DNA of 64,000 bases from the NCBI GenBank assembly GCA_017592665.1, contig JAGFNW010000002.1, positions 1 to 64,000 on the forward strand, read 5' to 3'. The notes under the pieces were generated by a model, which searched no databases, was not told the origin of the DNA, and was given only the letters and a program-made list of their open reading frames with translations. Position numbers and translations under genes: made by a program. Source of the DNA: Streptosporangiaceae bacterium NEAU-GS5. Its GTDB lineage: Bacteria > Actinomycetota > Actinomycetes > Streptosporangiales > Streptosporangiaceae. Of the stretch, positions 1-64,000 are shown in pieces. Every line of letters starts with the position of its first letter. Positions within the stretch are counted from its first letter, which is position 1.

Positions 1-97
1 ACTGCACACCGCCTGCGACCACCGGCCTCCGGTGGAGTTCGAAGCGATCTACTACCGTCACAACTACGACAGCGTCACGACAGCAGAAACCAAGTAG
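1..97 (+). CDS. IS3-family transposase OrfB, C-terminal end only (cut by window edge)
   Basis: Only the last 31 codons are inside the window, read in the frame beginning at base 2 and ending with TAG at 95-97. The peptide contains RPPVEFEAIYYRHNY, a typical C-terminal signature of the DDE transposase (OrfB) of IS3-family elements, where a (T/R)PxEFE..YY stretch closes the protein. The catalytic DDE core would lie to the left. The bases after the stop look like an IS3 terminal repeat, so this is probably the right end of an insertion sequence. Whether the element is intact cannot be judged from here. Confidence 0.7.
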   Translation, partial: LHTACDHRPPVEFEAIYYRHNYDSVTTAETK

Positions 98-127
98 GCA
101 GCTGTCCATCAAACCCGGACGGGTTCA
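98..127 (+). repeat. Putative right terminal inverted repeat of the IS3-family element
   Basis: Ten bases after the transposase stop codon is a GC-rich stretch (CCATCAAACCCGGACGGGTT followed by CA) of the kind that ends many actinobacterial IS3 elements. The matching left repeat is outside the window, so the boundary is inferred from position and composition only. Confidence 0.4.
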
Positions 128-295
128 CATCCGAAGCTGGATCAGTTACCCGGCCAAGGTTGCGAGACGGGCCACAAGCGCCCACGAAGCGCTATGAAAT
201 CCGGATTGGGAGCGCATCAGGCGCAGCAGTGCACTCCTGCGAGGCAAGGAGTATGCTGGAGGTGCGAAAACAGCACACGAGTGAGGGGGATTGCC

Positions 296-1429
296 GTGGT
301 CCATGCGCGATTGCGTGATTGGGCTGACGTGGGAGCTCGGGTGGCGACAGCGCGCGAACGGGCCGGTTTTACGCAGCTGCAGCTAGCTGAGCGCCTTGGA
401 CTCAGCCGCTCGGCGATCACGAGAGTAGAACTTGGCCAGCGTCACCTTGACGCCCTTGAACTAGCCGGCCTCGCCGACGCTCTCGGACGCTCGGTCGAGT
501 GGTTCCTTACCGAGCCACCAGGCACCATCGCAAGTCATCGATCGGGCCTAACTGTCGATCAGGACGTTCAACGACTGGAGGACGAACTAGAGCGGACCAG
601 CCGAGACGTCGAACTGCTAACTGAGATAAACGCTCTGTCGGTTCCCAGATCAATGGACCAACCAGGCGTCACTACAATCAATGAGGCGGAGTCGCGCGCG
701 ACGGATGCGCGCTCAGAGCTGGGTCGGGTCGACGGCCCATTGATTGACATCCAAGCCGCAGTTGAACGTCTCGGCTTGTTGGCGTTCTCGTTTGATCTAG
801 GCCCAGGCGTGATCGATGGGGGCTATGTTCGACTAGGCGAAATGGGTGTTGCCTTGGTCAACGGCACGGCTGATGCTGGCCGCCGACGCTTCAACCTGGC
901 GCACGAGCTTGGCCATCATCTACTCGCAGACGAGTACACTGCGGATTTCGGTCTCGGTACGGCTCAAGATGATCGAGAAGCGCTGATCAACGCCTTTGCT
1001 ATTCACTTTCTAATGCCTCGTATGTCTGTCCGGCGACGCTGGACGGAGCTGTCCGAGGAGTGGGAGGACATCAGAACCCGGCTAATCGTACTGGCAGCGG
1101 AATACCGAGTAAGCTGGTCGGCCGTAATCTCTCACGCCGTGACACTAGAGCTGATCTCGCATAGCGAGCGCAGACTTCTAGAGGTTCGGCGCCCCACTTC
1201 TGGAGACTACTACGAGACAGGCATCCGCTTCGAGGAAGAGCTTCGCCCGATTTCCCTGGCGCCAGCGTATTCCCAAGCTGCAATACGCGCATTTCGTCGC
1301 GGCGTTATCAGCGCCGACCGCACCATTGAGTTGCTGAGAAGAACGGTAACTCGGGATGATTTGCCTCGCCCATATGAGATGCCCGTCGAAGCCCTGGCCC
1401 CCGAATTCGAGGATCTTGGCCAGCCATGA
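296..1429 (+). CDS. XRE-family HTH protein with ImmA/IrrE-type zinc metallopeptidase domain
   Basis: A predicted 377-aa two-domain protein. An N-terminal XRE helix-turn-helix (about residues 10-65, with GLSRSAITRVELGQR as recognition region) is followed by a linker and an ImmA/IrrE (DUF955/COG2856) zinc peptidase domain carrying FNLAHELGHHLL, the HExxH active site. In this family the peptidase often cleaves a repressor or acts as antitoxin/regulator in mobile elements. I chose the GTG at 296 because GAGGGGG lies about 6 nt upstream; an in-frame ATG at 194 would add 34 residues without domain match. The 3' end overlaps the next gene by ATGA, so the PIN-domain gene is translationally coupled. 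Codon use is less GC-extreme than in the central operons, which suggests horizontal transfer. Family call is firm; a toxin-antitoxin or anti-phage role is inference. Confidence 0.85.
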   Translation: MVHARLRDWADVGARVATARERAGFTQLQLAERLGLSRSAITRVELGQRHLDALELAGLADALGRSVEWFLTEPPGTIASHRSGLTVDQDVQRLEDELERTSRDVELLTEINALSVPRSMDQPGVTTINEAESRATDARSELGRVDGPLIDIQAAVERLGLLAFSFDLGPGVIDGGYVRLGEMGVALVNGTADAGRRRFNLAHELGHHLLADEYTADFGLGTAQDDREALINAFAIHFLMPRMSVRRRWTELSEEWEDIRTRLIVLAAEYRVSWSAVISHAVTLELISHSERRLLEVRRPTSGDYYETGIRFEEELRPISLAPAYSQAAIRAFRRGVISADRTIELLRRTVTRDDLPRPYEMPVEALAPEFEDLGQP

Positions 1430-1971
1430 CAACCAAGGGCCTACTAGTATTCGACTCGAGCCCGTTGAACCACTTCGCCCGCGCCAACGAGCTCGAAACC
1501 CTGCGGAAACTTGTCCAAGACTTCGAGTGTGTAACTACAAAAGCCGTTCTTAGTGAGCTCCGGAAGGGCGTAGATCGTTACCCAAGCATTGCGGCTGCCA
1601 CTGCACTTGACTGGATCACAGTCGTGCCCTGCGACGATCTAGATGAACTCTATCTGTTCGGCCACTACATGAATCGCCTAGGTAATTCGCAGCGTAACGC
1701 TGGAGAAGCCTCAGTGCTCGCCTGGGCGGAGGCCCACTCCGCCGCCGCGTACATCGACGACCAAGTGGCATGCAATGTCGGACGCGCACGCGGTGTACGA
1801 GTGCATCGGACCTTGCAGCTAGTCATCGCAGCGTTCAAGGGCGGCCTCCTGACCGAAACACGAGCTCAAGAAGTGATTCGCAGTCTGGCAGACGCGGATG
1901 CACGCTTCCCTCAAACGGTGCGCGAAGACTTGCTGGGATGGGCAAGATCACAAGATCCGCCCCTACTGTGA
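1426..1971 (+). CDS. PIN-like domain protein (putative RNase toxin)
   Basis: 181 aa, starting at the ATG that overlaps the stop of the XRE/ImmA-IrrE gene. The N-terminus VFDSSPLNHFAR matches the first acidic motif of PIN-fold nucleases. Later acidic positions follow: an E in GEASVLAWAEAH near residue 95 and D/D in AYIDDQVA near residue 110, the usual order D...E...D(D) for metal-dependent RNase sites. PIN proteins are commonly VapC-type toxins that cleave tRNA or rRNA. Here the partner is an XRE-peptidase rather than a small VapB-like antitoxin, an arrangement seen in mobile-element modules. Toxin activity is inferred from fold and coupling, not shown by sequence alone. Confidence 0.75.
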   Translation: MTTKGLLVFDSSPLNHFARANELETLRKLVQDFECVTTKAVLSELRKGVDRYPSIAAATALDWITVVPCDDLDELYLFGHYMNRLGNSQRNAGEASVLAWAEAHSAAAYIDDQVACNVGRARGVRVHRTLQLVIAAFKGGLLTETRAQEVIRSLADADARFPQTVREDLLGWARSQDPPLL

Positions 1972-2386
1972 ACTTGTGTAGCTGTCTGCCCAGTGCGTGT
2001 GATTCGAGCGCCTCGAATCGACGAAACCCTGGACTCTTTGCGGCTCGTCAACGAACGGCGTGGCGCTCCTGACTGGACTGCGAACGCCCGCAGCGTGGGC
2101 CGCGCCGAAGAAAGCGTCACACAGCAATGTTGAGCAATCAGTAGTTCGGCTGGCTGTCACTGACAGCGCCGCTCAGGAGACCTCGGTCCTACTCGCCGCC
2201 GCGCTCCACCAGAACCGGAGCGCTTCAGGATGACCCGCCTCCTGAATGGCGGCTGACGATCACGAAACTGAGTGACCAACTGGGTGACAATCGCCTCGCA
2301 CGGCCCTGCACAACCATGGACTTCGGCGGACTGTCTGCCCAGGTAGGGGCGGGTGCCGGCCGTGGTCCCGCCCCGGTTTGAAGTGC
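1972..2386. other. Gene-poor stretch between PIN gene and tRNA fragment
   Basis: About 415 bases without a recognisable gene. A short open plus-strand frame runs through roughly 2055-2232 and ends in TGA, but I recognise no domain and see no convincing ribosome site. The region probably represents decayed mobile-element DNA left of the tRNA-Pro relic. Confidence 0.4.
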
Positions 2387-2431
2387 CTGGGGGTCAAGGG
2401 GTCGCAGGTTCAAATCCTGTCGTCCCGACCA
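2387..2431 (+). repeat. 3' half of tRNA-Pro(GGG): attachment-site (att) relic
   Basis: The 45 bases reproduce a tRNA from the anticodon loop (CTGGGGG, anticodon GGG) through the 3' anticodon stem TCAAG, a variable loop, a T-arm (GCAGG TTCAAAT CCTGT), the 3' acceptor strand CGTCCCG, discriminator A and encoded CCA. The 5' half (acceptor CGGGACG, D-arm, 5' anticodon stem) is absent, so it cannot be a working tRNA. The segment length and endpoints match what actinomycete integrative elements of the pSAM2 type duplicate at tRNA-Pro. An integrase fragment lies 80 bp to the right and points at it, supporting an att site. Confidence 0.8.
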
Positions 2432-2449
2432 GATATACGCTGGTCAGAG

Positions 2450-2478
2450 GGGTTTCGGAGTTTATCCGAGGCCCTTTT
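2450..2478 (+). terminator. Rho-independent-type hairpin after the tRNA-Pro relic
   Basis: Stem GGGTTTCGGA pairs with TCCGAGGCCC (10 bp including two G-U pairs) around a 5-nt loop and is followed by TTTT. It lies where a tRNA transcript would end and also downstream of the facing integrase fragment. Confidence 0.55.
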
Positions 2479-2513
2479 CCGATCTTCGGGAGCCAGACGG
2501 GGAGCCACTGCGG

Positions 2514-2639
2514 TTACGCGGACGAAGTCCGTTTTCTGAGGATCTTGTCCATGGCCTGCGCACCCTTCACAAGTGCCGGCCTGATCTCGTGCCGATAGAC
2601 GGCCTCGGTCACGTGCGTGCTGCCGTGGCCTAAGGTCCA
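2514..2639 (-). pseudogene. Tyrosine recombinase (phage-type integrase), C-terminal fragment
   Basis: Reading the minus strand from about 2639 to the TAA at 2514-2516 gives a peptide beginning WTLGHGSTHVTEAVYRHEI and ending about 20 residues later. The LGH..T...Y pattern is the last catalytic box of tyrosine integrases, with the nucleophilic Tyr in EAVYRH; the HGSTHVTE context is typical of actinobacterial AICE/phage integrases. I find no coherent upstream integrase sequence, because the DNA to the right reads best on the other strand as a CU044_2847-like fragment. The gene is therefore a broken remnant. Its 3' end faces the tRNA-Pro relic, the normal geometry for an integrase beside its attachment site. 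Confidence 0.75.
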
Positions 2640-2675
2640 GTTGACGTCGGCGCGGGTGCGGTCCTGCGCACGCTT

Positions 2676-2933
2676 GTGATCACCGACCTCCGTGAGACGG
2701 TTGAGGGAGTCACGCAGAGCGTTGCGCAGGCGCTGCGGCGCGTCCAGCCGGACGAGGTCAGCGTCGAATTCGGAGTTGAGCTCGCCGTCAAGACCGGCAA
2801 GCTCACCAGCGTGCTCGCGGAGGGTTCCGGCACGGCGACCATCAAGCTCACGCTCACATGGAGCAGCGGCGACGCGTTGCGCACGAGTGCGGTTGCGGCG
2901 GACGAAGGCGATGGCGAGCCCAGCTCATCTTGA
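2676..2933 (+). CDS. CU044_2847-like (trypsin-co-occurring domain) protein, probably truncated
   Basis: 85 aa from a GTG at 2676; the frame is open back to 2634. The central part, PDEVSVEFGVELAVKTGKL and a later KLTLTW, closely follows the C-terminal half of small CU044_2847-family proteins (PDEVEVEFGvkL...gkl...kVtLtW), a domain that co-occurs with trypsin-like proteases in predicted bacterial conflict systems. The N-terminal half of the family, normally a beta-rich stretch, is missing and is replaced by the junction with the integrase fragment. No protease gene is adjacent. I regard it as a remnant that may no longer be functional. Confidence 0.5.
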   Translation: MITDLRETVEGVTQSVAQALRRVQPDEVSVEFGVELAVKTGKLTSVLAEGSGTATIKLTLTWSSGDALRTSAVAADEGDGEPSSS

Positions 2934-3069
2934 GCTTGAATCCGGCGAGTAGGCAAGCGTCGGCAGCGGCGGGGACGCGACTGGCCGCCGTCTACACCTT
3001 GGTCGACAGCGAGAAGCAGGTGATTCCACGTTGCGGGTGACCTGTCTCCCGGCTTGAGCGCCTATTCCT

Positions 3070-3660
3070 TCACCTTCGGCTAGGCCTCGCGCGCGTGTGT
3101 AGCGCGGCCCGGAGCGCCGGCCCGAAGATGCGCCGGACTTCGGCGGAGGGCAGCGCGGCGATCGCGTCGATGGGATTCAGATAGCGCGTGAAGATCAGGC
3201 CGCCGATCACGCCGACCGCGGCGGTCGCGCGGTCGGTAGCGTCGGGGCCGCCGAGAAATTCAGCGATGCGGGCCAGCAGCTCGGTTTCCAGGTAGCCGCG
3301 GAAGGCCCGCATCGTGTCGTCGTCCTGCAACGCCATGCGGTTTTCCGTGGGAGCGGTCGTGTCCCACAGGTCTGTCACCGCCAGCAGCAACCGGTCGGCC
3401 AGACCGGCACGATCGCCCGGCAGGGCGTCGTCCAGCGCGGTGGATTCCACACACAACAGATTCAAGGAGTGGCCGAACAGGCCCTGCTTGGAGCCGAAGT
3501 GATAGCTGATGAGCGCCGAGTCGACGCCCGCGGCACCGGCCACCGCCCGCACCGTCGTGCCCTTGTAGCCGCGCTCCAGAAACAGCTCACGTGCCGCATG
3601 CGCGATGCGCGCCTTGGTATCCGGGTTGCCCCGAGGGCGGCCCCGCACTTTATTCAGCAC
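3070..3660 (-). CDS. TetR-family transcriptional regulator
   Basis: 196 aa from a GTG at 3658-3660. A TetR_N helix-turn-helix covers about residues 12-60 (ARIAHAARELFLERGYKGTT, then a recognition helix ending ALISYHFGSKQGL), followed by an all-helical ligand domain. The gene is divergent from an NAD(P)-binding reductase-like gene, with only 39 bp between starts, and an imperfect palindrome overlaps its own start. This suggests autorepression and control of the neighbour. The open frame extends upstream of the GTG but crosses the neighbour's coding region, so the short start is preferred. Ligand unknown. Confidence 0.85.
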   Translation of the reverse strand: MLNKVRGRPRGNPDTKARIAHAARELFLERGYKGTTVRAVAGAAGVDSALISYHFGSKQGLFGHSLNLLCVESTALDDALPGDRAGLADRLLLAVTDLWDTTAPTENRMALQDDDTMRAFRGYLETELLARIAEFLGGPDATDRATAAVGVIGGLIFTRYLNPIDAIAALPSAEVRRIFGPALRAALHTRARPSRR

Positions 3661-3667
3661 GGTTGAA
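3653..3667. promoter_or_regulatory. Candidate TetR operator
   Basis: TTCAGCACGGTTGAA carries TTCA/TGAA half-sites around a 7-bp centre. It sits over the TetR start codon in the divergent gap. Symmetry is short, so the call is tentative. Confidence 0.3.
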
Positions 3668-3699
3668 TATTGTCGGCCGTGCCCGGCACCGTCAATGCC

Positions 3700-4392
3700 A
3701 TGCGCATTGTCATTTTCGGGGCCACAGGCCCGACCGGCCGGCGGCTCATCGAGCAGGCTGTGGAAGCCGGACACGAGGTCGCCGCGGTCACCCGCCGCGC
3801 CGGCGCCATCGAGCCTCGCGCCGGCCTCTCCGTCGTGACCGCCGATGCGACCGATCCCGACGCCGTCGAGCGAACCGTCGCCGGAAGCGACGCCGTCCTG
3901 TCGAGTCTGGGGGTCCGGCCGTCCAGGAAACCGATCACCGTGTACTCCGAGGGCACCGCGACGATCATGGCGGCGATGCACCGCCACGGCGTGAAACGGC
4001 TGATCGCGGTCAGCTCCAGCGTCATGGATCCCGCATGGCGGCCGAGCGGCGAGTTCCTCTTCAACAACGTGATGGATCCGCTGGTCAACCGCAGGGTGGC
4101 CCGCACCGCGCACACGGACATGCGGCGCATGGAGGCGCTCGTCCGCGGCGCCGACCTCGACTGGACGATCGTCCGGCCGGCCGGGCTGTTCGACCACCCG
4201 GCCGTCACCCGCTATCAGGTCGCGCGCGACGTCGCCGACGGGCTGTTCACCGCGCGGGCCGACCTGGCGGCGAGCATGCTGGCCCAGTTGAGCGACGACC
4301 GGTTCGTCCGGCGCGCGATGGCCGTGATCACCACCGAGGTCCGGCCGAGCCTCGTGCGCCTGATCTGGCGCGAAGCCGTCAAGAAGAGGTGA
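3700..4392 (+). CDS. NAD(P)H-binding protein, atypical SDR (NmrA/SDR_a5-like)
   Basis: 230 aa from ATG 3700. The N-terminus MRIVIFGATGPTGRRLIEQA is a Rossmann dinucleotide-binding motif (GxxGxxG). The later order of features (VVTADATDPDAV, then LIAVSSS, then WTIVRPAGL) is that of extended/atypical SDR proteins that bind NAD(P)H and act as redox sensors or quinone-type reductases. The classical YxxxK pair is not seen, as is usual for this group. In-frame GTG 3679 and TTG 3670 are alternative starts; none has a strong Shine-Dalgarno. It is divergent from the TetR gene and probably its target. Its 3' end overlaps the convergent second TetR gene by 14 bp. Confidence 0.8.
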   Translation: MRIVIFGATGPTGRRLIEQAVEAGHEVAAVTRRAGAIEPRAGLSVVTADATDPDAVERTVAGSDAVLSSLGVRPSRKPITVYSEGTATIMAAMHRHGVKRLIAVSSSVMDPAWRPSGEFLFNNVMDPLVNRRVARTAHTDMRRMEALVRGADLDWTIVRPAGLFDHPAVTRYQVARDVADGLFTARADLAASMLAQLSDDRFVRRAMAVITTEVRPSLVRLIWREAVKKR

Positions 4393-4957
4393 GCATGACG
4401 TCGAGTTCGCGGCCGAGCCATTGGGTGAGCGTGCCCTCGCGGAGGACGGCCCAGGTGATGAGGGCGCCGTTGTAGGTGCAGTAGACGGCCCTGGCCAGCG
4501 CGTGCAGGTCGCGGCGGCCGAGCTCGCCGCGGTGGGCCGCGTCGGCGAGCAGGCCGTGGATCTGCGCGAGCATCGCGTTCGCGTACGCGAGGACGTGCTC
4601 GCGGAAGTCGGGGTCGACGAGCTCGAGCTGCAGGAAGGCGAGATGGTTGGCGAGCTCCTCTGGGGTGTCGATTCCGCCGGCCATGCCGATCAGGGCGGCG
4701 CGCAGCGCCTTCAGCGGCGACGGATGCCGGTCGCGGGCCGCAGCGAAACGGGCGGCGGGATCGCTCGAAGCCTGCCGGGAGAAGGCGAGGAGCAGGCCGC
4801 GCTTCGACCCGAACCGCTGGACGAGCGTGGGCGCGGCAAGACCGGCCTCGGCCGCGACCGCGGCGAGGGTCAGGCCGTGCGGCCCGACGCGGGAGATGGC
4901 CCGTGCCGTGGCAGCCAGGATCTGGTCATCGGTGACGGTACGCGGACGTCCTGCCAA
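4379..4957 (-). CDS. TetR-family transcriptional regulator
   Basis: 192 aa starting at a TTG (4955-4957) preceded by GCGAGGGAACA, whose AGGGA is well placed. The DNA-binding region (DDQILAATARAISRVGPHGL, then a second helix LAAPTLVQRFGSKRGLL) fits TetR_N, although the usual YYHF/YRYF is here LVQRF. The C-terminal domain resembles TetR_C ligand pockets. It is divergent from the SDR gene at 5001 across a 43-bp gap holding a palindrome, so it most likely represses that gene and itself. No ligand can be named. Confidence 0.85.
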   Translation of the reverse strand: MAGRPRTVTDDQILAATARAISRVGPHGLTLAAVAAEAGLAAPTLVQRFGSKRGLLLAFSRQASSDPAARFAAARDRHPSPLKALRAALIGMAGGIDTPEELANHLAFLQLELVDPDFREHVLAYANAMLAQIHGLLADAAHRGELGRRDLHALARAVYCTYNGALITWAVLREGTLTQWLGRELDVMLTSS

Positions 4958-4975
4958 TGTTCCCTCGCTTAATTT

Positions 4976-4995
4976 ATGAACGTTCGTTTATTATA
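4976..4995 (+). promoter_or_regulatory. TetR operator and -10 element of the SDR gene
   Basis: The 8-bp perfect palindrome GAACGTTC (4978-4985) is flanked by AT-rich DNA and followed by TATTAT (4990-4995), only 5 nt before the SDR ATG. If TATTAT is the -10 box, the transcript starts at or next to the ATG and would be leaderless. The palindrome would then overlap the spacer and block polymerase. Confidence 0.5.
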
Positions 4996-5000
4996 TCGTC

Positions 5001-5783
5001 ATGGCCGATCTCAAGGACACCGTCGCCGTCGTCACCGGTGCGAGTCGCAGTGCCGGACAGGGAATCGCGCTCGTGCTGGGTGAGGCGGGCGCGACCGTCT
5101 ATGTCACGGGACGCAGCGAGGGAACCATCGAAGAGACCGCCGAGGCGGTCGACGCGCGCGGCGGCCGCGGCATCCCGGTCCGATGCGATCACACCGACGA
5201 CGCTCAGGTGCGGTCGTTGTTCGATCGCGTACGCGACGAGAGCGGCCGCCTCGACCTGCTGGTCAACAACGTGTGGGGCGGCTACGAGCAACGCCAGGAC
5301 GAGCCCGAGGTCCCGTTCTTCGGCGTCCCCTTCTGGGAGCAGCCGCTCTGGCGGTGGGAGGGCATGTTCACCGCCGGCGTCCGCGCCCATCTCCTCGCCG
5401 GCCGGCACGCCGCGCCGCTGCTGATCGAACACCGCGACGAGCGCCCCGGCTTGGTGGTCAACACCATCGCCTGGGCGTTCGGTGCCTATCTGGGCAACGT
5501 CCTCTACGACACGGCCAAGGCGGCGACCATCCGCCTGGCCTTCGGCATGGCTGAAGACCTGCGCCCACACCGGGTGGCCGCGGTGGCGCTCGCCCCTGGG
5601 CACCTCGGCGTGACCGAGACGACCGAATACATCGGGCGCGCTGTCGCCGCCCTTACCGCCGACCCCGATCTCATGGTCAAGACGGGCGGCCTGTTCACCG
5701 CCGGCGAGCTCGCCCGCGAGTACGGCTTCACCGACGTCGACGGCACCCAGCCCGAGCCCTTCGGCCTCCCCATGGCCGGCTGA
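5001..5783 (+). CDS. Short-chain dehydrogenase/reductase (SDR), possibly lacking the catalytic Ser
   Basis: 260 aa. TGASRSAGQGIA (residues 13-24) is the NAD(P)-binding TGxxxGxG variant, LLVNNVWGGYE replaces the usual NNAG, and YDTAK supplies the catalytic Tyr and Lys. Overall it resembles the DHRS1-like SDR subgroup. The residue 12 positions before the Tyr, where the active-site Ser is expected, is Ala in NTIAWAF, so normal dehydrogenase chemistry may be altered. Transcription likely starts at the ATG. The divergent TetR gene is the probable regulator, giving a two-gene substrate-inducible unit. Substrate unknown. Confidence 0.85.
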   Translation: MADLKDTVAVVTGASRSAGQGIALVLGEAGATVYVTGRSEGTIEETAEAVDARGGRGIPVRCDHTDDAQVRSLFDRVRDESGRLDLLVNNVWGGYEQRQDEPEVPFFGVPFWEQPLWRWEGMFTAGVRAHLLAGRHAAPLLIEHRDERPGLVVNTIAWAFGAYLGNVLYDTAKAATIRLAFGMAEDLRPHRVAAVALAPGHLGVTETTEYIGRAVAALTADPDLMVKTGGLFTAGELAREYGFTDVDGTQPEPFGLPMAG

Positions 5784-5869
5784 CCGCCCATTCCTCGTAG
5801 GTTGTACGTGCGAGGGCTGTGATCAGATATTGCCGCACGCCCGCCGGTCCGGTGGCGTACGCGACGGTG

Positions 5870-6005
5870 GGAGCGGCCCGTGCCAGCCGCGTGGGCAGCG
5901 CCGAGGACCATCGGTAGAAACCGGGCGCGACACCGAAAGGACTCGGCACAGCCGCTTCACCCCGAATGCGCCGCGGTGGTCGGCGACGAACTCGAAGCGG
6001 CTCAC
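5870..6005 (-). pseudogene. IS3-family transposase OrfB, N-terminal remnant
   Basis: Minus-strand reading from 6005 gives SRFEFVADHRGAFGVKRLCR, the conserved start of IS3 OrfB (FxxxHR..yGVkRLcrvL). About 29 codons later the match jumps frame to GFYRWSSALPTRLARA, then disappears. The DDE catalytic domain is missing. It follows the OrfA remnant in the normal OrfA-OrfB order, so the two are one decayed insertion sequence. Confidence 0.65.
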
Positions 6006-6384
6006 CAGTTCGTCTCGCCCGCGACATATTTCGCGGCTTTACGCAGGATGTCGCGCTCCAGCTCCAGCTCCAGCTCCCGGATCCTCACCTTGAGCTGCTT
6101 GTTCTGCTCTTCCAGCGCGTCGCCGGACGAGACCAGCCCACCCGCACCGCTGGCCCCGCCGCCCGCCCCGTCGGCCGGTGCCTTCTGCTCGGCTCCGGCG
6201 GTGCCGTTCTCGCGGGCTTGGCGCACCCACAGGCACAGCGTCTCCCGGTTGACGCCCAGGTCCTTACCCACCTGGCGTACGTCCGCGCCGGGGCAGACAG
6301 ATACAACGCGACAGCGTCCGCCTTGAACTCCGGCGGATACTTCTCTCCCGCTCTGGGAGCCAGGGGAGCCAATTGGGGCGGCAC
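6002..6384 (-). pseudogene. IS3-family transposase OrfA, frameshifted
   Basis: Two frames together rebuild a typical OrfA. From about 6384, one frame reads GEKYPPEFKADAVALYLS (the HTH_Tnp_1 start). The continuation VRQVGKDLGVNRETLCLW, a leucine-rich coiled coil rich in Glu/Leu, and the end LRKAAKYVAGETNW lie in a second frame that stops next to OrfB. The shift falls near 6300. Because neither frame alone carries the whole protein and OrfB is truncated, the element is dead. Confidence 0.7.
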
Positions 6385-6422
6385 CGATCGACGCGCGCCA
6401 TCGGCGGATGGTGCAATGAAGC

Positions 6423-6887
6423 GTGTGGCGAATCCTCGATCGGCTCAACGATCTCTTCCTGGTGCCGGACGAGGGTCACATCACCTTGGCCGTCGCCCGC
6501 CACGCGGCTGAAAGGTGGCCGTCTCCTGAGGTCGCGGAATACGCGGCGCAACGCTCGCGGCTTCTGCACAAACTGGTGGATGACCTGGATATAGCGGTCG
6601 CCTCCTGGGGCGAGACCGACGGTGCCTATCCCCGCGAGGTCGTCCAGGTGATCCTGGACATCTCCCAGATCGCCATCCCCTCCCTCGCCAGCGTGGTGGC
6701 GGCATGGATCACCGTAAGGCCACGCAAACCACGCGAGGACGCCGGCCAGCAGCACGAGACCGACTCCGTGCCAGGATGGGTGATCATCCGCCCCGACGGC
6801 GCCCGTCTGGAGCTGACCTATCGGTCGGAGCTCAGTAAGAAGGAGCAGCTGAGACTCATCGCGCTGTTCCTCAAAGACGGCGACTGA
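6423..6887 (+). CDS. EACC1-like small membrane-associated protein (hypothetical)
   Basis: 154 aa from GTG 6423. The N-terminal half is helical and acidic. A hydrophobic segment at about residues 75-95 (VVQVILDISQIAIPSLASVV) is followed by basic AWITVRPRKPR and then a beta-rich tail, WVIIRPDGARLELTY. This order (helix with small residues, WxxxR, short linker, VxRPDGxRxEL) resembles the effector-associated constant component EACC1, a partner of predicted trypsin-type conflict effectors. The match is by pattern only. No effector is adjacent. It might otherwise be cargo stranded beside the IS3 remnant. Confidence 0.45.
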   Translation: MWRILDRLNDLFLVPDEGHITLAVARHAAERWPSPEVAEYAAQRSRLLHKLVDDLDIAVASWGETDGAYPREVVQVILDISQIAIPSLASVVAAWITVRPRKPREDAGQQHETDSVPGWVIIRPDGARLELTYRSELSKKEQLRLIALFLKDGD

Positions 6888-6903
6888 GCGCGCACAGACC
6901 GTG

Positions 6904-6932
6904 TTGACTGCCGATGCCGCCGGGGTTATGTT
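6904..6932 (+). promoter_or_regulatory. Sigma70-type promoter of the mutase operon
   Basis: TTGACT (6904-6909) and TATGTT (6927-6932) are separated by 17 bp, near-ideal for the housekeeping sigma factor. The expected transcription start is about 6939, at the left edge of the 26-bp palindrome. Confidence 0.7.
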
Positions 6933-6939
6933 GGCCGTG

Positions 6940-6965
6940 CTCCCGATCGATCGATCGATCGGGAG
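6940..6965. promoter_or_regulatory. 26-bp perfect palindrome, probable operator
   Basis: Thirteen bases (CTCCCGATCGATC) are followed directly by their exact reverse complement, so four tandem GATC units form the centre. The palindrome begins at the predicted transcription start and ends 14 bp before the HyuA ATG, the position of a repressor site. The TetR regulator encoded fourth in the operon is the obvious candidate ligand. As RNA it could also form a hairpin that reaches the ribosome site. Confidence 0.6.
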
Positions 6966-6979
6966 GCGCGGGAGGCTCC

Positions 6980-9091
6980 ATGTATCGCTTGGGAATCGAC
7001 ATCGGCGGCACGTTCACCGATTGCGTGCTGATCGGCCCGGGGGCCGACGGCGCCACGTATGCGACATCGAAGGCACTGTCCACCGGCGATGATCCGACCA
7101 GCGGCGTGCTCGCCGCGCTGACCGAGCTCTCGGCACGCGTAGGCGTGCCCTTGCGGGAGTTGCTCGCCGCGACCGAGCGTTTCGGCCACGGCACCACGAT
7201 CGGCACCAATGCCGTGCTGGAACGTACGGGCGCGCGGGTGGGCCTCATCACCACCGCGGGGCACGGCGACGCGCTGGCCATCATGCGCGGGCACGGCCGG
7301 GCGGCCGGCCGCGGCATCGAGGATGTGTTCCGGGTGCGTGGCGCCGCGCCGCCCGCGCCTCTGATCGTGCCCGGAGCGGTGCTCGAGCTGCACGAGCGGG
7401 TCGACGCCGCGGGCTCGGTGGTGGTGGCACTCGACGAGGCGCGTGCCGCCGAGGCGGTCGCCGCGTTCGTCGAGCGTCACCGGCTGACCAGCGTGGCCGT
7501 TGTGTTTCTGTGGTCGCTCGCCAACCCCGCACACGAGCTCGCCGTGGAGAAGATCGTGGCGGCGGAGGCGCCGGGCGTCTTCGTCTCGCTGTCCTCGCGG
7601 GTCTCGCCTCGGCTCGGTGAATACGAGCGGACCGTCGGCACCGTGCTCAACGGGTATGTCGGCCCCGCCTGCACCCGCTATCTGTCATCGATGGCCGACC
7701 GGCTCGCCGCCGAAGGGCTGACCGCTCCGCTGCTGGTGATGCAGTCCAGCGGCGGGGTGGTCTCGGCCACGGCGGCCGCGGAAATCGCTCTCGGCACCTT
7801 GGATTCCGGGCCTACGGCCGGCCTGACCGGCACCGCGGCGCTCGCGGCGGCCAACCGCCACCGCAATGTCGTGGCCACCGACATGGGTGGCACCTCGTTC
7901 GACATCGGCCTGGTGGTCAACGGCGAGCCTGTGGTGGCCGATGAGTCGGTCATCGACCGTTATACCTACCGCCTGCCGCATCTCGATGTGCGCACCACCG
8001 CGTGCGGCGGCGGCACCATCGCCCGCCGCGACCCGCGCACCGGCGCGCTGCGGGTCGGCCCGGAAAGCGCGGGGTCTCAGCCTGGCCCGGCCTGCTACGG
8101 GCGCGGCGGCACGGATGCGACCGTCACCGACGCCGACGTCGTGCTCGGCCTGCTGCGCCCCGAGAGCTTCCTCGCGGGGCGGATGCCGCTTGACGAGGCG
8201 GCCGCTCGAGCGGCGGTCGGACGGCTGGCCGACGAGCTCGGGCTGGGGCTCGAAGCCGCCGCGGCGGGCATCCTCAGTGTGAACAACCTCCGCGCCGCGA
8301 CGCTGATCCGGCAGCAGACGCTGGAACGCGGGCTCGACCCGCGTGACTTCGTGCTTTATTCGTACGGCGGAGCCGGTCCGGTGCACGCTTTCGGCTACGC
8401 GGCCGAGATCGGTGTCCGCGAGGTGCTGATCCCGCTCGGCGACGGCGCGTCCACGCTCTCCGCGTACGGCATCGCAGCCGGAGACGCGGCGCGGTTCGTG
8501 GAGATGGAGACGGCACTACGGGCGCCGTTCGACGACGCGGCCTTGTCCGCCGCGATCGGCGATGTGACGGAGCGCGCGCGGAAGGCCCTGGTAGATGCGG
8601 GTGTCTTCGAAGAGCCCCGGGTCGACGTGTGGGCCCTGATGCGCTATCAGGAGCAGCTGATGCACAGTTTGGAGGTGCCGGTCGCCGAGGCGGGCGGCGC
8701 CGGTTTGGCCTCCAGGCTGGTCGAGGGGTTCCTCCAGGAGTACGCCCAGCGTTATGGCGACTCGCCCGCGGCAGCGTTCCAGGCGGCGGAGGTGTTCGCG
8801 CTGAGGGCGCGGGCCCGCGTGCCCGGATCGGTGCCACAGATCAGCGGCCGCCCCGGCGGCGATGTCACCGGCGCGGCCGGCCGTTCCGCGCAGGTGTTCT
8901 GGCCCGATGCCGGAGAACGGCTGCTCACCAGCGTGTTCGACGGCGAGCGCCTGGGTGGGCTTGATCGTGTCACCGGCCCGGCTCTGGTCGAGCTGCCGCA
9001 CACGACGGTCGCCGTGCCGCGCGGCGCGACGCTCACCGCCGAGCATGGGCATTTCCGTCTGCTGCTGCCTTCCCCGGAGGTGGGACGATGA
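6980..9091 (+). CDS. Hydantoinase/oxoprolinase A-type subunit (acetone carboxylase beta-like), ATP-binding
   Basis: 703 aa from ATG 6980, with GGGAGG 6 nt upstream. The actin-like ATPase signatures are intact: DIGGTFTD (residues 7-14), HGTTIGTNA (70-78) and a second phosphate-binding DMGGTSFD near residue 300. These define the HyuA family, which includes N-methylhydantoinase A, 5-oxoprolinase and the ATP-hydrolysing subunit of acetone/acetophenone carboxylases. In that group ATP activates bicarbonate and/or the enolised substrate, or drives lactam/hydantoin opening. The downstream HyuB-type gene overlaps by ATGA and supplies the second subunit. Substrate is unknown; the linked ligase and mutase suggest that an organic acid is produced. 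Cytosolic. Confidence 0.9.
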   Translation: MYRLGIDIGGTFTDCVLIGPGADGATYATSKALSTGDDPTSGVLAALTELSARVGVPLRELLAATERFGHGTTIGTNAVLERTGARVGLITTAGHGDALAIMRGHGRAAGRGIEDVFRVRGAAPPAPLIVPGAVLELHERVDAAGSVVVALDEARAAEAVAAFVERHRLTSVAVVFLWSLANPAHELAVEKIVAAEAPGVFVSLSSRVSPRLGEYERTVGTVLNGYVGPACTRYLSSMADRLAAEGLTAPLLVMQSSGGVVSATAAAEIALGTLDSGPTAGLTGTAALAAANRHRNVVATDMGGTSFDIGLVVNGEPVVADESVIDRYTYRLPHLDVRTTACGGGTIARRDPRTGALRVGPESAGSQPGPACYGRGGTDATVTDADVVLGLLRPESFLAGRMPLDEAAARAAVGRLADELGLGLEAAAAGILSVNNLRAATLIRQQTLERGLDPRDFVLYSYGGAGPVHAFGYAAEIGVREVLIPLGDGASTLSAYGIAAGDAARFVEMETALRAPFDDAALSAAIGDVTERARKALVDAGVFEEPRVDVWALMRYQEQLMHSLEVPVAEAGGAGLASRLVEGFLQEYAQRYGDSPAAAFQAAEVFALRARARVPGSVPQISGRPGGDVTGAAGRSAQVFWPDAGERLLTSVFDGERLGGLDRVTGPALVELPHTTVAVPRGATLTAEHGHFRLLLPSPEVGR

Positions 9092-11391
9092 GCCACGCTG
9101 ATTCGAAGGTCGTCTGGGATGGCGTGGCCCGTGGCTACGTGCCCGCCGAGCCGCTGCCCATCGATCCCAGCCTGGCCCTGCACGAGGCGGGCACGGCGGA
9201 GGTCGACCCGGTCACGTTCGAAGTGATCCGCTATGCGCTTCTCAACGCGAATGTGGAACACGGCCAGACACTGCAGCGGCTGTGCGTGTCGCCGGTCACG
9301 ATGCTGACCCGCGACTTCCAGCCGTCGATTCTCACCCAGCGGGGCGAGCTGGTCTTCCTCGGCCCCTACCTGCAGTATTTCTCCAACGCCCAGTCCCTCA
9401 CGGTGAAGTGGATCCTCGAGCATCGAAGCGCCGATCCGGGCATAGCCCCCGGTGACATGTTCCTGTCCAACGACCCCTACGTGGGCACGCCACACCAGCC
9501 TGACACCATCGTCGCCGCCCCCGTTTTCACGGATGGCCGGCTGTTCTGCTGGGTGGCGAATGTGCTGCATCACTCCGACATCGGCGGCTCGGTCGTGGGG
9601 AGCTTCTGCGTCGACGCTGCCGATATCTTCACCGACCCGCCCGCGTTCCCGCCATTCAAGATCGTCGAAGCCGGACGGCTCCGGCCCGACATGGAGCAGG
9701 TGTTCCTGCGGCAGTCACGGCTGCCCAACGTCGTCCAGATGGATCTGCGTGCCGCGATCTCCGCCAACACGGCCACCGTCCGCAAGGTCGAGGCCCTGAT
9801 CGCCCGCTACGGCGCCGACGCGGTGAAGACCGTGATGACCCGCGTGCTGGATGCGGGCGAGGAGACGTTCCGGCAGCGGCTGCGGCAGATTCCGGATGGC
9901 ACCTGGTCCCACCGGCTGTACGCGGAGGCGTCGCACACCGGCGACACCGGGCTCTATCGCTACCAGCTGACCGTGCGCAAGCGCGGCGACGAGCTGTTCG
10001 TCGACAATGCGGGCACCGATCCGCAGGCCGGATCGATCAACGTGACGTACGCGGGACTGGTCGGCGCGTTCCTCTCCGCGCTGACGGCGTCGCTCACGCC
10101 CGATCTCGCGGGCGCCTATGGCGGCGTCTACCGGCTCGTCCATTTCGACCCGGTGCCGGGCACCCTGTCCTGCGCGGATTTCCCCGCCGCCGTCAGCCCG
10201 TCCGGGGTGTTCACCATGGAATTGCTGATCAGCCTGGCCGGCTCGGTCATAGCGAAGATGGTCGCCTGCGGCCCGCCTGAGCTGCGCGACCAGGCACTCG
10301 GCCCGGCCCAGCCCCACTGGTACGGCACGATCATCGCCGGACAGCTGGGGTCCGGCGCCCCTTACATCGCGGTCAACGCCAACAACATGATCGGCGCGCT
10401 GCCGGCCGGCAGTGACACCGACGGAATGGATTTCGGCGGCCACTTCTGGATTCCCGAGGGCATCGCCAGCAACGTCGAGGAGACCGAGCAGCTCTATCCG
10501 ATGCTGTGCCTGTTCCGGCGGGCGCTGCCCTGCGGCGCGGATGGCGCCGGCACGTGGCGCGGCGGCCGCTCCATCACGGAGGCCTATGTGCCCTGGGGAA
10601 CGCCGGGCATGGCGGCCGCGCTGTACATCGATGACTCGTTCCCCAAGGCCGTGGGCCCGTTCGGCGCCAATCCCAGCAGCATGGGCCGCGTCACGATCAA
10701 ACACGGCGTGGGCCTCGCCGAGCGGTTCGCGGCGGGCGAGGTCCCACAGGATGTGGCCGCCCTGCCCGGTGTGGAGCAGCCGGTGGATCACAAGGGTCCG
10801 CCGCTGATGCTCGGCCCCGATTCGGTCATCGTCTGGACGGGGGCGAACAACCCGGGATACGGCGATCCGCTGGCCCGTGACCCCCGCGACGTCGCCCGCG
10901 ACACCTCCCAGGGATGGCTCGACCCCGCGGCCGCCACAAGCGTTTACGGCCTCGTCTGGGATGCGGAGGGCGCCGTAGACGGCGCGGCCACGGCGGCCCT
11001 GCGCGAGCGGCGCCTGGCGGAGCGGCTCGCCGCCGCGACACCTCCCGTCGCCGGTCCCCCGGAGCGGGCCGGCTCCGACGTGGTCCTGCGCCCGGTGGGC
11101 GGGGAGCTCGCGGTGTCGCTCGTCGACGGCCGTCCGGCCCAGTGGGCGTCGCTCACCGGAAGAGCGCTGCTCGGATCGGTCACCGATGACTACCGGTCCA
11201 ACTGCGCGACACGCGACACGCCGGTCAACGACCTGGCCCTGGAGTTCGGCACCCGTCCCGGCCGTCCGGGCGCGGCGATGCTGCTGCGCGAATACCTCTG
11301 CCCGATCACCGGCCGCCGCCTGACCACCGAGCTCATCCGCACCGGCGACACCCCTGTCACCGACATGCTGCTGGCAGGTGAAGGCCGATGA
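9088..11391 (+). CDS. Hydantoinase/oxoprolinase B-type subunit with C-terminal acetone carboxylase gamma-like domain
   Basis: 767 aa, ATGA-coupled to the HyuA-type gene. Residues about 35-600 are a HyuB core (DPVTFEVIRYAL, FLSNDPYVGTPHQPD, HHSDIGG), matching the metal-containing subunit of acetone/acetophenone carboxylases. The tail beyond about 680 has a second feature: LLREYLCPITGRRL and upstream DDYRSNC recall the small gamma subunit of acetone carboxylase (REYFCPECG and an upstream CxCG), but with fewer Cys. The protein thus looks like a fusion of a HyuB/AcxB-type subunit with a degenerate gamma subunit. Acetone carboxylase itself is an A2B2G2 complex, so fusion would fix its stoichiometry. 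Enzyme class is secure, substrate is not. Confidence 0.88.
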   Translation: MSHADSKVVWDGVARGYVPAEPLPIDPSLALHEAGTAEVDPVTFEVIRYALLNANVEHGQTLQRLCVSPVTMLTRDFQPSILTQRGELVFLGPYLQYFSNAQSLTVKWILEHRSADPGIAPGDMFLSNDPYVGTPHQPDTIVAAPVFTDGRLFCWVANVLHHSDIGGSVVGSFCVDAADIFTDPPAFPPFKIVEAGRLRPDMEQVFLRQSRLPNVVQMDLRAAISANTATVRKVEALIARYGADAVKTVMTRVLDAGEETFRQRLRQIPDGTWSHRLYAEASHTGDTGLYRYQLTVRKRGDELFVDNAGTDPQAGSINVTYAGLVGAFLSALTASLTPDLAGAYGGVYRLVHFDPVPGTLSCADFPAAVSPSGVFTMELLISLAGSVIAKMVACGPPELRDQALGPAQPHWYGTIIAGQLGSGAPYIAVNANNMIGALPAGSDTDGMDFGGHFWIPEGIASNVEETEQLYPMLCLFRRALPCGADGAGTWRGGRSITEAYVPWGTPGMAAALYIDDSFPKAVGPFGANPSSMGRVTIKHGVGLAERFAAGEVPQDVAALPGVEQPVDHKGPPLMLGPDSVIVWTGANNPGYGDPLARDPRDVARDTSQGWLDPAAATSVYGLVWDAEGAVDGAATAALRERRLAERLAAATPPVAGPPERAGSDVVLRPVGGELAVSLVDGRPAQWASLTGRALLGSVTDDYRSNCATRDTPVNDLALEFGTRPGRPGAAMLLREYLCPITGRRLTTELIRTGDTPVTDMLLAGEGR

Positions 11392-12887
11392 CATCGACCG
11401 TCGGGGGGCTTCTGATCCGGTCCGCGCACCGCCGACCGGATGCGGCGGCGCTGATCGAGGGCGACACGGTCCTGTCGTACGCGGACGAGGCGGCGGCCGC
11501 GCGCCGGGTGGCCTGGCGGCTGCATGCCGGCGGGGTCCGTCCCGGCGATCGGGTCGCCCTCGCGCTGACCAACGGGTGGCGCTACGCGGTCGCCTACGCC
11601 GGCGTGCAGCTGGCGGGGGCCACCGCCGTGCTGGTCAACACCCGCTTCGCGCCGCCCGAGATCGAGTATGTGCTGCGCGACTGCGGCGCCACCGCCGTCA
11701 TCGTGGACGCGGAAACGGCTCCGGGCGTCCCCTCCGTGTGCCCTCAGTGGGATGTGACCGACCTGACCGCGCCGGGCGAGGAAGCGGCGGAGCTCCCCGG
11801 GTTGTCCGCCGCTCCCGGCGACATCGCCAACATTCTGTACACCTCGGGAACCACGGGCCGCCCCAAGGGCGCGCTGCAGACCCATGGCAACGTGGTGTTC
11901 AACGCGAGCACGGTGGGCTCGGTTCTCGGCGTCACCCATGCCGACCGCACCCTGGTCGTCGCGCCGATGTTCCACGCCACCGGGATCGTCTCGCAGGTGG
12001 TCGGCTTCGGCGCGCAGGGCGCGGCGCGGGTCTTCCAGCCCCGATTCACCGTTCAGGGCCTGCGCGAATCGCTCATGACGCACCGGATCACCTTCTTCGC
12101 CGGGGTTACCGCCATGATCCACTTGATGCTGCGGGATCCGGCGTTCGATCCGGGTGACCTGCCCGACCTCCGCACGGTGTGCTTCGGCGGAGCGCCGGTG
12201 GCGGAGGCCTTCCTGGCGGAGGCCGCCAAGCGGCTGCCCGGCGTGACCTTCGCCAACGTGTGGGGGCTGACCGAGGCCACCTCGATCGTCACGTACGCGC
12301 CCGGAGAGCAATGGCTTGATCGGCCGTGGACCGTCGGGCGGCCAGTGACCGGCGTCGAGGTGGCCGTGGCCGTCGACGGTGAGCCGCGCACGGCCCCCGA
12401 TCCGGATCTCGTGGGTGAGTTGTGGGTTCGCGGGCCGGTGGTCGCGGCCGGCTATTGGGCCCGGCCGGAGGCGACCGCCGAGACGTTCGGTGCCGACGGC
12501 TGGCTGCACACCGGCGACGTGGGGCGGGTCGACGCCGACGGATACGTTCAGGTGCTCGACCGGATGAAGGACATGATCATCCGTGGCGGCGAGAATGTTT
12601 ACAGCCTGGAGGTGGAAAGCGTGCTGGCCCGCCATCCGGCCGTCCTGGAGGTCGCGGTCGTGGGAATACCCGACGAGGTCATGGGCGAGCGGGTGCGTGC
12701 CGTGGTGGTGCCGCGGCAGGGAGAGCGGGTCTCGCTCGACGGGCTGCGTGACTGGGCCGCCGGGCACCTGGCGGACTACAAGCTCCCCGTCGACCTCGTA
12801 ACTGTGGATGCGCTCCCCCGCAATGCCAACGGCAAGGTCCTCAAGAAGCGGCTCGCGGCCACCCCACCTGCGGGCGTCCGCCCATGA
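11388..12887 (+). CDS. Acyl-CoA synthetase (AMP-forming, ANL superfamily)
   Basis: 499 aa, ATGA-overlapping the HyuB-type gene. Motifs in order: the P-loop-like YTSGTTGRPKGAL at about 150-162, NVWGLTEATS near 300, the hinge/ribose-binding GWLHTGDVGRVDADGY near 370-385 and the C-terminal catalytic Lys in NANGKVLKKR near 485. These show a complete ligase that makes an acyl-AMP and then the CoA thioester. Length and motifs fit short/medium-chain or aryl acid ligases. In the operon it would activate the acid produced or used by the HyuAB-type enzyme and present the thioester to the B12 mutase. Specificity cannot be read from sequence. Confidence 0.92.
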   Translation: MTSTVGGLLIRSAHRRPDAAALIEGDTVLSYADEAAAARRVAWRLHAGGVRPGDRVALALTNGWRYAVAYAGVQLAGATAVLVNTRFAPPEIEYVLRDCGATAVIVDAETAPGVPSVCPQWDVTDLTAPGEEAAELPGLSAAPGDIANILYTSGTTGRPKGALQTHGNVVFNASTVGSVLGVTHADRTLVVAPMFHATGIVSQVVGFGAQGAARVFQPRFTVQGLRESLMTHRITFFAGVTAMIHLMLRDPAFDPGDLPDLRTVCFGGAPVAEAFLAEAAKRLPGVTFANVWGLTEATSIVTYAPGEQWLDRPWTVGRPVTGVEVAVAVDGEPRTAPDPDLVGELWVRGPVVAAGYWARPEATAETFGADGWLHTGDVGRVDADGYVQVLDRMKDMIIRGGENVYSLEVESVLARHPAVLEVAVVGIPDEVMGERVRAVVVPRQGERVSLDGLRDWAAGHLADYKLPVDLVTVDALPRNANGKVLKKRLAATPPAGVRP

Positions 12888-13534
12888 CGGCGGTACTGCA
12901 GACTGGCCTGGTGCCCGTGCCACGTGACGCCTCGCAGCCGACCTCGCCCATCGAGCGGACGATGGCCGACGCCATCCTCGCCCGCGCCGCATCCTTGTTC
13001 TCCAATCGCGGCTACCACGCGGTCGGAATCCGCGACCTCGCCGACGCGGTGGGTCTGTCCACGTCCACGCTGTACCACTACTACGCGAACAAGCAGGACA
13101 TCCTGTTCGCGATCATCAACAATTTCCTCGAGGAGTTCACCCGGCGGCTCATCGCCATACTCCGCGAGACCGGCGTCCCGCCGCGCGAGCGGCTGGAGCA
13201 CGCCATCACCGACCATGTCACGCTGACCGTGACGCGCAGCGAGGAACTGCTGGCCGGCAACCCCGTGCTCAACGCGCTCAGCCAGGAGCAGCGGGCCAGG
13301 ATCGCCGCGCTGCGCCGGTCATATCGCGACGCGGTGCGCGACGTCATCGCCGAAGGCGTGGTGGCGGGCGACTTCCACGTCGAGGATCCGCTGCTGACCG
13401 CCATGGCCATGCTCGACATGCTCGACGGCATCCGCAGCTGGTATCACCTCGACGGGCAGCTCGACCTGCCCGAGCTCGCGGCGCGCTACCGCGCCTACGC
13501 CCTGGCCCTGTGCCGGTCCGGTGACAGCCCATGA
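12884..13534 (+). CDS. TetR-family regulator inside the mutase operon
   Basis: 216 aa, ATGA overlaps on both sides. After a 25-residue extension comes a classical TetR_N domain (ILARAASLFSNRGYHAVGI ... LSTSTLYHYYANKQDI) and a C-terminal domain (about 95-205) of the type that binds acyl-CoA-like ligands in several actinobacterial TetRs. Because it is co-transcribed with the catabolic genes, an autoregulated circuit is likely, with the 26-bp palindrome at 6940-6965 as the site. The ligand would plausibly be a pathway acyl-CoA. The last two points are inference. Confidence 0.88.
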   Translation: MTAVLQTGLVPVPRDASQPTSPIERTMADAILARAASLFSNRGYHAVGIRDLADAVGLSTSTLYHYYANKQDILFAIINNFLEEFTRRLIAILRETGVPPRERLEHAITDHVTLTVTRSEELLAGNPVLNALSQEQRARIAALRRSYRDAVRDVIAEGVVAGDFHVEDPLLTAMAMLDMLDGIRSWYHLDGQLDLPELAARYRAYALALCRSGDSP

Positions 13535-15174
13535 CCTCCGGCGCGCACGACCACACCGACGAGCCACGGACAGCGGCGGGGATTTCGCTGCGAGCCTTCT
13601 ATGGGCCGGCAGACGCCGTAGGAGCGTATGAGCGCATCGGCGATCCGGGTGAGTATCCGTTCACCCGGGGGCGGCTTCGTCCGCCGCATGGGCGGCCGCG
13701 CGGCTGGATCCAGCGAGAGCTGTCCGGCGAAGGCTCGCCGCGCCGGTCGAACGCGCAGTTCCACGCGCTGCTCGCCCACGGGGCGCTCGGCATCGACGTG
13801 ATCGGTGACAACCCGACCATGTCCGCGCTGGATCCCGATCATCCGATGTGCGAGCCCGCCGTCGGCACCACCGGTGTATCCCTGTGCCGCAAGCAGGATT
13901 TCATCGAGCTCCTCGACGGCGTCCCGCTCGACCGCATCACCCTCAGCCACTCACTGCCGCCCGCGTTCGCGCTGGCCGGCCAGTTCCTCGCAGCCCGCGC
14001 GAGCGGCGTCCCGCCCGAGCTGCTGCGCGGCTCGGCGATCCAGCCTCCCCTGTACGCCGAAGACTGCTCCTACTCCACGTTCCTTCCGTTCGACCTGCGG
14101 ATGCGCCTGACACTCGACTCGATCGCGTTCTCGCTCCGCGAGATGCCCCGATTCCACGCCTTCCTCGAGGACACCTATTACATCTCCGACGGCGGGCTGG
14201 ACGCCGTGGAGGAGATGAGCCTCGGACTGCTGGAGATCCGCGAGGTCTGCCGCCGCCTGCTGGCGCGCGGCCTGTCCATCGACGCCTTCGCCCCGCGCAT
14301 CGCCATCCTCGTCAACTGCCGGATGGACCTGTTCGAGGAGATCGCGAAGATCCGCGCGACCAGGCGGCTGTTCGCCCGCATGATGCGAGACGAGTTCGGT
14401 GCGGCCGATCCCCGTTCCTGGTCGGTGAACGTCGCCGTGCACACCTCGGGGCTCACGCTCACCGCCGCCCAACCGGCCAACAACATCGTCCGCGGCGCCG
14501 TACAGGCCCTCGCCATGGCCATGGCCGGAGTCCAGGGGCTGGAGATCTCCACGTTCGACGAGCCGTTCCGCACGCCGTCGCCCGTCGCACATCAACTCGC
14601 TATCCGCACTCAGCAGATCATCCAGACGGAGACCAACGTCGCGTCGGTCGAGGATCCGCTCGGCGGCTCCTGGTATCTGGAATCCCTCACCGACGAACTC
14701 GAGCACCGCATCGACGCTGCCGTACGCCGGATGGAAGATCACGGCGATGTCGGCACCCTGGTCGAGAACGGCTTCTTCCGGTCCATCTTCACCGCCGCCA
14801 TGGATAGGCACTCCTCCGCGGTCCAGAGCGGCGAACTGCGCATCGTCGGCGTCAACGAGCACGTCGTCCCGCCCGAAGCCGACCGGTTCCTGCGCGACGT
14901 CGCGGAGGAACGCTTCGAACCCGATCTGGCCCACGTCGCACGCATCCGCGCCTGGCGGCCGACCCGCGCGGCCGCGCCGCTCGACGCGGCCCTGGAGCGG
15001 GTTCGCCAGGCGGCCGCCGACCCAGGCGCGGATCTGATGGATCCGATCATCACCGCTCTTGACCTCGACGCGACGATCGGCGAGATCACCGGATGCCTTC
15101 GCGAAGGCCAGGGGCTGCCCGCCGATCCCGTCGGCTACGCCACCTCGCGCAATCCCGTCGAGGTGCGCCGATGA
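13531..15174 (+). CDS. B12-dependent acyl-CoA mutase, large (catalytic) subunit, divergent
   Basis: 547 aa, methylmalonyl-CoA mutase large-subunit family without its own B12 domain. Recognisable family blocks are YPFTRG (42-47), SALDPDHP (98-105), IDAFAPRIAILVN, EIAKIRATRRLFARMM, and ISTFDEPFRTPSP...LAIRTQQIIQTETNVASVEDP. The active site is unusual. The MCM motif around Tyr89 (RQYAG) reads RELSG, giving Leu64 where MCM has Tyr, isobutyryl-CoA mutase Phe and 2-hydroxyisobutyryl-CoA mutase Ile. The catalytic-site His of GYHxxE is Tyr217. The Asp that marks 2-hydroxyisobutyryl-CoA mutases is Ile91. It therefore looks like an acyl-CoA mutase of undescribed specificity. The small subunit follows with an ATGA overlap. 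No MeaB-type G-protein chaperone lies in the window. Confidence 0.88.
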   Translation: MTSGAHDHTDEPRTAAGISLRAFYGPADAVGAYERIGDPGEYPFTRGRLRPPHGRPRGWIQRELSGEGSPRRSNAQFHALLAHGALGIDVIGDNPTMSALDPDHPMCEPAVGTTGVSLCRKQDFIELLDGVPLDRITLSHSLPPAFALAGQFLAARASGVPPELLRGSAIQPPLYAEDCSYSTFLPFDLRMRLTLDSIAFSLREMPRFHAFLEDTYYISDGGLDAVEEMSLGLLEIREVCRRLLARGLSIDAFAPRIAILVNCRMDLFEEIAKIRATRRLFARMMRDEFGAADPRSWSVNVAVHTSGLTLTAAQPANNIVRGAVQALAMAMAGVQGLEISTFDEPFRTPSPVAHQLAIRTQQIIQTETNVASVEDPLGGSWYLESLTDELEHRIDAAVRRMEDHGDVGTLVENGFFRSIFTAAMDRHSSAVQSGELRIVGVNEHVVPPEADRFLRDVAEERFEPDLAHVARIRAWRPTRAAAPLDAALERVRQAAADPGADLMDPIITALDLDATIGEITGCLREGQGLPADPVGYATSRNPVEVRR

Positions 15175-16478
15175 CCCGGCCCGGCCGCGTCGTGATCGGC
15201 ACCCTCGGGCTGGATCAGCACGAGGTCGGCGCCATGGCGATCAGCCGGATCCTGATGCGCCACGGCTACGAGGTCGTCTACCTGGGCCGGTTCAACACCC
15301 CCGAAAGACTGACCGCCGTCGCGTTGCAGGAGGACGCCGACATCGTCGGAGTCTCGGTCCATTCCTGGGAGTACGTCGCCTACACCGACGAACTCGTCCG
15401 CCGCTGCCGGGAATCGGGCTTCGGACTTGTCTTCGGCGGCAGTGTGCTCACCGAGCGCGACCGCGACGACCTGCTCGCCCGTGGAGCAGACGCCGCCTTC
15501 GGGCCGTACGCGTCCGAAACCGACATGCTGGGGCGCATCGACGCCATCCTTCGGCGTGTGCGTGCCGGCGCGCCCGCCGCCGAACCATCCGCGAGGACCG
15601 TGACAGTGAAGGGCGGCCTCGCCGGCCGGGTGGTGCTCGTGACGGGGGCGGCCCGCGGCCTAGGCCGGGCCTACGCCCATGAGCTGTGCCGCCAGGGCGT
15701 GGCCGTGATCGCCAACGACGTTGACGAGGCCGCATTGAAGGAGACGGCCGACGCGTGCGACCCCTTGCCGGGCAGCGTGCTGCCGGTCGTCGCCGACGTG
15801 ACCGATCAGGGGGCGCCGCGCCTCTTGCTCGACGCCGCGCTACGGCGCTTCGGGCAGATTCACGGGGTGGTGGCCAACGCTGGGCTGCTGCGCTCCGGAC
15901 CTCTGCTCAAACTGCCGGACGACGACCTCCGGCTTCTGCTCGACGTGCACGTGACCGCGCCGTTCCGGCTGTTGCGGGTGCTCGGCGCCTATTGGCGGGG
16001 CGAGGCCAAGGCAGGCCGTGCCGTCTCAGCCGCCGCCGTGCTGACCACGTCCGCCGCGGGCCTCTACGGGTTCCGGGCCGAGGCCGCGTACAGCGCCGCC
16101 AAAGCCGCGATCGCGATGCTGGCAAGGGTCGCGGCCGACGAACTCGGCCGCTATGGGACCACGGTCAACGCGGTGGCCCCAATGGCGCGCACCCGCCTGA
16201 CCGAATGGCTGCCCGGCAGCCCAGCAGCGGACGCCGACCCCTGGGCACCCGAGCACGTGGCGCCCGTCGTCGCCTGGCTGCTCGGCCCCGGCGCGCGGCA
16301 GGTCACCGGGCGCGTCATCGAGGTGGGCAACGGCCAGGTCTCGGCCCCCGAGGCCTGGCGGCCAGGCGCTGTACATCCGCTGCCACCGAGCATGTCGCCT
16401 GCGGAGGCGGAGGCACTGCTTCCAACCGTCCTCAGCGGGCCGCCCATGCCCGCCCTCCTCGGCCCCGAACCGCCCTGA
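15171..16478 (+). CDS. Fusion: cobalamin-binding mutase small subunit + short-chain dehydrogenase
   Basis: 435 aa starting at the ATG overlapping the mutase stop. Residues 5-125 form a B12-binding Rossmann domain: DQHEVG (15-20) supplies the lower-ligand His of the DxHxxG motif, followed by VGVSVHS and VFGGSV where SxL and GG bind the nucleotide tail. After a short linker, residues 150-400 are a complete SDR: TGAARGLG (158-165), NAG (236-238), Ser294 and YSAAK (307-311), most like the 17-beta-HSD4/3-hydroxyacyl-CoA dehydrogenase type. The fusion ties the mutase to an oxidoreductase, implying that the rearranged product is a hydroxyacyl-CoA oxidised in place. Last gene of the operon, ending 32 bp from the convergent ECF gene. 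Confidence 0.9.
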   Translation: MTRPGRVVIGTLGLDQHEVGAMAISRILMRHGYEVVYLGRFNTPERLTAVALQEDADIVGVSVHSWEYVAYTDELVRRCRESGFGLVFGGSVLTERDRDDLLARGADAAFGPYASETDMLGRIDAILRRVRAGAPAAEPSARTVTVKGGLAGRVVLVTGAARGLGRAYAHELCRQGVAVIANDVDEAALKETADACDPLPGSVLPVVADVTDQGAPRLLLDAALRRFGQIHGVVANAGLLRSGPLLKLPDDDLRLLLDVHVTAPFRLLRVLGAYWRGEAKAGRAVSAAAVLTTSAAGLYGFRAEAAYSAAKAAIAMLARVAADELGRYGTTVNAVAPMARTRLTEWLPGSPAADADPWAPEHVAPVVAWLLGPGARQVTGRVIEVGNGQVSAPEAWRPGAVHPLPPSMSPAEAEALLPTVLSGPPMPALLGPEPP

Positions 16479-16510
16479 CGCCCGTCTCGAAGTCTGCCCG
16501 CGAGGCGAAC

Positions 16511-17704
16511 TCATGCCTCCCGCTCCAGGCGGGCTCGCCGTCTCCGCAGGTGGGTTCGTTCGGTGTCGTTGGTGGCCAACGTGATGGCCAGGTCGTAGGC
16601 GGTGATGGCTTCGGCGGTACGGCCGAGGCGGGCCAGCAGGTCGGCACGGGTGGCGGGCAGCAGGTGGTAGCCCGGCAGGTCGAGTTCGTCGATGGCGGCC
16701 AGCGCCGGCCCGGGTCCGTGTACCTCGGCGATGGCGACGGCGCGATTCAGCGCGACGATCGGGGTGGGGGTGTGTCGCAGCAGTTGGTCGTATAGGGCGA
16801 GCACCTGTGCCCAGTCGGTGGCCGGGCCGTCGGTGTGCACGGCGTTGATGGCGGCCTGCAGTTGATACGGTCCCGGCTGGTTACGGCGCAGGCAGCGGCG
16901 TACCAGCTCATGCCCCTCGGCGATCAGCTGCCGGTTCCACAGCGAGCGGTCCTGCTCGGCGAGCACCACCAGCTCGCCCGAGGGTCCCACCCGCGCCGGG
17001 CGGCGGGCTTCGGTAAGCAGGAGCAGCGCCAGCAGCCCGAGCACCTCGGGCTCGTCGGGCATCAGCTCGGCCAGCTCCCTGGTCAGGCGGACCGCCTCCA
17101 GGCACAGGTCCGTCCGCAACAGCCGGCCCAACGTGGACGCGTATCCCTCGTTGAAGACCAGGTAGAGCACGGTCAGTACGGAGGTCAGCCGGTCGGGCAG
17201 CTCAGCTGCCTCGGGCACCCGGTAGGGGATGCCGGCGTCGCGGATCTTCTTCTTCGCCCGGACGATCCGCTGGAAGACGGTCGCCTCCGGCACGAGGTAG
17301 GCACGCGCGATCTCGGCCACCTCCAGGCCGCCGAGCAGGCGCAGGGTGAGCGCGGTTCGCGCGAGCGGCGACAGCGCCGGATGGCAGCAGGTGAACATCA
17401 TGCGGAGCTGGTCGTCGCGCACCGGTCCCACCTCCTGTAGCTCGTCGGGTTGCCGCAGCAGAAGCGCCTGGGCGTGGCGGGCCTCGCGGGTGGATTCACG
17501 CCGCAGCCGGTCGATCGCCCGGTTGCGGGCGGTGGTCACGATCCACGCGCCGGGATTGGGCGGCGGAGCCTGCTCCCATTTCTGGACGGCTACCGCGAAG
17601 GCGTCCTGCACGAACTCCTCGGCCAGATCGATGTCACCGAGCAGGCGGGTCAGCGTGGCCACGCACCGGCCGTACTCGGCCCGGTAGATGCCGTCCAGAT
17701 CCAT
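16511..17704 (-). CDS. RNA polymerase ECF sigma factor, ECF42 group
   Basis: 397 aa, much longer than a standard ECF factor. Sigma2 (IYRAEYGRCVATLTRLLGDI ... DAFAVAVQKW) and sigma4 (HPALSPLARTALTLRLLGGL ... PEATVFQRIVRAKKKIR) domains are followed by about 210 residues of helical, TPR-like C-terminal extension. This extended architecture and the YCII-domain partner immediately upstream define ECF42-type factors, for which no classical anti-sigma is known and the extension is thought to control activity. Only 1 nt separates its ATG from the YCII stop, so they are one transcription unit. Targets unknown; the exporter upstream on the same strand is a candidate. Confidence 0.9.
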   Translation of the reverse strand: MDLDGIYRAEYGRCVATLTRLLGDIDLAEEFVQDAFAVAVQKWEQAPPPNPGAWIVTTARNRAIDRLRRESTREARHAQALLLRQPDELQEVGPVRDDQLRMMFTCCHPALSPLARTALTLRLLGGLEVAEIARAYLVPEATVFQRIVRAKKKIRDAGIPYRVPEAAELPDRLTSVLTVLYLVFNEGYASTLGRLLRTDLCLEAVRLTRELAELMPDEPEVLGLLALLLLTEARRPARVGPSGELVVLAEQDRSLWNRQLIAEGHELVRRCLRRNQPGPYQLQAAINAVHTDGPATDWAQVLALYDQLLRHTPTPIVALNRAVAIAEVHGPGPALAAIDELDLPGYHLLPATRADLLARLGRTAEAITAYDLAITLATNDTERTHLRRRRARLEREA

Positions 17705-17705
17705 C

Positions 17706-18074
17706 TCAGACGTCTTCGTGCTCAGTCCCGTGCGCGTCTTCGAACGGGCGCACCTCGATCGGCGATCCGCAGGCCAGCGCGCACTTCTCGCCCCAGGCCA
17801 GCGCCTGGTCCAGGTCGTCGCACTGGATCACCCAGAAGCCGCCGAGCTGTTCCTTGGTCTCGGCGAACGGTCCGTCGGTCATCGTGGTCGTTCCGTTGCC
17901 GGGCCGTACCACCGTGGTGGCATGCGAGCCCACCAGGCCGCCGACGAAGACCCAGCAACCAGCGGCCTGCATGTCGGCGGTGACCTTGGATGTGCGGGCC
18001 CGCTGCCGCAGGTCCTCCTCAGGCGGCCACGGCGCGCTCTCGTCGAACTGGACGGCCAGCAGGTACTTCTTCAC
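17706..18074 (-). CDS. YCII-related (DGPF-domain) protein
   Basis: 122 aa from GTG 18072-18074, preceded by GGAAGGAG at ideal distance; a longer frame from 18104 has no comparable site. MKKYLLAVQF starts the ferredoxin-like YCII fold, and MTDGPFAETKEQLGGFWVI carries the DGPF motif and the following conserved Gly-Phe region. DGPF-type YCII proteins are the standard genomic partners of ECF42 sigma factors. Their biochemical role (possibly a small enzyme or signal sensor) is not settled. Co-transcribed with the sigma gene. Confidence 0.9.
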   Translation of the reverse strand: MKKYLLAVQFDESAPWPPEEDLRQRARTSKVTADMQAAGCWVFVGGLVGSHATTVVRPGNGTTTMTDGPFAETKEQLGGFWVIQCDDLDQALAWGEKCALACGSPIEVRPFEDAHGTEHEDV

Positions 18075-18110
18075 GGCGAACTCCTTCCAGAGAGGGTCAG
18101 GCACGCGGGT

Positions 18111-19706
18111 TCATGTCCGGGTGACCGACACGGCCTCGTGTACCGGGGCGATCTCTTGGCCCTTGTCGGTGGTGTCGTCATCGCCGCCGTGCGCGTTGCG
18201 CACGTGCCGGAACGCCCGTATGGCGAGTACGGCCAGCCCGACGTAGAAGACGGCGCTGACGACGCCCACCACGTGCACACCGGAGGTGAACGCATCGCGG
18301 GCCGCGGCCAGCAGGTCGCCGCCCTGCCCTGCGGGCAGGCGGCCGGCCGCGGCGACCGCGCGGTCGACGCTTTCCCGGGCGGCGTCCGCCGCGTCGGGTG
18401 GCACGCTGCCGAGCGCGCCCTCCACGTTGCTCCGGTACACCGCCGTCCCGAGGGTGGCGAGCGTGGCGATGCCGAGCCCGAGCCCGAATTCGTTGGTCGT
18501 CTGCATGATCGACGCCCCGGAGCCGGCCTTGTCCGGCGGCACTGCTCCCATGGCGAGATGATTGCAGAGCGCGGCCAGCGGCCCGGTGCCGAGCATGGCG
18601 ACGGACATCGCGATGATGATCACCTCGGGGCCGGACGTCGGGCCTGCCAGCGTGAAGATCAGGTAGCCGACGCCCGCGACAAACAGCCCGCCTGCGATCA
18701 GGTACGCCGGCCGGATGTGGTTCGCCAGCGGTGGGGTGCTCAGGTTGCCGATGATCATCAGCACATTGGGAATCACCAGGAGCAGGCCGGCCGCCAGGGG
18801 GGTGAGGTGGGTGACGTTCTGCAGGTACAGGGTGACGAGCAGGAGGGTGCCGGTGCCTACCACGCTGGTCACGAACATCAGGGTCAGCGCGGAACTGAAC
18901 GTGCGGTTGCCGAACATGCGGAGATCGAGCAGCGGGTGCTCCAGGCGCCACTGCCGTTGGGCGAACACCAACCCTGCCGTGATGCCCACCACCAGCGCCA
19001 CAACGGGGAACCACGCCCAGCCGTGGCGAGCCAGTTCCTTGAGCCCATAGACGAGAGGCAGAATCGCCGTGAGGGACAGCACGACGCTGAGCGGGTCGAG
19101 CTTGCCGGCGTCCGGCGACTTCTGGTCCTGGAGCAGGAAAGGACCGGACACCAGCAGCAGCACGATCCCCGGCACGGACACCAGGAACACCGAACCCCAC
19201 CAGAAATACTCGAGCAGCAGGCCACCGACGAGCGGGCCGAGCGTCAGTCCGGCCATGAAGCAGGTCAGATAGATCGCGAGGGCGCGGCTGCGTTGCCTCT
19301 GGTCCGTGAACATGCCGGTGACCAGGGCCAGCACCGACGGCATCACCGCGGCACCCGCCACGCCGAGCAGCGCGCGGCTGGCGATGAGCATCTCCGGGCT
19401 TGTGGAGAACGCCGCGGCCACCGAGGCGATGCCGAACACGGCGCCGCCGATGAGCAACAGCTTCTTCCGGCCGATCCGGTCACCGATGGTGCCCATGGTG
19501 ACCAGGAAGCCCGTGATCAGCAGGCCGTAGATGTCCACGATCCACAACTGCTGGATGCCGCTCGGCGCGAGGGCGGCGCTCAGGTGCGGAACGGCCAGAT
19601 ACAGCACGGAGAAGTCCATGGAGACGAGAAACGTGGGCAAGCCGAGCACGGCCAGCCCCACCCATTCCCGCCGCCCGGCTCCAGGCCTCGTGTTCTCAGT
19701 GGTCAC
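18111..19706 (-). CDS. Major facilitator exporter, DHA2 (14-TM) drug:H+ antiporter type
   Basis: 531 aa from a GTG at 19704-19706 with GAAGGAG upstream. About 14 hydrophobic helices are visible. The loop 2-3 signature GTIGDRIGRKKLLLIG and motif C-like GLTLGPLVGGLLLEYFWWGSVF (residues split across helix 5) identify the EmrB/QacA-like DHA2 family of proton-driven exporters. The C-terminal third contains a large extracytosolic loop between the last helices (VEGALGSVPPDAADAAR). It lies upstream of the YCII-ECF42 pair on the same strand and 225 bp from a divergent membrane protein gene. Likely substrates are lipophilic drugs or antibiotics, but none can be specified. Confidence 0.9.
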   Translation of the reverse strand: MTTENTRPGAGRREWVGLAVLGLPTFLVSMDFSVLYLAVPHLSAALAPSGIQQLWIVDIYGLLITGFLVTMGTIGDRIGRKKLLLIGGAVFGIASVAAAFSTSPEMLIASRALLGVAGAAVMPSVLALVTGMFTDQRQRSRALAIYLTCFMAGLTLGPLVGGLLLEYFWWGSVFLVSVPGIVLLLVSGPFLLQDQKSPDAGKLDPLSVVLSLTAILPLVYGLKELARHGWAWFPVVALVVGITAGLVFAQRQWRLEHPLLDLRMFGNRTFSSALTLMFVTSVVGTGTLLLVTLYLQNVTHLTPLAAGLLLVIPNVLMIIGNLSTPPLANHIRPAYLIAGGLFVAGVGYLIFTLAGPTSGPEVIIIAMSVAMLGTGPLAALCNHLAMGAVPPDKAGSGASIMQTTNEFGLGLGIATLATLGTAVYRSNVEGALGSVPPDAADAARESVDRAVAAAGRLPAGQGGDLLAAARDAFTSGVHVVGVVSAVFYVGLAVLAIRAFRHVRNAHGGDDDTTDKGQEIAPVHEAVSVTRT

Positions 19707-19890
19707 AACCTGCTCCTTCGGTAGGGGCCCGCAGCGTCGCGCCGGCCTCTCACCTTGGCTACGAACGGGCTCGACACCACTCGACACCGCCACAGAAAAA
19801 TCCGAAGACGCTCTCACCCCAGCCGGGCCGAGACGACAAGGCACTGAGATCCCCGCGCCACCGCACCGGCTCGTTCGCCATCTACGCCAT

Positions 19891-19925
19891 AGTGTAGTAA
19901 ATTTTATACGTAATCTATAAGGAGG
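19891..19925 (+). promoter_or_regulatory. AT-rich promoter and ribosome site upstream of the membrane protein/XRE pair
   Basis: Thirty bases (19891-19920) are strikingly AT-rich for this DNA and include TTTTATACG and TAATCTATAA, plausible -10 elements, around an imperfect palindrome centred on AAATTT. GGAGG (19921-19925) lies 6 nt before the ATG. The XRE regulator encoded in the unit may bind here. Confidence 0.45.
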
Positions 19926-19931
19926 CGTACG

Positions 19932-20423
19932 ATGACGACGATGAAGGTCACCCATCAGGCGGCCTGGTGGCCGGGTGCGTGCCGGAAGCTGCACGACAGC
20001 CGGATGATGGCGCCGTTCCGGTCGCGCGCCGGACGGCGCCGGTTGGTCGGCCTGTATCTCATGGTTCTGGTCGCGCTTCCCGTCGCGGGATGGCTCACCG
20101 ACCAGGTCTGGGTGACCGCGCTCCTGTTCATCCCGTACGCGGTTGTCACCCTGCTGCTCGCGATCGCCACGGAAGGATTGCTGAACCGGCCACTCGGGTC
20201 GCTCGACGAACGGCAGGTGAATCTGCGCCGATCCCTGTTCCGCGAGCCGTACGGGGCCGGGGTGGGCCTTGGGCTCGCCGGCGGCCTCGTGGTGGCAGTG
20301 GCCACCCTGGCCGACGAGGCGCTGATGATGGGTCTCGTGATCGCCGTCCTCGGGCTGTTGTTCGGACTGCCGCTGATGATGCTCGCGTGGCGGATGCCCG
20401 CGAACCCTGTCGACGATGAGTAA
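19932..20423 (+). CDS. Four-TM integral membrane protein, unknown function (paired with XRE regulator)
   Basis: 163 aa with a good Shine-Dalgarno. Hydrophobic segments lie near residues 40-55 (LYLMVLVALPVAGWL), 62-82, 108-125 and 133-150, giving about four helices; the N-terminal 38 residues are basic and cytosolic. I recognise no enzyme motif. The layout (small multi-TM protein followed by an overlapping YozG-like XRE repressor) is widespread in Gram-positive bacteria, where the pair responds to membrane or envelope stress. The 3' end overlaps the XRE gene by 8 nt, so the two are co-translated. A role in transport or immunity is only a guess. Confidence 0.75.
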   Translation: MTTMKVTHQAAWWPGACRKLHDSRMMAPFRSRAGRRRLVGLYLMVLVALPVAGWLTDQVWVTALLFIPYAVVTLLLAIATEGLLNRPLGSLDERQVNLRRSLFREPYGAGVGLGLAGGLVVAVATLADEALMMGLVIAVLGLLFGLPLMMLAWRMPANPVDDE

Positions 20424-20688
20424 GCAGCAACCAGCGTTCTACACGCGGCTGCGCCTTGTACGGACCGAGCGCAACCTCTCCCGGCAACAGCTGGCCGAAG
20501 CGGTCGGCGTGCACTACCAGACCATTGGCTACATCGAGCGGGGCGATTACACTCCGAGCCTCGAACTGGCGCTGCGGCTGGCTCGGTACTTCGATCTGCC
20601 GGTGGAGGCCCTGTTCTCCCTTGATCCGTTCGCTCGGCTGGACGCGGACGCACTCGCGGGCCGGCAAGCGAGGCAAGGCCGTGTTTGA
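20416..20688 (+). CDS. Small XRE-family HTH regulator (YozG-like)
   Basis: 90 aa, essentially a single Cro/CI helix-turn-helix (RTERNLSRQQLAEAVGVHYQ ... TIGYIERGDYTPSLELALRL) with a short tail LPVEALFSLDPF. Proteins of this length and sequence are typical partners of small membrane proteins in two-gene operons, as here (8-nt overlap). It lacks a ligand domain, so its activity must be controlled by the partner or by expression. The following tRNA synthetase-like gene starts 44 nt later and may be in the same transcript. Confidence 0.88.
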   Translation: MSKQQPAFYTRLRLVRTERNLSRQQLAEAVGVHYQTIGYIERGDYTPSLELALRLARYFDLPVEALFSLDPFARLDADALAGRQARQGRV

Positions 20689-20732
20689 GTGCGACTCCTC
20701 GACCGCGCTGGGACGACAGGACGGAGCAGACC

Positions 20733-21713
20733 GTGACCAGTCACGCAGCACTGCAGCCGCTCACCGCCGCACAGGAAGCGCGTATCGCCGCGCAGGCCCG
20801 TGACCTTGCCGTCGGAACGGCACAGGTCATCCCAGGAGAAGGGCTGGTGAAGAAGCTGCGCTCGGCCGCGCGCGAGGGCCGCTCATTGCGGATCAAGCTG
20901 GGAATCGATCCGTCCGGCGCCGACCTGACCCTTGGTCACGCGGTCGTACTGCGCAAGCTCCGCCAGTTTCAGGACTTGGGCCATATCGCCGTCCTGATCG
21001 TCGGCGACTTCACCGGCCGAATCGGGGATCCGAGCGGGCGGACGAAAACCCGCAGCGTCCTCACCCCGGAGCAGACGCGGCGCAATGCCCAGACCTACAT
21101 GGAGCAGGCTCTCAAGATCCTTCGTGAGGACCGCCTTGAGTTGCGGTACAACTCCGAGTTGCTGCGCGGCACCGACGGCGCGGAGAAGATGGGGAAGTCT
21201 CTGGGGAACTGGATCTCCCTCAACGACACCCCGGATGACAAGTACGGCAAGATCATGTCCATCTCGGACGACGCTTTGAGTCACTACGCGGAGCTGTGCT
21301 GCGCGTGGTCGGCCGCCGAACTGGACGACTTCAGCAGGATTCTTGCGCGGCATCCGATGGACGCCAAGCGGACAATCGCCCGCCGCGTCGTTGAGCTTTA
21401 CGACGGCGCGGACGAGGCGGAGGTAACCGAGAACCGTTGGATCGCCCGGTTCAGCAATCGTGAGCTTCCCGAAGACCTCCCCGAATTCCTGCTTCCGGCC
21501 GGCGACGGGACGGTAAATATCGTGGACGTCCTGCTCGCCGCGGCCCTCGTCGCGTCCAAGGGCGAGGCGCGGAGGCTTCTGGCCGGCGGCGGCATCCGCC
21601 TCGACGGAGACAAACTACGCGCCGAGCCCGGACCGTTCGCCCGCGAAGACCTGGCAGGCAAAGTGCTCCAGCGCGGCAAGCTGCACGCCGTTCGGCTCCT
21701 CGTCGAGGAATGA
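20733..21713 (+). CDS. Tyrosyl-tRNA synthetase-like protein with internal deletion in the catalytic domain
   Basis: 326 aa from GTG 20733 (GGAG 6 nt upstream). The N-terminal part follows bacterial TyrRS: LRIKLGIDPSGADLTLGHAV holds the HIGH-like motif, then VGDFTGRIGDPSGRT. At LELRYNSELLRGTDGAEKMGKSLGN the sequence jumps from the RYNSEWL region directly to the KMSKS loop (here KMGKS). Roughly 90 residues found in normal TyrRS are missing, including the tyrosine/ATP site segments with the TDQ motif. The C-terminus retains the anticodon-binding and S4-like RNA-binding parts (ASKGEARRLLAGGGIRLDGD). Standard TyrRS is about 400-420 aa. The frame is kept across the deletion, so the protein can be made but probably cannot aminoacylate. 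It is likely a second, non-essential copy. Confidence 0.85.
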   Translation: MTSHAALQPLTAAQEARIAAQARDLAVGTAQVIPGEGLVKKLRSAAREGRSLRIKLGIDPSGADLTLGHAVVLRKLRQFQDLGHIAVLIVGDFTGRIGDPSGRTKTRSVLTPEQTRRNAQTYMEQALKILREDRLELRYNSELLRGTDGAEKMGKSLGNWISLNDTPDDKYGKIMSISDDALSHYAELCCAWSAAELDDFSRILARHPMDAKRTIARRVVELYDGADEAEVTENRWIARFSNRELPEDLPEFLLPAGDGTVNIVDVLLAAALVASKGEARRLLAGGGIRLDGDKLRAEPGPFAREDLAGKVLQRGKLHAVRLLVEE

Positions 21714-21714
21714 A

Positions 21715-21738
21715 CGCCGATCCTCTGGAGAATCGGCG
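21715..21738 (+). terminator. Hairpin after the TyrRS-like gene
   Basis: CGCCGAT (21715-21721) pairs perfectly with ATCGGCG (21732-21738) 2 nt after the stop codon. There is no U tract, so this is a weak or actinobacterial-type terminator for the XRE/TyrRS-like transcript. Confidence 0.4.
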
Positions 21739-21780
21739 CATGCTGCCAAGTCGGGTTTGTGAGACTGGCTGGATCACGTA

Positions 21781-22725
21781 CTAGAGCGGGAAGCTGCCGC
21801 GGCGCCAGTGCCAGTGGCGGCCGGCCTTCAGGTGGTCGATGACCGCGCGCTGGAGCACGCTGCCGCGCGGCAGCTGGTCGAGCGGCGTGGTCAGGGTGCG
21901 GAACACGAACCGCAGCACCTCGACGTCGCCGTCCAGCCCCTCCGGCTCCTCGTAGGGCTCCAGCTCGAACCTTCGCTGGAACCGGACGATGTTGGAGTCC
22001 TCGGGCAGATATTCCAGCAGTTGCGGGTCGAGCAGCCACGAGCCGCAGGAGAACGCGGTGTAGCGCTCGTCGGGAAAGTGGCGCGGAAAGAACGCGCGGG
22101 CCTCGTCGAGCGACGCTTCGACGGCCTCCGGGGTCATCGGCCCGGAGGCGGGGATGTGCAGGCCGATGGCCGTGTCGCCGCGCTGGTGCTGCAGGCGGCC
22201 CAGCTCGTAGACGCCGCCCCGCGCGTGCAGCGTGAGCCAGCTCTGCATGACCGGCCAGCCCTCGCGGCGCATCCGCCGGTCGATCGCGAGGTTGCGGCCC
22301 AGGTCGGCGAGGGTCGCCCAGGACACGGCGTCGGCGATGCCGTGGTCGCGGTGATACTCCATCGCGACGTCGACCAAGGCCAGGTATGCGTACACGTAGA
22401 GATGCCGCCAGGCGGGGCCTCGTTCGCGCGGCAGTTCCGGGCCGGGCGGCAGCCATTCGTGGCCTCCGAGATCGGCGCGTACGAGGGCGATCGAGCGGTC
22501 GAGCAGCCAGCGCAGCTCCGGAGTCCACAGCGGAGAGTCGGGGTCGGGCCAGCCCGCCATGATCTCGGCCGCGTCGTCCGGCCGCACCGCGAGCCGATCG
22601 AGGATCGCGGGCGCGTCGGCCTTGGCGGGCAGCGGACCCGACGGCCGGTCGCCGGCGAGCTGGTGCACGCGGTCGACGTCCTCGACGGATACCCCGAGCC
22701 GTGCGGCGGTCTCGTCCAGATCCAC
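21781..22725 (-). CDS. GNAT-like acyltransferase domain protein (NAT_N/GNAT_C type)
   Basis: 314 aa from a GTG. The N-terminal half is helical (LPAKADAPAILDRLAVRPDD). The C-terminal half contains LHIPASGPMTPEAVEASLDE and FPDERYTAFSCGSWLLDPQL followed by NIVRFQRRFEL, a block characteristic of the GNAT-like C-terminal domain found in a family of actinobacterial acyltransferase-domain proteins of about 300 aa. These have a split acetyltransferase fold; substrates are unknown. The gene stands alone on the minus strand, with the convergent TyrRS-like gene ending 68 bp away. Confidence 0.75.
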   Translation of the reverse strand: MDLDETAARLGVSVEDVDRVHQLAGDRPSGPLPAKADAPAILDRLAVRPDDAAEIMAGWPDPDSPLWTPELRWLLDRSIALVRADLGGHEWLPPGPELPRERGPAWRHLYVYAYLALVDVAMEYHRDHGIADAVSWATLADLGRNLAIDRRMRREGWPVMQSWLTLHARGGVYELGRLQHQRGDTAIGLHIPASGPMTPEAVEASLDEARAFFPRHFPDERYTAFSCGSWLLDPQLLEYLPEDSNIVRFQRRFELEPYEEPEGLDGDVEVLRFVFRTLTTPLDQLPRGSVLQRAVIDHLKAGRHWHWRRGSFPL

Positions 22726-22916
22726 GCGGGCGATCCTACCGGCCGGTGGAGGCCGGCCCTCCCGGCACCAGGCGGTCGCGGAGCAGTAGCGACGGCGTTG
22801 CCGGATACGGCGAGTGTCTGCCGACGGAGTTGTCCCGCCCTCCGGGTGGGAGGACGGGACAAGCCCTGCGTGGATGGGGAACGCTCAGGGCTGTTTCACG
22901 GCCCCGTGTCGCACTG

Positions 22917-24113
22917 CTAGGTCGTGTAAATGGCGCCGAACGATGTGCCGTTGGAGATGCTGCAGGCGATCGTCCACCAGTCGGCGCGCCGGCAGAAGTC
23001 GGCCATGCCGTCACCGTTGAAGTCGGGCCAGGAGCTGACGCCGCTCATACCGCCCTTGGAAAGGGTGGCACCGAATGTGCCGCTGCCGGTCGTCAAGGTG
23101 CAGGCGCCGTAATCCCAGCTGATGTCGCGGCAGTAGTCGTCCCTGCCGTCGCCGTTGACGTCGGCCCAGGCCCCGTTGTCTCCGGTGTTCATCGCCGGCG
23201 AGGTGAAGCTGGCGCCGAAGCCGGTCCCTGTGGACACGGTGCACCGTACGGCCGTGCCGCCGATGACGCTGACGACGCGGCAGTAGTCGGCCCTGCCGTC
23301 GCCATTGAAATCCGCCCATTTACGGGTCTCGTTGTAACCCGCGTCCAGCGGCGTAGAGGAGAAGGACTGGCCCCAGCCGCTGCCGGTGGACAGGGTGCAT
23401 TGGACCGACTGGAACACGAGCCCGACGACGCGGCAGTAGTCGGCCTTGCCGTCGCCGTTGACATCGGCCCAGGATCGGCCGGCGTCCCAGCCGGGGTCCA
23501 GGCCGCCGGACTGCACGGCGCCGTTCCACCCGTTGCCGGTCGAGACCTCGCAGCGCAGCGAGTACGAACCCGATCCGACGACGCGGCAGTAGTCGGCCCT
23601 GCCGTCGCCGGTGACGTCGGCCCACGCACGCCCGGCGTCCCAGCCGGCATCGATCGAGCCCGAGATGAACGGAGGCTCGAAGCCGCTGCCGGTCGAGGCC
23701 GTACAGCTGAGCATGAGGTAGCCCGCCCCGACGACGCGGCAGTAGTCGGCCTTGCCGTCCCCGGTGACGTCGGCCCAGCCGCGTCCTGCGGCGTACCCGG
23801 GGTCGCCGGCGTCCGTGGGCGTGTACGAGAATCCGGTGCCCGTGGAAAGCGTGCAGCCGAACCAGACGGTGTCCCTGATCATGCAGGCGTCGGCCATGCC
23901 GTCACCGTTGAAATCGGTCCACCCGGTGTCGCCCTGAATGTTGTGGAATCCCGGGACGGTGGCGTGGGCCGGTCTGATGCCGGGGATGAGCAGCATCAGC
24001 AAGGCGGCCACGGCGACGGCCATCGCCCTGCCCAAGCGCATGTGCTGGAGTGTGCCTCCTGTCGTTCTGAGTCCTGCCTGGATGCGGTGTAACCGTCCTG
24101 CGTCCAATCGCAT
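22917..24113 (-). CDS. Secreted FG-GAP/VCBS-type repeat protein with Cys-containing repeats
   Basis: 398 aa if started at ATG 24113 (AAGGGGGG upstream); an internal ATG at 24041 with a more distant AGGAGG gives 374 aa. A signal peptide core AVAVAALLMLLIPG ends near PAHA. The mature protein is about seven repeats of roughly 48 residues, each with a calcium-binding-like W.D.(N/T)GDG(K/R)ADYCR loop and a second half S(V/L)xCT(L/V)STGxG. The paired Cys in DYCR and in the xCT strand probably form one disulphide per repeat. The repeats resemble beta-propeller blades of FG-GAP proteins, so adhesion or glycan binding outside the cell is likely. No enzyme domain is attached. Confidence 0.85.
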   Translation of the reverse strand: MRLDAGRLHRIQAGLRTTGGTLQHMRLGRAMAVAVAALLMLLIPGIRPAHATVPGFHNIQGDTGWTDFNGDGMADACMIRDTVWFGCTLSTGTGFSYTPTDAGDPGYAAGRGWADVTGDGKADYCRVVGAGYLMLSCTASTGSGFEPPFISGSIDAGWDAGRAWADVTGDGRADYCRVVGSGSYSLRCEVSTGNGWNGAVQSGGLDPGWDAGRSWADVNGDGKADYCRVVGLVFQSVQCTLSTGSGWGQSFSSTPLDAGYNETRKWADFNGDGRADYCRVVSVIGGTAVRCTVSTGTGFGASFTSPAMNTGDNGAWADVNGDGRDDYCRDISWDYGACTLTTGSGTFGATLSKGGMSGVSSWPDFNGDGMADFCRRADWWTIACSISNGTSFGAIYTT

Positions 24114-24319
24114 GACGGCCCCCCTTCTGTGTCGTTGCCGGCTTCCTGCCGGTTGTCCGGCGGCAACGCAGAGCATGTGAGACCGCTATTGGCGCGCCAT
24201 TGGCCCGGCTATTGACGGGAAATTGCGCGGGCCCGGCCGTGGCCCGGGAAGCTCATCGGCTGTTCACTCGGCCTTCGCCTGCCGGTCACAAGGATGGATC
24301 AGGCTCCAAACGATTACCG

Positions 24320-25240
24320 TGCGCGATCCCCGGCGACAGGGTCGAGCTCGTCAACACCGGCACCACCCCCGTCGACGTCTCGGGATGGCTCGTCAAAGAC
24401 AACGACGACACCCACATCTTCACCATCCCGGCCACCATGACGATCAACCCCGGCGCCTTCCTCGCACTCGACGTGGAAACCGCCTACGGCCTCGGCGCCG
24501 CCGACTCCGCACGCCTGTTCCTGCCCGACGGACTCACCCTCGTCGACTTCTACACCTGGACCACCCACGCCCCCACGACCTACGGCCGCTGCCCCGACGG
24601 CACCGGCGACGACACCTGCGGCGGCCGCACCGAGACCCTGGACATCGACGCCACGGGCAGGTTCGCCGTCACCGACCGCTTCGAGCGGCCGGGCTCGATG
24701 CCCAACCTCAACAACGAGGGGTTCACGATCACGCCGCAGTCGGAATGCGTGAGCGGCCACAAGCCCGTCTTCTGGTCCGATGACAGCGGCACCGACGGCC
24801 ACGTTCTGCGTGGCGGCACGCTCAACTGCACCGCCGTCGACCTCGACGCGGACGATGACGGCATCGGCGACGACGTGGACGTGACGTTCCCGCCGGGCAC
24901 GCCGGAGGCGAACAACCCGGGCAGCCAGACGTTCTCCGACAAGCTCCTCGGCGGCAGCACGTCCGGCAAGGTCGTCGCCCGCAACGGCCGTACGCTCGCG
25001 ATCTCCGACGCGCACGACCCTCCAGCGGACGGGTCCGGTCGCCATCCGGGCGAACGGTCTTCTCGCGACGGCTTGTGGCGCGATCACGATCCAGAACGTC
25101 TTCGTGCCCATGAACGGCGACGCCCTCATCACCGGCACCGGCGGCAACGACCTGATCATCGGGCGGGCCAGCGACGACCGCGTCAACGGCAACGGCGACA
25201 ACGTCAATGTCGGCGACCGGTGTGAGTCGTTCGGGAGCTG
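24320..25240 (+). pseudogene. Lamin-tail-domain secreted protein, truncated and frameshifted
   Basis: The frame from about 24320 reads GDRVELVNTGTTPVDVSGWL, then FTIPATMTINPGAFLALDV, a lamin tail domain (LTD) lacking its first strand and any signal peptide. It continues through a DLDADDDGIGDDVD Ca-type repeat to RTLAISDAHD near 25017. After that the sensible reading moves to another frame (AIRANGLLATACGAITIQN and ITGTGGNDLIIGRASDDR), ending at 25240 with an RTX-like GGNDxIxG motif. Missing start, lost export signal and a frame change mark it as decayed. LTD proteins in actinomycetes are usually secreted and often linked to nucleases or phosphatases. Confidence 0.6.
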
Positions 25241-25312
25241 ACCGGCTCCTAGTAAGGCGGGCATGCCGCCGCTCGTGATCTCCTGACAGGGTCGCGGGCG
25301 GCGGCCTGCGTT

Positions 25313-26476
25313 TCACGAAGAGACGGTGAGCGGGGCCGGCATGCCGCCGGTGAACAGTTCGGCGTCGATCTGGTCGAGCGCGACGCGCAGCGCGCCGAGC
25401 GCGACGCTGTCGGCGCCGAGCGTGGAGGCCCTGATCTCGGGCACCCGCAGGCACAGCCGTTCGAGCTCTTGCCCGAGCGGCTCGATGATGAGGTCCGCCG
25501 AGCGCGAGTAGCCGCCGCCGAGCACGACGACCTGGGGGTCGAGGGTCAGGACGAGGGCGGCGGCCCCGACGGCGAGGTCCTTGACGTACCTGCGGAGCGC
25601 GGCCTTGGCGTCGCGGTCGCCCTCGCGCGCGTGCTCGAACACCCAGGCGGCCTTGTCGTTGGGGTGGATGTCGCCGGGCACTCCCGGGCAACTTTCCAGG
25701 CGGGAGGGCGCGGAGAGCCAGCGGAGCGCCTTGAGCGCGCCGATCTCGCCGGCCGCGCCGCCGTAGCCGCGCCGCAGGGTGCCGTCGAGGATGAGGCCGG
25801 CGCCGATGCGCATGCCCGCGAGCACGTAGACGATGTCGTCGGCGTCCTGCGCGGCGCCCTGCCAGCGTTCGGCGACGGCGGCGAGCTTGCAGTCGTTCTC
25901 GACGAGGATCGGGCAGGTGAACCGCGCGGACAGATGCTCTGCGGGCGAGACGCTCGACCACCCCGGCAGCGGGGTGAACAGGGTGGTGCGTCCGGTGGCG
26001 TCGACGGGGCCGGTCACCCCGACCGTCACGGCCCAGATCTGGTCGGGGCGCATGCCCGCGGTGGCCAGGCACTGGGTGATGGCGGTGTCGACGGTCTCGA
26101 GCCGTACGGCCGGGTCGGCCTCGGGCTCGACCGGCAGCCGGTGGCTGTGCAGGACCCTCCCCTCGAGGTCGGCGAGGAGCACGAGGATCTTGTGGACGCC
26201 GACGTCGACGCCGAGCACGTGTCCGGCGTCGGCGTTGAAGCGATAGCGGCGGGCCGGACGGCCGACGCTGCTGCCGTCGGGCTCGACGACCTTGACCCAG
26301 CCGTCGGTGACCAGCCCGCGGACCACGACGTCGGTGCCGGGGCGGGACAGGCCGATGCGGGCGGCGAGCTCGGTGACCGTGGCGGGCGGCTGCCCGCGCA
26401 TCGCCCTGACGATGCTGAGCGAGTTGAGCTCGCGGAGCTTGCTGACATCGGCCCCTGACGTGGCCCCGTCGGTCAC
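25313..26476 (-). CDS. ROK-family transcriptional regulator of the alpha-galactoside locus
   Basis: 387 aa from GTG 26476 with AGGGGG 5 nt upstream (an upstream in-frame GTG at 26500 would overlap the operator). A winged HTH (ATVTELAARIGLSRPGTDVV) precedes a ROK sugar-kinase fold: GVDVGVHKILVLLADLEG phosphate region, ENDCKLAAVAE and GAAGEIGALK. The usual ROK zinc motif CxCGxxGCxE is not visible, consistent with a regulator rather than a kinase. It follows the GH36 gene on the same strand, 48 bp downstream of its stop, with its own palindrome in between. It probably senses a sugar or sugar phosphate and represses the importer/glycosidase genes. Confidence 0.88.
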   Translation of the reverse strand: MTDGATSGADVSKLRELNSLSIVRAMRGQPPATVTELAARIGLSRPGTDVVVRGLVTDGWVKVVEPDGSSVGRPARRYRFNADAGHVLGVDVGVHKILVLLADLEGRVLHSHRLPVEPEADPAVRLETVDTAITQCLATAGMRPDQIWAVTVGVTGPVDATGRTTLFTPLPGWSSVSPAEHLSARFTCPILVENDCKLAAVAERWQGAAQDADDIVYVLAGMRIGAGLILDGTLRRGYGGAAGEIGALKALRWLSAPSRLESCPGVPGDIHPNDKAAWVFEHAREGDRDAKAALRRYVKDLAVGAAALVLTLDPQVVVLGGGYSRSADLIIEPLGQELERLCLRVPEIRASTLGADSVALGALRVALDQIDAELFTGGMPAPLTVSS

Positions 26477-26495
26477 CTCTACCCCCTGATTACGC

Positions 26496-26509
26496 TTCAC
26501 TTCAGTGAA
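26496..26509. promoter_or_regulatory. Inverted repeat operator upstream of the ROK gene
   Basis: TTCACTTCAGTGAA is a perfect 6-bp inverted repeat with a 2-bp centre, located 20 bp before the chosen ROK start. ROK repressors bind similar AT-edged palindromes, so autoregulation is likely. Confidence 0.55.
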
Positions 26510-26524
26510 ACCTTAGCGGCCGGG

Positions 26525-28018
26525 TCACGAGATCGGATACTGCTGTCCAGGGTTGAGGGCGGCCGTGAAGTCGACGGTGCGGCCGTCGATGGTGAAGCGG
26601 TGGCGGCCTTCCTGGACGATCTCGGGACGCTCACTGAGATAGGTGATCATCTGGTCGAGTTCGGCCGCGCTGAGCCAGGACGGCGGGTCGGATATGGCCT
26701 TGAACCGGCAGATCGCGGCGAGATCGCGCAGCCAGCCCATCTGGAGGTCGGTGAGCAGGTTGAGGCGGCTGCGAAAGTAGACGATGTCGGGGTCGACCTG
26801 GGCGAGCGGCGCCCACCAGAGCCGGTGCAGCGCGTTGACCATGGCGTTGTAGGCCATCGCGTCCGACGGGTCGGCCGAGGCGTAGTTGGTCCAGAGCGGG
26901 GCGACGTCGGGGCCGCTGCGCAGCCCGTCGATCAGTCCGAAGGAGGGCAGTGGCAGGGCGCCGCTGCCGAGGAGGTAGACGTCCGGCCCGGCGACCTGCC
27001 GGATCAGGGCGAGCGCGGCGCGGTAGGCCTGCTCGCGGTGCGCCCCCGAATGCCGTACGCCGGGCACGGCGCCGGCGTTGATGAAGTCGAGCTTGAGATA
27101 GGTGAAACCCCACTCGTGGACCACGCGGTGGATCAGCTCGGCGAGGTGCTCCGCCACGCCGGGGTGGGTGAGGTCGAGCGCCCAGTAACCGGTCCCCCAG
27201 TTGTTGCCGGCGACCACCGGAGCGCCGCCGGAGTCGCGGAGCAGCCATTCCGGGTGCTCGCTTGCCGTACGCGAACCGGGGAGCACGATGAACGGCGCGA
27301 TCCAGAGCCCGGCGCGCAGGCCGGCGCCGGTGATCCGCTCGGCGAGGGCCTTCATGCCCGAGGGGAACTTGTCGTTCGGCTCCCAGTCCCCCACGCTCCG
27401 CTCCCAGCCGTCGTCGACCTGGACGACGTCGAACGGCAGGTCGGCGAGGGCGGCGATGTCCTTGTTCAGCTGCTGCTCGGTGATGGTCTCGTAGTAGGCG
27501 TACCAGGTGCACCACACGTTGCCCGCGAGGCGGTCGCTTCCGCCGAGCCGTACGGCCAGCTGCTCGGCGTAGCGGGCGAAGACCTCCTGCTCGTCGCCGT
27601 AGGCCAGGAACCAGGGGGCGCCGTCCTGCTCGCACCACCCGGCCAGGGTGTCCCGGTCGGCGTACAGGCGGGGGGTGCCGAGCCCGAGCGAGCCGAGCAG
27701 CAGCACGCGGCCGTCTTCGCCCTGCAGCGCGGCGACGGCCGAGGAATGGTGGCGGGCCGGGTCGTCCCAGATGGTGTCGTCGGCCGTGAGGCGCCGGTCC
27801 GGATTGGCGATCCGGAGCGGCGCCTCGCTGAGCCGCCGCCACCCGCATGGGCTCCAGGAGTTCTGACCGTGCCGGTAGAACAGGGCGTCGCCGAGTCCGT
27901 GCAGGATCGCGACCCGGCCGGGCGGCAGGATCAGCCCGCCGGGCACGGCCTGAGGAGGCTGCGAACCGGTCTGCTCCACCGCGAAGCGACGGCCGGCCAG
28001 ATCGACGAGCAGGGGCAT
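26525..28018 (-). CDS. GH36-type alpha-galactosidase-like glycoside hydrolase
   Basis: 497 aa from ATG 28018 (AAGGAG upstream). A beta-rich N-terminal domain of about 130 residues precedes a (beta/alpha)8 barrel. FDVVQVDDGWERSVGDW is the signature of GH36/GH27 melibiases. YLKLDF contains the expected catalytic nucleophile Asp, and GLRSGPDVAPLW the expected acid/base Asp after the RxxxD pattern. No signal peptide is seen, so it acts in the cytosol on imported alpha-galactosides such as melibiose or raffinose, or possibly other alpha-linked sugars. It is at the end of an operon-like series: two permeases, binding protein, glycosidase, ROK regulator. Confidence 0.88.
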   Translation of the reverse strand: MPLLVDLAGRRFAVEQTGSQPPQAVPGGLILPPGRVAILHGLGDALFYRHGQNSWSPCGWRRLSEAPLRIANPDRRLTADDTIWDDPARHHSSAVAALQGEDGRVLLLGSLGLGTPRLYADRDTLAGWCEQDGAPWFLAYGDEQEVFARYAEQLAVRLGGSDRLAGNVWCTWYAYYETITEQQLNKDIAALADLPFDVVQVDDGWERSVGDWEPNDKFPSGMKALAERITGAGLRAGLWIAPFIVLPGSRTASEHPEWLLRDSGGAPVVAGNNWGTGYWALDLTHPGVAEHLAELIHRVVHEWGFTYLKLDFINAGAVPGVRHSGAHREQAYRAALALIRQVAGPDVYLLGSGALPLPSFGLIDGLRSGPDVAPLWTNYASADPSDAMAYNAMVNALHRLWWAPLAQVDPDIVYFRSRLNLLTDLQMGWLRDLAAICRFKAISDPPSWLSAAELDQMITYLSERPEIVQEGRHRFTIDGRTVDFTAALNPGQQYPIS

Positions 28019-28036
28019 GACACTCCTTCTGCGAGT

Positions 28037-28068
28037 GGCGGGACGCGCCACGCGAGGCGCGTCCCGCC
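28037..28068 (-). terminator. 13-bp perfect hairpin between binding-protein and GH36 genes
   Basis: GGCGGGACGCGCC and its exact complement GGCGCGTCCCGCC enclose a 6-nt loop, 8 nt after the binding-protein stop on the minus strand. There is no U tract. Such hairpins after solute-binding-protein genes usually stabilise the upstream mRNA or partly terminate, raising binding-protein output over distal genes. Confidence 0.65.
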
Positions 28069-28075
28069 GGATAGG

Positions 28076-29449
28076 TCAGCTGAACAGGGCGTTGACCTGC
28101 TGGTTCGCCTTCGCCAGGGCCGCCGCGGGGTCGGTCTGGCCGAGGATGACCGACTGCAGGGAGTCCTGGACGATCTGGCTGACCTCGGTGCCGTGATCGG
28201 TGATCGGCAGCAGGAACGTGCCGCCGGGGGTCTTGGTGTAGTCGACGTAGACCTGGACGTCGTGGTTCTTGGCCTTGTGGGCGGCGAGCGCCTTGTCGGT
28301 CGCGGTCTTGATCGCGGGGAAGACGACGGCGTTCGCGGCCACGATGTCCTGGCAGGCGGACGAGCCGAGGAACTTGACCCACTTCCAGGATTCGTCCTTG
28401 TGCCGGGTGCCCGCCCAGATGGCGTCGGACAGGCCGTTGATGGCGCTCTTGCGCGCGCCGACGGGGCCGACGGGCAGGGGCGCGAGCGCGAACTTCTGCT
28501 TGGCGCCGTCACCGAGATAGGTGTTGATGGTCCAGGAGCCGGCGATGGTCAGGGCGGCCTTGCCCGAGTTCATCACGGCGTCGATGCCGAGCGTCGACTG
28601 CTTGTCGAACTTGGGCGCGAAGCCCGCGTCGGTCAGCTTCTTGTACCAGCCGATGGTCTGCACGAGCCGCGGGTCGTCGTACTTGTACTGGGTGCCCCAC
28701 GGGTTCTTGTCCAGGAAGGTGAAGCCGTTGGCGGCGGCGAGCTCGCCCCAGCCGTTCTGGCCCTGGGAGCCGTCGTTCCACTCGGGCAGGTAGCCGTAGA
28801 CCGCGACGTGGTCCTTGTCGAAGGCCGGGTCGAGGCCGTTTCGGCCCTTGTCGTCGACGCTCAGCTTGGCGATGACCTGCTCGAAGGAGCCGCCGTCGGC
28901 GGGGTTCCAGGTGAGGTTCGCCAGGTCGCCGGCCGCCAGGCCCTGCTTGGCGAGCATGTCGCTGTTGTAGACGACGGCCTCGGTGTCCCAGTCCTTGGGC
29001 AGGCCGTAGCGCTTGCCGTCCTTGGTCCAGAGGTCGGCCAGGCCGCCCTGGTATTGGCCGAGGTCGACCTTGTCGGCGTCGACGTATGGCTGGATGTCGA
29101 GCAGCTGCCCGCTGGTCACGAACTGCGGGTAGTAGGAGACGTGGTCGGTCCAGACGTCGGGGGCCTCGCCGGCGGCGAGCTGGGTGGTCAGGTTCTGCCA
29201 GTACTGCGCCCAGGCCGTCTGAGTGATCTTGACGGTGATGTTCGGGTTCGCGGTGTGGAAGGCGTCGGCGCAGGACTGGTAGGAGGCCTGCTGGTTGTCG
29301 TCCCACAGCCAGTAGTTCAGGGTGACCGGGCCGCTGCCCTTGTTCTGGCCGGAGTCACCGGAGCCGCCGGAGCCGCCGCACGCGGTGAGCGTGGCGCCCA
29401 CCAGCAGCCCGCACAGCAGCGCCGTGCCGGCCCGCATCTTGTTGATCAT
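28076..29449 (-). CDS. ABC sugar transporter, extracellular solute-binding lipoprotein
   Basis: 457 aa from ATG 29449 (GAAGAGG upstream). The signal peptide MRAGTALLCGLLVGATLTAC ends in a lipobox (LTAC), so the mature protein is anchored outside the membrane by a lipidated Cys, followed by a Gly/Ser linker. VTLNYWLWDDNQQASYQSCA begins a family-1 (MalE-like) binding fold; GEAPDVWTDHVSYYPQFV and AALTIAGSWTINTYL are typical. Together with two permeases it forms a carbohydrate importer; no ATPase gene is present, as usual in actinomycetes where a shared MsiK-type ATPase serves several importers. An alpha-galactoside ligand is inferred from the adjacent GH36 gene. Confidence 0.92.
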   Translation of the reverse strand: MINKMRAGTALLCGLLVGATLTACGGSGGSGDSGQNKGSGPVTLNYWLWDDNQQASYQSCADAFHTANPNITVKITQTAWAQYWQNLTTQLAAGEAPDVWTDHVSYYPQFVTSGQLLDIQPYVDADKVDLGQYQGGLADLWTKDGKRYGLPKDWDTEAVVYNSDMLAKQGLAAGDLANLTWNPADGGSFEQVIAKLSVDDKGRNGLDPAFDKDHVAVYGYLPEWNDGSQGQNGWGELAAANGFTFLDKNPWGTQYKYDDPRLVQTIGWYKKLTDAGFAPKFDKQSTLGIDAVMNSGKAALTIAGSWTINTYLGDGAKQKFALAPLPVGPVGARKSAINGLSDAIWAGTRHKDESWKWVKFLGSSACQDIVAANAVVFPAIKTATDKALAAHKAKNHDVQVYVDYTKTPGGTFLLPITDHGTEVSQIVQDSLQSVILGQTDPAAALAKANQQVNALFS

Positions 29450-29519
29450 CGAGGTGCCTCTTCCTGGGGGATGGGCCGAGAGGGCGGGAAGTTCCCTCTT
29501 GCCTTGGGGGCTCTCGGGA

Positions 29520-29550
29520 CTAATGATGTGACTCATCAGAAATTTGTCAA
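29520..29550 (-). promoter_or_regulatory. Promoter upstream of the binding-protein gene
   Basis: On the minus strand TTGACA (complement of 29545-29550) is followed after 18-19 bp by TCATTA/CATTAG. The surrounding sequence, TCCTTGACAAATTTC and CATCATTA, is nearly repeated before the first permease gene (31476-31506), suggesting a shared sigma factor and shared regulation for the two halves of the locus. Confidence 0.55.
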
Positions 29551-29577
29551 GGACGACTCATAAGTGACCGCGGGGTT

Positions 29578-30459
29578 TCACTTCAGGCCGGAGAAATTCA
29601 GTGATTGGACCAGGCGCCTGCCGAGGAAGAGCAGCAGCACGAGCACCGGGACGACCGACAGGACGGAGCCGGCCATCAGGCCCGTCCAATCCGGCGCCCG
29701 GTTCGGCGACTGCTGCAGGAACACCCCGAGCCCCACGGTGAGGACGCGGGTTTGCTCGCCCCTGCCCACCAGCAGCGGCCACAGGTAGTCCTTCCAGCTC
29801 CACACGATCGTCGTCAGGCCGATGGTGATCAGCGGGCCGCGGCTCATCGGCAGGATGATCCGCCAGAACATCCCCCACGGGTCGATGCCTTCGAGCGTCG
29901 CGGCCTCCTCGACGTCCCGCGGGATCGACAGGAAGAACTGGCGGAGGAAGAAGACGGCGAACGGCGTCATCAGCAGGCTCGGCAGCACCATGCCTTGCAT
30001 GGAGTTGAGGATCCCGAGCTGCTTCACCAGCACGAAGTTCGGGAGCAGGGTGAAAATGGGCGGCACCATGAGCGCCGCGATGATGACGCCGAAGGCGAGG
30101 TCGCGGCCCGGGAAGCGCAGCCGGGCGAACGCGTAGCCCGCCATGGCGCAGCAGAAGGTCTGCACGCCCGCGATCAGCCCGCTGTAGACGACCGAGTTGA
30201 TCGTGTAGCGGAGGAAGTCGATCCGCGCGCCGGATCCGCCCGCCGCGCGCGCCTCCTCGGTGGTGGCGAACCCCAGCACCCGTTTGAAGTTGATCATTGT
30301 CGGGTTGTGCGGCCAGAGCGCGGCCGCGTCGCGGTAGAGGTCGGCGGCGGGCGTGAGTGCCGTACGGACCATCCAGTAAAAGGGGAAAAGCGTCACGACG
30401 ACGGCGGCGATGAGCACGATCCAGCCGGCGCGCCGGCCGATCTTCAGTCCGGAAGGCAT
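29578..30459 (-). CDS. ABC sugar transporter permease (MalG-like)
   Basis: 293 aa from ATG 30459 with AAGGAG 6 nt upstream; an upstream in-frame start would overlap the preceding gene. Six helices are visible, and the EAA loop EEAATLEGIDPWGMFWRIILP, which docks to the ATPase, is well conserved. The N-terminal IAAVVVTLFPFYWMVRTALT is typical of MalG-type permeases. It follows the partner permease by 10 nt and precedes the binding protein by 128 bp with its own promoter. Confidence 0.92.
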   Translation of the reverse strand: MPSGLKIGRRAGWIVLIAAVVVTLFPFYWMVRTALTPAADLYRDAAALWPHNPTMINFKRVLGFATTEEARAAGGSGARIDFLRYTINSVVYSGLIAGVQTFCCAMAGYAFARLRFPGRDLAFGVIIAALMVPPIFTLLPNFVLVKQLGILNSMQGMVLPSLLMTPFAVFFLRQFFLSIPRDVEEAATLEGIDPWGMFWRIILPMSRGPLITIGLTTIVWSWKDYLWPLLVGRGEQTRVLTVGLGVFLQQSPNRAPDWTGLMAGSVLSVVPVLVLLLFLGRRLVQSLNFSGLK

Positions 30460-30469
30460 CGAGGGCTCC

Positions 30470-31420
30470 TTAACCAAGGTCCGAACGTGAAGCGCGGAGC
30501 AGCCGCATCTGGACGGTCGTCAGCACCCCGAGGATCACGACGAGGACCATCGCCACCGCCGCGGCGTAGCCCATGTGGAAGAAGGTGAAGGCCTGCTGGT
30601 AGATGTAGTAGTAGATGACCCTGGTCTCCGGGATGGGGGCTTTGCCCTGGTAGACGACCGCGACCGTGTCGAAGATCTGGAACGACCCGATCAGCGACAC
30701 CACCAGCACCAGGGCGACGATCGGGCGGAGCAGCGGCAGCGTGATCGATCGGAACATGCGCACCTCGCCGGCGCCGTCGATGGCCGCGCCGTCGTACAGG
30801 TGGCCCGGGATCTGCAGCATTCCCGCGTAGAACAGCAGCGCGGTATACCCGGTGTACGACCAGCTGTTGACCAGTGCGACCAGCGGCATGGCCCAGGCGG
30901 GGGCGTTGAACGACAGGGTCGTGTCCAGGCCGGCCATCCCGAGCAGGTGGTTGACGAAGCCGAGGCTCGGGTCCAGCAGCCAGGCCCACAGCAGGGCGAT
31001 CGTCACGTTCGGCACCAGCCACGGCACGAGCAGCGCCGCCCGCAGCACGACCGAGCGGGTCAGGCGGTGCATCAGGGCCGCCAGTCCCAGCGCGACGATG
31101 GTCTGCGAGGCGATGTTCACGACGACGTAGTAGGCGGTGACCTTGAGCGCGTTCCAGAACTGCTCGTCGCCGACGAGGTGCCGGTAGTTCTCGGCGCCCA
31201 CGTAGGAGGGGTCGTTGAGCACGCTGTAATCCGTCAGGGAGTACCAGACGCCCCGTATGGTTGGATATGCATAGAACACCCCGAATCCGATTATTACCGG
31301 CAGCAGAAACAGCCACGCGACCCGCCGATCATCGCGCGGCCCGTGCCGCATCCGCTCCGGCCCCCCAATCGCCGAACGCCGCTCGGCCCCCGCGTCACGC
31401 CGTGTCCTAAGCGCCTGCAT
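30470..31420 (-). CDS. ABC sugar transporter permease (MalF-like)
   Basis: 316 aa, GGAGGAGG upstream. After a 34-residue basic cytosolic leader comes the first helix (VAWLFLLPVIIGFGVFYAYP), then a periplasm-side loop with TDYSVLNDPSYVGAENYRHL as in MalF-type subunits. The EAA motif is present as YDGAAIDGAGEVRMFRSITL. It is the first gene of the importer transcript and would form the heterodimeric channel with the next gene. It is driven from the promoter at 31476-31506. Confidence 0.92.
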   Translation of the reverse strand: MQALRTRRDAGAERRSAIGGPERMRHGPRDDRRVAWLFLLPVIIGFGVFYAYPTIRGVWYSLTDYSVLNDPSYVGAENYRHLVGDEQFWNALKVTAYYVVVNIASQTIVALGLAALMHRLTRSVVLRAALLVPWLVPNVTIALLWAWLLDPSLGFVNHLLGMAGLDTTLSFNAPAWAMPLVALVNSWSYTGYTALLFYAGMLQIPGHLYDGAAIDGAGEVRMFRSITLPLLRPIVALVLVVSLIGSFQIFDTVAVVYQGKAPIPETRVIYYYIYQQAFTFFHMGYAAAVAMVLVVILGVLTTVQMRLLRASRSDLG

Positions 31421-31475
31421 GCGCCCTCCTCCTCGGGGGGCCGCTCGAGGACGTCCATCGGCCCATCGTCAGAAA

Positions 31476-31506
31476 ATAATGATGGGAGAAAGCGAAATTT
31501 TGTCAA
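31476..31506 (-). promoter_or_regulatory. Promoter upstream of the permease genes
   Basis: Minus-strand TTGACA (complement of 31501-31506) and CATTAT (complement of 31476-31481) are 19 bp apart; CCTTGACAAAATTTC and CATCATTA closely match the binding-protein promoter at 29520-29550. A TATGATTAG sequence just upstream also has a counterpart there (TATGAGTCG). Confidence 0.55.
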
Positions 31507-31636
31507 GGTCTAATCATATTTAGGACGGCCTGTCGACACGCCGTCACAATCCGTGACGGACGCTGATCACAGCCGTACGGTGGGCCCGACGAACCGGCCG
31601 ATAGGCGCCCGGATCCGCCGCGACGTTGGAGCTGAC

Positions 31637-32104
31637 ATGGCGAGTAGGCCTCCGGTGCCCCCGTTCACGCACGAGTCCGCCGTGGAGAAGGTGCGAGGGG
31701 CCGAGAACGGCTGGAATTCCCGCGATCCGCAGAAGGTGGCGCTCGTTTACACCCCGGACAGCGAGTGGCGAAACCGCGCCGAGTTCATTCACGGCCGCGA
31801 GGAGATCATCGCCTTTCTCACCCGCAAGTGGAACCGGGAGCTGGAATACCGGCTGATCAAGGAGCTGTGGGCGTTCGACGGCAACCGCATCGCCGTCCGC
31901 TTCGCGTACGAGTGCCACGACGACTCGGGCAACTGGTATCGCTCCTACGGCAACGAGAACTGGGAGTTCGACGACGACGGCCTGATGCGCCGGCGCATCG
32001 CGAGCATCAACGACCTGCGCATCGACGAGTCGGACCGCAAATTCCACTGGCCTTTGGGGCCGCGCCCCGACGATCACCCGGGCCTGTCCGACCTCGGCCT
32101 GTGA
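31637..32104 (+). CDS. DUF1348 (SnoaL/NTF2-like fold) protein
   Basis: 155 aa from ATG 31637, GGAG 5 nt upstream; the frame is open further left without support. [29 protein letters not shown] (shown in part) and [20 protein letters not shown] are the conserved blocks of DUF1348, a family with the cone-shaped NTF2/SnoaL fold. The family is nearly invariant across bacteria and fungi, but its reaction is unknown. The polar pocket residues D, R, W and H in [19 protein letters not shown] are kept. It is a single gene divergent from the importer operon, with no obvious functional link. Confidence 0.9.
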
Positions 32105-32287
32105 CAGGGTGAATGGTTCATGGGCCGCCGGCCGTCATGCGGGCGCTGAGCAGCGTCACCGCGATCTCAACGGACCCGGCTTCTCGACATGAGGCAGTAA
32201 GGGTCACATATTTCTCCAGGGCGCCGCGTCTTTCTCCGCGGTGCCCCATCGCCCACACGCTCCCATACGCCCGACCAGGTTAGGTAG

Positions 32288-32728
32288 GTGAGCTCTGTGA
32301 AACTGAGCGGCCCATTATTCGCCGCCGGCGCCGCGATGCTGCTCTGGACGGCGTCCGCCGTGCCCGCAAGCGCGGCGGTCCCCACATCCGCCGCAAAGGC
32401 GCCCGTCTCTTTCGTCAACCTGCTCGGCGGCTCCTGCTCGCCCGGCGTCTATTTCACGCAGACCAGTGGCAGCGCCGTCACGGTGGACTCCTATATCTAC
32501 TGCTATTCGTCGATCGACTACATCCAGGTCGACGTACAGCTTCGCCGTAACGGCGGCATCGTCTCGAGCAACAGCTGCGGGACCACCAGCTGGTCGATCT
32601 CCTGCCCGACCGGAGTCGTCTGCCAGCCTGGGTCCTACCAGGCGAGCGCGCAGTTCCAGGCGTACAGCACCTCGGGCAACGGCGACTACGAGTCCTGGTC
32701 GACACCGGTCGTCAACGTCACCTGCTGA
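32288..32728 (+). CDS. Small secreted protein, unknown function
   Basis: 146 aa from GTG 32288 (GTG 32297 is an alternative). A signal peptide (LFAAGAAMLLWTASAVPASA) ends at an AxA site near residue 30. The mature part is Ser/Tyr/Val-rich with six Cys, including SCSPGVYF, YIYCYSS, SCGTTSWSISCPTG and a terminal Cys, so it should form a compact disulphide-bonded beta fold. I recognise no family. It is one of three small secreted proteins in a row, the other two being on the opposite strand. Confidence 0.7.
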   Translation: MSSVKLSGPLFAAGAAMLLWTASAVPASAAVPTSAAKAPVSFVNLLGGSCSPGVYFTQTSGSAVTVDSYIYCYSSIDYIQVDVQLRRNGGIVSSNSCGTTSWSISCPTGVVCQPGSYQASAQFQAYSTSGNGDYESWSTPVVNVTC

Positions 32729-32748
32729 CCGCGATCGCCTCGCTTTTC

Positions 32749-33288
32749 TCAGTCGAGGGGAAGCGGGGAAGGGGTGATATCGACCCAGCCGGCGCAGCCG
32801 TACGGGTGGCCACCGCCCTTAGCGATCCGGCAGAGCTGAACGTTGAGCTTGACGACGTTGCGGACTTTGAAGTCGAAGTGCTTGAGGTCGTTCTTGCCGG
32901 CCTTATGCGCCGGACCGCAGTATTTGAACGACTTCACGGTCTTCCAGGGGATGTTCTCCTTCAGGCGCTGCGCCTTGAGCGGCGCGGTCCGAAAGACGAC
33001 GTACGCGCACTTGCCTTTGTTCCTGTCCTGGTCCCACAGCCTGCCGGTGACGGTGAGCTTGCTCTTGACGATTTTCCCGCCCTCCCACGTCACCGAGACG
33101 GTGCCCTTCCCCCGGGCTTTGGCCACGTGATCGAGGGAGAAGAGGGGATTCCATTCGTACTTGCCGCTGAGCGTGAGGACGGGCCCGCCGGCCGGGGCGG
33201 CGTGGGCCGGCGTCGATAAGGCGGGCATACCGAGGATGGCGGCGAATGACAGGGCCGCGATGCCCCGCGGGCGTGGCCCGCGGGGCAT
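32749..33288 (-). CDS. Secreted protein, unknown function; start codon lies inside a strong hairpin
   Basis: 179 aa. A basic n-region (MPRGPRPRG) and hydrophobic core AALSFAAILGMPALS precede an APAHA cleavage site. The mature protein is a basic, beta-rich domain with four Cys (KGKCAYV, KYCGP, VQLCRIA, YGCAGW). I recognise no family. Its ATG is contained in the 14-bp perfect hairpin at 33259-33289, which would bury the initiation region unless opened. The upstream gene on the same strand is the 83-aa Trp/Cys-rich secreted peptide, 45 bp away, so the two may share a transcript with the hairpin limiting the second gene. Confidence 0.7.
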   Translation of the reverse strand: MPRGPRPRGIAALSFAAILGMPALSTPAHAAPAGGPVLTLSGKYEWNPLFSLDHVAKARGKGTVSVTWEGGKIVKSKLTVTGRLWDQDRNKGKCAYVVFRTAPLKAQRLKENIPWKTVKSFKYCGPAHKAGKNDLKHFDFKVRNVVKLNVQLCRIAKGGGHPYGCAGWVDITPSPLPLD

Positions 33289-33289
33289 C
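33259..33289 (-). terminator. 14-bp perfect hairpin with 3-nt loop (terminator or translational block)
   Basis: GATGCCCCGCGGGC and its exact complement surround GTG. The right arm contains the start codon of the secreted-protein gene ending at 33288. It can act as terminator for the upstream 83-aa gene, as a translational switch, or both. Confidence 0.55.
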
Positions 33290-33333
33290 GGATCATCGGC
33301 TGGTGACGAACACCAGGCGATCAGAGGTCGCGA

Positions 33334-33585
33334 TTAGTCGTTGTGGTCGTTGTACTGGCAGTAGTCCAGCTGCCAGCGGCCGTTCCTCCAGCAGTAGCGA
33401 CACCAGTCGCCGTAGTGCCACTTCCATTTGCACCGCTTGTCGGCCCCAGCCGTGCCCGTACTCGTGCAGGGCGCGGTGATCGTGACAGCCTTGGAGGTGG
33501 CGCTGGCGGGCGACGCGCTCACCGCGGCGCCGATCGAGATGGTGGACACGGCGACAGCTGCCGCTGCCAGGAATCGATGCAGCAC
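33334..33585 (-). CDS. Small secreted Cys/Trp-rich peptide (83 aa)
   Basis: Starts at GTG 33583-33585 with GGGAG 7 nt upstream. A signal peptide (LAAAAVAVSTISIGAAVSA) ends near SPASA. The predicted mature peptide is only about 50 residues and unusually rich in Trp, Tyr and Cys: CKWKWHYGDWCRYCWRNGRW followed by QLDYCQYNDHND. Five Cys suggest two disulphides or metal binding. Aromatic, basic secreted peptides of this size can be antimicrobial or surface-binding, but I recognise no family and make no functional claim. Confidence 0.65.
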   Translation of the reverse strand: MLHRFLAAAAVAVSTISIGAAVSASPASATSKAVTITAPCTSTGTAGADKRCKWKWHYGDWCRYCWRNGRWQLDYCQYNDHND

Positions 33586-34026
33586 GAGATCACTCCCATG
33601 TTTCCGAGGTGGAGTTCCCAGAGCAGAGCGCCTGGGTTTCGTCGGAGCGTCGATAACGATCCCGGGATGCGCCATGACGGCGCTGTGGAACAACTTCAAC
33701 GCTAGCGACCGGCCACCAGCCGTATCGACCCACCTGCGGTAAAACCATATATCCGACACCGTGTTCGAATAATCACCTGCAAGCGGGGTGCGGCCGGATG
33801 TGCCGCCAGGCGCGGGGTTCCGCGGGAGTTCACTACGTAGCGTCTGCAAGCACATGCATGCAGTTCGCATCCCGCGAGCCCTGGACAGCGCCCCGGTTCC
33901 CCGTCCTCGCCAACGCAGCCCCAGAATTCCTGCACGTCCCAGGAAACGCCCACCCGATCCGCCCACAACCCGGCCGCTCTCAGCACTTCTGGGCTGATTC
34001 TCCCGATGCCGTAGGCTCTCGATCCA
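33586..34026. other. Intergenic region upstream of the SIR2 gene
   Basis: About 440 bases with no gene I can support. It must contain the promoters of the divergent secreted-peptide gene and the SIR2-type gene; I see no clear -35/-10 pair or strong ribosome site before the ATG at 34027. Confidence 0.4.
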
Positions 34027-37000
34027 ATGTGGATTCGTGAGGTCGACTTTCCGGCGGCGCTGGTCGAGGCTCATCGAGCCGGGAAGCTGGTGCTCTTCGT
34101 AGGCGCGGGCGCATCGCGGGATGCTCCCTCGAGCCTTCCTCTGTTCACCACGCTGACCGCCCGCATCGCCGATGAAGCCCAGATCCCGGCGACCGCCGAC
34201 GATCTCAACAACCCGGACGTGTTCCTGGGCAAGCTGCTGGATCAGCAGGTTGACGTGCACCGCCTCGTCGCAACCCACATTGGTGCGCCGGCGTCGGAGC
34301 CGAACCGGCTGCACAAGGCGCTGGGCGAGCTGGCCGTGGCGGGCGGACCGGTGCGGATCGTGACCACGAACTACGACGGGCATTTGTCGGCCGTGCTGCG
34401 CGAAAGAAATGTTGGGTTCGAGGAGTACATCGGCCCGGCGTTGCCGATGGGTGATGACTTCACCGGCATCGTGTACCTGCACGGGAGTCTGCGGCGGGAA
34501 CCGCGGCAGCTGATCGTGACCGACGGCGACTTCGGCCGGGCATATCTCCGGGATGCGTGGGCCGCTCGGTTCCTGGAGCGAATGTTCGCCACGTACACCG
34601 TGCTTTTCATTGGTTACAGTCACGCTGACGTCGTCATGCGCTACTTGGCTCGAGCCCTTGGACCTGGCGCTCGCCGATATGCGCTGACCTCTGATGACAC
34701 GGGCTGGCACGGTTTGGGGATCGTCACGATCGGCTATCCGGTCGTCGGCGGTTCGCACACCGCACTCGTCGACGCGGCGGAAGGATGGGCGTCGCTGGCG
34801 TCGATGGGACTTCTCGACCATCGGCAGCGGATTCTGCGCCTGGTGTCGGTGCCGCCGTCCCAACTCCCGGAGGAGGCTTCCTATCTGGAGGCCGTGGTCG
34901 CCGATCCTGATCGCGTACGGCTGTTCGCCGAGCTGGCGCGTGGCGAGGAATGGCTGTCGTGGGCGGCGACGCAGCCGGAGGTTCGCCGCCTGTTCGATCC
35001 GATGGCATCGCCCACGGAATGCACCCCGACGCTCGCCTCCTGGTTCGCCGAGCACTTCGCCATGGACGAGGCGCTCACCTTCTCCGCCCTGGACGTCGTG
35101 CGGAGCGCCGGCGGAAGCGTCGGGCCGACATTGTGGTCGGAGCTCGGACGTCACATGGCCATGCGCGACTCGCCTCGTCCAGACTGGCTCGGGCCGTGGC
35201 TCGTGCTGCTGATTCAGAACGCGACGGACGCGACAAGCTACTGGCTTGAGTACGCGCTGACGGCGTCACGCTGGCCTGACGACAGATCGGCCGCTGTGCT
35301 GCTGTTCGACCACATGACCGAACCTCACGCACAACCCCGGCCTGCATTCGGGATGACAGGAGGGCCCCGTTTCGAGATCCGGTTGAAAGGCGATCACCAC
35401 TGGCTCGACGAGGCCTGGCGGCAGCTGTTCAGCCCCAATCTGGCGGAAGCCGCTCCCGCCGTTCTAGCCGTCGCGGATCGGCACCTGCGGCGCGCGTTTC
35501 AGCTCCTCGACACGGCGGGGCATGTCAGGCATGGGTGGGACCCGGTCTCGTTCGGACGTTCCGCGATTGAGCCCCATCCCCAGGACGGGCACCCCGAGTC
35601 CATCGATGTCCTCATCGACGCGGCGCGCGATTGCCTCGAGACCTTGCTGGACATTGGCGACGCCCGCGGAGCGTCCTATCTCGCGTCATGGGCCGATTCG
35701 GAAGCGCCGCTTCTGCGCCGTCTGGCGCTGCATGGCGTGGCACATCGCGCAGACGTCGACGGCGCCTCCAAGATCGCTTGGCTCCGGGATCGAGCGTGGT
35801 TGTTCGATCCTCGACTCCGCCACGAGGTCTTTCGCCTGATCGAAACCGCCCTGCCATCAGCAGGTGTTGACGCCGCCGACGCTCTGGTCGCCGACGTACT
35901 CGCCGGCTCCGACGATGCCGCAGATGCGGATCTACGTGCCTACGAGCAGTTCAACGCCCTGACGTGGATCAAGCGTCACGCGGCCGATCTACGGTCGGCA
36001 CAGCTCGCCCTCGAGCAGATTCGAGCACGGCATCCAGACTTCGAGGAACGCCAAAACCCTGATCTGGTCATGCAGGTGAACGTCGGAAGGATCAGACGCC
36101 AGCCTCCTACGACCGCCGAGGCACTTCACGAAAGCATCCTCGCCAACGCGGCCGACGCCATTGGCGAGCTACGCCGCTATGAGGCCGTCCGTCCCCCATC
36201 CACTGGTCCCACCTGGGACGACGCGTTGGGTTTGCTCGTGGAGACGGTCGGCGGCCACCCCCGTGACGGGTTGTCCGTTCTTGATGCGGCCGGCGGCGAT
36301 CACCCCGACATCGTCGGCAGCGTCATTTCCGGATGGTCCACGGCCGACGTGGAAGGTGAAACAGCGGAGGCCATTCTCGCCCGGCTCACCCGGCTCGATC
36401 TCAGCTCTGTGGCTGGGAGTCTCTCCAGCCTCCTGGCGGATGGGGGGCGAGGCGACGCCAATCCGACGAAGTGGTTTCTGTTTCCCGCCGCCCGCCAACT
36501 TGCGGCCGACCTGTGGGCTGTCCTCGACAGCGCTCCGGCTCCCACCGATGTCAGCGACTGGCTGAGCCGCGCCATCAGCCATCCGGCCGGCAAGCTCGCC
36601 CAATTCTGGATGCAGGCCGTCGCGGCGGACTGGCGAGAAGCAGGCGAGAGCTGGGCGGGCCTGCCCGCATACACGCAGGTGCAACTCGACGTCCTCCTCA
36701 CGGGCGACGATGTCCGCTCCACGCTGGCCGGAGTGGTGTTCGCCGGCCAGGTGCGATTCTTCTTCGGCGCGGATCGGCCCTGGTGCGAAGCTCGCGTCCT
36801 GCCACTGCTCGACTGGGCGGCGGATTCGGTACGCGCGCGACGCGCGTGGGGCGGCTACCTGGCCTGGGGCCAGCCGAACGATCAGCTCCTCGCCGCGGGA
36901 CTTGGCGACTACTACCTGGCGACCGCCACGCATCTCGGCGCGTTCCGCGAGGAACAACGCCGGCAATTCTGCTCTCACCTGGCCGCCGTGGCACTGTTCA

Positions 37001-37326
37001 GCGATATGGACCCGCGGTGGATCCGATCGTTCACAAGGACCGTGGAGGCCGTCCATCGTGTGGAGTGGATGAACCAGGTCGCGTGGACGCTCGATGACAT
37101 GCCGGCGGATGCGGTCGAGCACCAGTGGCAGCGTTGGATGCGCCCGTACTGGCGGGACCGCGTCGACAGCATCCCGCTACACCTCACGTTCGAGGAGGCC
37201 TCGGCGATGGCGGCCTGGGTGGTGCACCTGACCGAGCCCCGGTCTATCGGTGAAGCGGTCAGATTGGCCAAAAGCATGGGAGGCCGGCCTGCCCGAACAC
37301 AGCCGGATACTCCACGAACTCAATGA
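34027..37326 (+). CDS. SIR2-DUF4020 protein, DSR1-like anti-phage defence NADase (3' frameshift)
   Basis: 1099 aa as read. Residues 1-250 are a SIR2-like domain: VLFVGAGASRDAPSSLPLFT (NAD-binding GAGxS), VTTNYDGHL, YLHGSL with the expected catalytic His, and LFIGYSHADVVMRYL. About 750 residues of helical repeat region follow, ending in RWMRPYWRDRVDSIPLHLTF and EEASAMAAWVVHL, which match DUF4020. SIR2 plus DUF4020 is the layout of defence-associated sirtuin DSR1, where sensing of phage leads to NAD+ depletion and abortive infection. The matching C-terminal extension continues in the +1 frame (to 37525), so a one-base change near 37272 truncates it. The gene is isolated, with no partner genes. 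Confidence 0.85.
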   Translation: MWIREVDFPAALVEAHRAGKLVLFVGAGASRDAPSSLPLFTTLTARIADEAQIPATADDLNNPDVFLGKLLDQQVDVHRLVATHIGAPASEPNRLHKALGELAVAGGPVRIVTTNYDGHLSAVLRERNVGFEEYIGPALPMGDDFTGIVYLHGSLRREPRQLIVTDGDFGRAYLRDAWAARFLERMFATYTVLFIGYSHADVVMRYLARALGPGARRYALTSDDTGWHGLGIVTIGYPVVGGSHTALVDAAEGWASLASMGLLDHRQRILRLVSVPPSQLPEEASYLEAVVADPDRVRLFAELARGEEWLSWAATQPEVRRLFDPMASPTECTPTLASWFAEHFAMDEALTFSALDVVRSAGGSVGPTLWSELGRHMAMRDSPRPDWLGPWLVLLIQNATDATSYWLEYALTASRWPDDRSAAVLLFDHMTEPHAQPRPAFGMTGGPRFEIRLKGDHHWLDEAWRQLFSPNLAEAAPAVLAVADRHLRRAFQLLDTAGHVRHGWDPVSFGRSAIEPHPQDGHPESIDVLIDAARDCLETLLDIGDARGASYLASWADSEAPLLRRLALHGVAHRADVDGASKIAWLRDRAWLFDPRLRHEVFRLIETALPSAGVDAADALVADVLAGSDDAADADLRAYEQFNALTWIKRHAADLRSAQLALEQIRARHPDFEERQNPDLVMQVNVGRIRRQPPTTAEALHESILANAADAIGELRRYEAVRPPSTGPTWDDALGLLVETVGGHPRDGLSVLDAAGGDHPDIVGSVISGWSTADVEGETAEAILARLTRLDLSSVAGSLSSLLADGGRGDANPTKWFLFPAARQLAADLWAVLDSAPAPTDVSDWLSRAISHPAGKLAQFWMQAVAADWREAGESWAGLPAYTQVQLDVLLTGDDVRSTLAGVVFAGQVRFFFGADRPWCEARVLPLLDWAADSVRARRAWGGYLAWGQPNDQLLAAGLGDYYLATATHLGAFREEQRRQFCSHLAAVALFSDMDPRWIRSFTRTVEAVHRVEWMNQVAWTLDDMPADAVEHQWQRWMRPYWRDRVDSIPLHLTFEEASAMAAWVVHLTEPRSIGEAVRLAKSMGGRPARTQPDTPRTQ

Positions 37327-37525
37327 CGGGCCGATTGATCGCGCGCCGGCCGAATTCGCCGGACTGGTCGCCCATCTGCTGCGCGGCACCCGGCAGCGTT
37401 TCTGGCGATGCCACGATCTCGCGCACATGGTGCCTCGGCTACGCGGCGTGGCGGATCCCGGCGACATCACCAGCATCGTCGAACAAGCCATCCGTCTCGG
37501 CTGCCGAGACGCTCCCCAGTGGTGA
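37272..37525 (+). pseudogene. C-terminal extension of the SIR2-DUF4020 protein in the +1 frame
   Basis: If one A of the run in CCAAAAG near 37270 is skipped, translation continues as AKAWEAGLPEHSRILHELND and about 65 more residues, through ITSIVEQAIRLGCRDAPQW to TGA at 37523-37525. The sequence is protein-like and begins exactly where the DUF4020 region would go on. This marks a frameshift mutation, a sequencing error in the A run, or a slippage site. Confidence 0.6.
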
Positions 37526-37603
37526 CGCCGCCGAATGTGTCATTGAAAGGGTCGCGGGAAGTGGGTTGAGTCTCACGTGGGGTGAGGCTTTAGCGTCGCG
37601 GGC

Positions 37604-38446
37604 ATGAAGGTCATCGTTCATGACACCTTGACGGCCATGGCCGGGCTGCTGGGCCGGCCGCCGGCGGAGCGGGCGGGGCTGCTGCGGGAGATGCTGGCCC
37701 CGATCCGGGAGCTCATCCCCGTGCCCGGCGATGTCGTCGACATCCATCACCAGGGCGGCGGCTTCCGGGTGGACCGGGAGGACGACCGCTACCTTCCCGC
37801 GCTCGAGGCGCTCAGCGGCCTGCCCGGCGAGATCGAGGGGCTGCTGGCGGCGGCCGTCGGCCATATGCGGGCGGCCGTGCCGGATGCCGTCGTCCCGGAG
37901 GAGCTGCAGGTGCTCTTCGTGCTGGGCAACCCAGACGACGACTATCTGATGCGCGTCGTCGGCGGCTACTACGGCATGGGCGCGGCGCCCGGCTGGCTCT
38001 ATCTGATCGCCTGGCCCACTCCCGACAACCGGGCGCGCCTCGCGCATTGCGCGGTGCACGAGTTCCACCACCAGCTCCGGCATTCCAACGTGCCCTGGGA
38101 GCCGGTCGTGGGCGAGCACGTGATCTCGGAAGGGCTGGCCGAGGCGTTCGTGCGCGAGCTGTCCGGGCCGGAGGCCATGGGGCCGTGGTCGGCCGCGGTC
38201 ACCGGGGAGGACTTCGAACGCGCGTACGCGAGGATCGTCGCCGACCTGGACGTGCGGGGCATGACCGCCGCCTGGGTGCTCGGCGACAGCGCGACCGTGC
38301 GGTTCGGCGGGCAGCCGCTGGGTATTCCCGACCTGGCCGGATACGCGGTGGGGCTGCGGCTGGTGGACGAGCATCTGGCACGGACCGGCATGTCGGCCGC
38401 GGCCAGCACGGTGCTGCCCAGGGGCGAGATCCTCAAGAACGGCTGA
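37604..38446 (+). CDS. DUF2268 putative zinc-dependent metalloprotease
   Basis: 280 aa, no signal peptide. HCAVHEFHHQLRHS contains the HExxH zinc motif, and VISEGLAEAFVREL supplies the downstream Glu (EGLAE) expected as third zinc ligand, the arrangement of DUF2268 'predicted Zn-dependent proteases'. The N-terminal 110 residues are helical; GNPDDDYLMRVVGGYYGMG leads into the catalytic region. Cytosolic location and unknown substrate. It is monocistronic, convergent with the GH16 gene across a tandem-repeat region. No Shine-Dalgarno is evident, so the transcript may be leaderless. Confidence 0.85.
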   Translation: MKVIVHDTLTAMAGLLGRPPAERAGLLREMLAPIRELIPVPGDVVDIHHQGGGFRVDREDDRYLPALEALSGLPGEIEGLLAAAVGHMRAAVPDAVVPEELQVLFVLGNPDDDYLMRVVGGYYGMGAAPGWLYLIAWPTPDNRARLAHCAVHEFHHQLRHSNVPWEPVVGEHVISEGLAEAFVRELSGPEAMGPWSAAVTGEDFERAYARIVADLDVRGMTAAWVLGDSATVRFGGQPLGIPDLAGYAVGLRLVDEHLARTGMSAAASTVLPRGEILKNG

Positions 38447-38472
38447 GGCTCGTGCGCCTCGAGTACGCACGA

Positions 38473-38568
38473 GCCATCAGCACGTCACGCCGTCAGCACG
38501 TCAGGCCGGCAGCACGCCACGCCGGCAGCGAGTCATGCCGTTGGCACGCCACGCCGTCAGCGCGTCAG
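38473..38568. repeat. Six tandem copies of a 16-bp repeat
   Basis: Consecutive units begin at 38473, 38489, 38505, 38521, 38537 and 38553; the consensus is close to GCCGTCAGCACGYCAC, with 1-5 differences per unit. The array lies between the convergent DUF2268 and GH16 genes, and its last unit contains the GH16 stop codon. It is a minisatellite; no unit-spacer alternation exists, so it is not CRISPR. Confidence 0.85.
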
Positions 38569-39953
38569 GTGGCGGGGACCGTGTCGACCCAGCTGGTGCC
38601 GGCGGTCCGGTAGGCGTTCACCCGTGAGGTGACGGTCGCGGGCGCGACGACCTCGTTCTTGGCGTGGTAGAACCAGTCGACCTGCTCGACGTACTCACGC
38701 GGGGTGGCGCTGCCGGCCAGGCCGCCGCTGATGAACCACAGGTTGAAGTTGACCGACTGCACGGTCTCGGGATAGTAGATCCCGCCGTGGGTGGCGAACA
38801 GCTCGCCGTCGATGTAGTACTTGCACTCGCCGTTCGCGACCTGCAGCACCAGGTCGTGCCAGCCGTTGTAGCTCTGGACGCGCTCGGTGTGCACGTTCAC
38901 CGCGTTCCAGGGCTCGTTCTGGTACGTCTCCCAGGTGGTCGTGTACATGATCGGCCCTTGGACGCCCCAGCCGCCGTTGGGCAGATACTCGAAGTCCTGC
39001 TCGCTGTAGTTGGGATCCATGTCGAACGCCAGCGGCGTGATCGTGAAGAAGGTCTCCACGAGGTTGTCCCCGTCAGGCCCGGTCGTGGGCGTGTCGGCGA
39101 ATTTCACCCGGGCCGCGTACGTGCCCTCCAGGAACTTGCGCTGGTGCAGGAACTCGGCCTGCGACGTGCCGCCGGCGGAGCCGTCGGTGGCGGCGCGCAG
39201 TTGCATGGCCTTGTTCGTGCCGCCGACCACCGGGAAGCTCACGTTCGACGCCGGCCAGCTCGCGCCCGGCACGCCGGGGCCGCCCGAGTTGGTGCGCACG
39301 GTCCAGTGGTGGGCGCTGATGGCCGGGTCGGATGAGTTCGTATACGCGAAGTCGTCGAAGACGACCCCCGCGTTTCCGGTCGAGGTCGGTGTGGGTGACG
39401 GCGTGGGCGAGGGCGAGACACCGCCTCCGGTGGGCGGGGCGCCCCAGACCAGGGCCCCGTTGAGGAAGACGGCGACCTTCGACCAGTCGGTGTACGTGGT
39501 CAGCGCCGGGTTGAAGGAGTAGTCGTCGCTCTGGTTGATGGTCTGCCAGTCGGCCCGGTAGAAGCGCAGCTGCATGTCGCTGGTCGAGCCACCCGAGGCG
39601 AGCGTGCCCGAGGTGTAGCCCACTTCCAGGTAGCGGCTGGTGTCGGTGATGTTCCCGAAGGTCCCGGTGATGGTCGAGCAGGACACGACCGCCCATGAAC
39701 AGGCGAAACGGTACTGCTGCGCCGCGTTGTCGGCGGTGAAGTAGTAGCGGATCTTCACGCCGCTCAGCGCGACCGCCGAGCCGCTGTCGTTGTACAGGTT
39801 GAACCACGGTTCGACCTGGTCGGCGGTGCCGCCGGTGGCGCTGGTCTTGTACTTCAGCCGCAGGGACGCGGCGCTCGCGGTTCCCGTCACGACCGCGAGG
39901 CCCGCGACGAGCAGCAGGGATAACAGCCCTCCGATGACGATTTTTCTTGACAT
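38565..39953 (-). CDS. Secreted CBM3 + GH16-like glycan hydrolase
   Basis: 462 aa. Signal peptide (IVIGGLLSLLLVAGLAVVTG ... ASA). Residues about 32-170 are a family 3 carbohydrate-binding module (VEPWFNLYNDSGSAVALSGV, IRYYFTADNA, ADWQTINQSDDYSFN), which binds crystalline cellulose or chitin. A Pro/Ser/Thr linker follows (SPSPTPSPTPTSTG). Residues about 195-440 form a GH16-like beta jelly roll with the catalytic cluster SEQDFEYLPNGGWG (two Glu around an Asp) and WHDLVLQVANGECKYYIDGE. Exported; likely cuts beta-1,3/1,4-type glucans or related wall polysaccharides. It sits beside the GH20/chitosugar importer genes, consistent with polymer degradation feeding uptake. Confidence 0.87.
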   Translation of the reverse strand: MSRKIVIGGLLSLLLVAGLAVVTGTASAASLRLKYKTSATGGTADQVEPWFNLYNDSGSAVALSGVKIRYYFTADNAAQQYRFACSWAVVSCSTITGTFGNITDTSRYLEVGYTSGTLASGGSTSDMQLRFYRADWQTINQSDDYSFNPALTTYTDWSKVAVFLNGALVWGAPPTGGGVSPSPTPSPTPTSTGNAGVVFDDFAYTNSSDPAISAHHWTVRTNSGGPGVPGASWPASNVSFPVVGGTNKAMQLRAATDGSAGGTSQAEFLHQRKFLEGTYAARVKFADTPTTGPDGDNLVETFFTITPLAFDMDPNYSEQDFEYLPNGGWGVQGPIMYTTTWETYQNEPWNAVNVHTERVQSYNGWHDLVLQVANGECKYYIDGELFATHGGIYYPETVQSVNFNLWFISGGLAGSATPREYVEQVDWFYHAKNEVVAPATVTSRVNAYRTAGTSWVDTVPAT

Positions 39954-39963
39954 TTCGGCCCTT

Positions 39964-41244
39964 CTATTTGGTGGTGAGTCCCCCGAGGCTGGTGTCTCCT
40001 AGGCCGAGCGATTCCAGGTGTGGGCCGAGCCGCTCGAGGAAGTCCCCGTAGTCCCCCGTGGAACCCCACGCGACCTCGGCGAACGCGGGCAGCCTGGGAA
40101 AGGCCGCGGCCAGCACGTCTCCGGGGGTCGGCAGGTACTCCGTCCAGAGCTGGCACTGCACGCCGAGCGCCCGCGCGTCCGGGTCGAAGCCGTAGGTGTC
40201 GGCCAGCGCCAGCACACGCCCGTCGGCGAACGGTCCCGGCTCGGCGGCCAGCGGATAGTCGAAGTAGGTCCGAAGATGCGGGGTGAGCACCACGTCGTGG
40301 CCCTCGTCCAGGGCGCGCGCGCCCGCCTCCTCGTCCAGCCACGTCATGGCGAGCGAACCGGGCGGCCCGCCGGGCTTCTCGTACCAGTAGGCGGTGCGCT
40401 TGCCGCGCGCGGTGAGATGCTCGGCCATCCGGCCGAGGAACCACGACGCGGCCGCCTCGGCCCCGGGCAGGCCGAGCTCGGCGATCCTGGCCATCGAGCG
40501 TGGGCTGGCAAGCCACTCCCCCGGCCGGCACTCGTCCCCTCCGACGTGCACGTACGGCCCCGGGAACAGCTCGGCGACCTCGTCGAGGACCTCGCGGAAG
40601 AACGCGACGGTCGACTCCTCCAGGTTGAGCACGTGGTCGCTGATCCCCCACTGCGACCACACGGGCAGCCGCCGTTCCGGGAAGTTCCCCAGGTGAGGGT
40701 AGGCGGCGATGGCGGCCTGGACGTGGCCCGGCATGTCGATCTCGGGTACGACGCTGATGTGCCGGTCGGCCGCGTACGAGACGATCTCGTGAATGTCCTC
40801 GTGCGTGTAGAAGCCGCCGCGCTCGCCGCCGACCTCGGTCAGCCTCGGGTGGCGCTTGATCTCCAGCCGCCACCCCTGGTCGTCGGTCAGGTGCAGGTGG
40901 AGCACGTTGAGCCGGTGCGCGGCCAGCAGGTCGATCAGGCGCAGCACGAACGGCTTCGGCATGAAGTGCCGGGCCACGTCCAGCATCAGGCCGCGCCAGG
41001 CGAATCGGGGCCGGTCTTCGATCGTCCCGTACGGCACGGCGGCGCCGAACCGGTCCAGGGTCCGCCGGCCGTAGAACCGCCCGGCGGGGCCGCCGTAGGC
41101 GAGGTCGACGCCGTCGGGGCCGACGGCGAGCCGGTAGCCCTCGGGGCCGAGGGCGGGATCGTGCCGGCATCGGGGCTCGGACAGCGCGGCGGGCAGGCTC
41201 GCGCCGCCGTCGAGAGCGAGCTCCCGCGGTCGCGGAATGATCAA
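39964..41244 (-). CDS. GH20 beta-N-acetylhexosaminidase (cytosolic, DasD-like)
   Basis: 426 aa from a TTG at 41242-41244, 6 nt after the permease stop. The GH20 barrel is intact: FAWRGLMLDVARHFM, LHLHLTDDQGWRLEIK, VPEIDMPGHVQAAI and YVHVGGDECRPGEW with the catalytic Asp-Glu pair (the Asp positions the N-acetyl group and the Glu is the acid). No signal peptide, so it cleaves imported N-acetylglucosamine oligomers. Its place at the end of a GntR-lipoprotein-permease-permease array is the order of the Streptomyces das locus, where DasD plays this role. Name left as analogy because substrate is unproven. Confidence 0.88.
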   Translation of the reverse strand: MIIPRPRELALDGGASLPAALSEPRCRHDPALGPEGYRLAVGPDGVDLAYGGPAGRFYGRRTLDRFGAAVPYGTIEDRPRFAWRGLMLDVARHFMPKPFVLRLIDLLAAHRLNVLHLHLTDDQGWRLEIKRHPRLTEVGGERGGFYTHEDIHEIVSYAADRHISVVPEIDMPGHVQAAIAAYPHLGNFPERRLPVWSQWGISDHVLNLEESTVAFFREVLDEVAELFPGPYVHVGGDECRPGEWLASPRSMARIAELGLPGAEAAASWFLGRMAEHLTARGKRTAYWYEKPGGPPGSLAMTWLDEEAGARALDEGHDVVLTPHLRTYFDYPLAAEPGPFADGRVLALADTYGFDPDARALGVQCQLWTEYLPTPGDVLAAAFPRLPAFAEVAWGSTGDYGDFLERLGPHLESLGLGDTSLGGLTTK

Positions 41245-41250
41245 GATGGG

Positions 41251-42069
41251 TTATCCCTTCACGGCGCCGGCCACCATTCCGGTGGCGACCCGGCGCTGGA
41301 GAATGAGGAAGACGAGGAGCACGGGCAGCATGAACAGGGTGGAGGCGGCCATGGTGGCGCCCCAGTCGGTGCCGTAGACGTTGCCGAAGGACGACAGCCA
41401 GACCGGCAGGGTCCGGTCGGCCTGGTTCTTGATGATGAGCGCGTTGGCGAACGCGAACTCGTTCCACGCGGTGATGAACCCGAACAGCGACGTGGCCATG
41501 AGCCCCGGCGCGAGCAGCGGGAACACCACGCGGCGGAAGGCCGACACGCGCGAGCAGCCGTCCATGAGCGCCGCCTCCTCGAGGTCGGCGGGGATGGCGG
41601 CGAGGAACCCGCGCAGCGTGACGATCGTGAACGGCAGCGTGCTCATGAAGTAGATGAGCGAGAGCATGGACAGCTTGTCGAGCATTCCGGTGTCCCGGGA
41701 GATGATGAAGATCGACACCAGCAGCGCCTCCCAGGGCGCCATCTGGGCGATGAACACCAGCAGGGTGAACGCCCGCCGGCCGCGCCAGGTCAGCCGCGCC
41801 ACCGCGAATGCGGCCAGCATCGCCACGACCAGCGCCAGCAGCACGGCCGAGACCGTGACGGTCAGGCTGTTGCGCCAGAACTGCCAGAAGCCGGCGGTGG
41901 TGACGGCCGTGTGGAAGTGCTCGAAGGTCGGGTGGGCCGGCCAGAAGGCCGGCGTCTCGGACAGGATGTCCTTCGTCGGCTTGAAGGCCGTCAGGACCAT
42001 CCAGTAGACCGGGAACACCGCGATCACCAGTGTGACCAGGCCGGACAGGTTGAGCAGGACGCGTCTCAT
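41251..42069 (-). CDS. ABC sugar transporter permease (MalG/DasC-like)
   Basis: 272 aa from ATG 42069, overlapping the preceding permease stop by ATGA. FPVYWMVLTAFKPTKDILSE, six helices and the EAA motif EEAALMDGCSRVSAFRRVVF identify a MalG-type subunit. Upstream in-frame codons would overlap the partner gene extensively and are rejected. Part of a five-gene transcript: binding protein, two permeases, GH20. Confidence 0.92.
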   Translation of the reverse strand: MRRVLLNLSGLVTLVIAVFPVYWMVLTAFKPTKDILSETPAFWPAHPTFEHFHTAVTTAGFWQFWRNSLTVTVSAVLLALVVAMLAAFAVARLTWRGRRAFTLLVFIAQMAPWEALLVSIFIISRDTGMLDKLSMLSLIYFMSTLPFTIVTLRGFLAAIPADLEEAALMDGCSRVSAFRRVVFPLLAPGLMATSLFGFITAWNEFAFANALIIKNQADRTLPVWLSSFGNVYGTDWGATMAASTLFMLPVLLVFLILQRRVATGMVAGAVKG

Positions 42070-43022
42070 CGTTCGACCTGCCTCAGGTGGACGTACAGGA
42101 TCGCGATGAGGATCAGCACGGTGAGGGTGGAGACGGCCGCGCCGAGGTCGTACTTGTGCAGCGACTGCGCGACCTGGAAGGCGTATACGGGGAGGGTGGT
42201 GGTCGCGCCGTCGGGGCCGCCGCGGCTGATGGCCCAGATCTGGGCGAAGCATTTGAACACCCAGATCACCTCGAGCGAGGTGATCAGCCCGAACAGCGTC
42301 CGCAGCACCGGGAAGGTGATGCTGGTGAACTGCTGCCGGGCCGTCGCGCCGTCGATTCTGGCCGCTTCGTAGAGTTCGCCGGGCACGGTGGTCAGCCCCG
42401 CGTACAGCGTGAGCGCGGCGAACGGCACGGACTGCCAGACGACGAGGATGACGAGGATGGTGAAGGTCGCGTTGCCGTTGGCGAACCACGTGTAGCCGCG
42501 GAAACCGTCAAGACCCACAGTGGTAAGCAACCAGTTGACCACTCCGAGCTGGGACTGGAAGAGCCACTGGAAGATGGTGGTCGCGGCGATGATCGGGGTG
42601 GCCCAGGTGAGCACGAGCGCGCTCATCACGGCCAGCCGCATCCGCTTGCCGAGCTTGGCGATCATCAGCGCTACCGCCGTCGAGAGCACCATGATCAGGA
42701 CGACGTTGATCACGGTCCACGCGATGGTCCGCCTGACCACGCCCCAGAACTCGGCGTCGCCCAGGATCTCCTGGTAGTTCTCCAGCCCGACGAACCGCGC
42801 GCCGCCGCGGATCAGCTCGCCGATCCTGAAGTGCTGCAGCGAGATCACCACGGTCCGCACCACTGGATAGACCAGCAGGTACGCGGCGCCGAGCACCGTC
42901 GGGGCGATCAGCAGGTACGGCCAGAACCCGGACATCCGGCCGGGTTCGAGCCGTCGCCTGCGGATCGGCACGCGTTCTCCCCGGGCCGCGTGCTCTTCTC
43001 GAGCTGTGGAGGTGACCGCCAT
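42066..43022 (-). CDS. ABC sugar transporter permease (MalF/DasB-like)
   Basis: 318 aa. A basic leader of about 30 residues, a first helix (FWPYLLIAPTVLGAAYLLVY) and loop VGLENYQEILGDAEFWGVVR are typical of MalF-type permeases; the EAA loop is YEAARIDGATARQQFTSITF. It begins 6 nt after the binding-protein stop and overlaps the next permease, so all are co-translated. No ATPase gene is present; a housekeeping MsiK-like ATPase is presumed. Confidence 0.92.
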   Translation of the reverse strand: MAVTSTAREEHAARGERVPIRRRRLEPGRMSGFWPYLLIAPTVLGAAYLLVYPVVRTVVISLQHFRIGELIRGGARFVGLENYQEILGDAEFWGVVRRTIAWTVINVVLIMVLSTAVALMIAKLGKRMRLAVMSALVLTWATPIIAATTIFQWLFQSQLGVVNWLLTTVGLDGFRGYTWFANGNATFTILVILVVWQSVPFAALTLYAGLTTVPGELYEAARIDGATARQQFTSITFPVLRTLFGLITSLEVIWVFKCFAQIWAISRGGPDGATTTLPVYAFQVAQSLHKYDLGAAVSTLTVLILIAILYVHLRQVER

Positions 43023-43028
43023 CGATGA

Positions 43029-44303
43029 TCAGGACTTGGTGTTGAGGATCTCGGCGATGACCTGGGACGCCTTCGTGCCCTCGGCTTGCGGGTCGCCGCC
43101 GGTGAGGACCTTGGTCATGTAGTCCTTGATGACGTTCTTGGCCTCGACCGCGCCCCAGTTGGGGGTGTTCGGGGTGGTGTGGCCGTTGGCCGCGCCCTTG
43201 GCCATGGCCTCGGCGCCCTCGTTGCCCGCGAGGGCCGAGGCGTAGGCGACCCGGTTCGGCACGTACGACATGGCCTTGGCCATGTCGGTCTGGAACGCCT
43301 CGCCGGCCAGGGCCTTGACCACCTCGTACGCCTCGGCCTGATGGGTGGAGGCGGCGGGGATGATGAGGTCGGAGCCGCCGGTGAAGACGGCGCCCGGCTT
43401 GTCGGCCGTCTTGCCGGGGATGGGGAAGAAGCCGATCTTGCCCTCGAGGGCGGGGTTGGCCTTGAGGATGGCGCCCGCGCCGCCCGGCGCGGAGATGAGC
43501 TGGGCGACGTCGCCCTTGGCGAAGACGTCGGCCTGCGGCGGGTTGGCCTCGTCGGAGTCCTTCGGGCCCTTGCCGAGCGCCTGGAGCTCCTTGTAGAAGC
43601 CGATGCCCGCGGCGGCCTGCGGGGTGTCGAGCCCGCCCTTCCAGGCGGTCCCGTCGGAGGTGGCGAGGTCGCCGCCCTCGTCCCAGATGAATCCGGCGAG
43701 GGTGTACCAGTTCTGGCCGGGCAGGTAGATGCGCTGGACGCCCTTGTTGAGCTTGGTCGTGTCGGCGACCCACTCGTCGCGGGTGGCGGGCGGGGTCGTT
43801 ATGCCGGCCTTGGCGAACAGGTCCTTGTTGTAGATGACCACCCGATTGGCGGCGTACCAGGGGATGCCGTACTGCTTGCCGTCGATCTTGCCGGGTTCGG
43901 CGAGGCCGGGGAGCCAGTCGGCGCCCTGCAGCTCGGTGGTCTTGCCGGTCAGGTCGGTGACGCCGCCGCTGGCCGCGTACTCGGCGACCTGGGTGTTGCC
44001 GACCTCGATCACGTCGGGGGCGTCGTTGCTGGCCAGCGCGCTGGTGACCTTCTGGCCGATGCCGTCCCACTCCTGGATCTGGATGTCGAGGGCGAGGCCG
44101 GAATGGTCCTTGGCGAAGCCCGCCTTGAACCGGTCGATGACGTCGTCGGTGAAGCTGTCCTTCATGAACCAGACCGTGAGCTTGACCGGGCCCGCCGAGC
44201 TCGCGGCAGGCGCGGCGGCGTCCTTGGTGCTGCCGGAGCAGGCCGACAGCACGGTGGCCAGCACGGGGGCGAGCAGGGCGGCCGCGGCGGCGACTCGTCT
44301 CAT
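43029..44303 (-). CDS. ABC sugar transporter, solute-binding lipoprotein (DasA-like)
   Basis: 424 aa from ATG 44303, GGGAG 6 nt upstream. The signal sequence AAAALLAPVLATVLSAC carries a lipobox (LSAC). VKLTVWFMKDSFTDDVIDRF and ASNDAPDVIEVGNTQVAEYA start a family-1 solute-binding protein; PWYAANRVVIYNKDLFAKAG is typical for oligosaccharide binders. With GH20 and a DasR-like GntR gene next to it, the ligand is probably chitobiose or N-acetylglucosamine oligomers. The divergent promoter region contains repeated TGGTAA boxes. Confidence 0.92.
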   Translation of the reverse strand: MRRVAAAAALLAPVLATVLSACSGSTKDAAAPAASSAGPVKLTVWFMKDSFTDDVIDRFKAGFAKDHSGLALDIQIQEWDGIGQKVTSALASNDAPDVIEVGNTQVAEYAASGGVTDLTGKTTELQGADWLPGLAEPGKIDGKQYGIPWYAANRVVIYNKDLFAKAGITTPPATRDEWVADTTKLNKGVQRIYLPGQNWYTLAGFIWDEGGDLATSDGTAWKGGLDTPQAAAGIGFYKELQALGKGPKDSDEANPPQADVFAKGDVAQLISAPGGAGAILKANPALEGKIGFFPIPGKTADKPGAVFTGGSDLIIPAASTHQAEAYEVVKALAGEAFQTDMAKAMSYVPNRVAYASALAGNEGAEAMAKGAANGHTTPNTPNWGAVEAKNVIKDYMTKVLTGGDPQAEGTKASQVIAEILNTKS

Positions 44304-44327
44304 GGGAGACTCCCAGTGGTCAGATAT

Positions 44328-44431
44328 TGGTAAGAAATCTCTCTGCATGCTTAGGGTGATGTTTACCAGTCGTCCCGTCAAGCGCCGGAAGCCCTTGTTA
44401 TGAAGGGGTAACACTGGTAAACCTCTGGTAA
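44328..44431. promoter_or_regulatory. TGGTAA operator boxes in the divergent GntR/importer promoter
   Basis: TGGTAA occurs at 44328-44333, 44415-44420 and 44426-44431, and inverted (TTACCA) at 44363-44368. GTTTACCAGT (44361-44370) and ACTGGTAAAC (44413-44422) are exact 10-bp inverted copies 42 bp apart. ACTGGT is also the core of Streptomyces DasR sites (ACTGGTCTAGACCAGT), so these are probably binding sites of the adjacent GntR protein, able to support looping across both promoters. Confidence 0.65.
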
Positions 44432-44440
44432 GGTGAGCGC

Positions 44441-45175
44441 ATGACTCTCAAGGGGCGGCCGGGGTTGAAGCGGGATCGCGTGCGCGACTTCCTGCTCGAC
44501 TTCATCGCCGACAAACGCCCAGGTGAGGCCATCCCCTCCGAGCGCGCGCTGGCCGAGGAGCTCGGGGTGTCGCGGCCCACGCTGCGCGCCGCCATCGAGG
44601 ATCTGGTCAGGTCGGGCCTGCTGGTCCGCGAGCACGGCCGGGGCACCTTCGCCGGGCCGAAGCGGGTCACCCAGGCACTGGCCGCCACCCAGAGCGGCTC
44701 CTTCTACGCCCCGCCTGCCGAGGGCCACTGGGCCAGCCGGATCCTCGAGTTCGGTCCCATCACCGCCGGGGCGCGGCTGGCGCACCGCCTGCAGATGTCA
44801 CCGGTCGACCCGGTCCTTCGCGTGGTCCGCCTGCGCATCGTCGACGGCGAGCCGATGGCCATCGAGCGCCTGCATCTGCCGTACGCCCTGGTCGAGGGCC
44901 TTGTCCCGGGAGACATGGAGAGCGGCTCCTTCTACCGGCTGCTGCGCGATCGCTTCGGCGTCGACCCGCGATCCGCGGTCCAGACGCTCCAGGCCACCGT
45001 CATCGACGAGGCCGAGGCCGGCCTTCTCGACGTGCCCGAGCACTTCCCCGCCCTCATGGTCGAGCGCACCACCCGCGACGCCGCCGGGCGAATCGTCGAG
45101 TTCACCCGCTCCGTCTACCGCGGCGACCGCTATCGCGTCACCTCCGAGCTCAACTTCGACGAAGAGTCCGGCTAG
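44441..45175 (+). CDS. GntR/HutC-family regulator (DasR-like, UTRA domain)
   Basis: 244 aa, GGTGAG upstream. A GntR winged helix (PSERALAEELGVSRPTLRAA, then GLLVREHGRGTFAGP) is followed by a UTRA ligand domain (about 85-235) with PVLRVVRLRIVDGEPMAIER and FTRSVYRGDRYRVTSELNF. This is the HutC/DasR subfamily, whose members sense amino-sugar phosphates. Divergent from the lipoprotein-permease-GH20 operon with TGGTAA boxes between them, it is the probable repressor of that operon and of itself. Effector is likely GlcNAc-6P or GlcN-6P by analogy. Confidence 0.9.
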   Translation: MTLKGRPGLKRDRVRDFLLDFIADKRPGEAIPSERALAEELGVSRPTLRAAIEDLVRSGLLVREHGRGTFAGPKRVTQALAATQSGSFYAPPAEGHWASRILEFGPITAGARLAHRLQMSPVDPVLRVVRLRIVDGEPMAIERLHLPYALVEGLVPGDMESGSFYRLLRDRFGVDPRSAVQTLQATVIDEAEAGLLDVPEHFPALMVERTTRDAAGRIVEFTRSVYRGDRYRVTSELNFDEESG

Positions 45176-45384
45176 CGGTCGCACGGGCGCGCCCTGCTCC
45201 GGGTCCGAATGGTGACTCGTGTTGTCGATCCCCCGAATCTGTCCGTCGCTGAATTCCGCCACCATGCCCGGCTCGAGCTCGATGGACGTCACGAGAGTGT
45301 AGCCCGCGACATCACGCTCTCTTCCGGACGCGGAAGCGGGTGCCATTTGCGGTCCTGGGCGGGCTGCGCGGGTCCTAGCGGGTC

Positions 45385-46371
45385 CTAGAGGAAGAGGCCG
45401 CCTACTACGCCGACGGAGTGGGCCATGACGTCGAGGCGGCCGTCGAGGGCGTCGTCGATGTCGGTGAGGAGGGCCGCCTCGGCGTCGGAGAGGCCGGCGC
45501 CGGCCGTGGTGGGGACGACGCTGATCTCAGTGCGCGGCCGGGGCAGGTCGGCCAGGGTGGTGAACAGGGCGATGGCCTGGCGGGCCGTGTAGAGGGCGCT
45601 GAAGCCGACGGCCGCCCGCTGGCGGGCGTCGAGGGTGAGGCGGTCGAGAAGGTCGAAGACCTCGGCGCCGTGCGCGGCGTCGGAGGCGGCGTGACCGGCC
45701 AGTCCTGCCAAGCCCGCCGCAGGTTGGGCGGCCGCGCCCTCGGCAGCCGCGGCTTGAGCGGCCGTGGCCTGGGCAGCGGCGCCCTCGGCAGCCGTGGGTT
45801 GGGCGGCCAGGCGTTGGGCGGCCACGCGTTGGGCGGCTGCGGGCTGGGCAGCCGCGGGTTGGGCACTTGCGGGCTGGGCGGTCCCGGGTTGGGGGGCTTG
45901 GGTGAAGCCGCGGATGTGGTCGAGGAGCTGATCTCCCGGCGGGTCGCTTTCCAGGATGGCGAAGCAGCCCAGCACGGCGACCGGGTGGACGCCGCCGATC
46001 AGGGCGTACTGGCCGCCGATCAGTGCGGTGATGGGTGCGATGGGCAGGGTCTCGTCGAGTCCGGCCGGGTCGCCCCCGAGGGCCGCGACATCGGCGCGGA
46101 TCCAGCGGTCGTGGCCGCGCTCTTCGCGCATGTGCCGGGTGAGGAAGCGGGCCAGCGGCCGGCTGAGGGGGTCGGCGGGGTGACGGCGGCAGGCCCGCCG
46201 GGCGAACCGCATCAGAGGGACGGCCGACCGCGTTATGGGATACATGGCCGTCAGGTAGCGGACGTAGGCGCCGACGGGGTCCGGGGTGGCCCAGATCATG
46301 CCGGAGGCGAGGGTCAGCGCCGGCCGGATCAGGTCGATTTTGGCTCGCAGGATCGCGCCTTCCCCGGTCAT
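45385..46371 (-). CDS. Haem-oxygenase-fold iron-containing redox enzyme-like protein with Ala/Gln repeat insert
   Basis: 328 aa from ATG 46371 with GGAGGAG upstream. The N-terminal 155 residues are helical; REERGHDRWIRADVAALGG has the E..H pair (Glu84, His87) of haem-oxygenase-like diiron proteins, and AILESDPPGDQ supplies another possible Glu ligand. Residues 159-219 are a low-complexity block of roughly 5-residue units (AQPAA-like), after which the fold resumes with HAASDAAHGAEVFDLLDRLT, a further His-rich helix. The protein is last on the minus-strand arm of the RiPP-like cluster. Such proteins act as oxidases, N-oxygenases or desaturases in natural-product pathways; whether this one modifies the peptide is unknown. 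Confidence 0.65.
   Translation of the reverse strand: MTGEGAILRAKIDLIRPALTLASGMIWATPDPVGAYVRYLTAMYPITRSAVPLMRFARRACRRHPADPLSRPLARFLTRHMREERGHDRWIRADVAALGGDPAGLDETLPIAPITALIGGQYALIGGVHPVAVLGCFAILESDPPGDQLLDHIRGFTQAPQPGTAQPASAQPAAAQPAAAQRVAAQRLAAQPTAAEGAAAQATAAQAAAAEGAAAQPAAGLAGLAGHAASDAAHGAEVFDLLDRLTLDARQRAAVGFSALYTARQAIALFTTLADLPRPRTEISVVPTTAGAGLSDAEAALLTDIDDALDGRLDVMAHSVGVVGGLFL
45715..45897 (-). repeat. In-gene low-complexity repeats encoding (AQPAA)-type units
   Basis: About 180 bp of imperfect 15-bp units within the haem-oxygenase-like gene encode Ala/Gln-rich pentads (TAQPASAQPAAAQ...). The frame is preserved. Repeat-driven expansion of a surface loop is the simplest explanation. Confidence 0.75.
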
Positions 46372-46461
46372 GGCGGGCTCCTCCGGTTTATTTGTCACGC
46401 CTTCCACCCAAAAGCGTATGCCGCCGATTTCCGGCGGGCCATCGGCTGGGCGGCGGATATC

Positions 46462-47064
46462 TCATCGGTCAGCCGGCGGAGGCCCGCCGAGAATGATCTG
46501 CACCCGGCTGTGCAGGCCGAGCTTTCCGAGAATGTTCTCGATATGCGATTTCACGGTCGACCGGGTGATGGAGAGGACTTCGGCGATTTCCGGGTTGGTC
46601 CGGCCGAGCCGTACGAGCTCGAAGACCTCGCGCTCGCGCCGGGTGAGCCGCTCGGCGGGGCCGGCCATGTGCGCGCGCACGTCATCGACGCTGTCGCTGG
46701 GAATCGGCAGGTAGCCGGCTCCCATCAGCCGGGCCATGGCCGGCAGCAGGCCGGCCGGCACCCGGTTCCGCGGCACCACGCAGAATCCGTGGCGGATCAG
46801 GTGCGAGGTCCAGTCGCCGGCGTTTCCGGCCACGATCAGCACCGGGACCGGGTCGCCGGCGCCGAGCCGGAAAAGCCGCTCCGCGGTTTGCGCGGTTATC
46901 GATTCCAGGCAGACGACGAACAGATCCGGAAGCGCCGTTTCCGCAAGGATGGCGATGTCCTCGATGTCCTCCTTGATTTCCAGGGTGATACCGCCGTCCT
47001 GGGCGAAGGCGTTTTTGACCCCGTTGAGAACGAGGTCGTCGTCACCGGTCGCGATAATACGCAT
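46462..47064 (-). CDS. LuxR-family response regulator-like protein
   Basis: 200 aa from ATG 47064, beginning next to the exporter stop codon (the TGA at 47066-47068 lies 1 nt upstream). The N-terminal 120 residues resemble a receiver domain (MRIIATGDDDLVLNGVKNAF, LPDLFVVCLES), but the phosphoacceptor Asp region is degenerate. The C-terminal LuxR HTH is clear (ERLTRREREVFELVRLGRTN, then ITRSTVKSHIENILGKLGL). No sensor kinase is adjacent, so control is probably by ligand or expression. As it is co-transcribed with the exporter and radical SAM genes, it is the likely local activator of the cluster. Confidence 0.85.
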   Translation of the reverse strand: MRIIATGDDDLVLNGVKNAFAQDGGITLEIKEDIEDIAILAETALPDLFVVCLESITAQTAERLFRLGAGDPVPVLIVAGNAGDWTSHLIRHGFCVVPRNRVPAGLLPAMARLMGAGYLPIPSDSVDDVRAHMAGPAERLTRREREVFELVRLGRTNPEIAEVLSITRSTVKSHIENILGKLGLHSRVQIILGGPPPADR

Positions 47065-47065
47065 T

Positions 47066-48343
47066 TCATTTCGGCTCAAGCGCGCTCATCGAGCGGTAGG
47101 CGACCGCGATGGCCCCGAGGGCCACCGCGATCGCGGCGATCCCAGCGGCCACGAAGGTGCCCCGCGGCCCGAAGACCTGTCCCGCCGTGCCGCCGAGCAG
47201 CAGCGCCGAGAGCATGCCGACCTGGGCCAGCCCGTTGAGGGACGCGGCGGCCTTGCCCCGGTCGGCCTCGGCCGTGCGCCTGATGAGCACGGCGCCGAAC
47301 GTCGCGTTCACGGCGGTGTTGGCCAGCCCGATCATCGTCGCGAAGACCAGATAGACCACGAAGTTCGGTGCGAGGCCGGCCCCCACACAGCCCAGCCCGA
47401 TCACCGCGAACCCGGCGAACGCCACCCTTACCTGGGTGGTGATGACCGCCGACCGCGCCGCGATCACCGATCCCACCGCGCCGCCGATGGCGGCGACCAC
47501 CTCGGAAAGCCCGTACAGCGCGGCCGAGGTGTGCAGGGAGTCGCGTACGAGGAAGACGTCGACGACGTTGACGCCGCCGATGGTCACGATGGTGGCGACC
47601 AGCGCCCACATCATGGGCCAGACGATCGGGTCCCGCCGGATGACGGAGAATCCGGCGAACGTGCGGATCCGGGCGGGAGCCGCACTCCGCTCCCCTTCGG
47701 AACCGCCCCGCCGGGTCCGCACCAGTGTGGCCGCGACCAGCAGCAGCGCGAACGTGACGGCGTCGATGAGCACGGCCGTGCGCATGCCGGCCAGCCCGAA
47801 CAGCGCCCCGCCGAGACCGGCGCCGAGCGGCCCGGCGAACGCGGCGAGCCCCGACTGGAAGGCGACGTAGCGGCCGATGCGGTCCTCGCCCACGACGCGG
47901 GGCATCAACGCCGTCCAGGTGGGCCCGGTGAACGCCTGCCCGACCTGGATGACCAGGAACAGCGCGAAGACCAGGCTGAGGTTGGGCGCGAACGCCAGCG
48001 CGACGCAGGCCGCCGTCTGCGCCCCCGTCGCCGCCATCAGGATGAGCTTCGAATCGTAGGTGTCGGCAACGTGCCCGGCCACGCCGATCAGCAGGACCGG
48101 CGGCACGACCTCGACGGCCAGCAGCATCACGACCGGCCAGACGCCGAGCCCGGCGGCCTGGACGTGCAGCAGCAGCACGATGGCGAGGACCGCGTCGCCG
48201 AGCATCGACACGGCGCGCGCCGGCACCACGATGCGGACGTCGTGCAGCCGCCACAGGGGCGCCGCCGTCACTGAGCCGGCCGCTGAGCCAGCCCCTAAGC
48301 CGGCCGCTGGGTCCGTCGCTGAGCCCGTCACTGGGTCGGTCAC
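47066..48343 (-). CDS. MFS transporter, probable peptide-product exporter
   Basis: 425 aa from a GTG whose last bases overlap the radical SAM stop (GTGA). About 12 helices are visible; the sequence is of the EntS/MFS_3 type (ARAVSMLGDAVLAIVLLLHV, GVAGHVADTYDSKLILMAAT, FTGPTWTALMPRVVGEDRIG), commonly used to export siderophores and other secondary metabolites. The N-terminal 25 residues are an Ala/Gly/Thr-rich tail. It lies between the radical SAM C-methyltransferase and LuxR genes, so it is assigned as exporter or self-resistance function of the cluster product. Confidence 0.88.
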   Translation of the reverse strand: MTDPVTGSATDPAAGLGAGSAAGSVTAAPLWRLHDVRIVVPARAVSMLGDAVLAIVLLLHVQAAGLGVWPVVMLLAVEVVPPVLLIGVAGHVADTYDSKLILMAATGAQTAACVALAFAPNLSLVFALFLVIQVGQAFTGPTWTALMPRVVGEDRIGRYVAFQSGLAAFAGPLGAGLGGALFGLAGMRTAVLIDAVTFALLLVAATLVRTRRGGSEGERSAAPARIRTFAGFSVIRRDPIVWPMMWALVATIVTIGGVNVVDVFLVRDSLHTSAALYGLSEVVAAIGGAVGSVIAARSAVITTQVRVAFAGFAVIGLGCVGAGLAPNFVVYLVFATMIGLANTAVNATFGAVLIRRTAEADRGKAAASLNGLAQVGMLSALLLGGTAGQVFGPRGTFVAAGIAAIAVALGAIAVAYRSMSALEPK

Positions 48344-50334
48344 CGCACGCCTCCTCCCACGGTTGCCTCGTGCCTGGCCCGGAGCGTCTCGGCCTCCCGC
48401 CGGTCGGCCGAGGCGTCGGTCCAGATCCCCTGGAAGGCCCGATGCCGTACGGCGGCCCGCTCCAGGCAGTAGTCCTCGAGCAGGCCGGGCGGCGTCGACC
48501 GGGGGATCAGCGGCGTGTAGTCGGGCGCCAGCGACAGAACCCGGTCGTCCACCTCGAGCAGCCAGCCCGCCTCGAGCAGGCCGTCCAGCGCCTTGGCGGC
48601 CACGTCCGCGTCCCCCGCGCCGAATCCGGCCAGCAGTTCGCCCGGCCGCGCGCCCCGGTCGGCGCGCCGCAGCAGGTCGGCCTCCATCGGGTCGAGCAGC
48701 CGGTGGGCGGTGGTCGCGCAGGGCCGCGTGTCGAAGACGTGGCAGCCGTCCGTCGTGTCGGCCCGCAGCAACGCGCTGGTCTCGTACGCGGCGCGCCAGT
48801 CCGCCACGATCGCCTTGAGGATGACCCCGTACTCCTCAGGATCGTTGCCGTCGTCCGCCTCGAATTCGAAGTAGTAGGCCAGGTCGTCCAGCGTCTCCAG
48901 GGGCAGGTCGTAGATCTGCTCGTAGGCGGGGGCGGGGCTGCGACCGGCCACGCCGAGGGCGGGGCCGTCGAAGTGCAGCGGGCTGAACCGGTCGAGGCGG
49001 ACCCGGCCGGCGTCCGGGGGCTGCAGATGGAACAGCTTGGGCAGCATGGCGAACATGTCGTGGAAGTCCTGCGCGCGCTCGCGCGGGAACCCGTAGAGGA
49101 TGTTCCACCGCGCCGCGATGCCCAGCTCCTCGCCCCATTTCAGCAGGCGGATGTTGTGGTAGGCCTGCACGCCCTTGCGCATGAGGTTCAGCACGGGCGT
49201 GCTCATGCTCTCGATCCCCGGCTGGACGGTACGGATCCCGGCCTGCCGCATGAGCGCCATCTGATCGCGGGTGACCTTGGATTTGATCTCGTAGAACAGA
49301 TGGGCCGAGTGCCTTCGCCGCGCGAGCTCGGGAAGGACCGTCCGGAAGTAGCGGAAGTCGAGGATGTTGTCCACGGCGTGGATGTTGGGGATGCCGTACG
49401 ACAGGGCGGCGTCGATCTCCCGCATCACGCTGTCGGGGCGCTTGCTGCGGAACTTGAGCGTCTCGCCGTTCAGCCCGCAGAACGTGCAGTGCTGCTGCGC
49501 GCCGTACCAGCAGCCGCGGCTGGTCTCGATCGGCACGAGCAGGTCGGATCGCGGCACGCCGAGGTCGGCGTGGTCGAGCTGGTCGAGCCAGTCGTCGTAC
49601 CGAGGGACCGGCAGCGCGTCGAGGTCCTGCGGCGGCACGGGCTTGGCGAACTTGGGGTGGCGCCGGGAGAGCATGCCCGGGATGACGGTGTCGCCGGTGT
49701 CGCCGGTGTCGTCGGGTCCGCCGCCCCCGGCCAGGAAGGCGGCGAGGTTGACCAGCGCGCGCTCGCCCTCGCCGGGGCAGACGTAGTCCACGTACGGAAA
49801 ATTCTGGATCACGGTCGCGCCCATCTCGGCCTCGCACGAGGCGCCGCCGAGCACGACCCGCAGCGCGGGGTCGGCCGCCTTGAGGTGGCGGGCCATCGAC
49901 AGGCTGGGCGCCAGGTTGAAGGTGGTGCTGAAGCCCGCGAGGTCGAAGCCTTCCGCCGCGATGGCCTCGCTCTCCTCCCTGACGAGCTCGCGCGCCTGCC
50001 TGAACAGGGCGGGCACGGCCTCGCAGAGCCAGGCGGGCATCGGCTTCGCCGCCGCGTAGCGGGCGATCTCCGCCTCGGCCGGCTCCCGGTCCGGGTCGGC
50101 CGGGTCCAGCCAGACCGGGGAGAACAGCAGGTCGCCGAACAGACGGTCGGCGGGCAGGTCCTCGGAGATCGTCGTGTACAGGTCGATGCCGACGCGGCGG
50201 GCGTACTTCACGTTCAGGTAGCGCACCTCGACCGTGTGGCCGTGCTGCCGGAGGACCTCCCCCAGCAGGCTGAGGCCGAGCGAAGGGCGGCGGACCGACT
50301 GGAACGGCAGCGCGCAGAGCACGATCCTGGCCAT
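48340..50334 (-). CDS. B12-binding radical SAM RiPP maturase, C-methyltransferase type
   Basis: 664 aa from ATG 50334. Residues 1-200 are a cobalamin-binding domain (RRPSLGLSLLGEVLRQHGH, FNLAPSLSMARHLK, VLGGASCEAE, YVDYVCPGEGERAL). The radical SAM core starts at residue 268 with IETSRGCWYGAQQHCTFCGL, the C-x7-C-x2-C signature (Cys275/283/286) of the RiPP maturation radical SAM C-methyltransferase family (rSAM_ocin type), rather than plain CxxxCxxC. These enzymes methylate unactivated carbons of precursor peptides using methylcobalamin. The C-terminal 200 residues form the family's extra domain. It follows the first small radical SAM gene by 16 nt and overlaps the exporter by GTGA. Confidence 0.9.
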   Translation of the reverse strand: MARIVLCALPFQSVRRPSLGLSLLGEVLRQHGHTVEVRYLNVKYARRVGIDLYTTISEDLPADRLFGDLLFSPVWLDPADPDREPAEAEIARYAAAKPMPAWLCEAVPALFRQARELVREESEAIAAEGFDLAGFSTTFNLAPSLSMARHLKAADPALRVVLGGASCEAEMGATVIQNFPYVDYVCPGEGERALVNLAAFLAGGGGPDDTGDTGDTVIPGMLSRRHPKFAKPVPPQDLDALPVPRYDDWLDQLDHADLGVPRSDLLVPIETSRGCWYGAQQHCTFCGLNGETLKFRSKRPDSVMREIDAALSYGIPNIHAVDNILDFRYFRTVLPELARRRHSAHLFYEIKSKVTRDQMALMRQAGIRTVQPGIESMSTPVLNLMRKGVQAYHNIRLLKWGEELGIAARWNILYGFPRERAQDFHDMFAMLPKLFHLQPPDAGRVRLDRFSPLHFDGPALGVAGRSPAPAYEQIYDLPLETLDDLAYYFEFEADDGNDPEEYGVILKAIVADWRAAYETSALLRADTTDGCHVFDTRPCATTAHRLLDPMEADLLRRADRGARPGELLAGFGAGDADVAAKALDGLLEAGWLLEVDDRVLSLAPDYTPLIPRSTPPGLLEDYCLERAAVRHRAFQGIWTDASADRREAETLRARHEATVGGGVR

Positions 50335-50350
50335 GGCAGGCGCCACCTGC

Positions 50351-51319
50351 TCAGACCTCACCGTAGTAGAGGGCCCGGAGGGCGTTCACGCGATCGCGCA
50401 GCTCCTCGGCGGCGGCGTGGGTCTTGTCCCTGTTGCGCTCCTGCAGCAGCAGGTGGCAGGACCCGCACGGCGACCGGCCGAGCACCTGCTCCTCGTCGCT
50501 GTCGCCGACCAGGCCGGCCGCCTCGGCCAGCGGCCGGGCCCCGAGCGTCCTGATGGTCTGAAGGACGAGGTTGCGGTCGCGGTTGTCCATGACGTCGACA
50601 AGCGGGGTGTCGCGGATGTGCCCGAACCGCAGGTCATGCTGGCCACGCACATACATGCTCTCGCCGCAGCAGCCGAAGATGCCGCCCGTGCTGCGGATCA
50701 TCACGATGTTGGCGGCCAGGCAGGGCTCGCGCTCGGGGAACATCGGGAAGACGCTGTGGTCCAGCCGGACGGCGCGGCCGACCCGCATGACGCCGGAGAA
50801 GTGGACGCGGGCGCGCTCCTCCTCCGTCGTGAGCCCCAGCTCTTCAACGATCTTGTCGAAGTCCTCGCCCTCGATGTAGGTGTAGCGGATGACGGCCTCG
50901 ATGCCGAGCTCGAGCGCCTCCTGCAGGGCGAGCCCGATGGCCCGCCGGGGCACGGCGGTGCCGTGGTAGATGTCGGCGCTCAGCCCCAGCTTCTTGGCGT
51001 CGAGGACCGAATGGAGCACTTCCTGCCGCTCGGCCGGGTCCATGGCCCACGACCCGTTGGTGGTCACCGAGTAGGAAAGGCCGAGCTCGCGCACCAGGCC
51101 GATGGCGTAGTAGAGCAGGTCCCGCACATAGAAGACCTCGCCGCCGGTGAACCCGATCTCCGCGTCCGGGTCGATCTGCTTGACCTGCTGGAGAATGTCG
51201 CGGACATATCCGCGGTCCAGCGTGGTGGTCACTTTGGGCGATGAGAATGTCGAGCAGTGCTGACAGGCGAGATTGCAGGACTCGGTCAGCTGGACCCCGA
51301 CACGGAGGCTCTCGAACAT
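50351..51319 (-). CDS. Radical SAM enzyme with C-terminal auxiliary cluster (RiPP maturase, copy 1)
   Basis: 322 aa. QLTESCNLACQHCSTF holds the [4Fe-4S]-SAM motif (Cys15/19/22); FTGGEVFYVRDLLYYAIG is the GGE motif and VTTNGSWA the following strand. C-terminal Cys200, Cys217, Cys218, Cys285 and Cys288 (EPC, FGCCGES, SPCGSC) can hold one auxiliary cluster, as in SPASM/twitch peptide maturases, but the arrangement is compact. The gene lies 122 bp downstream of the precursor on the same strand. A paralogue sharing long identical stretches is transcribed divergently (51948). Reaction type (cross-link, epimerisation, other) cannot be decided from sequence. Confidence 0.88.
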   Translation of the reverse strand: MFESLRVGVQLTESCNLACQHCSTFSSPKVTTTLDRGYVRDILQQVKQIDPDAEIGFTGGEVFYVRDLLYYAIGLVRELGLSYSVTTNGSWAMDPAERQEVLHSVLDAKKLGLSADIYHGTAVPRRAIGLALQEALELGIEAVIRYTYIEGEDFDKIVEELGLTTEEERARVHFSGVMRVGRAVRLDHSVFPMFPEREPCLAANIVMIRSTGGIFGCCGESMYVRGQHDLRFGHIRDTPLVDVMDNRDRNLVLQTIRTLGARPLAEAAGLVGDSDEEQVLGRSPCGSCHLLLQERNRDKTHAAAEELRDRVNALRALYYGEV

Positions 51320-51385
51320 GGTGCGCCGCCTTCCGCGGTGGACTGAAAGTACCCCTCCTGGCAGAGAAAACCTCGGGGAGCTTCA

Positions 51386-51412
51386 GGGCACGGACCCGGT
51401 GCGGCCGTGCCC
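51386..51412 (-). terminator. Hairpin between precursor and radical SAM genes
   Basis: GGGCACGG and CCGTGCCC form an 8-bp perfect stem (extendable with a bulge) about 30 nt after the precursor stop. There is no U tract. Partial termination or mRNA stabilisation here would give more precursor than enzyme, as is common in RiPP operons. Confidence 0.5.
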
Positions 51413-51441
51413 CTGGCACGTCTGATCGGCAGGCTTACTGA

Positions 51442-51672
51442 TCAGCTGACGTAGACCGAGCCCACCCGGATCGCCGACTGGTCCATCATGTGCGCCACCA
51501 CGAGGTCGGATTCCTCGACGTCGCTGAGGTTGAGGTCCGTCAGCATGGCCCTCTCGTGGTCGGTCAGGTCGAGGTCGCGCATGGCCTCCGCCGAGTCGGC
51601 GCGGAATCGCCCGCGGAATTCCTCGTCGGTGAGCAGCAGATTGATGACGCGCTTCACTTCCTGAGCAGACAT
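51442..51672 (-). CDS. RiPP precursor peptide, Os1348/NHLP-clan (Nif11-related) leader
   Basis: 76 aa, AGGAG 8 nt before the ATG. The leader has the helix-rich pattern of Os1348-type NHLP peptides: VKRVINLLLTDEEFRGRFRA followed by EAMRDLDLTDHERAMLTDLN. No Gly-Gly cleavage site is obvious. The tail after about residue 60, HMMDQSAIRVGSVYVS, is short and of different character (Val/Ile/Ser with Arg69 and Tyr74) and is the presumed core. It sits first on the minus-strand arm directly before a radical SAM gene, and all cluster enzymes surround it. Exact core boundaries are unknown; lack of Cys rules out lanthionine-type products. Confidence 0.8.
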   Translation of the reverse strand: MSAQEVKRVINLLLTDEEFRGRFRADSAEAMRDLDLTDHERAMLTDLNLSDVEESDLVVAHMMDQSAIRVGSVYVS

Positions 51673-51766
51673 TTCTGCTTCTCCTCTCGGGATCCTTGGC
51701 CGGCGCCCACGGAAATTGGGAGTTCCGCCGCTGCCGCGAACCGTACGCCGCCCCGATTCGGCGGAT

Positions 51767-51814
51767 CAATCGGCCACCTGACCGATCCGTCGTAACCGGT
51801 CAGGTGGCCGATTG
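51767..51814. promoter_or_regulatory. 18-bp perfect inverted repeat in the divergent promoter of the RiPP cluster
   Basis: CAATCGGCCACCTGACCG (51767-51784) and its exact complement (51797-51814) are separated by 12 bp, midway between the precursor start (51672) and the second radical SAM start (51948). It could be a two-fold operator for a dimeric or tetrameric regulator (LuxR-type or other) controlling both arms, or a hairpin in either 5' leader. Confidence 0.7.
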
Positions 51815-51871
51815 TGGGTCACCGCCGGGCGACGTACTTTCCAGAACGGCGCACACATCCCAGGCCGGAAA

Positions 51872-51899
51872 ACGCCGTACGCGAAACGCCGTGCGCGAA
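51872..51899 (+). repeat. Two adjacent 14-bp direct repeats upstream of radical SAM copy 2
   Basis: ACGCCGTACGCGAA (51872-51885) is followed immediately by ACGCCGTGCGCGAA (51886-51899), one mismatch, about 50 bp before the start codon. Tandem direct repeats at this distance resemble activator-binding sites. Confidence 0.5.
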
Positions 51900-51947
51900 A
51901 GCCGGGCGCAAAAACATCTCGTGGTTCATCGCGGAAGGCGGCATGCG

Positions 51948-52925
51948 GTGTCCTCTACGTTCGAGAATCTTCATGTCGGCATCCAGCTGACCGAATCGTG
52001 CGACCTCGCCTGCCGGCACTGCTGCACCACGTCCTCGCCGAAGGTGACGACCACCCTGGACCGCGAGTACGTCCGCGACATCCTCCGCCAGGCCGCGGAC
52101 ATCGATCCGCACGCGGAGGTCGTCTTCACCGGCGGCGAGGTCTTCTACGTGCGCGACCTGCTCTACTACGCCATCGGCGTGGTCCGCGAGCTCGGCCTCG
52201 GCTACTCGATCAACACCAACGGCTCGTGGGCGGTCGACCCGGCCGAATGCCGGGAGGTGCTCGACACGATCCTCGACGTGCGGCGGATCGCGTTCGGCAC
52301 CGACGACTACCACGATCCGGCGGTGCCGAAGCGGGCGGTCGGCCGGGCGCTGCAGGAGGCCATGCGCAGCGGCGTCCCGGCCATGATCCGTTACACCTTC
52401 GCCGCGGGCGAGGACTTCGAGCAGGTCTATCGCGAGCTCGGGCTCACCACGGAGGAGGAGCGCGCGCGGGTCGAGTTCTCCGGAATCATGCCCGTGGGCC
52501 GCGCGGTCCGGCTGGATCCCACGGTGTTCCCCGTCTTCCCGGAGCGGGAGCCGTGCTTCGCCGCCAACACGATCATGATCAGGAGCACCGGGGTCATCTA
52601 CGGCTGCTGCGGCGACAGCATGTACCTGCCCGGCAAGCACGATCTGCGCCACGGGCACGTGAAGACGACCCCGTTGAAGGAGGTCCTTTCGGCACGCGAG
52701 TCGAACGTCGTGCTCCAGACGATCAGGACGATCGGCCCGCGGCCTCTGGCGGTGGCGGCCGGCGCCATCCGGGACACTCCCGAGGACGAGATGTTCTCCC
52801 GGTCGCCGTGCGGCTCGTGCCACCTGATGCTGCAGGAGCGCAACAAGGACAAGACCCGGGCCGCCGCCGAGGAGTTCCGCGACCGGGTGACGGCCCTGCG
52901 CGCGTTCTACTACGGCGAGATCTGA
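51948..52925 (+). CDS. Radical SAM enzyme with C-terminal auxiliary cluster (RiPP maturase, copy 2)
   Basis: 325 aa from GTG 51948. It is a close paralogue of the 50351-51319 gene: QLTESCDLACRHCCTTSSPK, FTGGEVFYVRDLLYYAIG, INTNGSWA and the C-terminal Cys set (EPC, YGCCGDS, SPCGSC) align without gaps. The start is set by alignment (STFENLHVGIQ versus FESLRVGVQ) and by CGCGGAAGGCGGC, a 13-bp leader sequence shared with copy 1. An extra Cys follows the SAM motif (RHCC). Having two copies on opposite arms suggests two distinct modifications or a heterodimer. First gene of a seven-gene plus-strand arm, ending 1 nt before the cyclase/ATPase gene. Confidence 0.88.
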   Translation: MSSTFENLHVGIQLTESCDLACRHCCTTSSPKVTTTLDREYVRDILRQAADIDPHAEVVFTGGEVFYVRDLLYYAIGVVRELGLGYSINTNGSWAVDPAECREVLDTILDVRRIAFGTDDYHDPAVPKRAVGRALQEAMRSGVPAMIRYTFAAGEDFEQVYRELGLTTEEERARVEFSGIMPVGRAVRLDPTVFPVFPEREPCFAANTIMIRSTGVIYGCCGDSMYLPGKHDLRHGHVKTTPLKEVLSARESNVVLQTIRTIGPRPLAVAAGAIRDTPEDEMFSRSPCGSCHLMLQERNKDKTRAAAEEFRDRVTALRAFYYGEI

Positions 52926-52926
52926 C

Positions 52927-55900
52927 GTGGCCGCGATGCCGGACGCGCGCTGCGCGGCCTGCCTGACGCGGCTGCCGTCCCGCGCGCGGTTCTGCCCCTC
53001 CTGCGGCGAACGGGTCCAGGCCGAGGAGAGTCTCGACATACGCAAGACCGTGACCGTGGTCTTCTGCGACCTGGTCGGCTCGACCGCGCTCAGCCGCATC
53101 CTCGACCCCGAACCGCTGCGCGAGCTGATGCTGCGCTACTTCGCCCTGATGCGCGGGTGCCTGGAGCGGCACGGCGGCGTCGTGGAGAAGTACATCGGCG
53201 ACGCGGTCATGGCGGTGTTCGGCGTGCCGGTCGTCCACGAGGACGACGCGCTACGCGCCGTACGGGCCGCCGCGCAGATGCGCGACTCGCTCGCCGGATT
53301 CAACGCCGACGTCGCGCACGGCCTCGGGGTGACCCTCAACGTGCGGATCGGCGTGAACACCGGATCCGTCGTCGCGGCCGCCGACCCGGCCGCCGCTGAG
53401 GCGCTCATCTCGGGCGACGCCGTGAACCTGGCGGCCCGGCTGGAGCAGCACGCCGCGCCCGGCGAGGTCCTGCTCGGCCCGCTCACGTGCAAGGCGCTCG
53501 AGGGCGTCGTCAACTACGAGCTCGCGCCGCCGATCACGATGAAGGGCTTCGCGCAGCCGGTCGGTCCCGGCCGTCTCGTCTCGGTCGGCGACGCCGACGC
53601 GGCCGTCCCCCGGCGGTTCGACCTCGCCCTGGTGAACCGGCAGGACGAGATGGCGCTGCTGCGCCGTACGTTCGAGGCCGCCGTCCGCGAGCGCGGCTGC
53701 CGGACGGTGACGCTGCAGGGGGACGCGGGGATCGGCAAGTCCCGGCTGGCCGCCGAATTCGCGCGGTGGGCGCGGTCGCAGGGCGCCGTGGTCGCCGAGG
53801 GCCGCTGCCCGGGGTACGGCGTGGGCGGCTCGCTCACGGCCCTGGCACAGGCCATGCGCAAGTTCCTCGCCGAAGCCCGATCAGCGGCCCCACCCGAAAG
53901 CAACCCACCCGAAACCAGCCCACCCGAAACCGATGCGGCCGAGGCCCTGACGATCCTGCGTGAAGGGCTGCTGGCCGACGACGCGCCCGGGATCGCGCCG
54001 GGCGAGACCGTCTGGGCCATCGGCCGGGTGCTGCGCGAGATCGGCGCGGACCGGCCGATCGTCCTGGTCCTCGACGACATGCACTGGGCGGAGCCGAGCC
54101 TGCCGGCCGCCCTGAGCGCGGTCGCGGCGCAGCTGTCCGGTGTGGCGCTGACGCTGCTGTGCCTGACCCGCCCCGACTTCCTGAGCGAGGACGGGGCCGC
54201 GCTCGGCGATCTGCCGGACGCGCGGCTCGAGCACGTGCGCCCGCTGACCGAGGACGACTGCTACCGGCTTGTCGCCGAGCTGGACGAGGTCGTGGCGCAC
54301 GACGCCGAGATGGCCGTGCGCGCCGTCAGCCGGGCCGAGGGCAACCCGTTCTATCTGGAGCAGATCGTCGACGTCATGGGTGACGAGTCCGGGCAGTCGG
54401 TTCCGCTCGGCGTCAACGGGCTGATCGCCTACCGGCTCGACCAGCTGGCCACCGGCGAGCGCCGGATCCTCGGGTTGGCCGCCGTCGTCGGCCGTGACTT
54501 CACGCCGGCCGACCTGCTGGCCGCCGCCGAAGACGATCTCGCCGGACGGCTGGCCGGTGTCCTCGACGGTCTCGTACGCCGCCGGCTCATCGGCCGTACG
54601 ACGGCCGGGTCCTCCCCCGCCTACCGGTTCGACAGCGCGCTGATCCACGAGGTCGCCTACGACTCCATGCCCAAGAACTGGCGGGCGGCCGGGCACGAGC
54701 GCCTGGCCGACCGGCTGGCCGGCGATCCGGGCGCGGCGGAGGTCGCCGGCACGCACTGGGAGCGCGCCTGGTCGCTCCGCAAGGAGCTGGGCACCCCGGA
54801 GCAGTCCCGCAGAAGCCTGGCCGACCGGGCGGTCCATGCGCTGCTGGCCGGCGGCGTGCGGGCGCTCGCCGGAGGCGACCCGCGGCACGCCGCGGACCTG
54901 CTGTCGCGGGCCCTGCCGCTCTGCGACCCGGACGACCCGCGCCGCTGCGAGCTGCTGCTGCGGACCGGTGAGGCGCGGCTGATGGCGGGCGAGGGCGAGG
55001 CCGGGCATCGGCTGCTCACGCAGGCGCGCGATCGGGCGCGTGCCGGGCGGAACGCGATCATCGAGGCCCACGCCGAGCTGCAGCTGGCCTACCTGCGGCC
55101 GACCAGGCAGTTCAGCGCCTTGCTCGAGAAGGCGCACGAGACGCTGCCCGTCTTCGAGCAGGCCGGCGACGTCCTCGGGCTCAGCCGCGCCTGGCTGCGG
55201 ATCGGGGTGGTGGAGCAGAGCCGCGGCCGGCACGCCAGGGCCGTCAGAGCGCTCCGGCGGGCGCTCGGCTACGCCACGCGCCTCGACGCCGGGCTCGAGC
55301 AGGCCACGGTGCTCGGCGCGCTCGCGGTGTCGCTCTGGGTGGGGCCCCTGCCCGCGCACCGGGCCATCGCGCAGTGCCGTTCCCTGCTGACCGAGTACGG
55401 CCCCGGGCACCGAAGCGTACGCGCCGGGCTGCTGTGCCCGCTCGCCCTGCTGGAAGGCATGAGCGGCGCGCACGAGGAGGCGGACGCCCTGCTCGACGAG
55501 GCGGGCGGAATCATCGGCGAGCTCGGCAACGCCCGGGCGTGGGCCGTGCTCCCCATGTTCGTGGCCGCGGCCAAGGTCCTCGCCGGGGATCTCGGCGCGG
55601 CCGAGGCCATGGCGCGGCAGGCGCACGCCGCGTCGCTGAAGCTCGGCGATCCGCAGCTGACCGAGACGACCTCCCGCGACCTCGCCCGCGTCACGCTGCT
55701 GCACGGGCGGCAGGAGGAGGCCGCGGAACTGGCCATGGACGGCCTGCCCGACGACATGCCGGCCGCGGCGGCCGACCGCTACGGGCTGCGCGCCCGCATC
55801 CGGGCCCGTCAAGGGCACGCGGAGCAGGCCCTGCGGCTGTCGGGTCAGGCGCAGGCATTCGCCCGCCGCACCGACTCTCCCCTCAGCCGGGCCACCACCT

Positions 55901-56046
55901 GCCTCGACCACGCCGTCATCCTGCGCGACCTCGGCGACGTGGGCGGTTCCCGGGAGATGGCCCGCAGGGCCGCGGGCTGGTTCGGCAGGAAAGGGCACGT
56001 CGTCGGCCTCGCCTGGACCCGTGACCTGCTCGAGGGCGCCTCGTGA
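52927..56046 (+). CDS. Class III adenylate cyclase - AAA ATPase - TPR regulator
   Basis: 1039 aa. Residues 9-26 are a zinc ribbon (CAAC ... CPSC). Residues 40-215 are a class III nucleotidyl cyclase domain: FCDLVGST with metal Asp48, KYIGDAVMAVFG with Asp92 and VNLAARLEQ with the Asn167/Arg171 transition-state pair, so it may be catalytically active. A STAND/AAA domain follows (GDAGIGKS Walker A at 265-272; VLVLDDMHW Walker B), then about 450 residues of TPR-like helices. Such three-part proteins are large signal integrators in actinobacteria; they lack a clear DNA-binding domain, so output may be cAMP or protein binding. It is translationally coupled to the protease gene (GTGA), unusual for a RiPP cluster. 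Confidence 0.88.
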   Translation: MAAMPDARCAACLTRLPSRARFCPSCGERVQAEESLDIRKTVTVVFCDLVGSTALSRILDPEPLRELMLRYFALMRGCLERHGGVVEKYIGDAVMAVFGVPVVHEDDALRAVRAAAQMRDSLAGFNADVAHGLGVTLNVRIGVNTGSVVAAADPAAAEALISGDAVNLAARLEQHAAPGEVLLGPLTCKALEGVVNYELAPPITMKGFAQPVGPGRLVSVGDADAAVPRRFDLALVNRQDEMALLRRTFEAAVRERGCRTVTLQGDAGIGKSRLAAEFARWARSQGAVVAEGRCPGYGVGGSLTALAQAMRKFLAEARSAAPPESNPPETSPPETDAAEALTILREGLLADDAPGIAPGETVWAIGRVLREIGADRPIVLVLDDMHWAEPSLPAALSAVAAQLSGVALTLLCLTRPDFLSEDGAALGDLPDARLEHVRPLTEDDCYRLVAELDEVVAHDAEMAVRAVSRAEGNPFYLEQIVDVMGDESGQSVPLGVNGLIAYRLDQLATGERRILGLAAVVGRDFTPADLLAAAEDDLAGRLAGVLDGLVRRRLIGRTTAGSSPAYRFDSALIHEVAYDSMPKNWRAAGHERLADRLAGDPGAAEVAGTHWERAWSLRKELGTPEQSRRSLADRAVHALLAGGVRALAGGDPRHAADLLSRALPLCDPDDPRRCELLLRTGEARLMAGEGEAGHRLLTQARDRARAGRNAIIEAHAELQLAYLRPTRQFSALLEKAHETLPVFEQAGDVLGLSRAWLRIGVVEQSRGRHARAVRALRRALGYATRLDAGLEQATVLGALAVSLWVGPLPAHRAIAQCRSLLTEYGPGHRSVRAGLLCPLALLEGMSGAHEEADALLDEAGGIIGELGNARAWAVLPMFVAAAKVLAGDLGAAEAMARQAHAASLKLGDPQLTETTSRDLARVTLLHGRQEEAAELAMDGLPDDMPAAAADRYGLRARIRARQGHAEQALRLSGQAQAFARRTDSPLSRATTCLDHAVILRDLGDVGGSREMARRAAGWFGRKGHVVGLAWTRDLLEGAS

Positions 56047-56891
56047 CACCTTCCCTGACGCCGGCCACCCGGCTCACCGAGCCGCCGCTCACCTGGAGCA
56101 TGGTCGGCCGCGACCAGGCCGGCCTGGCCCTCGCGGCCGGCTGGCCGAGCGCCGTGACGCCGGAGCAGGCCTGGGGCGAGGCCACCGGCCGCGGGATCCG
56201 GGTCTGCGTCGTCGACAGCGGCGTGGAGGACGGTCACCCGGCGGTCGGCCCGATCCAGAGCTCGCATGCTGTGCAGCCGGGGCCGTCCGGCGAATGGACG
56301 GTGGCCGCCGCCGACCACGAGGATCTGAGCGGGCACGGCACGGCCTGCGCCGGAGTGGTGCGCGCGGTCGCGCCGGACTGCGAGATCCACAGCGTCCGGG
56401 TGCTCGGCCACGGGATGTCGGGCTCCGGCGACGCCTTCCTCGCCGGCCTTCGCTGGGTGGTGGCGCAGAACTTCGACATCGTCAACCTGAGCCTGTCGAC
56501 CACCCGGCACAAGTTCGCCGACACCCTGCGCTCGCTCGCCGACGACGCCTACTTCCACCGGACCGTGCTCGTCGCCTCGGCGCACAACCTTCCCGTGGAG
56601 AGCTTCCCGTGGCGCTTCTCGTCGGTGATCTCGGTGGGCAGCCACGACACGGGCGATCCCCACCAGTTCTTCTACAACCCGGCCCCGCCCGTCGAGTTCT
56701 TCGCCCACGGCGTCGACGTCGAGGTGCCGTGGCTCGGCGGCGGCTCGCGCCGCTGCACGGGGAACAGCTTCGCCACCCCGCGTATCGCCGGCTACTGCGC
56801 GCTGATCCTGAGCAAGAACCCCGAGCTCACTCCTTTCCAGGTCAAGAACATGCTCTATTTGACCGCCGCTAACGTGCGAGGTCCGCAATGA
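56043..56891 (+). CDS. Cytosolic S8 (subtilisin-like) serine protease, candidate leader peptidase
   Basis: 282 aa with the full triad: Asp58 in VVDSGVEDGHP, His98 in LSGHGTACAGV and Ser242 in GNSFATPRIAG, plus the oxyanion Asn182. No signal peptide and no pro-domain, so it is an intracellular subtilisin-like enzyme, as used for leader removal in several RiPP classes (for example PatA/PatG- and LanP-type proteases). The start GTG overlaps the cyclase/ATPase stop. Immediately followed by the GAF gene (ATGA overlap). Assignment to precursor cleavage is inferred from context. Confidence 0.87.
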   Translation: MTPSLTPATRLTEPPLTWSMVGRDQAGLALAAGWPSAVTPEQAWGEATGRGIRVCVVDSGVEDGHPAVGPIQSSHAVQPGPSGEWTVAAADHEDLSGHGTACAGVVRAVAPDCEIHSVRVLGHGMSGSGDAFLAGLRWVVAQNFDIVNLSLSTTRHKFADTLRSLADDAYFHRTVLVASAHNLPVESFPWRFSSVISVGSHDTGDPHQFFYNPAPPVEFFAHGVDVEVPWLGGGSRRCTGNSFATPRIAGYCALILSKNPELTPFQVKNMLYLTAANVRGPQ

Positions 56892-57559
56892 CAGACAACA
56901 CCACCTTGGCCGCGGCCATGTCGCTGGCCGTGCTGGACTCCGAACAGGACCAGCGCACCCTGCTGCACTCGGTCGTGCTGGCCGCGCGGGCGATCTTCGA
57001 CGCCGCGGCCAGCTCGATCTTCCTGCTCGACACGGTCACCGGCGACCTCGTCTTCGAGGCCGTCGCGGGCGAGGGCGAGGAGTTCCTGGTGGGCCGGCGG
57101 TTCCCGGCCACCAGAGGGATCGCGGGATGGGTGCTCAGCTCGGGCCAGCCGCTCGTGGTCGACGACCTCGACGGCGACGGGCGGTTCGCCAAGGACATCG
57201 CCGAGTCGACCCGCTACGTGCCGCGCATGCTGATGGCGACCCCCGTCACCTGCGACGAGGAGCCCATCGGCGTGCTCGAGGTGCTGGACGCCGGACAGCA
57301 GGCGCGGTCCCGGCTCGGCCAGCTGGAGCTGCTGTCGCTGTTCGCGACCCAGGCCGCCGCGGCGCTTCGGATCGTGCAGCGGAGCCGGGCGGCGCGGGCG
57401 CGGCTGCTGTCGGTCGACGCGGCCGGCGAGTCCAGCGGCCACGCCGCCGAGCTGGGCGACCTCATGGAGGTGGCCCGCCTGCTCGACGTGGCCGACGCCG
57501 AGCGGCGCCAGGCGGGGCTGCGCCTGCTCGGGTCCGTGCGCACGCTCCTGGCCGGATAG
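56888..57559 (+). CDS. GAF-domain sensor protein
   Basis: 223 aa. One GAF domain spans about residues 20-165 (AARAIFDAAASSIFLLDTVT, GIAGWVLSSGQPLVVDDLDG, PVTCDEEPIGVLEVLDA), followed by a helical tail of 55 residues. GAF domains bind small molecules or haem/flavin ligands; no output domain (HTH, kinase, GGDEF) is attached, so it probably works through a partner. Its coupling to the protease and the cyclase/AAA protein suggests these three form a sensing/proteolysis module. A 57-nt gap separates it from the aminopeptidase gene. Confidence 0.85.
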   Translation: MTDNTTLAAAMSLAVLDSEQDQRTLLHSVVLAARAIFDAAASSIFLLDTVTGDLVFEAVAGEGEEFLVGRRFPATRGIAGWVLSSGQPLVVDDLDGDGRFAKDIAESTRYVPRMLMATPVTCDEEPIGVLEVLDAGQQARSRLGQLELLSLFATQAAAALRIVQRSRAARARLLSVDAAGESSGHAAELGDLMEVARLLDVADAERRQAGLRLLGSVRTLLAG

Positions 57560-57616
57560 CCGAAGTAGCCGAGCAGCCGAGTAGGCCCGAGTGGCCGGAC
57601 ACCCAGAGGAGGTCAC

Positions 57617-60136
57617 GTGTCAGCAGGCCTGACCCAGGACGAGGCGCGCGAGCGCGCCTCACTCGTCACGGTCGCGTCCTACGACGTCGACCTCGATCTG
57701 ACCCGTGGGGACACCGCGTTCGGATCGACCAGCGTGATCCGATTCGGCTGCGCGGCTCCCGGGGCCGGCACCTTCGTCGACCTGACGGCCCCGGTCGTCC
57801 GGCGGGTCACGCTCAACGGCGCCGAGGTGGACCTCGCCGCGTTCGACGGCAACCGCGTCGCGCTGACCGGCCTCGCCGCCGACAACGTGCTGGTGGTCGA
57901 GGCCGAGTGCGCCTACTCGCGTACGGGCGACGGGCTGCACCGCTTCACCGACCCGGCCGACGGCCTCACCTACACCTACACCGACCTCGAGACCTTCGAC
58001 GCGCACCGGGTCTACGCCTGCTTCGACCAGCCCGATCTGAAGGCGGCCTTCACCTTCGCCGTGTCCGCGCCCGCCGATTGGGCAGTGGTCTCCAACATGC
58101 CTGTGGAGTCCTCCACCGGGCTCCGTCGCCGGTTCTCCACCTCGCCGCCCCTTCCCACCTATGTCACGGCGATCATCGCGGGCCCGTACCACGAGGTCAG
58201 GGGCGAGCACGACGCGATCCCGCTGGGCGTGTACTGCCGCCTGTCGCTGGCCGCGCACCTCGACGCGGACGAGATCCTCACGGTCACCAGGCAGGGCTTC
58301 GACTTCTTCCACGCGGCGTTCGGGGTGAGGTATCCCTTCCCGAAGTACGACCAGCTGTTCGTGCCGGAGTTCAAGGGCGGCGCGATGGAGAACGCGGGCG
58401 CGGTCACCTTCAGCGAGGAATGCCTGTTCCGCTCCCGGGTGACCGACTTCGCCCGGCAGGCCAGGGCCGAGACCATCCTGCACGAGCTCGCGCACATGTG
58501 GTTCGGCGACCTCGTCACCATGCGCTGGTGGGACGACCTGTGGCTGAACGAGTCGTTCGCCTCCTGGGCCGCGACGCTGGCGCTGTCCGAGGCCACCCGG
58601 TGGAATTCGGGGTGGACGGCGTTCGCCCAGCTGAGCAAGGCGTGGGCCTATCGTCAGGATCAGATGGCGACCACGCATCCCATCGCCGCCGACATCCAGG
58701 ACATCGCCGCGGTCGAAGTGAACTTCGACGGGATCACCTACGCCAAGGGCGCCTCCGTGCTGAAGCAGCTTGTGTCGTGGAACGGCCGCGAGAACTTCCT
58801 CTCCGGCGTGCGGGACTACTTCGCCGCGCACGCCTGGGGCAACGCGACCCTGGCCGACCTGCTCGCCGCGCTCGAGCGGAGGTCGGGACGCGACCTGACG
58901 GCGTGGTCGGACCAGTGGCTGCGGACGGCGGGGGTCAACACGCTCCGCCCGTCGATCGAGGTGGACCCGTCCGGGCGCATCACGTCGTTCGACGTGCTCC
59001 AGGAGGCGCCCGCGGCGCATCCCGCGCTCCGCGACCACCGCATCGCCATCGGGTTCTACGACCAGGAGCCGGAGGGCTTCATCCGGACGCGGAGCTTCGA
59101 GGTCGACGTGTCCGGCGCGCGCACGGAGCTGCCGGAGCTGGCCGGCCAGGTGCGCCCGGATCTCGTGCTGCTGAACGACGACGACCTCACGTACGCCAAG
59201 ATCCGGCTCGACGGGCACTCGCTGCGCACGCTCGCGGCGAGCGTCGGCGACCTCGGCGACTCCCTGGCGGCCGCCCTGTGCTGGGCCACGGCCTGGGACA
59301 TGTGCCGCGACGGCGAGCTGGCCGCGCGCGACTACGTCCGCCTGGTCACCTCGGGCGTCGGGTCGCTGTCCGCTGTGAGCATGGTCGAGGCCCTGCTCGC
59401 GCAGGCCGCGGTCGCGATACGGCGGTACGCCGACCCGCCCTGGCGGGAGAGCGGCCTCGATCTTCTGGCGGGCGCCACGCGGCGGCTGGCCGGGGAGGCC
59501 ACGGCCGGCTCGGACACCCAGCTCGCCTTCGTGCGCGCGTGCGCACGCGCGGCCACCTCCGACGAGGATCTGAAGTTCCTGGCGGGCCTGCTCGACGGGT
59601 CCGTACGGCTCGACGGGCTCACCGTGGACACCGAGCTCCGCTGGTCACTGCTCGGCCGGCTCGTCGGCCGCGGCGTCCTCGGCGCCGAGGAGATCGACGC
59701 CGAGCTGAAACGGGACCCCACCGACGCGGGCCGGCGCCACGCCCTCACCTGCAGGGCGTCGATGCCGACCGGCGCGGCGAAGGAGGCCGCCTGGTGGGAG
59801 CTCACTCTGGGAGAGGTGCCCCTGGCCGAGTTCCGCGCCGTGCTCGCCGGATTCGCCGACCCGGATCAGCAGGACCTCACCGTGGCGTATCGGGACCGCT
59901 ACTTCGCGGCCATCGGCGACGTCTGGCGCGACCTGCCCACCGTGATGGCGCAGGACTTCGTCTCCGGCCTGTACGTGAGCTGCCCCTTCACCGAGGACAC
60001 GATCCAGGCGACGGACGCCTACCTCGCGGCGGACCATCCACCGGACGCGCTGCGGCGCCTTCTCACGGAGGGCCGCGACGACGTCGTGCGCGCCCTCCGC
60101 AGTCAAGCACGCGACCGCCAGGAGGCGACGCCATGA
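57617..60136 (+). CDS. M1-family aminopeptidase N-type metallopeptidase
   Basis: 839 aa from GTG 57617 with GGAGG upstream; standard M1 length. GAMENAG (about 254-260) is the exopeptidase motif and HELAHMWFGDLV (about 289 on) the HExxH zinc site, with the third ligand Glu in WLNESFA 18-19 residues later. No signal peptide, so cytosolic. Actinomycetes normally carry a housekeeping PepN; a second copy embedded between a GAF gene and a peptide-modifying arginase (ATGA overlap) suggests trimming of residual leader residues or degradation of the leader. It may prefer different N-termini from PepN. Confidence 0.9.
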   Translation: MSAGLTQDEARERASLVTVASYDVDLDLTRGDTAFGSTSVIRFGCAAPGAGTFVDLTAPVVRRVTLNGAEVDLAAFDGNRVALTGLAADNVLVVEAECAYSRTGDGLHRFTDPADGLTYTYTDLETFDAHRVYACFDQPDLKAAFTFAVSAPADWAVVSNMPVESSTGLRRRFSTSPPLPTYVTAIIAGPYHEVRGEHDAIPLGVYCRLSLAAHLDADEILTVTRQGFDFFHAAFGVRYPFPKYDQLFVPEFKGGAMENAGAVTFSEECLFRSRVTDFARQARAETILHELAHMWFGDLVTMRWWDDLWLNESFASWAATLALSEATRWNSGWTAFAQLSKAWAYRQDQMATTHPIAADIQDIAAVEVNFDGITYAKGASVLKQLVSWNGRENFLSGVRDYFAAHAWGNATLADLLAALERRSGRDLTAWSDQWLRTAGVNTLRPSIEVDPSGRITSFDVLQEAPAAHPALRDHRIAIGFYDQEPEGFIRTRSFEVDVSGARTELPELAGQVRPDLVLLNDDDLTYAKIRLDGHSLRTLAASVGDLGDSLAAALCWATAWDMCRDGELAARDYVRLVTSGVGSLSAVSMVEALLAQAAVAIRRYADPPWRESGLDLLAGATRRLAGEATAGSDTQLAFVRACARAATSDEDLKFLAGLLDGSVRLDGLTVDTELRWSLLGRLVGRGVLGAEEIDAELKRDPTDAGRRHALTCRASMPTGAAKEAAWWELTLGEVPLAEFRAVLAGFADPDQQDLTVAYRDRYFAAIGDVWRDLPTVMAQDFVSGLYVSCPFTEDTIQATDAYLAADHPPDALRRLLTEGRDDVVRALRSQARDRQEATP

Positions 60137-61074
60137 CCAACAGCCCCTACTACCTGGGGAAGCACTGCCAGGCCTGCGACCTTTCGGCTCAGCTGCGGCC
60201 CGGGCAGTGGTGCGTCTTCGGCGTCCCGATCTCGTTCGACTTCGAGGACGCGACCCGTGGCGGCATGGGCCCGTTGCTCATCCGGAAGTCCCTGCCGTTC
60301 CTGTGGGACGGGTTCCCGCGGCTGCTGTGGGATTGGACCTCCGACAGCCTCGTGGAGACGATGACCAATCTCCCGCTCGACCTCGGCGACATTCCGTACG
60401 ACCGGCGGACCGACCGCGCGTACGAGGTCGAGGACAGGATCGTGCGCTGGGCCGCCGACATCGCCGGGAACGGCGGGCGGCCGCTGGTGCTGGGCGGCGA
60501 GCACTGGATCACCTTCCCGGTGCTGCAGGGCCTCACCAAGCACGTGGGGCCGGTCTCGGTCGTGCACTTCGACGCGCACACCGACACGCACCGCTGGATC
60601 GCCCCGCGCGGCGCCGAGCCCCGGCTGCGCAACAACAACGTGATGACGTTCGTCGAATCGCTCGACGGCGTCGAGCGGCTGCTGCAGATCGGGGTCAGGG
60701 AGTACGACGTCGCGATCGACCTCGAGACCGCGGGGGCGTCGGCGAAGTGCGCGGTGATCCCCCCGGACGCGATCAACGACGCGATTTTCGACGGCCTGCC
60801 CGAAGGGTCGAAGGTGTACGTGACCATCGACGCCGATGTCCTCGACCCCGCGTTCGCGCCCGAGGTCGGCTGGCCCGTGCCGGGCGGCATCACCGTGCGG
60901 CAGCTGCTCGCCATGATCAGGCAGATCCGCCGCCGGTACGACGTCGTCGGCCTCGATCTGGTCGAGGTGATGGGGATCGGCGACGGCGTGAACCGGGCCG
61001 CGCTCGCCATGGCGCGCTGCGCGCTCGCCTTCCTGGCCGACGACGTCACCTCAGGAGGACCCGCGAATGCCTGA
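60133..61074 (+). CDS. Arginase/agmatinase-family enzyme, candidate peptide arginase
   Basis: 313 aa, ATGA-coupled to the aminopeptidase. Ureohydrolase metal motifs are complete: GGEH (His124), FDAHTDTH (Asp147, His149, Asp151) and TIDADVLDP (Asp233, Asp235), the binuclear Mn site. Family members hydrolyse arginine, agmatine or formimidoglutamate. In RiPP clusters a divergent subgroup (OspR type) converts peptide Arg to ornithine. The presence of a single Arg in the predicted core and the unusual N-terminus (YYLGKHCQACDLSAQL) support that role here. The next gene overlaps by 8 nt. A free-arginine role cannot be excluded. Confidence 0.87.
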   Translation: MTNSPYYLGKHCQACDLSAQLRPGQWCVFGVPISFDFEDATRGGMGPLLIRKSLPFLWDGFPRLLWDWTSDSLVETMTNLPLDLGDIPYDRRTDRAYEVEDRIVRWAADIAGNGGRPLVLGGEHWITFPVLQGLTKHVGPVSVVHFDAHTDTHRWIAPRGAEPRLRNNNVMTFVESLDGVERLLQIGVREYDVAIDLETAGASAKCAVIPPDAINDAIFDGLPEGSKVYVTIDADVLDPAFAPEVGWPVPGGITVRQLLAMIRQIRRRYDVVGLDLVEVMGIGDGVNRAALAMARCALAFLADDVTSGGPANA

Positions 61075-62410
61075 CTACGATCTCGTCGTCGTGGGCGGCG
61101 GGCCGGCCGGCTCCACCCTCGCCGCGCTGGTGGCCATGCGCGGGCATCGCGTGCTCCTGCTGGAGAAGGAGCACTTCCCGCGTTACCAGATCGGCGAGTC
61201 GCTGCTGCCCGCCACGGTGCACGGCATCTGCCGGCTGCTCGGCGTCACCGACGCGCTGCAGGCCCGTGACTTCACCGTCAAGCGCGGCGGCACGTTCCGG
61301 TGGGGCAGCAACCCCGTGCCGTGGTCGTTCCAGTTCGGCGACCTGCCGGCCTTCGCGGGCGACAAGGCGTACGCCTATCAGGTGGAGCGGATGCGCTTCG
61401 ACGAGGTGCTGCTGGACAACGCCCGCCGGGTCGGCGTCGAGGTGCGTGAGGGCTGTTCGGCGGCCGACGTCGTCGAGGGCGACGGGCGGGTCGAAGGTCT
61501 CACCTACGTCGACGAGGAGCACGGGCCGCGGACCGTGACCGCCCGCTATGTGGCGGACGCGTCGGGGCACCAGAGCCGCATCTACCGGCACATGACAGGC
61601 GTGCGGCACTACTCCGACTTCTTCCGCAACGTCGCCCTGTTCGCCTACTTCGAGAACGGCAAGCGGCTGCCGGAGCCCAACTCGGGCAACGTCCTTTCGG
61701 CCGCGTTCGACGACGGCTGGTTCTGGTACATCCCGCTCACCAAGACGCTCACGAGCGTCGGCGCGGTCGTGCGGCGCGAGCTCGCGCACGTCGTGCAGGG
61801 CGACCCCGAGCAGGCCCTCGGCAAGCTCATCGAGGCGTGCCCGCTGATCAGCGAATATCTCGAGGGCGCGACCCGGGTCACCGAGGGGCCCTATGGGAAG
61901 ATCCGCATCCGGCGCGACTACTCGCACTGCCACGAGCACTTCTACCGGCCGGGCATGCTCCTCGTCGGCGACACCGCGTGCTTCGTCGACCCCGTGCTGT
62001 CCTCCGGCGTCCACCTCGCCACGTACGGCGCGCTGCTGGCCGCGCGGGCCGTCAACAGCTGCCTGGCCGGCGCCCTGGACGAGGAGCGGGCGTTCGGGGA
62101 GTTCGCGCGCGGATACCGGGCCGAATACACCTACTTCTACAAGTTCCTGCGCTCCTTCTACGCGCAGAACGTCAACGAGCGGTCGTACTTCTGGGAGGCC
62201 AAGCGGCTGACCGGGTCGGCGCTGTCCGACATCGTGGCGTTCGTCGAGCTGGTCGGGGGCGCGGCCTCGGGCGAGCCCGCGCTGATCGCCGAGGCCGGCC
62301 TGGTCATGTCGTACGCGGCCCGCGCCTCCCAGTCGCAGGCCGCGGCCACAAGCGACCTCGTCGCCTCCCCCGACGGGCTGGCGTGGGATCTCACCCCGAC
62401 AAGATCTTGA
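61067..62410 (+). CDS. Flavin-dependent halogenase-like monooxygenase
   Basis: 447 aa, AGGAGG upstream. VVVGGGPAGSTLAALVA is the FAD-binding GxGxxG. FPRYQIGESLLPATVHG and DGWFWYIPL contain the family landmarks; WFWYIP (218-223) matches the WxWxIP motif of FADH2-dependent halogenases. DFTVKRGGTFRWG places Lys72 where the chloramine-forming Lys lies. CFVDPVLSSGVHLA follows the phenol/pyrrole halogenase pattern (PltA/CmlS-like). The natural target in this cluster would be Tyr74 of the precursor. No flavin reductase gene is in the window. Its 3' end overlaps the convergent NB-ARC gene by 20 bp. Hydroxylase or reductase activity remains possible. Confidence 0.85.
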   Translation: MPDYDLVVVGGGPAGSTLAALVAMRGHRVLLLEKEHFPRYQIGESLLPATVHGICRLLGVTDALQARDFTVKRGGTFRWGSNPVPWSFQFGDLPAFAGDKAYAYQVERMRFDEVLLDNARRVGVEVREGCSAADVVEGDGRVEGLTYVDEEHGPRTVTARYVADASGHQSRIYRHMTGVRHYSDFFRNVALFAYFENGKRLPEPNSGNVLSAAFDDGWFWYIPLTKTLTSVGAVVRRELAHVVQGDPEQALGKLIEACPLISEYLEGATRVTEGPYGKIRIRRDYSHCHEHFYRPGMLLVGDTACFVDPVLSSGVHLATYGALLAARAVNSCLAGALDEERAFGEFARGYRAEYTYFYKFLRSFYAQNVNERSYFWEAKRLTGSALSDIVAFVELVGGAASGEPALIAEAGLVMSYAARASQSQAAATSDLVASPDGLAWDLTPTRS

Positions 62411-64000
62411 GGGCGTGCAGGTAGCCGTCGTGGTAGCCGATGTCGTGGGCCCGCGTCAGCGCCACGCGCGCCTGCCCGGCGGCCCGTTTGCGCTGGCCGC
62501 CCGCCCTGAGCGCGATGGCCATGGAGATGTGGGCGTCGACCATCAGCCGGGGGTCGCGGGCCCGGCGGCTGTCCGACAGGGATTGGCCGGCCAGCGCCAG
62601 CGCCGCGGCGGCGTCGCCGCGCGCCGCGTTCGCCCGGGCGAGCACGCCGTGCACCAGGCATGTGCCCACCAGGCTGGTGGCCGGCAGGGCGAGGGCCTTC
62701 GCGCCGTACGCGACGGCCTCCTCCACGTCGCCGGCGTCGATGGCGAGGTTCGCCATGTTCACCATCATGAGGACCTGGCCGCTGTAGGAGCCGATCCGCT
62801 CGTACAGCTCGAACGCCTTCAGGTAGCACTCGGCCGCCCGCTCGAAATCACCTTTATGGCGATAAATCCCGCCAAGGTTTCCTAGGCGGACGGACTCGCC
62901 GGCGTGGTTCCCCTCGGCCTGGTTGAGCCGGAGCGAGGCCTGGTAGAGCTCGAAGGCCTCGTCGAAGCGGCCGACCTCGTAACGCACGGCGCCGAGGTTG
63001 CCGAGGATCGCCGCCTCCCCCACGCGCCAGCCGGCCAGCCGGGCGAACCGCAGCGCCTCGCCGTACTCGCTCTCGGCGTCCTGATAGCGGCCAGCGCACT
63101 TGGCCTCCAGGCCGAGGCTGGCGCGCATGGCGCAGATGGCCGTCGCGTCGCCGCGCGACTCGGCGGCGGCCAGCCCGTCGCGGCTTGCCCGCTCCCAGGC
63201 GTCGCCCCGATGGTTCTGGTAGAACCAGCCGCGCAGGGCGTCGGCGATCAGCCAGGCGGCCGGATCGGGCGGGCGCCGCCCGGCCGCGTCCCTGATGGCG
63301 GCCAGCAGCCCTGCCAGCTCGTCGTCCAGCCACCGGGCCGCCGCGTCCGGCCGCTCGAAGGCTTCTACGGGGGTTTCTGCGGGGGCTCCTGAGGGCAGGT
63401 CGAGCCGGGTCATCTGCGGGTGCAGGATCTCGGCCGCGGCCCGGGCCGAGGCGGTGAGATGGTCGAGCAGGCGGCGTACGGCCGACTCCCGCCAGGCGTC
63501 CGGCAGCCGTCCCACACGCGCGCGGGCGTGGCTGCGCAGCAGGTCATGACAGGTATAGCGGCCGTCCACGCGCTGCTCGAGCAGGTGCGCGTCGTGGAGG
63601 CGCGCCAGGCAGCGGGCGGCGCGGCCCGGCTCGATCCCGGCCGCGACACCGGCCAGAGCGCCCGTGAGATGGACGACGCAGGGCAGCCCCATCGCCATGA
63701 AGACCAGCTGGGTCTCCTCGTCGAGGACCTGGAGCGACTGGTCGAACGCCACGCCCACCGCCGCGGAGTCGTCTCCTTCGACGGCGAGCGCCGCCACGCC
63801 CTCCGAGCCGCGGATCTGGCGGGCCAGCCGCCGCGCGTCGCGGCGGGCGGAGGTGAGCAGCTGCGCCGCCGCGATGCGGAGCGCGAGCGGCAGGTCGCCA
63901 CAGGCGGCGGCCAGCTCCTCCAGCTGGTCGGCGGGGATCGGCGCGTGCCCGCCCTCGGTCAGCTCGGCCAGCACGCCGACCGACTCCTGCCGGGGCAGCG
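62391..64000 (-). CDS. NB-ARC/TPR regulator (AfsR/SARP-like), partial at window edge
   Basis: The reading frame is open to the right edge, so the start is outside the window; at least 535 codons are present. The visible part starts in an NB-ARC/STAND winged-helix region (GDLPLALRIAAAQLLTSARR, VVHLTGALAGVAAGIEPGRA, YTCHDLLRSHARARV). It continues into TPR repeats (AAILGNLGAVRYEVGRFDEA, ESVRLGNLGGIYRHKGDFER). This is the C-terminal architecture of AfsR/SARP-type activators; the N-terminal DNA-binding and P-loop parts would be outside. It is convergent with the halogenase and may be a regulator of the cluster or of the next locus. Confidence 0.8.
   Translation of the reverse strand, partial: LPRQESVGVLAELTEGGHAPIPADQLEELAAACGDLPLALRIAAAQLLTSARRDARRLARQIRGSEGVAALAVEGDDSAAVGVAFDQSLQVLDEETQLVFMAMGLPCVVHLTGALAGVAAGIEPGRAARCLARLHDAHLLEQRVDGRYTCHDLLRSHARARVGRLPDAWRESAVRRLLDHLTASARAAAEILHPQMTRLDLPSGAPAETPVEAFERPDAAARWLDDELAGLLAAIRDAAGRRPPDPAAWLIADALRGWFYQNHRGDAWERASRDGLAAAESRGDATAICAMRASLGLEAKCAGRYQDAESEYGEALRFARLAGWRVGEAAILGNLGAVRYEVGRFDEAFELYQASLRLNQAEGNHAGESVRLGNLGGIYRHKGDFERAAECYLKAFELYERIGSYSGQVLMMVNMANLAIDAGDVEEAVAYGAKALALPATSLVGTCLVHGVLARANAARGDAAAALALAGQSLSDSRRARDPRLMVDAHISMAIALRAGGQRKRAAGQARVALTRAHDIGYHDGYLHALKILSG

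Follow-up and report, generated by a model that had tools for sequence, protein, structure and literature searches.

The 64,000-nucleotide window of contig JAGFNW010000002.1 from Streptosporangiaceae bacterium NEAU-GS5 contains a RiPP cluster (45385 to 62410), the predicted product of which is a tailored C-terminal core with a halogenated Tyr74 and an ornithine in place of Arg69; as a whole, we give this reading a probability of about 0.5. Its parts differ in strength, with the tyrosine being better supported as a target than the arginine.

The minus-strand genes of the cluster encode a haem-oxygenase-like iron protein (PF14518; 45385..46407; 46% in the sister cluster described below, G060), a LuxR-type regulator (46462..47079; 50% in G060), an MFS exporter (PF07690; 47066..48343; 66% in G060), a cobalamin-binding radical SAM enzyme, a YydG-like radical SAM protein and the precursor. 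The haem-oxygenase-like protein has an AQPAAAQ-rich insertion that is missing from its G060 orthologue. The plus-strand genes encode, in order, a second YydG-like protein, a nucleotide cyclase/AAA/TPR protein that is a probable regulator (PF00211 and PF13191; 52927..56046; 64% in G060), a subtilisin-like protease (QhpE-like, a candidate leader peptidase; PF00082, 2.5e-25; 102 bits against NF049966, under the cut-off of 165; 56043..56891; 78% in G060), a GAF-domain protein (PF01590, 3.1e-16; 56888..57559; 76% in G060), an M1 aminopeptidase N (a candidate trimming peptidase; TIGR02412, 1002 bits; 57617..60136; 68% in G060), a PF00491 ureohydrolase and a flavin halogenase. The ureohydrolase gene overlaps the M1 and halogenase genes by a few bases each, as expected for a single operon. 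The precursor gene is thus accompanied by maturation, protease and export genes, and this set is kept in G060. The cluster contains exactly one ureohydrolase and one flavin halogenase, as the initial annotation had counted. Among the cluster genes, none was recognised as a flavin reductase; the sequence beyond the window holds regulators followed by transport and other genes, with no more tailoring genes recognised by eye. The cyclase/AAA/TPR protein distantly resembles the TOMM system kinase/cyclase fusion (TIGR03903; 154 bits, cut-off 706). The protease and the flavoenzyme (56043-56891 and 61067-62410) resemble QhpE and QhpG of quinohemoprotein amine dehydrogenase maturation, both with scores below the cut-offs.

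The precursor (76 aa; 51442..51672, minus strand) consists of an NHLP-clan-like leader (approximately residues 1-60) and the putative core HMMDQSAIRVGSVYVS (residues 61-76; 51445..51492, minus strand). The start codon is ATG with a good ribosome-binding site upstream (GAGAGGAG-AAGCAGAA-ATG); the translation of the plus strand at 51442-51672 was unrelated to the precursor. The initial annotation had placed the precursor here, without stating the strand, and its tail of 16 residues was confirmed to carry a lone Arg (Arg69, codon 51466-51468, minus strand) and a lone Tyr (Tyr74, codon 51451-51453, minus strand). Tyr74 is the sole Tyr of the full precursor, which has seven Arg residues in total; inspection of the whole sequence found neither Trp nor Cys. 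Against the model for the Os1348-family NHLP-clan leader (NF038399), the precursor scored 39.8 bits (3.5e-10), marginally under the cut-off of 40, which the G060 orthologue exceeded (40.6 bits); TIGR04509 was also matched. The AF2 model of the precursor (mean pLDDT 70, moderate to low confidence) showed helices within residues 3-62 and a non-helical tail of low confidence (pLDDT about 50), and was used solely to place the leader/core boundary. One Arg and one Tyr with at least five Val, Ile, Leu or Ala residues were found in 6.5% of the 16-mers from the proteins of the cluster. The pattern taken alone is therefore little evidence, and the pairing of these residues with the two enzymes needs comparative support.

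Homologues of the radical SAM proteins and the precursor were searched in 347 genomes of the order, a class sample of 395, 99 relatives of G060 and, twice, genome_contigs. In all these searches, high-similarity homologues were found only in the window's genome (G000) and in G060, the Streptosporangiaceae MAG JOPF074 (contig JASHQL010000156.1, 67 kb; assembly 88% complete). The weaker matches in genome_contigs had 23-35% identity, many of them from Paenibacillus and Streptococcus, and tblastn of the precursor against plasmids gave no match. Since a single sister cluster was found, the co-occurrence is based on n = 2, and neither the Tyr-halogenase nor the Arg-arginase correlation is a statistical test. 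The G060 cluster is syntenic with that of the window apart from the differences described below. The two precursors share 75% identity overall, and the G060 tail (HMMDQSAIRVGAVYVS) is identical at 15 of 16 residues, with both Arg and Tyr retained; it is this conservation in the sole homologue found that gives the tail pattern its weight. Of the tail codons, 11 were identical, 4 synonymous and 1 non-synonymous, versus 19 non-synonymous codons among the 60 of the leader (Fisher p = 0.055), so that the higher conservation of the tail is suggestive only.

The FADH2-dependent halogenase (61067..62410, plus strand; 71% to the G060 orthologue at L006:2055-3389) belongs to the CndH-like phenol/tyrosine group. 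Its best PDB match was CndH (3E1T; 505 bits, 1.3e-150), followed by 8zop (248 bits), CmlS (223 bits), ChlB4 (141 bits) and PltA (133 bits); chains named as tryptophan halogenases scored below 30 bits. The motifs of flavin-dependent halogenases (WxWxIP, FxxPxxSxG and the Lys-containing KxGGTF) are intact in both RiPP-linked copies as WFWYIP, FVDPVLSSG and KRGGTF or KHGGTF. Elsewhere in the order, 53 further genomes carry homologues with 53-66% identity. NRPS/PKS signatures, in the form of AMP-binding, carrier-protein or KS motifs, were seen in 13 of the 20 homologue neighbourhoods read. The other RiPP genes were in none of them, apart from one weak radical SAM match at a contig edge; in the L072 neighbourhood, apparent hydroxyphenylglycine genes and an NRPS module were seen by eye beside the halogenase. 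The two RiPP-linked halogenases paired in the tree (support, 100/100), and in both a stretch of about 40 residues near the C-terminus is deleted relative to all 20 other homologues (444-447 residues versus 474-491). For CndH, the indicated substrate is a tyrosine analogue tethered to an enzyme (PMC8407142), and the carrier protein is thought to bind a groove of CndH near the active-site entry, where RadH has its C-terminal domain (PMC10377541). As a hypothesis, the C-terminal deletion may be tied to a peptide instead of a carrier-protein-bound substrate. The enzyme shares sequence, motifs and predicted phenol ortho-halogenation with the CndH/NRPS-linked phenol halogenases, but its substrate is expected on a leader peptide. 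The known halogenated RiPPs (SrpI, NAI-107 MibH, MppI and chlorolassin ChlH) likewise involve flavin-dependent halogenation of a ribosomal peptide, which in the SrpI proteusins is guided by an NHLP-type leader; however, the RiPP halogenases in a 2025 review are tryptophan halogenases with Trp as the target (PMC12615548), whereas the precursor in the window has no Trp and the enzyme is of the phenol group. Since the precursor has no Tyr besides Tyr74, and since both this residue and the phenol-type enzyme are kept in the sister cluster (n = 2), the earlier link between Tyr and the halogenase is supported, and Tyr74 is probably the residue that this enzyme halogenates.

Three radical SAM genes lie beside the precursor gene. 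The cobalamin-binding C-methyltransferase (48340..50361, minus strand; 69% in G060) matched TIGR03975 with 536 bits, well above the cut-off of 282. Radical SAM protein 1 (50351..51319, minus strand; 74% to the G060 orthologue), a predicted peptide epimerase of the YydG/EpeE type, contains the CxxxCxxC, GCC and CGSC motifs and matched TIGR04078 (8.6e-20) and the structures 8ai1/8ai6 (about 1e-14). Radical SAM protein 2 (51948..52925, plus strand; TIGR04078, 1.2e-20), for which a GTG start at 51948 was assigned from the sequence, is a paralogue of protein 1 (69%), and G060 has no second copy. The scores of 71 and 74 bits did not reach the YydG/EpeE family cut-off of 300. When the Cys that donates the H atom was sought in the C-terminal half, the GCC segment aligned with a Cys-Cys segment of YydG. 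Compared with the epipeptides (YydF/EpeX with YydG/EpeE), the cluster is similar in that YydG structures are the only PDB relatives of these radical SAM proteins and in its short Val/Ile-containing core, but differs in having the NHLP-clan leader, the C-methyltransferase, the halogenase and the ureohydrolase, and in scores far below the YydG cut-off. The epimerised residues of epipeptides are Val and Ile (PMC8326336), and the tail offers Ile68, Val70, Val73 and Val75. The methylation of aliphatic residues that had been proposed fits the single TIGR03975 enzyme, and radical C-methylation of the core is likely; the proposal overlooked the two YydG/EpeE-like proteins, because of which D-residues are predicted too. 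Judged from these homologies, epimerisation of Val/Ile is a good prospect, and D-Val or D-Ile is about as likely as C-methylation.

For both enzyme types, a different chemistry should be considered. The flavoprotein could be a phenol hydroxylase, or it could use a small molecule. If it hydroxylated Tyr74 or oxidised another residue, as QhpG does on peptidyl Trp, no halogenation would take place; such a role would accord with the 156 bits obtained with the QhpG model (NF049967) and with the QhpE-like protease in the same operon, but CmlS and CndH scored above QhpG (264 and 505 bits), the WFWYIP, FxxPxxSxG and KRGGTF segments are intact in both RiPP-linked copies, and the precursor lacks Trp. 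Hydroxylation is thus rather improbable, and a QhpG-type monooxygenase identity was weighed and ranked below the halogenase. As for the two YydG-like proteins, they may catalyse cross-linking or other bond formation rather than epimerisation, giving a cyclised peptide; their scores under the family cut-off would allow this, and 69% identity between the paralogues permits two different sites or reactions. Such a product is unlikely, however, given that YydG provides the only solved structures matched, that the GCC segment aligns with a Cys-Cys segment of it, and that Val and Ile, which epipeptides carry in epimerised form (PMC8326336), abound in the tail.

The assignment of the ureohydrolase (a candidate peptide arginase; 60133..61074, plus strand; PF00491, 9.8e-44) is less certain. 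It is one of four PF00491 proteins of the window's genome, and the other three are encoded outside the cluster. Its Mn-ligand motifs are intact (GGEH, DAHTD and DADVLDP for GGxH, DAHxD and DxDxxDP), and the agmatinase-type HGHGxPM segment is replaced by RNNNVM; with its nearest relative in the order (L042 of G027, 52% identity), it forms a subgroup having RN(N/S)NVM at this place. An OspR-type peptide arginase was rejected, as only PF00491 and not PF12640 was matched; the landornamide/OspR-type arginases are similar in the proposed conversion of Arg to Orn and in an NHLP-related precursor, but belong to a different protein family. A closer parallel is KgrD, a PF00491 enzyme that makes peptidyl Orn in enteropeptins (PMC12703449) and is likewise encoded, with Arg to Orn predicted, in a radical SAM RiPP cluster. 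KgrD requires that the thiomorpholine be formed first (PMC12703449; PMC10028609), whereas the precursor in the window, which is of another family, has no Cys from which a thiomorpholine at Arg could derive, and therefore this requirement cannot apply in that form. Conversion of Arg69 to Orn by the cluster ureohydrolase is plausible, with a chance somewhat short of even.

The initial annotation proposed to check whether the Arg is conserved only together with the arginase, and the alignment did not bear this out. The sister cluster keeps Arg69, but its M1 and halogenase genes overlap directly without a ureohydrolase gene between them; the cluster arginase was not found in the whole 88%-complete assembly, and the 20 kb flanking the cluster on its halogenase side gave no arginase match. 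The only PF00491 gene of G060 lies on a separate contig and is similar to an agmatinase-type gene that G000 has elsewhere. The converse case, with arginase and halogenase kept and Arg or Tyr lost, was not observed, and the arginase-free Arg69 of the sister is no refutation of Orn in the product of the window. Alternatively, the ureohydrolase may have been acquired for a free guanidino compound, with Arg69 staying Arg as is expected in G060. That G060 retains Arg69 without the enzyme is consistent with this, as is the genomic context of the G027 homologue, around which no RiPP cluster was seen over about 20 kb in both directions; the loss of HGHG is common to this non-RiPP homologue, and the substrate may therefore be something other than the peptide. 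The absence of a PF12640 match points in the same direction. On the other hand, the gene sits tightly in the operon with overlaps at both ends, the cluster holds no other guanidino metabolism genes, and peptide arginases of PF00491 are known, such as KgrD (PMC12703449). A free guanidino substrate is thus a serious contender, though somewhat less likely than not.

In the preferred reading, in which Arg69 does become Orn, the reactions, their sites and their order are predicted as follows. The 76-aa precursor has a helical NHLP-clan leader and a C-terminal core of about 16 residues. With the leader still attached, the cobalamin radical SAM enzyme would C-methylate the core, and one or both of the YydG/EpeE-like enzymes would epimerise Val/Ile in it. 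The CndH-like halogenase, the shortened C-terminus of which may reflect the peptide substrate, would chlorinate or brominate Tyr74 ortho to its hydroxyl. Conversion of Arg69, probably by the PF00491 ureohydrolase, would be an optional extra step of this strain's operon only. The leader would then be cut off by the subtilisin-like protease, the end possibly trimmed by the M1 aminopeptidase, and the product exported by the MFS protein. More tentatively, we suggest that an NRPS-type flavin halogenase, reshaped by a C-terminal deletion, acts on the single Tyr of a RiPP that combines a near-invariant core with a tailoring set exchanged between strains. If true, this would show how an NRPS-associated halogenase type can serve a ribosomal pathway, and a tyrosine halogenase able to use a ribosomal peptide as substrate would offer a new tool. 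The cluster pair is also a natural experiment: the cores are almost identical and only one cluster has the arginase, which predicts products differing at a named residue.

The tailoring set of the window comprises two epimerase-like proteins and the arginase, and that of G060 one epimerase-like protein, an ApyD-related cobalamin radical SAM protein (NF050148; 252 bits, cut-off 750) and one more TIGR03975 C-methyltransferase, the last two being absent from the window; the two extra radical SAM genes are at L006:15658-17430 and L006:74-2008. The product of ApyD is beta-methyltyrosine at a penultimate Tyr (PMC10635010), and for this reason Tyr74 of G060 may perhaps be modified twice, by the halogenase and by the ApyD-like enzyme.
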